This document shows positions 1-51,211 of a stretch of DNA of 51,211 bases, piece by piece. The DNA comes from Chromera velia (lineage: Eukaryota; Sar; Chromeraceae): the NCBI GenBank assembly GCA_018398765.1, contig JAHBMJ010000301.1:1-51211 (forward strand), given 5' to 3'. Below the pieces are notes generated by a model, which did not search any database, was not told the DNA's origin, and saw only the letters and a list, made by a program, of their open reading frames with translations. Position numbers and translations under genes: made by a program. Within the stretch, counting starts at the first letter, position 1, and each line of letters opens with the position of its first letter.

Positions 1-3000
1 GGTGGGAATTTCAAGTGAACTTGAAGGGGCTGCAGGAGCTGGACAAAGAGAGTGATCCACCAACCCACGTACCCTTTTCTGGAGCATCCGGAAGCTTCCA
101 GGGAAGAGGTTGGCCCTGCAGAGAGATACGGATAAGTGTCATTCACAGAAAGAAGAAAGAAAGGAAATCTGAGTGCGTGTGTGTTTGACAGAGGGAAACG
201 AGAGGAGAGTTTTGGTTGGTGACTTGTGTCATTGCTAGAAGATCTATGGAAATTTTCTTTCAGTTCATTGATCCAATCTAGATAGAGGAGAAGTTTCTGG
301 CAGGCACCCAGGCGAGGGAAAATGAAGGTGCCATTAGCTGAGCCAGCTCAGCCTAAGCTTATCTGCACGGGAGGGGGGACTGATGATGTCCCCGAATTCT
401 TCGTCAACACCCAGCCTGCAGTCTGTCTGAATTATCGTTTCCCCCCCTGATGTCGGTTTGTCAGGTGCACGCGCAGCCAGAGAGACAGAGCGAAAGATGC
501 ACAGACAGTCACAGAGATTGACAGAGCTTCGCAGAAAATTCCTAGAGAGAGAGACAGACACACAGATAGAGACACACAAATAAATACAAGACAAACCTCC
601 TGAGATCCGATGTAGAGTCAAAGACATTAGAGGCGATGGTCGAGTTGAGAAACAACCAGGTGGACTCTAAGTCGAACACCTGTCAGAAGGAAAACAAAGG
701 AACGAGTCTATGCATCCGTATGGGAGTGCATGCAGCAACTTATTTGTCAGAGAGCAAGGGTGGCATAGGGCTCGTCTCTCATGTCTGTTTTTTTCTTTTT
801 TGTTCAGACGAAAGCAAAACTCCTTTTCTTTTGTTATCATCAGCTGCTGTACAGGTCATGTGAAGTATCTACTCTTCGGAGACTTTCCGCTCTGTCTGTG
901 AACGCGTAAGTACAGTGAAATGACTCTCCGTTTTTCTTCATTTAGCAGCCTGAAAAATCTACCTTTATGTGGAGCCCAGTGTGACGCACAAGAACATGAT
1001 GAAGCAAGTTCAACAGGCTGTAGCACTCCGATGAGTTGTGTACATCCCTACCTAGCTAGACTGATGGCAAGGAAGGGAGGTTTGACTACTCACCAAGTCT
1101 AACGGGATGGGTCCGGGTGATCCCAACATTTGCCTTTCAAACCGGTGATTCACGATCAACTGCAAGCATCATGATGTGTGAATAAATCTGTCTAATGTTT
1201 AATTGAGGATGCAGACACATGCAACACACATGCAGAGGCACACAAAAACTACCGAAAGTTTTCAAATCGGGATTTACCACAAAAAGGATTGAAGCATTCT
1301 GGTCAAATTTGAGGTATTCTACGCCCTCGATCACTTTCCTCGCATCGCCCCACTGAAAACAAAGAAGAACGAATTCACTTGGTGTTCCCTGATGCTTCCA
1401 CTCACCCGCTCTTCCCTAGTTCTCCACCACCTGCCCCAAGATCTCCTCTGCTCCTCTGGAGGTTCCGGAATGCCTCCGGAACACAAAGTTGTTGAGTGGG
1501 CATTCACCAGCATCGTACGCTCACCTGGCAAAAAGGGACACAGGAAAGGAGGTGAAGAGCGTCTTCAAGTTTGTCTGTAATTCATGTTTCATTTTACGAA
1601 TTGCGTCTGCCTGTCCTATTCTTTTGCATGCCTCCATCTGAAGCGAAAAGGACACAGAAACAAAGGAAGACACGCAAACAAACAAACAGAAGAACAAAGA
1701 AAAAGACCGACCTACCGATATTGTACTTCTGAAGAAAGAGCATGATGGAGAAGATGTAGGAGAACATCACGAAGATGAAAGTCCTCAACCGAATGTGCTG
1801 CTGGGGTTCCACCACAGCATGGTCTCCTCTCTTGATGAATTCTCTGCATTTATTCATTTCATTTGATTGGCAATCAATAATGAATAAGTCAATCTATCGA
1901 TCGATCGATCGATCAAGAGATTCTTCTCTACAGTCATAGTTTCTCTCTCTCTCTCTCTGATTTCCAAATCTTACCAGGAAACGAGCCAAAGACCTTTGTG
2001 TTGACTTTGTCGAACAACTTCAGCAAAGAGAAACCTTTGAAGTTCATTGAGCCAGGAAAAAATTCTCTAAAGAACTGTTCAACCGAGTTGAAGACCTACA
2101 TGCACACTGAAACCAATCCGACATCTTCCTTTTCTTCCCTATTTTCCTTCAGTCTCCACGCAGTCTTTCCTTTCCTGTCCGTTCTTCTGCTCCTTCTTTC
2201 CTTTCCTTTCCTCTCGCTTGTTCTGCAGCCTTCTTTCCTTCCCCCTGCACCTGAAAGGAAGGAAGTAGGGCGACGTCGCGGTCTCGACTGCCAGCTCTTC
2301 GTCTGTTTGCGGTCTCTCAGCACCGCCCCCCCCCTTCTCCATTCCAGACCCCCCTCCCTTGCCGTCTCTCCCTTTCTTGCCCGAGCTTCCGGAACGCTGC
2401 AGAAGTGAAGAGAAAGAAAAGAAGGAAACGGACGGACAAGGAAGATGAGGGCAGGTCACTATACACCACAAAAAGGGTGGCAGCCTTTCAGATGGTTGAA
2501 AAGAAAAAGTCATGAACATTTGAAGGAAGCAGTGCGGAGAAAGAAGGAGAGAGAACGACAGAGATCAACGAGACCTCGCGTCAAGAGACAGACGGGCAGA
2601 AAGGAGGATCTAGGAGAGCCTCAACCCCCCGAGCTGGAAGGAACGAATGAAATGATTCTTTTTGAGATGACAAAATCCATTCCAGTCTTCCTTCTGCTTC
2701 TCCTCACTGACTGACTGACTGACTCCTCCGTCCCCTGTCTCCTCTTCCGATTTGGCAAGCTGAAGGGAAGCATGCAGGGAACAAGGGAAGGGGGGACATA
2801 GAGAGAATGATCCCAGGGGGGCTGTCATTATTTGTTTGTGGTTGAGAGAGGGTGCCAAAAGGGCGGATGAGAGAAAACTTGGCCGGATTCTTGTTACAGA
2901 ACATGTCGTTACAGGCCGATGTGTTTGCTGTGCAATGCGGCCGCGTGATCAACAAAAAAGCCAGAGAGACAAACATCGGATCACCACAAATGAGAGGATC

Positions 3001-5559
3001 AGGAGATTTCAGACTCAAAACAAAGCATGCAGGAAAGGGAGTGAAAGCAACTGATGACGGTCCATCGTTTTCTCAGAGAATTTCATCGTGCCCTGCACAT
3101 TCAAGTGCTCTCTAAGTGGAGGAAACAAAGCCACAGCAAGTGCTTACATCACGGATTCCCTGTGAGTAGGTCGCTATGTGTTTAAGGAAGAGAACGAGAG
3201 GGATGAGATAGACACATTCGATCAAAGCGAAACCAACCGCATTTTTTCTCATCGCCGCTTTCTCCTTCTCCTTCTTCAGAATATCCGCAATATTCACTCC
3301 GGTCTCTCTGCAACACACAGACAACGAAAAGAGAGAGGACAACAGACACACAAATCTAAGACACGCAGAAAAACTCTCATCCGAAAGAGCTACCCAAACA
3401 GACAAAGACACAAAAAGAGAGACAAACAGAGAGACGAGAGAGACCGGTGAACAGGTAGACTCCCAGCGACACTGTAGTCGCCTTCACATCGTCTTTGAGA
3501 AATTAAACAATGGTATTGCTGATGTGTAGATCATCATCTCGCGTACAGTTTTTTGTCCGATTTAAAACTCACGGCATCTTGCTCAAATTGGAGAGCAGAA
3601 ACTTCACACACGGGAACAATCCCCCCCAAAAAGAGACTCAAACAGACCGATCGATAAAAAGCCAGGACAGAGACGGCATGTTGATTGTATGTAATTGACT
3701 GACTGACGGCATGTTGATCAAATTTTCGAGGGCCTCGATTTCGCCTTCATCAAGGGACTTCTCTCCCGCCATCTCACTCTGGAACCTCAATCTCTCCTTC
3801 AATAATTTCTTCTGCTCCTTGTCCTCCATCAGCAACAGGTGCGCCTGGTCCATTTTCTTGTTTTGTAAGTACTGCACAAAGGAGAGAATTACCGTCGAAA
3901 GGGAGTGTCGGTGTGCGCTTCTGATCCATCAGTATGTGAGGTTTATCAGGATTGACGAAAAATTGCTGTTAGACCTTCAGATTTTATCTCCGGCTGCTCT
4001 TTGACTGTTTGCTGTCAGTCACGTGTTTTGGGTGCGAGAACACAGACAAAAACAATTTGGTAATTCGATTCGAGTTCCCTTCTTCCATGCAAGCAGCCGT
4101 CGACCGTCTGATGAAGCGAAGCTGTCTGGGTCTCTCTCTTTCTCTTTCTCTTTCTGACGTGCATGTCCGCACTTTGTTTCGTTCCTCATGTTTCTTGAAG
4201 TGCCAACAAGAGGAAAGGCAGACATTTGGTGCTGCAGTGAATGAAATGAAGACGGCCTGGACCACCCCGTCAGACATTCACGCAGCCTGTACGTGTGTGA
4301 CTGACCTTCCAGACTTTTACTGGGGGCTCTGCTGCCTCCTTCTCGCGTTCCTCGATCTTCTTTTGCTGCAGGGAGGGATCCGGAGGACATGCAAGCATTA
4401 CCTGAAAAAGAATTCTGTATGGAAAAAACAAATGCTGCAGAAAGAGATGCGAAGGACATGCAAACGGCGGCGAGCAGGGATTAACACGGGATGGAGTAGC
4501 TCAGAAAAGAGAGGGAGAAAATATGGAAGTTAAACAAAACAAAATCAACCATGTCCAATCGTATACAGTATGGTTGCAGACTGTTCAGACAAGCTTTATT
4601 CTTCAAAGGGTTCAGCATCACATCAAAATCTGTGTGTCTGATTTCCCAATTTTCTTCCACTCGTCTTGCCGAGGCTTTCATTCTTCATCTCTTCTGTGTG
4701 CCCAGACTGACTGACCTCCTCCTCAGGGAAGCTCTTGACTGCCTCATGGTACTTTTTCATGAGAAAGACCAGATCGAGGCTGTTAACGTCCCCCTTTTCC
4801 TGCCGTGTCTTGATGAACTGCGGCATTTGATATTCTTTGGGGTACGCTTGGCTTGGGTATGATTTCTCCAGGAGGTCGAAATTTCGGACGATTTTCTCCT
4901 TCTCCTCTTTCTTCCAGTTCCGGTGGCGCTCATCACTGATGCTGTAAATCGAGAACTCGCGGTGATTTAGACCCCAGAACGCACACGCGTCTGCAAGGAA
5001 ACAGGGAACATGAATCAGAATTGAAGAGCCAGAATTGCCGGGGAAGGAGAAAGTGAAGCATAGAAAGGGCAAAGAAGAAGTGCAGGAAACGAGGGATGGA
5101 TGCGTCACTGAGAGCAAAACTCCTTCCTGACTACTCTGCCTCTCTCTCAATGAGAACCTGAACGAGAACCTTTTGACGCATGCCTTTTTTCTTTTAAGAA
5201 AAAGATTCGTTTAACGTACCCGTGTAACGCATGGGAAAGACAAGAAAGAAAAATGCAGTGCAAGAAAGCGATAATGGATCAAATTGTACGTGTACTTCTC
5301 TCTCTTTCTTTCCTCGTCTCACCTTGTTCAAGTTCATTCACTGTCGTGTCTTGTGTGACCTGCATGTGTGCGCAACAACCACAAAAGAGACAAACAAACA
5401 AACAGACAACGAGACAAATAGAACATTAATGAATGAATGAGGAGAGCAAGTGGCTAAATGAACGAGATGTTGGGTTGACAGACGCCCAAATGTGCAGACC
5501 ACACGATACATCTGCACTTTACCCCGAAGAACGCTTCACCCTCCCCCCCAACACACACA

Positions 5560-5607
<48 letters not shown>

Positions 5608-6906
5608 AGTCAAATGGAAAGGACGCACGTATAGACAAAAAAGGCATATCCATCGAACCATATAGAAAGACAATGAGACAATCCCGCAGGCAATCACATA
5701 GAGAGCAAGAAAGCGAAGAGAGAGAGCACCACCCGACTGACCTCCCAAGTATGCCAGAAGAATTCTGGTTCCGGTCTTGAGTTTTTCCGAATATTTCCCT
5801 GAGGAAGTTTGCATAGTTGGACTGCCACCACTTGGTTTTTTTCATTTTGACGTTCCCCCCTTCCTTTTGTCTGCCCACTCCTCTCTTGATTTGACAGACC
5901 CCCCCGATCTTTCGCTTCACCCCCTCCCCCTGCCTTGGAGGTTCCGTCTTTCTCCAACCCCGACTCCCCCCCCACTTCTGCACCTGCATCTGGGATAGCC
6001 CCAGATCCACCTGGCCCCCCTGCATTGAAACAAGGCGGCATTTGTACTTTTGAATATGAAAATTGGATGTAAAAAAAGGGGGTTCTTCCTTCAGATCCTT
6101 CACAACCAGATTGCTTGCAGGACAGTAAGTTTGAATGAAAGAGGAAGTTTCTATTTGGAAGAAACAAGGCAGGAAAGAGCGGAAGTTTGGAAAAGCACAA
6201 ACAAACAAACAAAAAACAAACAAACAAAAAGACTGAAGTGTCCCATCTGGTCGTCTCATTCTCTCTCATCTCTCAGCCAACCGACGGACCTCCAGATGAG
6301 GACGCCGCTGCCCCCTCTGCTTCGGCCTGTTTGGAAGCCTCCGCCTGCACTTGCCGGAGGACCTTCGCTCTTTTCTCCTCAGCCAGAAAAGGAATTTCAG
6401 TCAGTCTGCAGTGATCAAAAGAAGGATATGAAAATACCCATCGAAGGACGGCCAATGAAGGAAGCATCGAAGAAGGGACCGCTTGCAAAGATAGAAAGCA
6501 AAGGGCCTCTGGAGAGGAAATCAAGCACAAAGAAGCGGACTGGAGGCAAGTTAGGAGAAAGAGAAACAGAAAGACTAAGACAGAGAGACAGAGAAAGAGA
6601 CGATGGGAAGAGACACATAGAGAGAAAAGCGGTCAACCAAGCGGAGGAACGGCCGAACGGACCTTGCTTGGAGAAGGTCCTGAAGTTTTTCCTTGATGAT
6701 CTTCGTTTGTTCTTTCTTGACGCTCTCCTGTTTCTCTGTGGGGGTCGTCTTGTACAGGATCTTTCTCTGTTTCCGATGGTCCTGCATTCAGACGCCCGAG
6801 AGGAGAAACCAGCTTCAGAGACATAAGGACGGTGGTTGACGGTATTATGATGAGCCTATGTGAAACACATAGGGAGAAAGGCCGAAGGACAGAGGCAGAG
6901 ACAGAA

Positions 6907-6945
<39 letters not shown>

Positions 6946-7637
6946 AATGCAGATAGACGGAGAAGGACGGTGAAAATGGATGACAGTTTGAACGTATGAC
7001 TGACTGACTGACGGCTTCGTCTTTCAATTGGCGGTGCAGGTCTGCCTTCGCCTTTTTCCGCTCGTGGAGCTCTGTGGTGATGCTGTTAAGAAATTTCTGC
7101 AACAATCAAACAAACAAACAGACAGGTGTGGCGACTGACAGAATTTTGGTCCCACTGCAGTTCAGATTTCTGTCGCAGGATACAAGCTTTCCAAACACAT
7201 AGAGAGGACACACAGCAATGCGTGTAGGAGGAGACGTCCCTTACCCGAGGTATGTGAGCTTGAAAATGCAATATCAAGTCACTAGAGCAAGAAGAGAGTT
7301 GATTGAGAAAGAGTAGACCGCTTTTTTCCATGCGGAAATCTCCAATGAGATTTGCGTGGAAGTGCATGCATGCACGCATGCATCCACACTGAGTGTCTCT
7401 GACTTGTCTCATCTGTTGCGTCCAGCCCGAAAGCCGTGATTCCAACAACTTCTGCGCACTCACACCAAGATTTCGTTCTCTCAATCAATCCCGACTGACT
7501 TGTTGTCTTTGGACGTGTTCCCTCGTCCTGAGTCTGTTCCTTTGGAGGACCAAAATCTTTTCCCTCAACTCGACCAGGGACCCCTCAGTGAGGCCCTCGT
7601 TGGCCGAGGCAGAGAGCTTCGTCACACGTCCGTCCAT
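1..7637 (-). CDS. Multi-exon gene: coiled-coil, multi-pass membrane protein (3' end beyond window)
   Basis: I do not recognise the family. Exons read on the minus strand with matching phases: 7637-7500 (ATG at 7637, in-frame TGA upstream), 7451-7404, 7096-7013, 6781-6663, 6405-6290, 5798-5742, 4990-4716, 4365-4306, 3871-3708, then 3492-3445, 3305-3148, 2095-1975, 1841-1716, 1524-1406, 1352-1278 and 1133-1094. Likely further exons lie near 990, 300 and 110 (for example LLYLDWINELKENF and NLFPGSFRMLQKR). The joint between 3708 and 3492 does not match in phase, so a small exon is probably missing there. The first 200 or so residues are charged and helical (coiled-coil-like, Lys/Glu/Gln rich). 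Two clear membrane segments follow: one in exon 3305-3148 (GFALIECVYLIPLVLFL) and one in exon 1841-1716 (FIFVMFSYIFSIMLFLQ); exon 3492-3445 adds a shorter hydrophobic stretch. At least nine donors begin GTC. A membrane-anchored scaffold or channel-like protein is possible, but function is not assigned. Confidence 0.6.
5549..5604. repeat. (AC)n(AG)n compound microsatellite in an intron
   Basis: A CA run passes directly into a GA run. It lies in the intron between exons 5798-5742 and 4990-4716 of the first gene. Confidence 0.95.
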
Positions 7638-8701
7638 CTTACCCGTCTGTATGAAAAGTCACTTGGGCGGACAGCCAACGCCACCGTAAGGCGACAATGC
7701 GTTGTGTTCCACTTCTATTATTCAATGGAGAAGATGATTGAGTGTTGCTCACATGTACGTAATAATAAGGTTGGTTGTTCGAAACGCCTACAAGCGAACA
7801 ACGGAAGAACGAACGTCGAAGTGCAGAGACAAAAAAGAAAGCAGTGCAAAGAGCAACGAGTTGAATAGAGGTTTCTGGTGCTGATCGATCGGCGAACGTA
7901 CTCATGGTGGTACCTATATAGCTTCAAACAACGGGTAAATTCTTTGTTGACGCATGCACGCAAACAGAAATTTAAAATTTGCGCTCGGAATGCGCGCAAA
8001 GTTGCGCCGCAAACGCGCGTGCATGCGCGCGTGCGTCGCAACAAAAAAGGGAGATCGAATGCATGCATGCATGACGCACGCGCGCCGCTGCGGCCCCGAA
8101 ACGCAAGTTCTGGAGTACAGTGGAGGAGACGCCTCAACGTATCAAGTGAAAATCCTTGGCGTTCGACACAGAGGATCACAGACTTTGCTTGTCCGCCCGC
8201 ATGCAGGAAAATGCAAGGAAATCCTGCCGACTTGTATCTGTGCCTCGAGTGGTCTCGTGTGGAGTTTGGCTGTTCTCTGGTTGATTTCTGAATTTCGTCT
8301 GTTTTTCTGTCCGTCCTCCATTTTTCCTCACCACCACCCGCCCCTTTGTTCCTGCCGATCATTCTCGTCTTGTGCAGCTTCGAGAGTTGCACAGTGACAG
8401 GAAGGTCTGCACTATTCCAACGAACCAGAAAGAACCTCATCACCTTGGCTTCTGGTCTGTGGGGGTTCGTCTGGCTCGTAGGCCTGGTTCCTTTTTTTGA
8501 AGGAAGCACTTGCTTGAAAGTCTGTCAGAGTGTCTCGTTTTCCCACTCGAGACAGAGACAGAAATCTTCATTTGCCCTTCCAGTGCTCTTGCAGTGTTTG
8601 CTTTGAGCCTGGCCGTGAAGAGGGTAGAGGGCAATCCAGGTTCTCTGCTCTATTTATTTGTGCCTCGATTCGCGTGAGGGGTCTCGAAAGAAAGAAAGAA
8701 A
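7638..8701. promoter_or_regulatory. Divergent intergenic region between the two first genes
   Basis: About 1.06 kb separates two head-to-head start codons, at 7637 (minus) and 8702 (plus). The stretch 8000-8100 is CpG- and GCATGC-rich (GCGCGTGCATGCGCGCG, then ATGCATGCATGC), unlike its surroundings. TGCATGCA is a known ApiAP2 target word in apicomplexans; a role here is inference. No reliable TATA box was chosen. Confidence 0.4.
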
Positions 8702-9511
8702 ATGATGAGAGCTCCTTCTGCTGTCCGGAAGGGGTGCCACCGATCGATCCCTCTCCGGGATTCGTGGCACAACCTTGGCTCCTACACTCTCACAGAGAAG
8801 GATTCGAGTCAGTGGAGAGCGATCAAGGCAAAGGACTCCGTGGTGGAGGGCACCATTTCGGCTGGGGGCACTGCTCCGCCTCCGATTGATTGGGCGAAGT
8901 GGGATGCAGCGATTTCGCATAAGAACATTGTCAGCAGCATGAAGGGATTCCATGATGCGCAGGTTGCAATTTTAGATGCAGCCTTGAAAGAAGATCACTC
9001 GAAGGAGGTTTTGTCCCACACAAAGGGATGGGACCTCCTAGACTCGTCTGTGAAGTCTTGTGAGAAGTCGGTGGAGAAGAGCGAAGAGATTGTGGCTAAC
9101 GGTGCGAGGGCTCTATGGCTCTCTGCACGCAATCCCGATTTGTGGTCCATTGACACGAATGAGTGGATTGACTCCGACGCCTACTGGCAGGCGTTCATGG
9201 AGAAACACTTCTTCCACAACGACCCTGAGATAGAGACCTCCTGGGACTTGGAGAGCGACGAATTCGACAAGGCGATGTCAGACGAGTTCATCAAAATGAA
9301 GAAGAAGTTCAACGACAAGAGCGATGTGCCCGTGAACTTCTCCATGATGGCACAGTACTGCTCTTGGGTCAGTCGGTCAGGCAGGCAGCAAGGGAAACAA
9401 GTAGATAGACAGGCAGAGAAGCGTCGCTGTTTCCTCCCTGCAATGCTGGTCTTCCTTTGGACCTCTCTCTCTGTTTCTTTGTCTCCTTGTCTCTTCATCT
9501 CTTTGTCTCTT

Positions 9512-9563
<52 letters not shown>

Positions 9564-10845
9564 CCCGCGCGCTCGCTCTGTGTGTGTGTGTGTGTCCCTC
9601 TCCTTCCCGCCATTCTCTCTGTGGGGCGCGCGTGCACCCGCTCTTTGTCTCTGTGGGTGTGTAAGTCAGTCAGTCAGTCAGTCTGTCTGTGTGCGTCTCC
9701 GTTGCTGCTGTGCTTCTGTTCTCTGGTTCGTTCGTATCAGCACCCTTTCACACCCATCTGAGCGCTTTGCTTTCTCTCTGGATCCGTCACTCTCTGGAAG
9801 GCGTTCTTTGTCTTCCGACACTCTCTCTGTCCTATTCCGATTGCGACAGACAGAACAAGTGGGTCATATCGGTCAAAGTGATCCACTAGTGTGCTTGATA
9901 TCTCTCTGAAGGAGTCTTCCTTTCCTTCTCTGTGTGTATCTGTCTCCATGCATTTATTTGTTCCCTCCAACTGTCTGCAGGAGTACTATGACGTGTACAG
10001 GCGGGCTCTGTTCGAGCACATGCTCTACTACCTCACGCGCACCGGGGGGGACGCGCGGTTCTTCCCCGAGATCCCGCCCCCCGCCTGGCTAGTGCAGATT
10101 GAGGAGTTGAGGAGCAGATTCGTTAACGTGGCACACAGACGCAGGTGCGCAAAGCAGGACGCAGGCCTCCTGCGTGTGGCCGCTCTTGACCTCCAACCAG
10201 CAGACTACGAACACGGTCACGGAGAACACCATCATGAAGATCTGGTGGCGGCGGAATCGGAGAATTTTGAATTTGCGGCAGCGCGTCTGATGGGCTCATA
10301 CGCTCTGTTTGCAGATCCGTACGTGCCCTGTCAGAGCGCAGCTGCGGTTGTGCGTGCCGTGGGTCTGGATGGGGGTGCGGGGAAGTTTGTGAGTGTGGGG
10401 GCGGATGTGAATTGCATTTTCTATCTGCCCTCCGAGGGTGCCACCAGCATGGCGACGCCCTCAGAGGCCAACACAGCCCTGTTGGACCATTTGGCAATGA
10501 CGGGGCGCCGCCTGAACCCCTCCTATGCGAACTTGATGCAAATCTTCGCCGACACAGTCGAGTCCAGGGGGGACCCATGGCTGACTGCGCCGGGTTGGTT
10601 CTGTTTTTGTGTGTGTGCCGCTTCGTTTGTATTGAGACAGTCATGAGTCCTTCACTCAGTGGGGAGAAGAAAGGGAAAAAACGGTCCAATCCTGAATGAG
10701 TGAGTTGGGCAGTGAGTGAGTGAGAGAGTGAGTTTGTGAGTGAATGTCTATCCGCAAGGAGGAGGAGAAAAAAACGAGGGGAGTCCCCGTTTTTACTTGA
10801 CTTGTTTCGTCTGTCTGGTGGCACATACACACACACGTACATACA

Positions 10846-10884
<39 letters not shown>

Positions 10885-11972
10885 GCAGAGCCAGAGCGAC
10901 TGCTGTCCACGCCCCCACTCGAGTACCTCGTGATCCTGAAAAGAGCCCTGCTAGAATTTCTCTTTGTGTTCTTTTTTCACTCTGCCGGAGTCCCATCTTG
11001 TCTGGTCTTGTCTCACTGCTTCCTGCCTGCTGGTTTTCCTTTCTCTCCATTCCTTCACATATTTTGGTTTATCAATTTGCCGATTCCTTTCTTCATTTGT
11101 TTTCTCCCCCCCCCTTCTCTCTCTCCCTCCACACCGGTCTGCATGCAGGGGAGAGTGTTGCCGACGCGTTCCTCCGCCGTTTGAAGTCTGACGACCCCGC
11201 CCGGCCGGTCTTCGAGGCCTACGTGGCCGAGCTAAAGGCGAAGTTCTCCAACAGCAACGCAGAGATGAAGACGCTGAGCCTCGATGAGGTCCTGCAGCGC
11301 ATGCCCGCCATCGAACAGAGGTGGGACAGTGCGTGCGTCAATAGTTTGTCATGGAGTAGAGGACACAGGAAACTCTCGGGCAGCGCTGCCGCTTTTCCTT
11401 CCTTTTTTCTTTCTCTGGCATCCTCCTCCTGTCAGGCCCTGCTTTCACACAAACACGCCTTGCCTTTCTCATCCTCACCCATAGACGAAGAAAAAAATTC
11501 CATCCCTCGACTGACAGTCACAGACAGGACGACAGGCGCAGAGAGAGTATGCGACTGAAATCCCGCACCGCAGACATGTGTACAGGAAGAACAGACGCGA
11601 ATGGTGTGAGACTGACTTGCTGTTTTTTTTGTCTGCTCTTCTTTTCCTCCCTCCCTTTTTCTTCAATTTCCTCACAGATACGGCCAAGAGACTGCTCTCT
11701 ACGAGCAGCTCCGCCTGTCAATCGCAAAGCAGCAGGCGGGCCCCTCCCGGGAGGCCCACGATATGGTCTTGTCTCTGAAGGACGAGGGGGGCCTCGGGAA
11801 GGCGTTGGCGTCGGGGTCCCTGACGGCAGTGGATCCTCTGGGTCCCTCTGTGGCGGTGGGGGAGGAGGGAGAGTTCGTGGAGTCTCTCTCTGCCTTCCAG
11901 TCGGATTCGGTGAAGGTCGTGGAGGCAGTGGAGGGCACCAAGGTTGAAGCTCTGGACATGAAGAAGAAATGA
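8702..11972 (+). CDS. ATP synthase subunit d-like mitochondrial protein, 4 exons, 581 aa
   Basis: Four exons join in frame: 8702-9367, 9981-10593, 11149-11320 and 11678-11972 (TGA at 11970), 1746 nt in all. The donors are GTCAGT, GTTGGT and two of ordinary GT type; acceptors all end CAG. The basic start (MMRAPSAVRKGCHRSIPLR) resembles a mitochondrial presequence. Residues about 59-75 contain PPPIDWAKWDAAI, which matches the conserved IDWAYY-type segment of the peripheral-stalk subunit d of F1Fo ATP synthase, followed by the expected helical, charged stretch. Animal subunit d has about 160 residues; this protein is more than three times longer. Myzozoan ATP synthases are known to carry enlarged subunits, which fits. 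A His-rich loop (HGHGEHHHED) lies in exon 2. If correct, it sits in the inner-membrane enzyme stalk. The alternative is a lineage-specific mitochondrial protein with chance similarity. Introns are full of CT, CA and TCAG simple repeats. Confidence 0.6.
9501..9560. repeat. (CT)n microsatellite in intron 1 of the ATP synthase-like gene
   Basis: A near-pure CT run of about 55 bp is followed by CCCGCGCGC and a GT run. Confidence 0.95.
10840..10882. repeat. (CA)n microsatellite in intron 2 of the ATP synthase-like gene
   Basis: CA dinucleotides run for about 40 bp, preceded by ACACGTACATACACGTAC. Confidence 0.95.
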
Positions 11973-12089
11973 GGAGAGGAGACGGGGAAATGAATGCTGA
12001 GAAGAGATGAAGGGGGGGGGGACTGGGTGGGTTGCACAGATGGATGGATCGGTGCAGGGTTGGGCAAAGAGGAGAAGACCAAGGGGGGA

Positions 12090-12980
12090 AAAGCAAACGA
12101 TGTGTTGAGCAAGTGCGATGAAAAAGAGAGCATTTGAACCCTTTCCCCTGTCTGTCTCTCATCCTTCCGCTGTGCCCGGTTTATTTGCGTTCACTCTTCT
12201 TCCATCCGTTCACTCATTTCTCGTTTCTCGCCGCTCTTTTTTCTCCTTCCACTTTACCACATCGTCGCGCACAAGCAGAGGGAATAATCGAGGGAATAAT
12301 TCATCCCTCCTTGCACCTCTCCACCCCACCATCCGGCCTGCCCCCCTTTTCTCGTTTCTTTGCATTTGCTCGGCATGACAGAGTGACTCTGCTTCAACCA
12401 CGAGTCAGAAACGATGTTGGGGCTTTGCATCCTACCTTCACCTTCATCCCCTTCTTTTTCTGTTTTTTTCACGGGAGGGAAAAACAAAGTCTGTTTTTTC
12501 TCCGTCGTCCTCTCCCTTCTTTGCTTTTTCTCCTTTTCCCGTCTGGGCGTACAGGGTCGGGGCTGAGCGTCTGCAAACAAAAGCCTGTCCTTCCTTTCTC
12601 ATTCTGTCAGCCTGCCAGTGGCTGTCTGCCTGTCTGCTGCTACGTTTCTGAATCTGCCCCCTGATTTAAGTTTCTCCCTTGGCGCTACTCTTTTTTTCGG
12701 CGTCTTCCTTTCCTTCCGCCCCATTGTTCTTCCTGCTCTTTCCTTCCCTTCATCACCCACCCGCACACCCACTCGCTCAAGCAAGGGAGCGCCTTCATAC
12801 TGCTCTCTAAATCATCATGAATGCGTCCTTGCCTGTCTGTGTGTGTCTACCTGCATGTGTGTGCAAGGCTGAAAGGAGGGAAAACCTCAAGTGTGCATCT
12901 GTTGTTCGTTCCCGACGGGTGAACACTGCACTGAATGAAAAAGACCAAATTGGAGTCCAAACATAGTTTCTTTGCATACT
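12090..12980 (+). repeat. Dispersed repeat, copy 1 (about 0.9 kb, diverged)
   Basis: This pyrimidine-rich stretch downstream of the ATP synthase-like gene aligns in the same orientation with 32105-33070. Shared words include CTTTCCACTTTACCAC-type and GGAGCGCCTTCATACTGCT (12788 onward and 32881 onward), TGTCTACCTGCATGT, TTGTTCGTTCCC and GCACTGAATGAAAAA-type. Divergence is substantial with many small indels. No coding capacity is evident, so it may be a non-autonomous element or an old segmental duplication. Confidence 0.7.
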
Positions 12981-14250
12981 TTGAGAGGGGAAGGTGTTGA
13001 TAAATCAATCAGAGAGACAACAGTCGCCTGTCTCTTTGAAGACTCTCCTAAAAAATATAAATAAAGATTATGAAATGTGACCCGAGGTATGACCGCGTCT
13101 AGAAATGCCTTCTACATCATGCCGGTGACTTTGTGGGCAACACTGGATGCAACATATACATTAAGAATAATGCATGCATTAAACAAAAACACCCTACAAG
13201 TAAATTTGAAAGTAGATTTGAGTAATTTAGATGAGTAGTAATTTAAAGTAATTTACTAAGTTAGCTAAGCAATTTAAAGTAGTTTATAGAGTATAATTTA
13301 GAATAGTACTACACAGTACGGTTAGGAGTTAGTACCGAGTTACTACCGGCCCCTTTTAGCCAGTAGTGAGTTACCGTTAGTTTGATAACCATGAGATGGT
13401 AACCAGCGGACTTGAAGGCGTGTACCACTACCATGGTAGTTTAAGAAAAAACTCTGGTAAAAACAGTTGCTAGACCCATTTTAAAGCCTGACTACTTAAC
13501 TTATTAGCAATTCAAGTTTAAAGCCCTGAAATGATTATACTCAAATAATATAGGCTATACACAATAATATAGTAATTATACTTCAGTCATAAAATGATAA
13601 ACATTGAAAAACATTGAGTTTTATTATAGAATGAACTTTTAATGAATGCCAAAAATATGATTTTTACTGGTATAAAATTGGTTTTGTAGGTTAAGTTTGA
13701 CTCAAAATATGGCCAAATCTGCCTGTTTTTAGCTACTACCGCTATCATTGGAACACTACTACCATAATTACAAAATTAGTAACCGGGCAGCTTAGCGGCC
13801 GCCTAGTGACCATCCTACTTTCGTTACTCCTAACCGTACTATGTAAATAGTACTAGGAATAGTAAACTAAAGCAATTTAGAAGACTCCGATAGGAATCTA
13901 AATTAGAAAAAAAAATTAAATTACTAGATGAATAATGAATTGATTGATTAATTAATTAATTGGTTCTGCACTAGGCTTTCCCGCTATGTTTAGGTGTCGA
14001 ATTGAATTAAATTGAGGCGGTTAAAGCCGGTGAGCCACTACTTAGGCTCTAACCAACCACGGGGCATATGACATGCAATGTTAGTGTGTTGATCTTTTTC
14101 CGTTTTTGACCTAGTGCAGTGACTCAATCACATGTGGCAATTAACATGAAATCACGCCAATTTGGCTATACATTCCTCATTTAGAAAGTACTGGTCACAT
14201 TAGAATTTAGAAATTTAGAAGTATATCAATGTTCACTTTTAAATTGATGT
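12981..14250. other. AT-rich island without genes
   Basis: Base composition changes abruptly from pyrimidine-rich to strongly AT-rich (runs such as AATTTAAAGTAATTTACTAAG). No ORF worth calling is present. It contains the foldback element at 13290-13862. At 14020-14035 it carries a 16-base word, GTTAAAGCCGGTGAGC, repeated exactly at 33229-33244 in the other AT-rich island. Confidence 0.6.
13290..13862. mobile_element. Foldback/MITE-like element with inverted ends
   Basis: The word AGTACGGTTAGGAGTTA at 13315-13331 recurs inverted at 13824-13840 with one mismatch. The inverted similarity continues outward imperfectly (AATAGTACTA against TAGTACTAGGAATAG). The interior of about 490 bp has no ORF but repeats the words TACTACCG and TTACCGTTA. 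This fits a non-autonomous inverted-repeat element. I could not fix the exact termini or a target-site duplication. Confidence 0.5.
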
Positions 14251-14823
14251 TTTGAACAATGTTTTCTGCGCATTCATCGACAATTTTTCGAGATCTCACA
14301 GCTCTCTCTACCAAGCTATCGGGTCCGTGGTACTGACCAACTACTCGAACTTGAACCCCCTTTTCTGTACCTTTTTAAGAGTCAAAACATCGTCACACAC
14401 TGACGTCATCGACTCTAAGGAAGAACGAATCTTCCTCTGAAGAAATTCCATCTCCACTGATTCTCCAGTCCATGCGCTGATTGGATTTCGGTTGGAGTGT
14501 GAAATGAATCTGTAGGATTTTTCTCTTTCTCATTGTCTCCCCGGTCCTGCAGCAAGTTCCGAGAAACTGCCAGAGAGAGATGGGACCTCTCTTTTTTCAG
14601 CCTGCCCGAAGAATCGGATTCCCCCAGTGAATCCCTTCTGTAACCCCTCCGGGTGGTGCCCGACAGAGACAGAGCGCGTCTGCTGGCAAACCCGAGATCA
14701 TCAAGGAGGAACATCGCACCCCCAATGGAGAAGGCAGGAGGAGAGGGGGGAGAGACGGATCATGAAAATGCCAATGACGCCAGGAATGACAGTGTGAATG
14801 ACAAGAGGCTTTAGAAGGGAAAG

Positions 14824-14863
<40 letters not shown>

Positions 14864-14946
14864 GCATAGATGAAATAAAACTGATCTATGTAGAGATATT
14901 TATGCAATCTATTTATTTCGTTTGTCATCACTCTGTCCTTCGATCT

Positions 14947-14983
<37 letters not shown>

Positions 14984-15099
14984 CAGGCACGCAGGCAGAT
15001 TGCATGCTTTCCTTTTTCTTCTTTTCACAAACAGACAGGCAGACCGGCAGGAAGGCACACCAACATCCAGCCAATGGAAGAGAACGGACCCCGAATTCT
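14251..15099. other. Intergenic stretch with CA microsatellites
   Basis: No gene is supported here. CA runs lie at about 14826-14860 and 14949-14981, in opposite flanks of a short AT-rich piece. It is the region downstream of the minus-strand gene ending at 15100 and may hold its 3' UTR. Confidence 0.4.
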
Positions 15100-18000
15100 T
15101 CATTCCTCTTCTGAGTCGGAATCGTACCCCTGGAGTACGCCGAGTCGGACCGGGGCGCTCCCTGCCTTGCTCGACGACCTGCATGCACCACACAGGGGTG
15201 CACAGCTGTCCACACTTCGAGAGAGACTGCTTCATCAAGACAAAGGAACATTGAGACAGGACACAGTAAGAGTGTTGGACAAACACACACACACACACAC
15301 ACAGAGGCTGAAGGGGGTGCGACGGGGTGCTTCTTCCCCTCTCCGCACGCCCGAGGGCCTTCAAGTTGCCGATGAGGTTGTGGGTGCATGCGAGGGAGGG
15401 AGAAAGGGGGGGAGGCACACAGAGAGAACAGAAGTTAACCGTTGCAAGGATCACATAATCTTTTGTTCCTCATTTTGGCGGACGACTTTGCCTGAGCAAG
15501 ACTTCGACATGAATTCCAACTGCATGCAGAAAAGGAAAGGTCTCTGGAAGGTAATCGCCATGCATCGATTGGCCTTTTCATTCGTGCCCTGCATGGGCAT
15601 GCAGAAGGAATAGAAGAGCGTCGAAGCTGTGCACAGACAAAGAGACATGGGTTGGATCCGGCGTTCAAGAACTCACTGAGTGTAATCAACAGAGAGCCCA
15701 AAAGCCGCCAAATGGCATCATGAAGCGGTGTGATCCACATCACTCGCCAATTAATTACCCAACTGCATGAGGAGTTTGTTACTCACATGGATCCGTGCGC
15801 CGACAAAACATCCTCACGTTGGTCACAGAAAGAAGAGACGCGAGAACTGTCTTGCAGACTGACTTTCTTTCTTTCGTTTTCGCCAAGAGCAGGGGAAGGG
15901 GGTAGAACGACTCGCGTACCTGCACCACCCTCATCCCCCAACCCCCTCCCCTTGAAAGACCTAGCTGGCCGTCGCACCCCCTTCAAATTTCACGCACTCA
16001 GACTAAACAAGCACTTCTAGGGGGAAACATTTCAGACAGAAGAGAAACTGATACAATTTACGAAGGCTGTGGTGCTGACCTGCTTGGCTTCTTGTGTGTG
16101 AGTTCCTCTGTGTTGTCGTGCTGCAACGGCACGCATTGCAGAAAGAAACGCAAGAGCACATGCACAGTCTGCCAAACAAGTCAGTCAACCCTTTCAAATA
16201 GATCCCTGCTGGGGGGAAGAAAAGACATGCAGGAGACAACAGCCAGCCACTAATTGAATCTCCATTGCAAAGAAAAGAAAAGAAAATGCATTTGAAGGAG
16301 GAGCAGCAATTTCTGCGCGAGAGAGATCTCCGAGACCGAGGAAATATGTATAGACTGAAAGATACGATCAAAGATGCTGGTGGCGGAAGGTGGAAGACAA
16401 ATGGAATCAAAGAAAAAAAGCTCCGCACAAAATTGATGAAAGTGGAAAAAAGGGAATGCCGAGTGAGCGGAAGCACATGCCCATCTTTGCATACAAGTCC
16501 ACAAAAAGACCAACTGCTTTTCTGTCCCTGCTCCTTGATCTCGACCGACTCCTTGCTCGCTTCCCAGGCTCCCTTTCCTGCAAAATCACAATCTCGGTAT
16601 AGAAGCTCATTTTTGGTCTCAAGGCAGGCGTCTCTTTCCACAGGTATTCATGCAACTGTCTACATGCATAATTTTGCTGTCATTGTCGGACCTGCACGAC
16701 CTCAAAAAAGAAAAAGGAAAGAAAGAGGGGGAAAAAGGATGTGAGATCGATCCACATCTTCTCTGCATGATCCAACAATCTTGATCCAAAACGCTGCGGG
16801 GGAAGAGTTGGAGCTCGAGACTTTCGTGGAGCCAGTTTCGGTGGGTGCGGGCAGAAATCAGTTGGATGGACGCGGAAGGTGGAGAGCAGAGGGTGACCGA
16901 CTGAAAAAGGGGGGGGGGGGAGGAAGAGAAGGAGAAAATTAGGTACGCGACAACGAAGGTAGGCCCATCAGTGCCTTCATCCTTTGATTCTTCTGTCACT
17001 TACTTTGATTCTTCTGTGAGTGGGCACGTCTCACAACAACGTGCATGTGTGCCTTCCCTTCCCTTCACAAAGAAGAAGAAGAAGAAGAAGAAGAAGAAGA
17101 AGATTTGGACTCGGCCACCCTCGGTCTCTTCTTCGGCGGTTCCCAGTCGGAGTCATCGTCGTCGCCATCATACGCGTCTTCGTCATCCTCAGTGTCATCC
17201 TCATGATCCTCAACCTGGGTGACCGTACCAGGCTCGGCAGCCCGTTTGGCTTCCCAGGCCTTGGCGGCGATGGAAAGGAAGAGACTCAGTACGTGTCCCT
17301 GTCCTGCCTCTTTCCCGTCTCCCTCAACCCCATCCTCTGCATCCGCAACGACTCCAGAGTCCTCCTGACAACTTTTCTCCCTCTCTCCTTCCACCGAGCA
17401 CTCCTTCGACGCGTAAACAGTGCGCCTGTGTCTCCCCTGTCTCTTTCTCTGTCTGTGTCGGACTCCTCGCACGCAAGCCGTGCGGGCTCAGCGTCCCTGT
17501 TCTGCTGCATTCGAAAGAAAAGAAAACAGAATTAACATGGAAGCATCGCTGTAGATTGTCAAAAGCTCCAGCAAAGACACTGACACATAGACAGCCGTCC
17601 ACGTTGTCGAAGAAGCTCAAGAGAGGACAGAGGACACCGTGGAAAGAGCAGAGACAAATTCAAAACAACCACGGCTGTAACATCGACAGACCAACAAAAG
17701 CTGAAGAGGCAAAGCCACTGAGCATGGGGGTGAAAAGAGACGAATCGAAGCCATCTTCCTCCCTCTACTGTCCTGCTACTGCAGCTGCGGCCCCCCCATT
17801 GAAAGGACGCGGCCGTCATTGCTGTCGGGAGAGGGGCAGAAGCCGCATTCCGGATGGTTGCGCATGCAGAGGGAGAGAGAGAAATTAAGACACCGAAAGA
17901 GAGAGGGAGGGAGAGAGGAAGGGAGAGAAAGGAGGCAAATCCAGAGTTTGCATGGCGACTTGCCTGACCAGCCTGAGTTTGTCTTTGATGAATAAGAGGT

Positions 18001-18656
18001 CCTCGCGAACTGCTTGCCCCCCTCGGATTGCGTTGAGCCTGTAGACGTCTTCCAGGCACGTTAGCTGCCCCCAGGGCTCCTGCACATCAAAGAGAAAAAA
18101 AAACAGATTTATCAAGAATGAATGCTAGAAGGTGTCGATCATTCAATCAATGAAATACCACTCTGAGAAGGATTTCTGCAAATTACATACACCAGGTGGT
18201 GGAGCGGCATCGAAGAAAGCGAGAACATTGAAGACGTCGACCAAGGATCTCTTCAAGTAGGGGCCCTGTTGATATAGGCTTGTGAATAAGGCGTGTATGG
18301 ACAAAGAGAGACTTGAGGACGAACAGACAGACACCATTACTGAAAAGGAGAACCGCTGGGAAGACTGCCTGATAAATGGATGGACGGAAAGAGAGACGAA
18401 GCGGACACTTTCAGCTCACGCTTTTTTTCTTTCTTCGTTCTCGCCTACCAAGGAGCAAGACTTACACGTAGACTGAAGAAGGCCAATGGGCGTACACAGA
18501 GAAACGCGGATTCTACTGGACAGAAAGACCCACAACCATAGAGATATATACACAGAGAAAGAAAAGCTGAAGAAAACCGACCTTGTCCGCACTGTCAAAA
18601 TTTCTTACTTCCCCCTTAGGACCAGGAGGGGGAAGATCAAGGGGAGTCAGGGACAT
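15100..18656 (-). CDS. Acidic, serine-rich, probably nuclear protein (gene model tentative)
   Basis: Minus-strand exons that look coding: 18656-18582 (from an ATG, MSLTPLDLPPPGPKGEVRNF), 18265-18191 (donor GTATGT), 18079-17960, an exon ending near 17058 whose start is unclear, and 15178-15100. The first three join in phase 0. The long exon encodes a very acidic segment (HEDDTEDDEDAYDGDDDDSD), a basic WEPPKKRPR patch that could be a nuclear localisation signal, and a TCT-coded serine run. If the donor TT|GTGAAG after the run is used, the last exon continues in phase and ends LGVLQGYDSDSEEE and stop, a C-terminus style common in nuclear and splicing-associated proteins. The alternative is termination directly after the serine run (TTG TGA) and a separate gene downstream. 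The coding sequence may start further upstream, since the frame is open beyond 18656. Family not recognised. Confidence 0.5.
15179..17057 (-). other. Long intron or second gene: ambiguous coding-like segments
   Basis: Segments near 16905-16740, 16640-16490 and 15760-15450 show open minus-strand frames. One of them encodes a hydrophobic stretch (MWITPLHDAIWRLLGSLLIT) followed by a possible intron. None joins cleanly in phase to the neighbours on either side. They may belong to a separate small gene or be chance frames in a 1.9-kb intron. Confidence 0.3.
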
Positions 18657-18939
18657 CCGGGGAGGGGCTGGCTGTATATTGGTGGAGATGGAGATTGCAT
18701 GCACAGACTGCAGAGAGCTCTAAGGCAGTTTTGGACAAGATTCTGAACTTAAGTGAGTCTGGACGGTCCCGAGCATTCACCTGGTGGGTGACTCTGTCTC
18801 CTGAGTGTCTTAATTCCGTGAATCCGCTGTCCAAGAGGAAACATGCAAACAGCTAGATCGAAGCTGCACTGCCCTGCATGCAGACGATCTGCGTTATTGA
18901 TCGATGCATGCACGCCTGCATGCATGCATGCATGCATGC

Positions 18940-19824
18940 AGTTTGAGGATTAAAAAACAATATTTTTTACCCGCGTAAAAAACAAGTTTGTTCGCGCGCA
19001 TTCGCGCGCGACGCTCCTAGCGACGCTGTCTCCATGTTTTTTTTTTAGAAAAACATTTTGATTTGTAGTTCTCTGAGCAGACTCTTTGATCCCGGCTTTG
19101 TCGTGGCAAGCTCAGCCACACCGTCGAAAGTCTCCCTGATCTAGCTGAAAATCATCGTCACGCTCACTCTGAGACTCTCCGTGCATTCTTTCAGCAGTTG
19201 CTGCTCGGATCTCCTCGTGAGGAAAGAAAAAGGAACAGAGAGAACTCAAAGTAAGAACCTGGTGCCCAAAAAAACAGAAAAAAAATTTAATTTAAAGGGG
19301 GGCTTTCACTTGAGTGACGTGAAGTTGAGTCCAATCGGCATCTTTAGTAAAAATGATTCTAAAGTCAGAGAGCAAACCAATTTTGTATAGAAAGAATGTA
19401 AAGCTTTGTGTATGTATAGTAGAACACATTTGTGGATGCCTATCTCACCTAGTCTCACACACAAAAGGACAAAGAATTTTGACTTATTTTGACTAGACTT
19501 TAATTATTTTGGTCACTTCAATAATTTAGTTCATGTATAACCTTGGTATACTTACGCAAGACCACTAGATGTATGTTGGTGTTTCTTTCCGTCACTATTT
19601 GTTGATAGCTACTAGTTACTTCAAGTTATTCTAGGACCAAAAAGGACAAAACGACAAAGCTGGACAAAGTATCATAAAAAATATAGATAACGGTTAAAAT
19701 AACTAAACTGGCTCGTCCCGGGAGTCGTCCGTTACCGTTTACTACCGTCTACCACTGTACGCCCATTTTAGGGCCATTTATGGGCGAATAGCCATGATAT
19801 TTGACTAGCCGTATGATTTAGCGT
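18940..19824. other. AT-rich stretch upstream of the retrotransposon
   Basis: After a GCATGC run (18902-18940) the sequence turns AT-rich. No ORF is convincing. The words TTACCGTTTACTACCG near 19730 recall the interior of the foldback element at 13290-13862. This may include the 5' untranslated part of the retrotransposon, whose 5' end I cannot define. Confidence 0.4.
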
Positions 19825-20763
19825 ATGAGCATGGTTGCAGTCTGGTTGAATTGTAAAGGAGTACAAAGGGGACTGCAGCCTTGGTTGTCCTCAAAAGAGT
19901 TTAAGAAGGAGTTTGAGGAAGCAGACATTATTTTTCTGAACGAGACATGCTCTTCTTTAAGAGAGTGCCAGACAGTAACAGGAAAGAAGACTGGAGTCAA
20001 CTACCCACTGATAATGAAATTGGGGGAGCAGACAGTAAACACGGGCGGGGTTACTATGCTTCTTAGCTATAGGAGAAGGAGTGCAGGTTGGGAAGAAGAC
20101 AGACTGAGCGGGGCCACGGGGATGGTACAGAATCTAAATCCACAAAAAACCCTGCTGTGTGGAGTATATGATCCCGCCGCACGTACTACGTACTGTGACG
20201 AAACTTTGATTACAGATCTGAAGGAGTGCATGGAAGAGAAAAGAAGAAAAGGGGGCGGGGAAAGGGGTAGGGTATATGTTGGAGGAGACTTCAATGCAAG
20301 GATTGGAAAAGAGGCTCCAAAGATTCTCTTTGGGGAAGATGTCGGGGTTGGGGAAGTGGAAGGGAGGGGACAGAAAAGAGAGAGTTGTGAGCCTGTTAGG
20401 CAGTCCTAAGATCTGATAGTGAACGAAAAGGGGAGGAGACTGATTTTGTTCTGCGAAGAAACAGAGATCGTACCGCTTAACGGCCTGCGTCAGTGCAAAG
20501 TCGAGAGGGGAGAGGAAGAGAAGTCATTTAACTTCGATGGGTCGTTCACTTTTTCTGGTCTTAGGAGGGATGCATTTACAGTAAATGATTATATTTGTGT
20601 TTCGCCTGAACTTCTTCTGTTTGTTCATGCTTTTTCTGTGAAGGAAGTGAATTCGGTAAAGACTGACCACGCCACACTTTGGTTGCACCTGCGCTTGCGA
20701 GAAACAAAAGATAAGAAGAGGAGAAAGAGGACAAAGAAAGAGAGGGAGCTGCCAGAGCAAGAC
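19825..20763 (+). pseudogene. Retrotransposon endonuclease (APE/EEP) domain, stop at 20407
   Basis: The start AVWLNCKGV matches the LNxxG opening of APE-type endonucleases. The catalytic signatures are present: FLNET (Glu), GGDFNARIG (Asp/Asn) and, after the stop, KTDHATLWL (the Asp-His pair near the C-terminus). The TAA at 20407 interrupts the frame, which continues directly in the same phase to the TAA at 20764. By homology the enzyme nicks target DNA to prime reverse transcription; this copy cannot make it in one piece unless the stops are read through. Confidence 0.8.
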
Positions 20764-20766
20764 TAA

Positions 20767-22671
20767 ATTCAAAAAAGATGGTGGAGACCCTTACCAGAGA
20801 GAGCAGAAAAGAACTTCTTGTCAGCGCTGGAAAGAAGATTAGACAACGAAGGAGTAAAAAGAGAAATGAGCAAGATGATAGACGTTCAGAAAGGAGTTCG
20901 GGTAATGGAAGAGACACTAGATAGACCATACAGGAAGCTGAAAAAAGCAGTAGAAGAGGAATACAAGAAAGCGTGCAAGAAAGAAAAGAAATGCAGAAGA
21001 GGGACAAACGTTAAAGAGGATGACACACCAGAGATAATAATCAAGAGGAGAATCAAACAAGTGAAAAAGATCGAATCACAGGCAGGAAAAAAAGTAAGAG
21101 ACGCCAAAAAGAAGCTCGACGAAGAAAAGATAGAATCAGCAGAAAGAGAATTGAAAGAAGCAAAAGAGGCTTTGCACTCAGCAAGCAGGGAGAGAAGAAG
21201 AACGATGAGAAAAGAGGAGGCAAGGCAGAGATTGAAAAGAATAGAAAGAATCACAAGTCAGCTGGCAGAGAAAGGAAGAGAATGGAAGGTATGGAACCAG
21301 CTGAGCAAAAAGAAAGAGGTAAGAAAGGAAGATGCGCTGACTGAAGAAGAGATAACAAGGGGGTGGGAAAAACAGTGGAAGAAAGATGAAAACGAAGACG
21401 CAGAGGAAGAAATTATGGAAACCGTCTCACGCATCTTCAAAGTGCTGACAGAAATAAAAGAATGGAGGATAGACACAAAAAAGGTGCGTGAAGGATTGAA
21501 AAAGAACGGAAACCCTAAGAAAGCGGCAGGAAAAGATGGCATACCTCCGGGTGTGCATGGTGTAATGGCAAAGTCGGCAACAGTGGTCGAGTATTACCAT
21601 GCATTAATAAATGTGTGTGCTCGTTTCGCATGGTGGCCGTCTGGATGGAATGATCTCGTGATCTCCACACTTCCTAAACCAGAGAAGCCGCAGAACATTC
21701 AAAAAGGATGGAGACCAATCCACTTAGACTCAGCCGATACGAAATGGGGGGAGTTGTACGTGAGGGATGCGGTAGAGACAGAGGGAAGGGAGAAACGGAA
21801 CCATGTGCAGTTCGCCTACAGTAAAGGGGTGGGAACCTTGAATGCAATTTTTCTTTTGCTTCAATCGATCGCTTGTCTCAAGATTTTTTTTGTTTCTTTT
21901 ATTGATTTCATAAGTGTATTTGATGAAGCATCTCATAGTAGAATGCCTGAACAGTTGAAAAAGCACGGGGTGCGGGAAGAGACCATTAAGTGGGTATGTG
22001 AGTCGCTGCGAAATATCAGAGCAAGGGTGAAGGGGAGTGATTTCTGGTTTCGGAAAGAAAAGGGGTCAAAGCAGGGAGGTCCGGCAGGACCTTCTGTGTT
22101 TAAGGGATATACAAATGACATGCCAGCAGACATTAGGAGGAGGGCAGGCCTCACCGGGAGGGGTCCCAAGCTCCAGAAAGGCCCCGATCGTGCGCAAGAG
22201 AACTTCCCTGTCGGGCTTTTTACTGACAACACATACCTTCAGTCGATAGAGGCAGAGGAGATGGAAAGGCTTTTGAAGGCACTGGAGGAGTATGCGAGGC
22301 CTTTGAAGCTCCTTCTGTCAGATAAGTCAAGAAGAATGAAGTTTGGACAGAAAGCGGGAGAGAGAAGAAAGCGATTCACGTTGGGTGGGGCAGAGTTAGT
22401 TCAGGCAAGCGAATACCCGTACCTTGGCCTTCTTTTAACAGAAGATTACTCCACAGATGCAATGATGAGAGAGAGAATGATTAAGGCAGAAAGACTCTTT
22501 TTTGCATTGAAAAGTAAGATCAGTGCAGGAGGAGAGATCCCACCTGCAACTTGTTTTCAATGGTTCAGGCAGACAGTATGTGCAGTTTGGTCATACGGCT
22601 GCGAAGTACATTCACACTCGCAGGAAGCGTTTGCAGAGTTTGACAGACTGCAAAGAAGATTCATTCGATGA
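20767..22671 (+). pseudogene. Retrotransposon reverse transcriptase domain, altered active site
   Basis: The first third is a Lys/Glu-rich helical linker. Reverse transcriptase motifs follow: AAGKDGIPPGVHG (usual KAPGPDG), DFISVFDEASH (usual DFxxAFDxVxH), SKQGGPAGPSVFKGYTND (usual GxxQGxxLSPLLFxxYxxD), FTDNTYL in place of the usual YADDxxL, and YPYLGLLL (usual YLGxxL). The Asp-Asp pair is reduced to Asp-Asn, so catalysis is unlikely. The frame has no ATG directly after the preceding stop; the first is near 20866. It ends at TGA 22669 and continues in phase beyond. Confidence 0.85.
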
Positions 22672-23772
22672 GTGCTGCAACTGAGAGAGAAAGAAAGCAT
22701 ACTCACCATTTTCTTTGAGGCAGGCCTTCTTCCTATCGATCTGGTGGTTGCACAGAGAACCTTGATGTGGACAAGGAAGGTAATCCAAAAAGGAAGAGAC
22801 ACACTGACAGGCCATGCACTCATTCAATCATTGCAGGAAGGAGTCGATTCAGAACTGAGAAGAAGGAAGCTTCACCCCTTTCACCTTTTCCCCCACTTAA
22901 AGAAATGTGTCGAAACACTTTTCACAGAGACAAGAAGCCATCCCTTCCAGATAGGAAGAGAACCAGAAGCTGCAGGCAGACAACCTTCCTTTGAAAGAAG
23001 AGATAGAATAGTAAAGTGGATAGAAGTGCTGAAAAAGGAACAAATTACAAAGAGGAAAAAGGAAGCATTTGCAGAGAGAGTTGAGAGGTCAGTGCAGAAA
23101 AGAGGAAGGGCCGAAAGGGAAGAGCTGAGAGAAGGCATCATACATCCTATCCATGCATCTCTATCCAACGGAAATCGCCTAAATCTGTGGCTTCACAACA
23201 GCAAGAATAGAGAAGATACAGACAGAAGCATTTCATTAGATAGAGATAAGATAGGGAGAACTCCCGTCTGCTGCACAAAGATAGCTCCCTGGCCTGTCCA
23301 CAGAAGAAGGGCTGCATTTCGGGTGAGAGAGAGAAACTTAAAGGTAAACAGGGGGAAGTTCTCAGCAGAAAGAGACAGGGGGACCCCATTGACAGAAAAG
23401 AAATGCATGGTTTGCTCTGACCTGCTTGACATTCAAATAGTCGAAGATGAAATCCATGTGCTGACTGAATGCCCTCTGCATGATGGAGAGAGGGCAGACT
23501 GCTTGCAAGCTTTGATGACACATTGGAGTTCGGTGAAAGGGAGAGAGGAGAGAGCTGCAAATAGCAGCAGATGGAAAGTGGGTGGTGAAGGGAAGGTAGA
23601 CAAGATTACTCTATTCTCTTTTCTTTTGAATGAGGCCGACAAGAATGTCGATACCTTTCTGAAAGACATCATGATGAAAAAACAGGTAGTGAGAGAATGG
23701 AAAAGAAAAAAGGGAGACAATTTGAGTCAAACTTTAGGAAGAGAGTTAGATAGGCTGCATCAAGAGACTTAG
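22672..23772 (+). pseudogene. Retrotransposon C-terminal region with Cys/His motif
   Basis: This continues the same frame after TGA 22669 (the stop replaces a residue in FIR*VLQL). It is about 366 residues long. Near its end it holds CMVC followed by HVLTECPLH, the C-x2-C ... H-x4-C arrangement found at the C-terminus of many LINE polyproteins, thought to bind nucleic acid. It ends at TAG 23770. Confidence 0.7.
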
Positions 23773-24150
23773 AAAAGTGAGAAAGAAAGAGAGGGAAGAA
23801 TTAAAGAGCATGAAAGGGTGTGGAGTGATACAAAGAAAGCAAAAGAGGAGGGAAAAAGGAGGAGGATGGGATGTTGGGAGGTTTTGGAACTCGCTTCGAG
23901 CCGTTCATCTGCAATTCTGGGATCGTTCCCTTTCAAACCCTGCTTTGGAATGGAGTGAGCCCTCTCGCATACACACGCAGGTGATTGACTGTTCAATGTG
24001 ATCCGTTCACGGCACAGGCAAGACGTGTGCGGGCCGGCCAGGGAGGTCTAATGCGTCTAGGCGCTTTCCCTGGAAGCCGCACGTCGGACATTCGGCATTG
24101 GGGCGGGGAGCCAATCCTTCGGACATTAATCCTAATCCTAATCCTAATGT

Positions 24151-25611
24151 TAGCAATAATGATGACTAACCAATACTTATTTCACTTGGAATAAAAACAA
24201 AAGGCTATTCTACTAGTATAGGCTATTCTAATATTTTTGGCTAGTACATGAATTATTCTAGTAGAATAGTTAATGACTATTCTAAGAGGTGTAAAGAAAA
24301 ACCTGACCCATAGATGTGACATATTATGCCAAGTATTATTCTTATGCAAAGAAGATTGAAAATCATATTTTAAGTAAGTTGAAATACATGTCTACTGACC
24401 ACCGTTATAATGAAATATAATAAAACATGCATGCCCGTACATGACACTACTAGTATATGCATACCCGGTTAGATACTCGGAAATAACACGTCTGTGCCTG
24501 GCTTTTAAAAGAGAAAAAGAGAGAGGGAGCGGACTTGAATTACAAAGATGACTTGTAGAAGCGCTCTAACTTTGCACTTTTTCCCCTTTTTTGATCTCTC
24601 TTTTTTTTCTTCACCGGCCGATCGCTCAACCTATATATAGCGACCAACCGACGCCAGGCCTCACCCAAGGTAAACAAGCAAGTACAAGCAAGTTATCAAC
24701 ATTGTCGGGGTGTGCCACTTGTTTATCTCTTCCAATTTCAAACCCCAGTGTTACCCCACATTCTATATAATACCCCCTCGCCTCCGTTCTCATTCCTACA
24801 GGTCGCACTGAACCCCTGTACAATAGTTTGGATGCCCCCCGCTTTACCTCCCCAAAACTTCAAAACAAAATAAGGAAGAAGGTAGGAAGGAGAAATGGAA
24901 AGCAAAGAATCAAAAAGACTTTAATCCTGCTCTACTTCTATGTTCGTTATGCTTTCTTGACGGTTTTGACCTCCCGACACGAGAATCAACAGAACACGCA
25001 GTCTTCTGCAAGACCCCTGTCTGTCATGCAGGCTCATGACAGCATGCGGAGTCTCCTTCGCCCCTGCAAAGAGTCTACACAAACACTCTCAGGCTGTTTC
25101 CTTTCCCATTCACTTCGTTGTGCAACCGTTCTGCTTGACTGATTGAGTGTGTCGATCGTGCATGCAGGCAGAGGCGTGAAGGAAAGTGCAAACGAGACTG
25201 TACGGCATTGTGGAAACAGGCAAAAGCAAACCTCCTGAAGGGACAATTAACCAGCACCAACAAAACAAAAACTGAAAGAGCCTACAGACCCCATTACAGG
25301 TAGTCGGATTGGAGGCGGCACCGAAAAAAAAGGAGACAGACAATCCCACCATTCACCCACACATTTACCCATCCCTCTATCCGTCCCTCCATCTACCCAA
25401 CCACCCAATCACCCACCCACCCATCCATCTATTTGTCAAAAACTCCGAGGGAAAGACGGACTTTGTAAGCTTCTGCATCGTCACTGGATCGCAGTCACTT
25501 TCACCTGCACGACTACAACTTCCTGATGCTTCCATCCTACTCTCACAGACGTCCTGTCAAATGTTTCAGCTTTGGCAGTCTTTGCAGTCCGAGCCCCTAT
25601 TTGTGCCCCGA
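24151..25611. other. AT-rich to mixed intergenic DNA
   Basis: No gene is supported. An inverted pair CTATTCTACTAG (about 24204) and CTAGTAGAATAG (about 24257) could form a hairpin. At 24630 the sequence CTATATATAG is TATA-like, but no coding sequence follows clearly. Confidence 0.35.
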
Positions 25612-25926
25612 AACTCCACAAGTCACTCGCACACACATTGAAAGAAGAGGGACCAAAACCGACCAACTAAGCGAAGAGCACAGCACACAGCCCCCGCATG
25701 AACGACCTGATCGATCGATCGACCTTCCTTCCTCTCATGGTGCAACAAGTGAAGCCTCTTCAGAAATCCAGAACAGGGAAAGAGAAAAAGAGAAGACAAG
25801 CAAGGAAGGGAAAGGGAAAGGGAAAGTCAAGGTGCTGAATCTGTAGAGGGGATCTTCTTGCACTCATTGCAAAATCGCCGATCTTTTCTGTGAATGCATA
25901 TGCCCTTCTCTCCGCACTCTTTGCAG
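25612..25926 (-). repeat. Inverted repeat arm 1, same sequence as 31378-31692
   Basis: The reverse complement of this stretch matches 31378-31692 base for base as far as I can compare by eye. It covers the last codons of both paralogous genes plus about 215 bp of 3' flank, including GATCGATCGATC and CTTTCCCTTTCCC. Similarity stops sharply after AACTCCAC at 25612. Confidence 0.85.
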
Positions 25927-27701
25927 TAGTAGCGCCTTCGCCCGTGCTCACAAAACTGCTTCCCACCGCACTCCTTACACTTGGAGCGCTGCCTGCCATG
26001 CTCGCAGATGCTCTTCCCCCCACACTCTTTGCACTGATTGCGTCTACGGCCGTGCTCGCAGATGCTCTTCCCCCCACACTCCTTGCATTGATACCGCTGT
26101 CGGCCGTGCTCGCAGATGCTCGTCCCTCCACACTCCTTGCACTTGATCCGCTCCCGGCCGTGCTCACAGATACTCTTCCCCCCACACTCCTTGCACTGAT
26201 TGCGTCTACGGCCGTGCTCGCAGATACCCTTCCCTCCACACTCCTTGCACTGAGAGCGCTGTCGGCCGTGCTCACACACAGACCCCCCCCCGCAATCTTT
26301 GCACTTGCGACGCTCCCGGCCGTGCTCACAGATACCCTTCCCTCCACATTCTTTGCACTGAGAGCGAATGCGACCGTGCTCGCAGATGCTCTTCCCCCCA
26401 CACTCCTTGCATTGAGAGCGCTGCCGACCGTGCTCACACACAGAACCCCCCCCGCAATCCTTGCACCGAGAGAGAACCCGTGCATGCAAGCAGAGAATCT
26501 TCCCATGGCGGTTCCTTTTGACCTCTCCCCCTCGGTGACCATTCTCACAAACTACCCCTTTCTCTCCAGCGTCCGGATCCCCCCGCCTGCTACACAACTC
26601 AGAAAAGAGTGGTGCGGAGTTCGAAAGAGCAACAGTCAAACGACGCTGTTTCTCTTCCCGAAACACATCCCCATCCACCCCCCACGAAGCATCTTCCCTT
26701 CTTTCACCGGCACAGCCCCCCACTTGATCGCACTCGTCAGCCTCAACCTGAGTGAGGCCACTCTCAGACCGACGACGCTTCTGATCTCGGGGAACCAATT
26801 GCGCCCTCTGCCCATCTTCTTCTTGTCGTCGACCACGAGTGCAGTCATGGGGAAGCAAATGAGGGGAGGTCGGGGGGTGACAGGAAAGAAATCTGTTGTC
26901 AGTAACGTTGGTGTCAGCAGACGGACGGTTGCAGACACCCACTGAAGGGGAGCGGTCAGGATGCACTTCATTCTCTTTCAAACACAACTCAACAGCTGAC
27001 TGAGAGGGACAAACAGAGGACCCTGACGCACTCCGTTGCTCATCGGGGCTTTCAGAGATTCGAGCGTTTACTGGTATCCCCTCTGTGCGAGGCGGACAGG
27101 CAATCTCTGACTGAGGGTCAGTGTCTCTCTGTGGATGTTCTGTCTGTCTGTTCGTAAGCCGAGGGAGCAGTGCGAGCTGCACGCTCTCAAGGACCCCCCA
27201 TTCCACCGAAATTCCAACCAGCTCCCTTTCTTGCTGCTCTCCTCCCCCCTCTACACCGACATGGATTGTGTTGTCACCCCTCTCTCCGACCGCAGACGAG
27301 TCAGAAGGAGAAGACGCACCAACGAGACGCACCACACGGAAGTCTCCACCCCTCAGCGGCTCCAGAGACACAACATTGTCGGAATTCGGAACACCAGACC
27401 CCTCCCCATCGTTCGGAACCGCAAGCAGTCGAAACTTCAATTCTGAAACACCCACTTTCCCGACCCTTCCCTCTGTCTCTGCAACAGCTGCGAACTCTGC
27501 AGAGACACCCAAAGGGGATTCTGACAGATTCACCTCCACCTCACTTGACACCCACCACGGACGCCCACACGGTGCAGGTCTCATGCACAACGCATCACCC
27601 AACTCCCACCCACCCAGCTCAGGACATTCTCCCGCCACCACAACTCGCTGATTCTCTCGCACCTCCGGGCAATGCGCAACAAAGGCGATTCCTCTCTTCA
27701 T
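25827..27701 (-). CDS. CBM20 starch-binding domain plus 12 Cys/His repeats, 624 aa
   Basis: A single intronless frame runs from ATG 27701 (MKRGIAFVAHCP) to TGA 25827. The frame is open upstream without another ATG. Residues about 4-60 fit a CBM20 domain: VVVAGECPELGGWELGDAL and a later conserved tryptophan pair (PWW). CBM20 binds starch and glycogen-like glucans. A long Ser/Pro/Arg-rich, low-complexity middle follows. From about residue 403 there are 12 tandem 18-residue units of the pattern C-x-H-x6-C-x2-C-G-G, typically CEHGRxRxxCKECGGKxI; each unit offers four metal ligands. The last unit is divergent (CIHRKDRRFCNEC) and the protein ends KKIPSTDSAP. The paralogue at 29351-31477 points the other way. 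No signal peptide is visible, so a cytosolic or nuclear site is likely. Linking starch to a metal-binding or nucleic-acid-binding array is inference. Confidence 0.85.
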   Translation of the reverse strand: MKRGIAFVAHCPEVRENQRVVVAGECPELGGWELGDALCMRPAPCGRPWWVSSEVEVNLSESPLGVSAEFAAVAETEGRVGKVGVSELKFRLLAVPNDGEGSGVPNSDNVVSLEPLRGGDFRVVRLVGASSPSDSSAVGERGDNTIHVGVEGGGEQQERELVGISVEWGVLESVQLALLPRLTNRQTEHPQRDTDPQSEIACPPRTEGIPVNARISESPDEQRSASGSSVCPSQSAVELCLKENEVHPDRSPSVGVCNRPSADTNVTDNRFLSCHPPTSPHLLPHDCTRGRRQEEDGQRAQLVPRDQKRRRSESGLTQVEADECDQVGGCAGERREDASWGVDGDVFREEKQRRLTVALSNSAPLFSELCSRRGDPDAGEKGVVCENGHRGGEVKRNRHGKILCLHARVLSRCKDCGGGSVCEHGRQRSQCKECGGKSICEHGRIRSQCKECGGKGICEHGRERRKCKDCGGGSVCEHGRQRSQCKECGGKGICEHGRRRNQCKECGGKSICEHGRERIKCKECGGTSICEHGRQRYQCKECGGKSICEHGRRRNQCKECGGKSICEHGRQRSKCKECGGKQFCEHGRRRYYCKECGEKGICIHRKDRRFCNECKKIPSTDSAP

Positions 27702-29350
27702 TTTGACAATCAACTCCAGTCGATGGACCGATCGTTGTTGATTCGCAAGGAATACAGACGAGCTCGCAGCTGCCTCTGAGCGTCGACACCCTTGAGAACC
27801 AGCTGCGCGCAATCGCAAAGAAAACAACAAGCCCGATCTTTTCTGAACACTATATACAGCTCGAAAAGTCAAACGGAGCCATCACACAATAGGATCGATG
27901 GAATGACTCAATGCCTGTTTCAGGCAAGAAAGGCAACAAACTACCTAGACAAACTACTTACCGCGCGTTTCGGCCAGCAACAGCCTGGTTGGGTTGGTTG
28001 ATACAGTGTGATCAGCAACGAAAAGACAGTCAAGTGAGCCCTGAGACGCGTCCAGAAGAGTTGAAAGTGTCACCCAACTGTGACCCAAGAAAGAGGGACT
28101 GAAGAAGTCGGTAGTGAACAAAGAAGGAACGGACAGACTCTTCAGTTGCCCGCTCCTGCAACCCACGAGATTAGAAGATCTCCTGGCCCGTCTCACGATG
28201 AAACCCGTGGACCAGCTTCACTCATCTGACGAGCAACCGCAGAGGAAGCTATAGCCAGAAAGGGCAACTGCTGTCCATCACATCAAGAAGCCCCAAATGA
28301 GTCACGGGCGACCGAAAAAGACACATCGATCAAACTGTATATCTAAGGAGCACTCACACAACAGATCCACTCAACATGACTGAACAATGAGCACTGAGCA
28401 GACCAGAACAGGAGACTTGGGATTCAAGGGGAATGGAGGGAAATGGAGGGCAAATCGATGCATGGCAAAACGACCGATACGCGCAGTGACGCATTCAGCC
28501 CTTGCGATGCCACTGCAGCATGCATGCATCGATCGCGCTGGCTGTTCGTCGCACATCATCCCACTTCAACTCATGCACTGAGAATGATCCTACTCTTCGA
28601 CGTCTTCGTACTCTTCCATATATATATATATATTTCGCTACTCAAGAGTTTTCACTGTACGTCAGTTTGACACGTTCACACAAGAGGTCAGCAATTGAGA
28701 CGTGTGCAAGTCCCCATGCATCTGACTCGGAGTTTTCAGTGTATCGGTGTCTGAATTTTGCACTCTAGTTGAAGCTCCTTTTTGTCCAGCTTCGGCCTTG
28801 ATCTGAAGGCTGGTCCCTTCAGGCTGGCTCTCGTCTTTGCTCTGCTTAAGCGAGAGAGAAATTTTGTGCCTCCGGCTTCCCACCGTCTGTTTCAGTAGTT
28901 GCAGCTGTACGTCGTGTCACCGAAGCTCTTCTTCGAGGAAGGGCAGCTGCAGTCTCAGGGTCTGTCTTTTGATCGAGAGATCGAATCTCTCCTCTCGGCG
29001 GGATTCCTCTTGTGAGACCCGGGGAGTTTGTCGATCGCTGTTTGGGGCCTTCGGCGGTCGTTTTCTCGCTGTACTGACGGGTCTTCTGTGTCTTCGATCG
29101 GCATCAGATCAACAACTCGCCGGCCGGGTCTCGGGTCGTCTTCTTGATATATAACTCCAACAGCCGGCGGTCAGTGACGGTCTCTTACAGGGCGGCTCAA
29201 TTCTTCCGAAAGTCTCAGTAGGACCCTTTGCTTTTGAAATGTATATCAATACATACGCGTTGATTGCCTGCAGGGATCTCTTGTTGGTTTCACTCTCTCG
29301 TTGCCGCTTCTGCTCCTTCGATTGATCGATCGATCGATTGATTGTTCGTG
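27702..29350. promoter_or_regulatory. Divergent intergenic region between the CBM20 twins
   Basis: About 1.65 kb separates the two start codons. TATA-like words occur on both sides: CTGTATATAGTG (minus sense) near 27855, ATATATATATATAT near 28619-28632, and TTGATATATAAC at 29142-29153. GCATGCATGCATCGATCG lies near 28518, and the tract before the second ATG contains GATCGATCGATCGATTGATTG. The region may carry 5' UTRs and even 5' introns; none could be proven. Confidence 0.4.
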
Positions 29351-31477
29351 ATGGAGGCGGAGACGGGTGGTGGTGTGCTTTTTGCGTGCTCTGGTGTGGA
29401 GCCTCGGGAGGGGCAGACACTGGTGGTGGTCGGGAGCAGCTCTGAGCTCGGAGGGTGGGATGCGAGTCGCGGTATCACCCTCCATCGAGTGAAGAACCCT
29501 GCCTTCCCAGGAGTGTGGATGTCGTTTCCGATGCATCACAGCGCGTGCTCTCAAGTGCAGTTTCAGTTTGCCCTTGTTGGACCGCATACCGATACTGTCG
29601 CATTGCATTCGTCAGTGTGGAGTGGTGCGACGTTGGTAGACGGCGGGTCTCTGATAGACGGTGGGTGTGAGAACTCTTCCGCAGTCACTTCAGCCACCTC
29701 AGCAGCAGCCCTCACCAACGGTGGAGGTCGTGATTGTTGTGGGTGCGTGTGTGAGCCTTTGGGGTGTGGGCTGCGGAAAGTGGAGGTTGTCGATGGTGGG
29801 TTTGTGTTGTTTGGTGGACGTTGGGGAAATGGGGAGACACAGGTGACTCCGTTGGCATTGAAGGACATGGTGTTAGCAAAACAGCAACTTGAACAGGACA
29901 CGCTCCCCTCTGTCACCTCTAAGTCTCACATTGAGAGGGAGAGGGAGGGCGGCGAACCGAGGGGAGGGGGGAGCTTTGGGGGTCCGCCAGAGGGTGATAT
30001 GATGCTTAGTGACGTCGCTGCAGAGAGCGGGAGTGCCTCGGTTTCTGTTGCCGCACCGCCTACAGCCCCCTCACCTGCCTCAGAGAGAGCTTGTGGTCAA
30101 TGGAAGGGAAAGGGGTGTGGGATGGCTCAGCATGTACAGTCTGAAGCTGAGTTTCCCGCCCGCAGAGGCAGAGCATCTGTAGAGGAGGGTACGGAGAATG
30201 CAGATACTCTGATGGCGTCTGCTGACTGCTCTGGTGAATGTGGTGTGTCTGTTTCCGTGGGTCATCCTGAGACCTCTGTGCCTATGTGTGTTCAGAGGCG
30301 GGGGGAAGGGGGGAAAGGGATGAGAAGAGGGTATGAATGGTGTAATGAGGCACTTCGATTCGCACCTGCAGCTCTGAGGCATGGGTGGGGGGTTGGGGGC
30401 GAAGAGGGGGGGGTTCTGTTGGGAGGGAAGACTGCAGAGAGCGTGAATGGTTTGGTGGGTGTACGTAACTCTATCTCTCCTAGAGATCTCGTCGGAGTGA
30501 GCGTGTCTTCAGTGTGTGAGGGGTCGAAGCGCCGCCGTCTCTCTTCTCTTTCCGCTACCGTCTCTGTCTCCGAATCCAACAGAGAAAGGGGGGAGGGGAT
30601 CCAAGAGGGGTTGAGTAGAGACAGAGACTTTTCTGCGCGGTCCTTTGAATCAGTCCCGCAGCACTACACTCTCTCCTCCGTCAATGACAGCGTCACTCCA
30701 CACTGCGAGCAGTATGACGCGACTGGTCGAGAGGTGAAGAGAGAAGCGCAAGGGGGAGTCTGTGCGAGGGAAGCAGCGGGAGGAGGGGGAGAGCAGGAAA
30801 CGGACGTGCATCTCCAGAGAGGGGACCTCTGTCTCCTCGGCTGTGCTCGCACTCACTGCAAGGACCGCGCGTGTAGCGACGGTAGCAGTGGAAGCATGGG
30901 AGTGGGGAGGAGAGGGGGGAATACGAGAGAGTACACAGGAGAAGTCAAGAGGGACAGGCACGGACGGATCCTCTGTTTGCATGGACGGGTTCGCACCACG
31001 TGCAAGGAGTGCGGGGGTGGGTCTGTGTGCAAGCACGGCCGACAGCGCTCTCAGTGCAAAGAGTGCGGGGGGAAGGGGTATTGCGAGCACGGCCGCCTGC
31101 GCTACTACTGCAAGGAGTGCGGAGGGAAGGGTATCTGTGAACACGGGCGAAAACGCTCTCAGTGCAAAGAGTGTGGGGGGAAGGCGTTTTGCAAGCACGG
31201 CCGAGAGCGGAACAAATGCAGGGATTGCGGAGGGAAGAGCATCTGCGAGCACGGCCGCGAGCGGAACAAGTGCAAGGAGTGTGGGGGGAAGAGCATCTGC
31301 GAGCACGGCAGGCAGCGCTCTCAATGCAAGGAGTGCGGGGGGAAGAGCATTTGCGAGCACGGCCGCCTGCGCTACTTCTGCAAAGAGTGCGGAGAGAAGG
31401 GCATATGCATTCACAGAAAAGATCGGCGATTTTGCAATGAGTGCAAGAAGATCCCCTCTACAGATTCAGCACCTTGA
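29351..31477 (+). CDS. CBM20 starch-binding domain plus 9 Cys/His repeats, 708 aa
   Basis: An intronless frame runs from ATG 29351 (MEAETGGGVLFACSG) to TGA 31475. Residues about 8-75 form a CBM20 domain: GQTLVVVGSSSELGGWDASRG, a tryptophan in GVWMSF, then a VQFQFALV strand. The middle is long, Gly/Ser/Glu-rich and unlike the twin, though both carry EVKRxRHGxILCLH just before the array. From about residue 541 there are nine C-x-H-x6-C-x2-C units of 18 residues. The C-terminal 33 residues or so are the same as in the twin. Family knowledge supports glucan binding for CBM20. I know such Cys/His repeats only from uncharacterised algal-type proteins (memory, unverified). A role in starch sensing, glucan phosphorylation control or scaffold assembly is speculation. 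Confidence 0.85.
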   Translation: MEAETGGGVLFACSGVEPREGQTLVVVGSSSELGGWDASRGITLHRVKNPAFPGVWMSFPMHHSACSQVQFQFALVGPHTDTVALHSSVWSGATLVDGGSLIDGGCENSSAVTSATSAAALTNGGGRDCCGCVCEPLGCGLRKVEVVDGGFVLFGGRWGNGETQVTPLALKDMVLAKQQLEQDTLPSVTSKSHIEREREGGEPRGGGSFGGPPEGDMMLSDVAAESGSASVSVAAPPTAPSPASERACGQWKGKGCGMAQHVQSEAEFPARRGRASVEEGTENADTLMASADCSGECGVSVSVGHPETSVPMCVQRRGEGGKGMRRGYEWCNEALRFAPAALRHGWGVGGEEGGVLLGGKTAESVNGLVGVRNSISPRDLVGVSVSSVCEGSKRRRLSSLSATVSVSESNRERGEGIQEGLSRDRDFSARSFESVPQHYTLSSVNDSVTPHCEQYDATGREVKREAQGGVCAREAAGGGGEQETDVHLQRGDLCLLGCARTHCKDRACSDGSSGSMGVGRRGGNTREYTGEVKRDRHGRILCLHGRVRTTCKECGGGSVCKHGRQRSQCKECGGKGYCEHGRLRYYCKECGGKGICEHGRKRSQCKECGGKAFCKHGRERNKCRDCGGKSICEHGRERNKCKECGGKSICEHGRQRSQCKECGGKSICEHGRLRYFCKECGEKGICIHRKDRRFCNECKKIPSTDSAP

Positions 31478-31692
31478 CTTTCCCTTTCCCTTTCCCTTCC
31501 TTGCTTGTCTTCTCTTTTTCTCTTTCCCTGTTCTGGATTTCTGAAGAGGCTTCACTTGTTGCACCATGAGAGGAAGGAAGGTCGATCGATCGATCAGGTC
31601 GTTCATGCGGGGGCTGTGTGCTGTGCTCTTCGCTTAGTTGGTCGGTTTTGGTCCCTCTTCTTTCAATGTGTGTGCGAGTGACTTGTGGAGTT
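31378..31692 (+). repeat. Inverted repeat arm 2, same sequence as 25612-25926
   Basis: This is the partner of the arm at 25612-25926. It includes the last repeat-array codons, the stop codon and about 215 bp beyond it. The flanks differ at once after GTGGAGTT (31692). Confidence 0.85.
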
Positions 31693-32078
31693 GGGGGCAG
31701 TTAAATAGACAGACTCTCAGTGAGAGAGCGCTGCTTATCCTCTTCCCTCCCCATCACCCCCCCCTCTTTTCCTGCACAGTAAATGTAAATCTATTGACAG
31801 ATTCTCCCTCCGGCCATTGATGCTTTCTCGCCCTTCTCTTTCAACTGCTGTTCACCCGTCTCTTTGATGTTTTGGTTGTCTGGTCATGTCTGTTCGTTGC
31901 CTGTTCTTGTGCCCGTGAGGGTGCACACTTGGTGTCTCTCTCGGTGTGCTTTTGTGTTGTATGTTTGTATGCATGCGTTTGTGTGAGTGTGCGTCTGCAT
32001 GTGGACTTTTTTATTTATGTGTATGTGCATGCGTGTATATTTGCATCAGTGGACCTCTGGGCAAAGGGGAGGGGGGGG
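31693..32078. other. Intergenic, GT-rich
   Basis: No gene is seen. The sequence is rich in GTGT, TGCATGCG and pyrimidine runs, and leads into a poly-G tract before the gap. Confidence 0.3.
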
Positions 32079-32089
32079 NNNNNNNNNNN
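32079..32089. other. Assembly gap (11 N) inside poly-G
   Basis: Eleven undetermined bases are flanked by eight G on the left and 17 G on the right. The true length of the G tract is unknown. Any reading frame across it is artificial. Confidence 0.99.
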
Positions 32090-32104
32090 GGGGGGGGGGG
32101 GGGG

Positions 32105-33070
32105 GGCAAATGCAAACGATGCGTTGCATGAGCAATTAGGAAGAGGAAGAGAGTGTTGGACTCCTTTTTTCTTCCCCTCTATCCAAGTTGCTAACTTCGC
32201 TTTCCTTTTTCTTTCTCAAATTCCTTCTTTGGAGGTCTTCAAGTTTATCCATCCATCTGTTCGCTCATTTCACGTTTCTCGTCGCTTTTCCCCCCCTTTC
32301 CACTTTACCACTTCCACGCGTAAAAGCAGAAGGAGAGGAAAAGGAGGGAAACAACTTATCGTCCTTCTGGTTCGAAGAAAAAGTTCATCCCTCCATGCAT
32401 CTCTTCACCCCACCATCGATCTTGCCTCCCTCTTTTCGTTTCATTGAAAAGCAGAAGAGGCATAACATTCAAGCAGAAGAGGAATGGGCAAGAGACAGAG
32501 GCGATGCTCAGGTCCTGCATCCTACCTTCACCTCCATGCATTCCATTCTTTTCGGTGTCTTTCATAAGAGAGGAAGACATGCGAAACACGGACCGCTTGA
32601 CTGTGTGTGTCGCCTCCGTCTTGCCCCCCCCCCCTTCCTGTCTGCGGGCGTACAGGAGAGGCAAAGCGTATGCGGGCAGCCGGTGCGTTTTTTCTCATTC
32701 TGTCAGCATGGCTGTCTGTCTGTCTGTCAGTTGTTACGTTTCTGAATCTGTCCGTTCTTTGGCGCCACTCTTTTTTTCGGTGTCTTCCTTTCCACCCGCC
32801 CCCTTGTTCTTCTTGTTCTTTCTTTCCTTTCCTTTCCTTTATCACCCATCTACGCATAACCACAGACCCGGTCAAGGAACGGAGCGCCTTCATACTGCTT
32901 TCTAACTCATCATAAATGCGTCTATGCGTCTCTGTACGTACGTGTCTACCTGCATGTAAGCTTGCGGCTGAAATATAAGAGAAAACTTCAGCTGTGCATC
33001 GATTTGCATGTTGTTCGTTCCCAACGGGTATATATTGCAATGAATGAAAAACAACAAATTGAATATGGTT
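32105..33070 (+). repeat. Dispersed repeat, copy 2 (about 0.95 kb)
   Basis: This aligns with 12090-12980 in the same orientation. It begins at GCAAACGATG and ends near TGAATGAAAAACAACAAATTG. Similarity is clearest at 32260-32420 and 32870-33065. As in copy 1, an AT-rich island follows, and the word GTTAAAGCCGGTGAGC lies beyond (33229). Confidence 0.7.
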
Positions 33071-33274
33071 TGATTCAGGTTGCATTCTTTTGGCCACACA
33101 ATTAAGGAAGTACAAAAAAATACTATAGTTCTCCTACGCTAGCAATGCAAATTGTGTGTGGCCCGGCAGTGTAAGTCCGATCATAATGCCATAATAATGG
33201 TATATAAATGAATGAATTTAATTAGCCAGTTAAAGCCGGTGAGCATACCCCTTAGCGGCTTCTGCCTTGCATGC

Positions 33275-33458
33275 AAGGACCTAGGAATTTAGACAGGAAT
33301 TTAAAAGAATTTAGAGGAATTTTTCTAAATTCCTAAACTGTAGAAGTCACTGGCAATTTCTCATTCATGAGAAATTGACTTCCAAAATTTGCTAAATTCT
33401 ACTAAATTCCTGTTTTTATTTTCCTAGTAGCTAAATTCCTTTAAATTCCTATGTCCTT
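33275..33458. mobile_element. 184-bp near-palindromic foldback element
   Basis: The ends AAGGACCTAGGAATTTA and TAAATTCCTATGTCCTT are inverted copies with one mismatch. The middle is a perfect stem, CAATTTCTCA and TGAGAAATTG with a TTCA loop (33354-33377), extended by GAAGT/ACTTC. Several AGGAATTTAG words and their complements lie between. It has no coding capacity. It resembles a MITE; a transposase source is not in the window. Confidence 0.6.
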
Positions 33459-33882
33459 AATTGCAGGGTGCATTTCCAACTGCGCGGCATAACATGCAAG
33501 TTGCCAAGTTCTATTCACATTATATGATGTTTAAATCATATTTTTGATTCATAGATTAGCTAGGTGGGATCTGTAAAGTTTTAAAGCCTGAGTGAAATTA
33601 TTACTGAAATAAAGTTTAAAGTCCGGTTTGAGTGATGGTTGTTTGAGTCCTAGTAAGTCCTAGTTTGAGTCTGTCGACGTACTCTAAAATATTACTTCTT
33701 CCAACGCACTTTTAAATTTTTTGCTCATCTTTCGGGTTTTCCCCTTTTCGGTCGTTCAGAGCTTTAACTGCTTTGAATGACCAACCTGACCTTTGATCAG
33801 GCGGCGTATACCAGTTGAATTCTAAGAGATATCGAACACTTTTCCATCCGACTTTCCGTTCTTCGTTATGAAAAACGGAGGG

Positions 33883-33976
33883 TAGACGCCGCGCATATAG
33901 AAAAAAAAAAGAAAAAAAAAAAGTTGGGAAAGCCTTCCCAACTTTTTTTTTTTTTTTTTCTATGTGCGGCGCCTAG
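33883..33976. repeat. Long A/T-armed hairpin
   Basis: The left arm reads TAGACGCCGCGCATATAG then A-rich; the right arm is T-rich then CTATGTGCGGCGCCTA. The core AGTTGGGAA-AGCC-TTCCCAACT pairs perfectly (33922-33943). The arms are imperfect inverted copies with extra A and G insertions. It could extrude a cruciform or be a small foldback element. Confidence 0.65.
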
Positions 33977-36243
33977 AGTGGCATCTAGAGTGGTAAGTGG
34001 ATGTAGGTGGCTAAGTAAGTATCTTATACAGTAATATGAACCGCTGTTTGAACGACATGCGCGAGCCTCTTAAACCGTATAGTAAGGATGACTCGGATAT
34101 TAAGCATCTGTACTGCGAAGAAACGGCCCGGCCTTGACGGTGGCCGACGCCACACCCACAGCAAGACAGCCATGCACGCATGCACCTTAGAATGCACCCT
34201 GCACTTCAACATCCATCAATCGCCAAGACGCTGGCCTCTTCAATGAGACTTGCGTCTTAGACCTGTCTTTTGCATTCTATGTATCGATTTGACTCAGAAT
34301 TGCCACTTGTGATTCCTCGAGCCCTTCTGACATCATCTCATGCATGCATGCATCATGATCATCGCACTCGATCGAATACCGTTAAGAGTCTGTGGCGGAC
34401 ACAAAACATCCACACACAACGATTCTTGCTTTCTTTCCAACGTGTATACTTTTTAATCCTTGCTCCACTTTTTGCTTTGCAGCTGCCGCAAGAGCACAAT
34501 GAGGGACAACAAAGAAAGAACAAACACAATTAAAGATGATGCGAAACCTCTTTACCGGTGCCTCTTTACCGGTGCAGCATCATTGTCTCCACCTCTTATC
34601 ATTAAGACTTGCAGACAGACACACACACAGACTGCAGTTAGGAAAGAAGAGTGACAAACACAGGCACTCTCGGTTTCACGCACTCAATCAACACAAAACG
34701 CGCATGCATGACGATGCATGGCAGACGTGGAAGGAAAAATGCACATGGGATCACCGGGAATTCAGGAATTAATGGGACAATGAAATGAAGAGAGAAAAAA
34801 TCCAGAGGCAGGCAAGGGTTACGCTGTTTCCAAGGACATTCCAATCAGTTACCCCATTGAATAATACCCTCTGAGACTCCTCTTCCTCTCCTTTCCCGCC
34901 CTCTTTCTCTTCTCCCCGCTCCCTTCTCTCTCCCCCCCCCCAAGCCTGGGTTGACTCGATCAACTGCGCGTCCATCGAAGCAACGAAATGCGCAAAGAGA
35001 ACGATGACCGCAGGCCCACAAGGGAGTCGATCAAACACATAAACACAGGCAGACAGCGGTGGCTGTCAAGTGGCTTTTCCTCCTCCCTCACTCTTTCTTT
35101 CTGATCAGTTGCTAACCACCTCACTCCCCACCAATTTCTGTACATAGAATTGAGAGAAGTGGAATAGTGACACACATTATGATCGAACTGACAGCAGATC
35201 GGAAGAATGAAAGAAAAAACACAAGCACGCCTTGGTCCTCCCCCTCCTTCCTAGACGGAAAGAAAGGAGGTGCTAGCGGGAGGAGACTCTGCGCTGCAAG
35301 ATAATATTTTTTCTTTTTGACCCCTCCGTCTCCCTCTGATGTTCGTTAGTTCGTCTTTTTTCTCCTGAATTTTCTTTCTGCATGTGATGACAATTTTCGA
35401 CGTGACTGTGACCCATCTCCTCTTTCAGAATACATGGGTGCAAATAAATAAGGCTTCGTCGTCTATGCCCGGACTTGTTTTTCATTCAGCCTGTTCCCTC
35501 CCTCCCTCCCATCTGAATCAATTTCCTTCCTGCTTTCTTACTTGAATCTTCCTTCACGTTTGTTCTTCCACCAACGCCTCCTCGATTCCCTTGACCCAAC
35601 TTTTATTTTCGGGTTCACTCACTCACTCATTGACTCACTGGATTGATTAAATCGCTTTCTTTTCGTGGGCGCTCATGCATGGTCGTGATTCATCAACAAG
35701 TGGCGCGCACAAAGAAACGGACAAGTTCATGGATGGATGAAAGATCATGTCCATACAGTCAACGTGTTGGTGCTTGTATGCAGTTGTTTCTTTCCTTGCT
35801 TCAAATTCGATTCGGTCAATAGAGAAAGGGAGAGACGGGGGAAAGAATCGGAAGGAGCAGTCAGAAACATGGATGAATGAATGCATGCATCTGCCCTAAC
35901 ATTCAAGTACCATCTGTTGATCTCATTCATTTCAAGTCCATCCTCCTCCTTTCTTTCGTTTTTTCCTTCTATCGCTCCTGCATGTTTTCGGCTTCTTCTC
36001 ATCAAATAAGTCAGTCAGTCAGTCTGTCGTGTATCTTCTGTCTCCTCAATTTGCGTTGGAGTTCCTATCTTTGTCTTCTCTGGCTAACGTCTTAGTTGTG
36101 CTCTTATCAGCTCTGCATGATCACTGAGACGAACAGGAAAGGAAAAGCGCTGACACAGGCTGACTCAGTGACTGTCCCAACTGACTTCCCCTGGGCAGGC
36201 AGCAAAACAAAGCAGCTTTCTTTAGCATGAAGACGAACGAACG
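33977..36243. other. Gene-poor intergenic DNA
   Basis: I see no supported gene. Short frames are interrupted and of low-complexity composition. ATGCATGCATGCATCATGATC at 34339-34359 and TGAATGAATGCATGCATC near 35874 are simple-repeat words. Confidence 0.35.
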
Positions 36244-37385
36244 ATGTGGCATGCATCGAAAAATGAAATGGAACGAACGAACGAACGAAAACGGAAAGGA
36301 ACGAAACCGCCCGCCCAGCCACCATCACTCGAGGAGATGAGCGCCCCCCATCTCACAGGGACTTTAGGGCACTGGACTGATCGTTCTTTCTGTTGCGGTT
36401 CCAACAAACAATCCAAAAATAGGAGTAAAGATGTTCCTGCTTCGTGTGTACTCCGGGAAAACGTACAAACAATGCGGGAAATCACCCCAGGTACACACAC
36501 ACACACACAATTCCACTTTTGCAAGCACAGAGAGAAACGGGCCTGTCTGTTCGCTTCTGCAGCGTCGCTTCTTCCTCCTCTTCTTCTCCTTCTTCCTCGC
36601 TTCTTTCCACCTTTTCTCTGTTCTCTTGCACCGCGTGCTTGATTGACCTCTGGCTCCTCGTCAAGTGAGCCGGGGGAAAATGCTCCCCGTCTTATTCAAT
36701 TGAAATGAAGATGTTGCCAAGTCTGCCTGCTGCAACACGCAACATACAACCCACAAGACCGACAGGGTCGAGAGGTAAGGCGAAATGAATTATTATCGAC
36801 AACAGACACAGACAGACAGACAACGGAAAATAAGGGAGCGGCAATCAAAGAATTGCGTGCGTCAGCTGTGGTAAGACTATCACCCAACAGAGCCTGTTGC
36901 AAGGGACCAGCCAAACTGAAGGAAGGAAGGAAGGAAAGAGTGAGGAGTAAAGAACCGGGCAGAACTACCCAGGCTCCTCCTTCAAGAGAGAAACCGACGG
37001 TTTTGTCTAGCAACAGGCTCGAAACATTTTTGGGCGCGGACAAAAACATGGAATTTGCACGTCTGCACAATCGAAGTCAGAAAGAAAGAAAGAAAGAAAG
37101 AAAGAAAAAACAGGACAGGCCATGTACAGAAGAGAAGGCAAAGAACAGAAACAGGAAGTGAACAAGATACATCTGCGGATGATGTCTCTACTATCTCATG
37201 CCATCGCAGTCTTGCCTTGTTTCAAGACCTCCTCCCTTTTCTTCCCTACTTCAGCGTGCTCACTCTCTCCTCTTTCCCCTGGTTACCTCCAGAGGTCTGC
37301 AGCCCCAAACAAGCCAGGAACGGAAAAACCGCAGCCAGGCTCCAAGAGCACGGCACCAAAAGCCGATGACACCAAGACGAATTGA
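36244..37385 (+). CDS. Possible small multi-exon gene (weak)
   Basis: Three plus-strand pieces look coding. One ends near 36489 (SAPHLTGTLGHWTDRSF and on to REITP, donor CAG|GTACAC). Another lies near 36981-37078 (TVLSSNRLETFLGADKNMEF). A terminal piece from about 37296 ends at TGA 37383 (KSTAPKADDTKTN). Phases between them were not proven. The minus strand is also open over part of the middle piece. No family recognised. Confidence 0.25.
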
Positions 37386-40300
37386 TTTGATGAAGGAAGG
37401 AAATGATTTTTTTTTTCCTTTTTCGTGAGCCGGAAGAGGAGAAAAGGGGGAAGAGGAGGCCGAGAAAAAAAAAATAAAAACACGGCACCTGTAAAAGAAA
37501 AGACAGAACGAGAGCGTCTTACAAAACCACCGGTACTGCAGTCTTCGCTTTGTTCCAAGTGAGTGTATGAGCAGTTGAAAGAAAGTTAACCACCTGATTC
37601 ATTCCGATACAATTCCCTTCGCGCACCAACTTGAGATGAGCTTCACTTCTTCATTGACGCACGCACGCACGTTTGCTAATGCCAAAATGCAAGGACATAC
37701 ACATACAAAAAAAAAAAACTGTCCATTCATCTCTGGCACACATCCATCCATCCATCCATCCATCCATACGTCATTGTGTGAGGGCCAACTGTCGACCGCT
37801 CTGTTCGTTATCATGCACCCCCTTCTCTTCCTTCTCTCTTTCGATCTCTCCCTCATCGCTCGCTCTCCCCTTTTCTCTCTCTGTCTCTTTCTAACTGTTT
37901 TTTCTTGTTGCTTCTCGAGTGAGAAGCCCCCGCTTCCCTCGCACTGCTTTCTTTCTCTTCATGCTGTCTGTCTTTCTGCTCTGTCTGTTCACATGAGTGA
38001 GTGTGCAGTTAGACCGCAGCTGTGCTATATACAAGGGTTGAAGGGGTGAAAAGGCGCACACGAGGCTAGTCGGAAAACGGCAACACGCACACATGAGTCC
38101 ATGCGCCGACTGTCATTCCGACTTGACACCCCAAACCTCCTTCCTCATTCACGTGGATACATACACGAGAAAAGAAGAGAAGAGAAAAAAAACCATCCCT
38201 CCATCCAACCACGCCCTGTGACTTTTCCCTTCACCCAATGCCCCCATTGGACTGGGCTCAGAAGGGAGGGGGGAAAAAGAAGGAAGAAGGAAGAAGACAG
38301 CTCGTGCAGCAACAGCAGGCAGTTTCGCCTTGTTCTTCTGATTTCCTCGCGACAGCGTAAAATACACACACAACAGAATGGTATGGCAATTCAGTGACCG
38401 AAATATCCAAAGAGAGAGGAGAGAGGGAGAGAGAGAAAATGGGAAAGGAAATAAGACAGTAAGAACAGGAAAGGGAAAACCTAATCGAAACACCTCACCA
38501 AGGAGAAGGACGAAAAGAGAAGTCTGACAGACAACAAGAATTCCCTCCTTACAAAGCGACCCGATTGGCCCCTTGCTCGCTCTTCATCATTGTTCTCCCT
38601 AAACCAAACCAAAAACAAGCTTCACACATCCACCCTTCCTCTCTTCTTTTGATCAGATGACCCTCCATGCCCTTCGTGTCTTCCATCTGTTTTCTAATGT
38701 TGCAAGCGCCCAATCCATGCGCAAGCCATGATGCCTATCCCTCCTGGATTCCAACCAAATAATGGCCATTGTGCCTGTTTCATGCTATTGATACAGCCTC
38801 ATCTTTCTCCTTTCTTTGTACATCCCCTCATTCAGACTCTTGATCGTGCTCATGCTGAATGAACACAAAGAAGTCTGCTTCCAGCTCAATACCCAGTCGC
38901 AGAGGAAAGGGGGGAAGAAGAAAACATATCTTCTATCCCCTCCCACCAACCATAAGACTTTTACTTCCAAGAGCTAGAACAGAAGAACCATTCAATCAAT
39001 GAGCGGTGTCCAAATACATCGTGTCTTGATTTGATGGAGCTCTGGTTTCATTTTTGTTTCTTCTGTTCCACACCCATCCCATCCCATCCCATCCTATCCT
39101 CCTTTTCGTGTCACCTAGTCAAGCATCTTGATCGACCTCGTGATCCCCCCCCCCCCCTTCTCTCTGAGGTAGAACGAGAGAAAGCACGGGTGCCAGCTCC
39201 ATCTCTCCTTCCAGCCATCTGCCAACGACGGAGACCGTTCCCCCTGCCAACAACGGAAAAAAGACAGTTGTTACAGCCAGGAAGGAAGGAAGGATGGAAC
39301 ATTCCGGCCGGATCCTCGAGAAGAAAAGGAGGGTGGGGGGGAGTGAGGTAAACAGCCAACTCGCGCATCACAGACCAAACTGCTGATCAAGCCAGACACA
39401 GACAGCAGGCAAGCCAAGTCAGAGGAAGTGAGAATATCAAGCAGAGATAGAAATGGGATCAAGTGAAGTGCGGACAGGCAGGCAGGCACCTTCGTTCCGT
39501 CCCGCTCACCCCTACTCGAACGAACGACCAGAGAAAACTGATGAAGCGGTCGAAGCAGACGGGGGACACGGGGCCATCACACTACACAATGCATGCACCT
39601 CCTTCATGCGCCAGAGACGAAGACCAACGAGGGCAACTAAAGACTAGAACAAAAATAGACTCAACAAAACCGTTTTGGTTTGGCAGAACGAAAACAGCCG
39701 CAGGAGCACGAAAGATAGAGAGGGAGGGTGGGTTGGGTCTGAACAAGACAAGAGGGGACACCAGAGAAGAGAAAAAAGGAAATAGACAATAAACAGACTC
39801 AAAGTTTTACAAAGCGAAAAGGAGAGAGAGGGAGAAAACCAGCGACAGCAATAAGCCACAGCACCGGACCCTGTCCAGGATGGAGAGAGAGAGGATGCCG
39901 GGGGAAGGAAAGAAAGAAAGGGCAACGGCGCCAACAAAAGAAAGAGGAGGAGGGAGAAGGAGTACGCATGCGCAAATACATGGACACACCAACATACTGA
40001 CTGATTTGGCTTGAATAGACAGACCAAGAATGATAAGGGGGCACAGAGAAGAAAAGAGCGCATCCACTGACAAAAATGCAAGAAGAAAGAAGAAGAGAGA
40101 ACTCCTCCTGCCTCCCAAGCTGACAGGAGGAGGAATCAATTTTTGCCCCCCCGTTTCCTGTCAACCAACTCGTTCAGTCGGCGCAAGAAACGGGAGGGGA
40201 GAAAGGGGATGAAATTTCTGAGAGAGTACACGGGCAAGGGTCTCCTTCTCCATTGTTACCCCCTGTCGATCTTTCTTCTCTCTTCTCTTTGCGGACTGAC

Positions 40301-41456
40301 AAGCATATGCACAGACAGTTCTATTATCTCTATCTGCACCATGAGCCCTTCCTGCGATGTGACCGCGAAGGAAACAGAACGAGAGAAAAGAGGCAAAAAC
40401 TCGAGATTTTTGCGTATCCTTTTCTTTCTTCCTGCCTTCTCCCTTCGATCGATCCTTATTTCTCCAGAATACCTCATCGCTTTCTTTCTTTCTTTTTCAT
40501 ATCTGTCCTTCTACCTCAGCAGCTCCATTGTCTGTGGAAGGGCCTTCCTTCCATTCCCTCCTTTCTTTCCTTTTTTCTCTTCTTCCTTTGCTTCAAGATC
40601 TTGCAAGATACAGACTGCATGAGAGAGAAGTATTCCTTCCAAGAGGAAAATGACAGAGAAAAGTGAGAAAAAACGCCCACTCATTCACACAGACAGTCAC
40701 AGGTCGGCCCATCCAGGCACCAGCACTCGTAATAAGAACAGTAAAGAATGACGGAGGGATACGAAGGAAAGAAAGGAGACCAACGTTCCGGGCCAAATCC
40801 ATTAATGCATGAAGGATCGCATGAATAGACAGACAGACAGACAAACAAAAAGACAGGAAGGAAGGGTGGACCCATAACAGTCCGAATCCAAGTCAACCCA
40901 CATTGGAAGGAAGAAGATGGAAGAAAAAATCGATCGGTACATTGACATAGATACGCTTCCGTTTGCTTGTTTCCACCATACGCCCTCCCTAACATCCCCC
41001 TTTCTTTCTCTCTCTCTCTTGCTGATCGGATAACGCATGTAACAAGTGCGTGAGTCCCCCCTTCCCCACGCATCGCTGCAGTGGCCAATCAATCGGAACT
41101 CCGTTCTTCCACGGCCATCCCTGACCACCGCCCCCAGTGAGCCTCGAAAAAATTCCTCCTTCCTTTTCTTCTGGTTGTTTCGACACAGGTCGTCCAAATG
41201 TCTCCTTACTCACTCACTCACTCACCGTCACACTTCACACACATGCAGAGCACCAAACAGGATAAATGGAACACCAAACAGGCAGACACAGACAGACGAG
41301 GAGACGGGTTGATCTATAAACTCTCTGTTTCATTGTCTCAATCAAGTCCTCAAATGAATGGAGGATAAAATAAACTCGTTCATTTTTTCTTTTTCTTGTG
41401 CCGTGGAGACTTTTCCTCGTTTCTCCCTTCCTCGTGTCGCGATGATCAAACCGATC

Positions 41457-41486
<30 letters not shown>
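37386..41486. other. Gene-poor stretch rich in purine/pyrimidine tracts
   Basis: No gene is supported. The DNA is dominated by GA/CT tracts, CATC tandem words (37741-37769), a C-run (39146-39158) and CAGACAGACAGAC. The 3' UTR of the minus-strand CCCH gene probably lies at the right end, beginning with a TGAT tandem run at 41458-41489. Confidence 0.35.
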
Positions 41487-41489
<3 letters not shown>

Positions 41490-44400
41490 GTACGGGGGGG
41501 GCTCCGCCTCTTCCACAGCGACGATTTTCTCTTCGTAGTCGTACGCCGGGGGTGCCTCCTCATCCTCCGGCCCTGCGCGGGGCGGCATTCCTCCCCTCGG
41601 ACCTCCTCCTCGCATGTGCATGGGGGGACCGTACGGGCCATCAGACTCTGCATAGGGCGGCCGGGGTCCTCGCCCGTGCATGCGTCTCTCTCTCTCTCTG
41701 TCGTATTCGAAGTCGCGTCGGGGGTCGTCCCACGGGTGAGGGGGGTACCCGCCTCCTCTCCGACCGTACCTTTCTCTCTCGTACTCCCGCGGAGAGGGGT
41801 AGTCCGGGTACAGGTCGGGGGAACGGGGTCCCACCGGCCAGGGCGGGTAGTCGTCGTAGCCGTCTCCCCCCATACCTCTTCTGCCATCTGGGTGATAGGG
41901 GGGGTACCGCCCAAATCTCTCACCAGGCTCCCACCCATCGGGCCCTGGGCGTCCTCTCACTCTGGCCCTCCACTCTCCCCAGGCCTCACGGTCGTCTTTC
42001 TCTCTCTCCCACCCGGGGGGGGGCAGGCCTCTGCCGTCTCTGCCTCCCCACATCATACCATCAGGGTCGCGGTCGGAGTACGGTCGGCGCATCTGCATGC
42101 AGGTCGGGGAGGGATACAGAGGTCGCTGGTTTCAAGAAGCCATGCAGGGAGCAGTATACAAGGAAAAGATGGGCAATCTAGCCGAACAAGAGAAAAAACA
42201 TTAATTCCGTACAGAGCGTCATTTTACCTTCTCACGGAAAAGCCACATACATTTCTACAACGCCAAAAGCTGGCAGGCAGAGCAAACACCCCGATAGACA
42301 CAGAACAGTCTGGACGAGGAGGCACACAGTTAGTTGACAGAAGACTCACATGCATCATATCGTCGTGTGGGGGCTCTCCAGACCCGGAGGAGCGGGAAGT
42401 TCTCTTCACGAATCGGCCGTCGAAAGCTGAACGGGAAGGGGCCGCAGTGTTGCCCCTGTCCCCAGTGCTGCACGACCCTCCCTTGAAGAACGGCACGGGG
42501 GGCGCGCCGTTCGAGTGGCCCCACGCTGCAATAAATAAAAGAGAACCCACGGGCCACGAGGGAATTAGTGTCGAGCGCAAAGCGAGAGAGACGACCTCGT
42601 ACTCGTCTCCAAAAGAGAATAAGGTCAACGAAGACGATCGAAAAAAACAGAAGCCAGATTCAAAAAACAAAGACACAACGTGTGTGTGTTCTTTCTCGGG
42701 CCCCACAAAGCAACTCACCGGAAGGGCCGCTCATATCAGAGGTTCTTCGGCTGTTTGCCGACGGTTCCACTCTCACTCCGAAAGTGTTCTTATTCTTTGA
42801 CGCCATAGCAACCACGTGTGCAGGTGCAGCTTTCGCCGCGTCATCTGATTCCTTCTCACTCGGGGGCGGCGGGGGCATCGGGGGTCTCTTCTTTCCGGGG
42901 TCCGATGCCGCCGCTCTGGCGGCGTTCAGTTCTTCGAAAGAGTGCGCGTACGTGCACTGGTTTCCTCTCGCACACGCGAAGCCCTGCATACATGCATACG
43001 CGCACATGCTCTATGTCAATCATGCATGTGAAACACGCGAGGGATGACAAAACGCATCCGCACACCTAGACTGAGATGTCGCAGGCTCTACTCATCCAGA
43101 GAAAAGGACAGCGGAATGGAGAGAACCGACGACAGAAGCACACACAAAAACAAACCACACACACCAACGAACGAACGGACGGACCTTCAGGACCGTGCAT
43201 GCATTCTTTTTCATACAGAATTCCTTTTCACGGAAGATGAGAATGAAAACAAACGGATAGACGGACCTTCAGGACCGAGTAGCAGAGAGATGTCTTTTCG
43301 AGCTCTGGACGGACTCTGCACGCACACGCACCGAGAGAGGGAAGGAGATATACCCACTGTGCACTTACATGCACTTCGACCTAGAGACGTTCATGCAAAA
43401 GCACAAACAAAATTTCTTCATTCTTTCACATGCTTGCAGAATGCAGAATGCGGAGCAGAAGGTTGCACTGATCGAGGATATGCACACGAAACGAAGCTGA
43501 TCAGTCAACCGGTCAAACGATAAAAAATGGTAAGTCTCGTGAGCTCGCTTTCTTGGTCGGACAACCAAAAATCAATCGTATCAAAGGACATTTGCTTTTT
43601 GAGGTCATACAAAATGCTTCCGCCCTCCCAACCAAATATCCATCCAGACGGACCTCAAGTCATCAGTTCCATGGGCAAATCGGCATGCCTCTCCCAGAGG
43701 GCCTGCAAGCACAGCATCGAGTCAATTAAAGCAAATAAGTGGCATACAGACAAGACTGCAAGATTCACCCACACAGATTTACTTTTGTTGTTTGTATGTT
43801 GAGGTCGAAGCTTAGACAAGCAAGGAACGTTTCAGAACCTCAGGCATGCACGTCTGTCTCCCACAAAAGGACTGTGAAAGCAAAGAGAGAAGAATGAGAC
43901 CAGACGGGGAGACCAGGATCAACGAACGAATAAAAGGATGAACACGGGCCGGCAGTACCGCGGTGTGAAACTGCAGCAAACGAAAGGAGCAAGACTTACA
44001 GCTTCCAGAGGCGAAGTGTTTACACCTGCAACCACGTACGCACGCACACAGTCACACCCACAATGTCAACTGTATGAAGTCCGAGAGCATCACCAGAGAT
44101 TGGAGAGACACACATGGATGGATGAAGGACCCCAAGAGGAGCGAACACAGACAACGAAAGCAAAGACAGGAGGAAGGCTCAATGACAGATGAAGTCCTGA
44201 AGAATACGCCGACAAGGGGGAGCAGAATCTCTCCCCTGCCGACGTCACGCTCTACACTGGAGAGCTAAACATGTGGAGAAAGTGTCATGTGACTGACAGT
44301 TGTGTCTTGAACAGAGCTGCCCTCCTGCACAGATCGATTCATTCAAAAGAAAAGAAAGGAAAGCACAGATCGATTCATTCAAAAGAAAAGAAAGGAAAGC

Positions 44401-44908
44401 ACAGATCGATTCATTCAAAAGAAAAGAAAGGAAAGCACAGATCGATTCATTCAAACGAAAAGAAAGGAAAGCACAGATCGATTCATTCAAAAGAAAAGAA
44501 AGGAAAGCACAGATCGATTCATTCAAAAGAAAAGAAAGGAAAGCATAGATCGATTCATTCAAAAGAAAAGAAAGGAAAGCACAGATCGATTCATTCAAAA
44601 GAAAAGAAAGGAAAGCACAGATCGATTCATTCAAAGGAAAAGAAAAGAAAGCACAGCAATGAAAAAGCAGACGAGTCGTGATCTTCGCAAGACGTTTCGT
44701 TCTTCTCTTCACTCCTGTACGCCAAAACCTTCTGTGTAGGTCTTCCTACAAGCAAGACAGTGCATCGATCGCAAAATGAAGGAGGAGAAGCGACTCCATG
44801 TCGACCCGCAGTCGTTTTACGGACAAAAGCAGTTGATTTACTTTGAGGAGACTGGTTGACTGACCATTCATAGCTCAAATGATCGAGTCCGGCTTCCTCC
44901 ATATTCAT
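41487..44908 (-). CDS. Tandem CCCH zinc-finger protein, 7 exons, 404 aa
   Basis: Exons 44908-44865, 44025-44000, 43702-43654, 43315-43267, 42983-42719, 42525-42350 and 42092-41487 join in frame throughout (1215 nt). Each splice falls on GT..AG and rebuilds a zinc finger, which is strong support. Finger 1 is C16-x7-C24-x5-C30-x3-H34 and finger 2 is C51-x8-C60-x5-C66-x3-H70, the second preceded by EKTSLC, a lead-in like that of TTP-type RNA-binding proteins. Each finger is spread over two or three exons. After them come a Pro/Lys-rich stretch (RPPMPPPPPSEKE), a second low-complexity segment, and an exon-7 tail of about 200 residues rich in Arg, Asp, Gly, Pro and Tyr. By family, it binds AU- or U-rich RNA and affects stability, export or processing. 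Donors of exons 1, 3 and 4 start GTC. It is head-to-head with another CCCH gene. Confidence 0.85.
44331..44654. repeat. 36-bp minisatellite, 9 units, in intron 1 of the CCCH gene
   Basis: The unit AGATCGATTCATTCAAAAGA plus AAAGAAAGGAAAGCAC repeats nine times at a strict 36-bp period (starts 44331, 44367 and so on to 44619). Units differ by single bases only. There are no spacers, so it is a tandem array and not CRISPR. The open frames across it are by-products of the period being a multiple of three. Confidence 0.95.
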
Positions 44909-46014
44909 GTGTTCGTTTGTAGAGTTTTGGAACAACTTTACACAGCGTATGTTCTGTGTCAACTTATCTCAGACGCACACCCAAGAAATGACCAAAGTGA
45001 GACAGAACCGCAGTTGGCTATCCGTCTCTTCCTTGCTGACGTAAGGAACGAACTCAATCGCGTAGTTCGATCTGTCGCGATGTCAGCAGAGCGCTCTCGG
45101 ATCCTATCGATCGATTTGTAAGGTCTTGGATTGAATACACAAACTGTCCAGTCTTCACGAGTCAGACAGAACAGATAACACAGGACGAAGTTAAGCTGAT
45201 TAGTCACCGAAGACTAACTTGGTACCCGGTACTTCGCTGATCTGTACACTCAGCACCAGGCTAACAGATCGAAACTGACAGATAAGGCCAGAGTATCACT
45301 CAACACTGATTGATGTACGAAGAAAAGATTCACTGAAGGCGTAACCTCCCAAGAAAAGTAGCAGACTTCGAACGAAATCTGTGCATGAAGAGGTTCCCTT
45401 AATTTTTTGCCGACGTGTCGTCTTGTCGACTTCGCCAGCGCCTGGCCCCGCAAAGCGAAAAAGTTTGAAATTGGGCATGTCTTTTGTCTTTCCGGGACAT
45501 TTTTCGGGCCTTCCGGGACCGCGCGCAAACGCGAAGACAAGTCCGCAAAAACGCCTTCCGGGCCCGCGAGAATCGATCTGTCCGACCGACCGCCGGATTT
45601 GATTTGACAGACCTGGATCCTTGTCTTCAAGCTTCCGCTTTCTAAAATTGCAATGGTTCTCACGTACTCTCACTTCATTATCTGTACACACGCAAGTACC
45701 TTGGCGAAGTAACGCTGGATGGTCCTTTCCATCACCGGTTGAAAGGATGGAACTTTGCGAGCGACTCTGTTGAAGTTCGGGAACTCAACTGCAGTCTCCT
45801 CTAACACTCTTACCACTAACACTAGCTCTGTCTATCTGTATCGCATCCGATGAGCATTTTGAGTGTCGACAGTTGACTGGCCGTCGTCCTCAGGCGTCAT
45901 CGCTCTGGTCCTTCCAGATCTTCTGCCCCGGCAGGAGTGGGAAAGGGTCCTTTTTTCGACTGAATCCGTAGTACACATACGTGCGTCCAGACTGAGAGTC
46001 AGATAGAAAGACGA
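44909..46014. promoter_or_regulatory. Divergent intergenic region between the two CCCH genes
   Basis: About 1.1 kb lies between two start codons pointing away from each other. A CpG-rich block at about 45405-45600 stands out and repeats TTCCGGG (three times between 45493 and 45563), CGCGCAAACGCG and CCGACCGACCGCCGG. It may be a shared promoter. A minus-strand frame at 45890-46084 is discussed in the findings. Confidence 0.35.
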
Positions 46015-47324
46015 ATGACGTCCCATATAAAGCAACCTCCGCCTCCTCGCCCCCCTCAGCAGCAAGAACAACAGACTGGTTCACCAGAACTGCAGCCGGA
46101 GCAGCAGCAGTCGTCTGGTGGCGGGAGCGCTGCAGCTGCAGCTGCCGGGGTGACGAAGGATCAGGTGAGACTCGGGGCGGGTGGGGGGAGACTGTTCAAA
46201 TGCACGTCTGCGACTGCTCTGCAGCCACTTTGAGAGAATGCTTCTGCTCGCGGATGGTTTGTCCGTCGCCATTTTGTGAAGCAAACTCTTATCATTCTGT
46301 CGCAACCTCTCAGTCCCTCCATCCTGCCCGCTTTCCTTTCTTTATTCCGGGTTTTCTCGCAGGTGCGACTTCAGTTACTCTTCCCGAGCCCCCCCCTTGC
46401 GCGTTCTGGTCTTCTACCATACGCGTGTGTTCAGTTTTCTTTCGCTGCCCTCCTGTCTTCTTACTTTCCTAACGGGAAGTGCTGGATCTTTCTCCTTTCT
46501 TCAGTGTGCTCACCTCCGCTTAATTTCTGCTCTGTTTTCTCCTCTCCCCTCCCCTCCTTTCTTGTCGTTTCCCTGCAGTGGTACAAAACCAAGGTTGGTC
46601 CGTCAGGGTGCCTGTGTGACGACGCTGTCGCTGCAGTGTTGCAGACTCAAAGATGTGCAGACAACACGACAGAAACACAGAGAGGCAAACGGATAAAACG
46701 TCAGACGCGCGGACAGAATATGAGTAGAGTTGAAGCAGGAGACATGCATTGGAAAGACGTGGAGCTCACAGGCAGACGGGCGGGGAGCACTTTCTCTGGA
46801 TTCGCCGGAGCGAGAATCATCGTGTCGAAAAGAAGAAAGACTCAGCTTTTGAGACGCCCCTTTGTGTGTGTGTGTGTATGTATGTATGTGTGTGTGTGCA
46901 TGGTGCTACCTGTGGTGTTTGTGCAGATGTGTCCGTTTTTTGAGAGAGGGCGGTGCTACTATCAGGACTCGTGTTGCTACGCTCACAGCGACGCTGAGCT
47001 CCGTCCGCTCCCAGACTTGAATAAGACTTCTCTCTGTAAGAAGTTTGCAAAGGTTCGTCGGCTGTATTGTTTGGATTCGATCTCTCATCATATTTGTGTG
47101 TTCGTTTCTTTTTTTGTTTATTTCTTTCTCTCTTTGTTTCTTTCGTTTTCTTCCGTTCTCTCTCGGCTTCTCCCCGCACCTCAAACGCCCTTCGTACTTT
47201 TGCGCGCACGCATCACCTGTCTGGTCCTGACAGAAACGTTCACCTATGTATGTTTCCGCCCCCACATCTATGTGCGCTTGTCACGGGGGGCGGGTGGGGG
47301 GGTTCTGCTAGGATGTCCCTTTAT

Positions 47325-47364
<40 letters not shown>

Positions 47365-50300
47365 ACGGGAGAGTGCAATGACAGCGCCTGCCCCTTCGCT
47401 CACGGGTCCTCAGATCTCCGATGCACCGGCGGCTTCTTCAAGGTAAGTGTGTGTTTGTGCAACCGAACTAGTGGAATTCCGTAAAGATGCTGCTCACCCT
47501 TATAACCTTCTACGTGTGTGCGTTGTGGGGTCTTCCTGCTGATGTGATGCGGGGGCTGCTGTACGATTGTGCGTGAGAAGTCGATCATCCGGCCTGCCCG
47601 TCTCGCTGTCTTTGCATGCCTGACGACTATCCAGATCCAAGCAGGTCAATTGACGCACGCAGATTTTGATTGCCTGCGACCATCCAGATCCGAGCAGAGC
47701 CCTGTTGTTGCTGTATACCAGGACGGAGGGGGGGAAAAGTTCTAATGCACTCCCTTCGCTGGGCGTGCTGATGTCCGCGCTGTCCCCTGCTGCATCTGTA
47801 TGTGCATGTGCGTGTAAATGCAGACGAAGTTGTGCAATATGTGGAAGAAGGGGAGGTGTGATGCCGGACAGCTATGCCGGCACGCGCACGGACACTCAGA
47901 GCTTCGCATTTCAAGGTCAGACAAGAGAGCGAGAGAGAAACCTAAGCAAAGAAGAAGCTGCCAAGTTCCCCTCGTCTGAACATCTCATGGCAGGAACATT
48001 TCCTTGGAGAGAAGCAAGACGAGAAAATGATGGGGTAGATTCTCTTCATTGGCAGCGCCTCCTCCATGTGAATGGTTTTTTTTCTATTTTCACCGGTGAT
48101 TTGTTTATGTCCTCACTGGTCATTTCTTGCTGTGTATTGTTTTTGACAGAAAAAGCGTGTCCTGCTCATTGCCCCTTGGAGTGCGCGTTCTTTCGGTGTG
48201 TCGATTCTTCAACTTCATTGGCTCTGTAGCCCCTTGAGTCTTCCCCCCGGCATCTCTAAGCAGCAAGGGTCAACCAGCCTGCTTCGGAGCGTCTTGACAT
48301 TTCTTATTTTTCTTTCTTTGTTCTGTGTGTGGCAGGAATCTTCTTATTTTTCCTTCTGTGTTCTGTGTGTGGCAGGAATCTTCAACAAGCAGCGAAGACT
48401 GTCTCTGCCGAGCCTCAACCTCTGGTCGCTCTCGCAGAGAAGCTCCAGAAGGTGGAGCGAGACAGCGGGGTGGTCTCGCACACTGCCGGCCACAAGGGGG
48501 AGAGAGAACGGGGAGGGGAAAGGAACAGGGGGGACTTTCATTCGAGCGGCAGTAGACCAGCAGCAGGAAGAAGGGAAAAGGGACAAGCGAAGGCACGGGG
48601 GAAGGAAAATGTGAGGAGCCCCCAAAGGAAAAACGGAGCAGAGAACGCTGTGGTTACCACCACCGACAACAGCAGCAGTGTTTGGCAAAGAGGGAGGATA
48701 GATGACGGACCTGTGCAGCCACCGAGTGTGCCGTCGCATGTGGGGGGTCCTTCTTCTTCGTCTTCTTCGTCTTCTCAGATTCCACCTAGCTCACAAAGCA
48801 CTGTGGTCGTAGCATCAGGTGACTACCCACGTTCTGTCCCGTCTCCGCCGCCCCCAATTCCTCGGGATGCTCTGGCCTTTCCCCCTCTTCCCGTCTCCGT
48901 CTCCCAGGAGCACGAAAGGGAAAGACACCGACGGAATCGGAGTCGCTCCAGTACAGTCCTGCATCAGCATCACCAGCCGCGGACAAGGAGAGACACAGCA
49001 GGAGGAGATCAGAACGACCCTGTTTTTGTTATCGACTCCAGAGAGGGTCCCGCTCATTACCCGTCTCCTGCAAGTACTGAAGAAGCCAGGGGGGTTTCAG
49101 GAGAAAGCCTGGCGAGAACAACTACAGCTCCCTGGCCGTCTCCAGCCTCGACTACGTTCCTTTCCTTCCACCCGGACGATTCACGCCACTCCCCCTCGTC
49201 GGCATCTCCTCCCTCACACACTGACATGCGGCCTCCTCCTCCTCCTCCTTCCACTCCACCCCCTTGGAGGCACCCACACGCACACGGCCACACTCACCCA
49301 GTGGCACCCGTTTCCACCCCTGCACCTCCCCCCCCTCCCCCCAATGCCTCCCAACTTCAGTGTGACCCCTGGCAGCCTCCAGGAAGACAGCCGGGTACTG
49401 AGACAGGGTCCGTCTCTCTCTCTCAAACAACAACCGAGGACACCCAAAACGAGAACGAACGCGAGACACCACCACTTCCCCCAAGCCCTCCATTCTCTGC
49501 GTGGGAGACCAACCAAAGCAATCACCCGACCCGACCACCACCCCCACCGCCACCCCCGCGTGTCTCCACCTCCTCTCCAAGCTCTTCACCCCACCCCCTT
49601 CACCACCAACGCCCCCCCCACCCCCCACCCCGTGTCTCTTCACATAACCCCCAGGCAGCTGTCCAACCACATCACCCAAATTCCATCTGGGACCACGCCG
49701 ACCGTTCCTCTCCCTCTGCCCCCGTCTCCTCCAACCCCCCTAGTGGTGACATGAGCGAACCGCACAGCACCGCTCCACAGGGATCTCTCCGAGCATCCCA
49801 CATGCACTCGCATGTAAAGGAAGCCGGAGGAGGCCCTCCACTTCACCCCCTCAAACCGCATCTTTCTGCAGAATCCTCTTCAGCTGCGAGGCAGTCCAGA
49901 CCAGACCCTCACCAGCACAGAGAGAGAGGCCAAGGAGATATGCAATGGGAATATGCGGGTGGTGTCATGCACAAGACAGAGAAGGAGAAAGAGCAACTGC
50001 CGTCTTCATTCCCACACACACAGCAGTCCTTTTCTTCAACTGAGTTCGGAATTGACTTTAGGCCTTCAGGCTTCAACGCAGCAGTCGGAGGTCCTCCTTC
50101 TTCGTCTGCTTGTGGAGGCGTGAGCGCTGCCTCCCCTGTGAGTACTGCAGTCTCTGTCTCCGTCTCCGGGATGAAAACATCTCACAGGGATGGGGGTGGA
50201 AAACGGATGAGTGGTGAGGGTCTCATCGGACACGGAGAGGCGGTTGCCCCTCTTCCCGCACCGGCCTACGGAGTGCCCCCCCTGTCTCCAGCCGAATCGT

Positions 50301-51211
50301 CATGTGCCGCAAGGTCCCTAGGATCTCACAGGTCCCACACGCACACACCCAGCAACCCACTGCTCCACCCACCCCACGCCTATGGAGCGTCCCCCGTGGT
50401 TGAAGAGAGAAGAACTTTGCCCCCCGTGGGTCCTTCCTCGTCTTCCATTTCACCCAGCAGTAGCGCAGGGAGCGGTAGACCGGGAACGGGTCCCATCACG
50501 CCCAGCAGATCATGTCTCGGGGGTCCTCCCACAGATGTGCCCCCCCATCTCCCTCATGCCGCCGCCACGAGGAACCTGAGCAGCAGCACCTTTGCTGTGT
50601 CCTCACAAGTCCCCCTGCATCAGCAAACCCGTCGTGCAGTCCCCACAGCAGAAACACCGGGGACCTACTGCGAAGACCAAGCCCAGGCGACGGCAGCCCA
50701 ACAGCAGCAGTCGTACCGCCACCACCACCAGCATTTCGCGGTGGAACCTGAAGGAACGATGACCTCTGTTTCTTCGCTTTCTGACAGCAGGAAAGGCACC
50801 AATGGGTACTCGACTGTATCCGAATCCCACACCCACTCTGATATTTGGGGGCCGAGGGTGGGTTTGAGTGCACACAGTGGGAGTAGGGGCATGAACGTAG
50901 AGGGCCGACAGATGAGAAGCGGAGGACAGGAGCCGCTTCCCTCTTCCTCGTTTGACGGACCCAAGAGCTCCACCGACGCACAGGCCCTTTCCGCCTCCCT
51001 GGGCCCATCGGGGCTTCACACAGGTCCTGTTGGTGCCCCCTTTCCCCTCCTTTCGAAAGCCTATTCCCACAGGGAGAGTTCCTCCCATCCTTGTGATGAT
51101 CTGCAGCAAGGACAAGGGGGTGTTCTGCTTTCTGCTTCCGCTTCTTCACCTGAAGGGCACGGAGGTCGGGGGGAAGAGTCAGAATCGAGGTTGGGGATGA
51201 ATACGTCGACA
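46015..51211 (+). CDS. Triple CCCH zinc-finger protein with long low-complexity tail (partial, right edge)
   Basis: Exons 46015-46164, 46579-46593 (15 nt), 46927-47052, 47365-47442, 47824-47915 and 48376 to the edge join in frame, giving 1099 codons so far with no stop. Exon 1 is Pro/Gln/Ala-rich. Three fingers follow: C57-x7-C65-x5-C71-x3-H75; C92-x8-C101-x4-C106-x3-H110; C127-x7-C135-x5-C141-x3-H145. Each is introduced by a KTK/KTSLC-type lead, and each is followed by AELR, SDLR or SELR. Exon 2 supplies only WYKTK, and the second finger is split by an intron. The last exon encodes at least 945 residues of disordered Pro/Ser/His/Gln-rich sequence. By family, it is an RNA-binding regulator. 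The start was chosen as the first ATG after an in-frame TGA at 45961. Confidence 0.85.
47327..47361. repeat. (GT)n run ending in the acceptor of exon 4, triple-CCCH gene
   Basis: About 17 GT units lead straight into GCAG at the 3' splice site (exon starts 47365). The run takes the place of a normal pyrimidine tract. Confidence 0.9.
48301..48380 (+). repeat. 40-bp tandem duplication covering a 3' splice site
   Basis: 48301-48340 and 48341-48380 differ at two positions only. Each copy holds the pyrimidine tract, GTGTGTGGCAG and the first five exon bases GAATC. The downstream acceptor (48376) keeps the long frame of the triple-CCCH gene; use of the upstream one would shift it into a stop. Confidence 0.9.

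Follow-up and report, generated by a model that had tools for sequence, protein, structure and literature searches.

Proteins built from small metal-binding units in tandem, each with few variable residues, are already known. In the C2H2 arrays of PRDM9 and the KRAB-ZNF proteins, tandem Cys/His fingers follow one another at a pitch of about 28 residues, each unit contains few hypervariable residues, and the arrays change fast. Similar repeats may occur in protist and viral proteins. The CBM20 family offers a second point of comparison through A. niger glucoamylase, in which we take W543 and W590 to form together one starch site (site 1). Here we analyze a pair of divergent genes, A and B, located in a stretch of 51,211 nucleotides of Chromera velia (contig JAHBMJ010000301.1), hereafter the window, that encode a CBM20-type domain, a linker and an array of C-x-H-x6-C-x2-C units. 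The reading that we favor with moderate confidence is that both are modular nucleic-acid-binding array proteins with a CBM20-fold partner domain. Among the papers listed by searches of open-access full text, taken without supplements, we found no description of the CxHx6CxxC unit or of strings of it, of its link to nucleases, or of its combination with CBM20.

A divergent gene pair with a common architecture

The first-pass annotation of the window described two divergent twin genes ending in 18-residue Cys/His repeat arrays. Both reading frames were indeed found to be open from an ATG (Table 1), and the array units, 9 in A and 12 in B, all lie at a spacing of 54 nt. A DNA pattern designed on a pair of units matched the window 15 times and none of 100 dinucleotide shuffles. 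The architecture consisting of a CBM20-type domain, a linker and a C-x-H-x6-C-x2-C array is confirmed for both genes. Across the three closest copies, the linker compared in the same frame yielded dN/dS values below 1 (0.37-0.97 in six comparisons, two of which gave 0.85 and 0.97), which is a weak argument for both halves being part of one coding sequence. Comparison of the window with Rfam returned no match.

Table 1. Position of genes A and B and of their features in the window.
Feature	Position	Strand	Description
Gene B	25827..27701	-	624 aa; 12 array units after a CBM20-type domain and a linker; single ORF from ATG, subfamily B
Gene A	29351..31477	+	708 aa; 9 array units after a CBM20-type domain and a linker; single ORF from ATG
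CBM20-type domain of B	27309..27701	-	First Trp W32 present; second Trp position is L113
CBM20-type domain of A	29351..29830	+	First Trp W36 present; second Trp position is C134
Polar linker of B	26493..27251	-	Residues 151-403
Polar linker of A	29801..30973	+	Residues 151-541; start overlaps domain end (not sharp)
KRRR of B, NLS-like	26769..26780	-	Residues 308-311
KRRR of A, NLS-like	30527..30538	+	Residues 393-396
Array of B	25845..26492	-	12 units of 18 aa
Array of A	30974..31459	+	9 units of 18 aa
Intergenic region between divergent A and B	27702..29350	.	Aligns throughout in C3526 copy; two pieces in C3605 copy
Inverted repeat, left arm	25607..26332	-	726 nt: array end of B and 3′ flank; 88% complementary to right arm
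Inverted repeat, right arm	30972..31697	+	726 nt: array of A and 3′ flank
Final unit of B with its 3′ flank	25612..25929	-	99.7% identical over 318 bp to A counterpart
Final unit of A with its 3′ flank	31375..31692	+	99.7% identical over 318 bp to B counterpart

The CBM20-type head and its starch-site residues

The N-terminal part of both proteins had been annotated as CBM20-like from its sequence, and profile searches bear this out for A and support it by another route for B. Gene A gave a domain-level match to Pfam PF00686 (CBM_20) at 2.3e-7 and 30.9 bits, above the curated cut-off of 23.3. Gene B remained under this cut-off (0.0016, 18.6 bits), and its assignment is supported by six B-type paralogues located on C1886, C2386, C1274, C3362, C3339 and C476, which score above it (24.3-25.4 bits), as well as by a profile built from 32 N-termini that matched, in the PDB, the glucoamylase SBD 1ac0 (3.9e-6), CGTase (4.2e-6) and laforin (1e-4). 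Searched with Foldseek, a low-confidence model of B (pLDDT 47) had glucoamylases and one CBM20 domain as its top 7 matches; none of these is significant (best E 0.12), and the support that they lend is weak. No enzyme domain joined to the CBM20-type head was found in the window proteins.

We aligned the N-terminal domains, excluding L019 (A) and L035 (B), whose starts read through, and set the register to W590 of A. niger glucoamylase by alignment through L022. All 32 domains of the alignment have the first tryptophan (LGxW, the W543 position). The W590 position is occupied by W in 12 of 15 A genes, by C in window A and the two relatives nearest to it, by L in all 12 B genes aligned and by W in four of five other relatives, L010 having a gap. 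The pair of site-1 tryptophans expected for starch binding is incomplete in window A and B, in which W590 is replaced. According to PMC3398936, W590 is where starch is first recognized. The positions of the glucoamylase site-2 residues Y527 and Y556 are non-aromatic in window A when two alignments are combined, a weak test given that the clamp occurs in only 23 of 107 CBM20 members (PMC3398936). The CBM20 of GWD3 is reported to have low affinity and presumably a single working site (PMC6243121), so that starch binding by the window heads is doubtful but conceivable. Some other members of the family may bind glucan, considering that the second tryptophan is kept in most A genes and other relatives.

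A short basic motif, KRRR, occurs in 15 of the 22 linkers read, seven of 12 among A genes and eight of 10 among B genes, and both window linkers have it. Five of the seven linkers that lack it belong to short or truncated frames and the other two are long. Four consecutive basic residues arise in 0-19% of shuffled linkers. As judged from the sequence, the CBM20 fold begins few residues after the first Met, so that no space is left for an obvious targeting peptide. KRRR, as a putative signal, fits nuclear import, and the A and B proteins are probably located in the nucleus. The earlier proposal that starch is the partner of these proteins is weakened both by this motif and by the residues found at the W590 position.

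A large dispersed family of CBM20-array genes

Our search of the 177.8 Mb (4040 contigs) of the algal genome itself revealed 87 matches to Pfam CBM_20 at E 0.01 and at least 223 matches to the array (150 of 787 candidates scored). Considering the 150 array matches listed of these 223, at least 54 of the 87 CBM20 matches are followed on the same strand by an array at a distance of 0-4 kb and 33 have none among the array matches listed, whereas the controls, an array on the wrong side or on the wrong strand, both gave 0 within the same list. CBM20 matches form 17 divergent pairs, with 1485-1761 bp between matches, one convergent pair and one tandem pair; array matches form at least 19 divergent and at least three convergent pairs (150 listed of 223). 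Some CBM20-array genes (L010, L014 and L022) lie outside the listed pairs. The gene pair of the window represents a single copy within a large, dispersed multigene family, in which a gene has up to 21 units. One array-only ORF contains at least 41 units and, over the 3 kb that were read, matches nothing in Pfam.

Seven pairs were fully read (the window and six others), and in each of them one gene belongs to subfamily A and the other to subfamily B. Ten of these 14 genes are intact single ORFs, and the frame is broken in the B genes of C3605 and C3526 and in the A genes of C2386 and C3995, where introns are possible. Over 11 loci, the distances between A genes correlate with those between B genes (Mantel r 0.44, equalled or exceeded in 36 of 5000 permutations), a correlation that fits the duplication of A and B together as a unit.

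A conserved unit with three hypervariable positions

Both window arrays open with CxH and close with CxxC, which identifies CxH-x6-CxxC as the natural unit; these boundaries and the four ligands indicate that each unit most likely binds one metal ion through C, H, C and C, presumably zinc. We analyzed 503 algal units (10 of 513 were left out as having no neighbor at 54 nt) from loci fetched by their similarity to the window array or CBM20, which are not a random sample. Invariance of the ligands is uninformative in this set because they are fixed by the search pattern. Positions 4, 5, 7, 11, 12, 14 and 15 are also conserved, although they were not part of the selection, and positions 6, 8 and 9, the variable residues of H-G-R-X-R-X-X-C, are hypervariable. 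In 381 inner units from 32 contigs, a set from which the first and last units of runs were left out, the entropies at these three positions reach 2.84, 2.77 and 3.09 bits, the next highest being 1.86 bits at position 16, and the same three positions outrank all others in each of 500 contig bootstraps. Most of the residues found there (71-82%) are Q, R, K, E, N, D, H, S or T. This variability is the pattern expected for residues contacting a variable target, a role that is putative here. The algal units combine few hypervariable residues with a fixed frame, as modular reading arrays do, a feature that is less distinct in the viral units described below.

A total of 212 distinct 6/8/9 triplets were counted. 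The B array reads VSR QSQ ISQ ERK QSQ RNQ EIK QYQ RNQ QSK RYY DRF and the A array VTT QSQ LYY KSQ ENK ENK QSQ LYF DRF. The three positions are mutually dependent beyond shuffles, for which the relatedness of units may partly account. The pN/pS ratio is 0.67-0.80 at positions 6, 8 and 9 versus 0.10-0.17 in the frame; it may reflect diversification or, being below 1, relaxed constraint, and is no proof of positive selection.

No Pfam or NCBIfam family, C2H2 included, matched the array, and its identity as a C2H2 zinc finger was rejected on this ground and on the different ligand pattern. PHROG 37414 matches the array of window B (4.6e-4). The best AlphaFold model of the array (pLDDT 79.7, pTM 0.47; 35-69 for the other four models) consists of short strands and helical turns. 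Its comparison with the PDB using Foldseek revealed no fold match, the sole match having an E of 8.2, and structure therefore gives no argument for nucleic-acid contact.

Rapid turnover and probable exchange of array ends

For A genes, the closest copies (C3605 and C3526) show a dS of 0.08-0.10 over the N-terminal 150 residues versus 0.43-0.81 over the aligned arrays. Array units are not positional orthologues, hence the latter value measures reshuffling, and, outside the opening and closing units, few triplets agree between these copies. The pace of change is higher in the arrays than in the CBM20 part. Using eight chosen pairs per subfamily, we obtained dN/dS values of 0.26-0.67 for the N-terminal part (16 comparisons) and of 0.07-0.23 for the array in 10 of 11 comparisons, the eleventh (0.59) involving a copy with a frame-changing array.

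The last unit and 3′ flank are 99.7% identical between A and B in the window, versus 78% in C3605 and 74% in C3526. Compared with these two copies, the end of window A is 85-90% identical to B-type ends and 76-81% identical to A-type ends. The near-identity of the two window ends and the B-like character of the A end suggest that array ends were exchanged between the divergent genes, probably by recent conversion or homogenization. A DNA transposon, considered on account of the 726-nt inverted repeat, was rejected because the C3605 and C3526 copies lose their homology gradually on both sides, with no sharp ends. No target-site duplication was seen by eye in the three copies compared, nor was a transposase detected in a Pfam scan of the A and B proteins. 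Old segmental duplication is a better fit to these copies.

Arrays on nucleases of viral contigs and of the algal genome

An exact-peptide search confirmed no relatives in viral contigs, genome contigs or phages. Two degenerate DNA patterns found the unit in 13 and 16 stretches of viral contigs, the two lists overlapping. The 19 viral array ORFs amount to 16 distinct ones after merging of L079/L077, L083/L082 and L089/L091. In 15 of these 16, the array is located N-terminal to an HNH/endonuclease VII-type domain, which was recognized by profile in eight ORFs (L071, L072, L075, L077, L078, L090 and two in L092), the match of L071 being weak (2.4e-4), and by motif in seven (L073, L074, two in L080, L081, L091 and L093). 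The latter share a C-terminal DHxHDG..YRGE(I/V)C..H domain whose likeness to endonuclease VII was judged by eye and which has no nuclease profile match; L091 stops half-way through the motif. The remaining ORF, L082, is an array only. Past its array, L089 falls out of the nuclease frame and continues into other sequence. L076, a candidate array carrier, was discarded as it holds no array. Pfam matches over cut-off revealed no nuclease in the 10 viral array proteins first scanned, and L090 alone among later proteins passes PF02945, the remaining profile support coming from PHROGs. PHROG 37414 and/or 15341 match many viral array proteins, several only at E >0.05. When compared with phages, L077 gave 115 matches, the best 20 of which include six annotated as HNH endonuclease or endonuclease VII, and the L080 protein gave none. 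The only prokaryote-labelled match, from a bacterial MAG, consists by eye of an array and an HNH-like end.

The same association exists in the algal genome, in which C3853 encodes an array-HNH-array-HNH succession in one frame (PHROG endonuclease VII, 4.7e-16); its HNH domain is 47% identical over 81 aa to that of viral L077. Outside this genome, the array module was found mostly on nucleases. No nuclease domain was found in A or B using Pfam, NCBIfam and PHROGs. In 62 viral units, all from L071-L082, with the later L089-L093 outside this sample, the entropies at positions 6, 8 and 9 are 3.02, 2.94 and 3.23 bits, and those at positions 16 and 17 are 2.97 and 2.85 bits; position 16 is thus more variable than position 8 and position 17 is close to it, such that 6, 8 and 9 are not set apart. 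Three algal nuclease-type arrays share 8 of 21 single triplets with CBM20-family arrays (8.0 expected), and 0 of 20 two-unit triplet words (0.075 expected), a comparison of little power. The suggestion that the array binds nucleic acids, made on first inspection of the window, gains support from the nuclease-linked arrays of viral contigs and of the algal genome and from the hypervariable unit positions.

Discussion

We infer that the array of A and B binds DNA or RNA: the modules are shared with DNA-cutting enzymes and vary mainly at few positions, and they therefore probably read nucleic-acid sequence. Four-ligand (C, H, C, C) metal-binding units would each read their target through three variable residues, and a flexible linker with an NLS-like KRRR would join the array to the N-terminal CBM20-fold domain. 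In the simplest view, the array would be the targeting part of the nucleases of HNH/endonuclease VII type found in viral contigs and in the algal genome; in the CBM20 family, for which no nuclease was found, the CBM20 fold would stand in the effector or partner-binding place. Unit turnover and exchange would remodel arrays fast, allowing paralogues to gain new targets as the CBM20 half changes slowly, and the outcome is perhaps regulation, silencing and defence being other candidates. The link between arrays and nucleases could instead mean protein-protein contact. A more ambitious interpretation, which we put forward only tentatively and hold to be less probable than its contrary, is that the CxHx6CxxC array represents a new programmable class of nucleic-acid readers with a three-residue code (6, 8, 9), used for targeting by viral and algal HNH-type nucleases and recruited into large, fast-evolving, CBM20-linked algal regulators, a protist counterpart of KRAB-ZNF proteins.

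Other interpretations deserve consideration. The proteins could be sensors or scaffolds that bind starch or another storage glucan through CBM20 and bring in proteins or metal through the array. The CBM20 fold itself, the first tryptophan found in 32 of 32 domains and the second found in 12 of 15 A genes and four of five other relatives are consistent with this view, which is nevertheless unlikely for the window genes given that the second tryptophan is replaced by C in A and by L in every one of the 12 B genes aligned, that the Y527 and Y556 positions are non-aromatic in A, that KRRR occurs in both linkers, and that arrays are linked to nucleases. Metal storage or detoxification by a chelator of the metallothionein kind would account for four ligands per 18 residues and for the high number of units, up to 21 per gene and at least 41 in the array-only ORF; however, such a function needs neither hypervariable polar positions nor a strictly kept frame, and the presence of arrays on nucleases also makes it highly improbable.

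Arrays could also have spread as minisatellites with mobile endonucleases, the CBM20 genes being decaying by-products, passengers without selected function. Frame-broken genes (4 of the 14 in the seven pairs, introns being possible) and linker dN/dS values of up to 0.97 are compatible with decay, but the other 10 genes are intact, dN/dS is 0.26-0.67 in the 16 N-terminal comparisons and 0.07-0.23 in 10 of 11 array comparisons, and A and B appear to have been co-duplicated, all of which make this explanation quite unlikely. Finally, nuclease-free arrays might occupy the sites cut by array-HNH nucleases and thereby act against homing or viruses. The coexistence of both array types within one genome and the fast change of arrays are in line with such a role, which we consider very unlikely in view of the lack of an excess of triplet words common to nuclease-type and CBM20-family arrays, as far as a low-power test can tell.

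If the array of A and B does read sequence, as in the interpretation that we prefer, it would constitute an unnamed modular recognition system made of short units with a small set of variable residues, present on viral nucleases and in a large algal family. Its code would be testable and could provide a targeting tool. It would also have evolved convergently with the PRDM9 and KRAB zinc-finger genes, here in a probable relative of apicomplexan parasites, and a CBM20 domain in a nuclear protein would put a starch-binding fold to an uncommon purpose.

With the CBM20 domains of fungal glucoamylase (1ac0), CGTase and laforin, the window proteins share the domain family, as determined by profile, and the first stacking tryptophan; they differ by the replaced second tryptophan, the fusion to an array and the fact that no enzyme domain was found. 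PHROG 37414 and 15341, which match array proteins, are uncharacterized families with no function named. Viral HNH/endonuclease VII-type proteins (PHROG 1035, 3118 and 3322; PF02945) have the array unit in common with the window genes, with positions 6, 8 and 9 variable and a similar choice of residues, whereas the window array is C-terminal, CBM20 is N-terminal and no nuclease domain was found, and viral units vary at positions 16 and 17 too. Relative to PRDM9 and KRAB-ZNF proteins, the window unit is a C-x-H-x6-C-x2-C with an 18-residue pitch and no Pfam C2H2 match, CBM20 replaces KRAB or SET, and the distribution is algal and viral. The likeness to these proteins lies in tandem small Cys/His units with few hypervariable residues between ligands, in the fast change of the array, and in a large family with a constant N-terminal domain.

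Repeats and a LINE-like element in the window

A dispersed repeat, with approximately 68-72% identity across 0.8 kb, has two copies in the window and also adjoins the C3526 copy of the duplicated segment; it may have aided the segment duplications. On the left side of the segment, at a distance of approximately 1.2 kb, lies a LINE-like element whose reverse transcriptase matches RVT_1 (5.9e-13), preceded on the 5′ side by an endonuclease/exonuclease/phosphatase match of 0.0025, under the cut-off. In the right part of the window, a tandem array comprises 9.2 copies with 97% matches, and an ORF matches a CCCH zinc finger at 1.3e-4, which is above the cut-off, with no single stretch passing alone.

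Features of the window, of other contigs of the algal genome (G000) and of a viral contig
Feature	Location	Strand	Remarks
Dispersed repeat	window 12195-12993 and 32250-33071		two copies
LINE-like retrotransposon	window 19825-23772	+	RVT_1; weak endonuclease/exonuclease/phosphatase match
Tandem array	window 44327-44656		36-bp unit
ORF	window 46276-47484	+	weak CCCH zinc-finger match
Array-only ORF	G000:C1843:12401-15400		L085
Array-HNH-array-HNH ORF	G000:C3853:39001-43400		L086 and L088; single frame
Viral array ORF	L089, 123-827	-

Array ORFs in viral contigs and elsewhere in the algal genome

The array-nuclease gene of the viral contig IMGVR_UViG_3300037485_001433 is present in two of its stretches (L077 and L079), on opposite strands. 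Compared with the near-identical viral stretch L091, the L089 ORF abandons the nuclease sequence 3′ of the array and carries instead another sequence, which we take to resemble an IS200-type transposase. In the alga, the C1843 ORF contains at least 41 array units, and a Pfam search of the 3 kb read at this locus returned no match. The C3853 ORF is close to array-HNH proteins of viruses.
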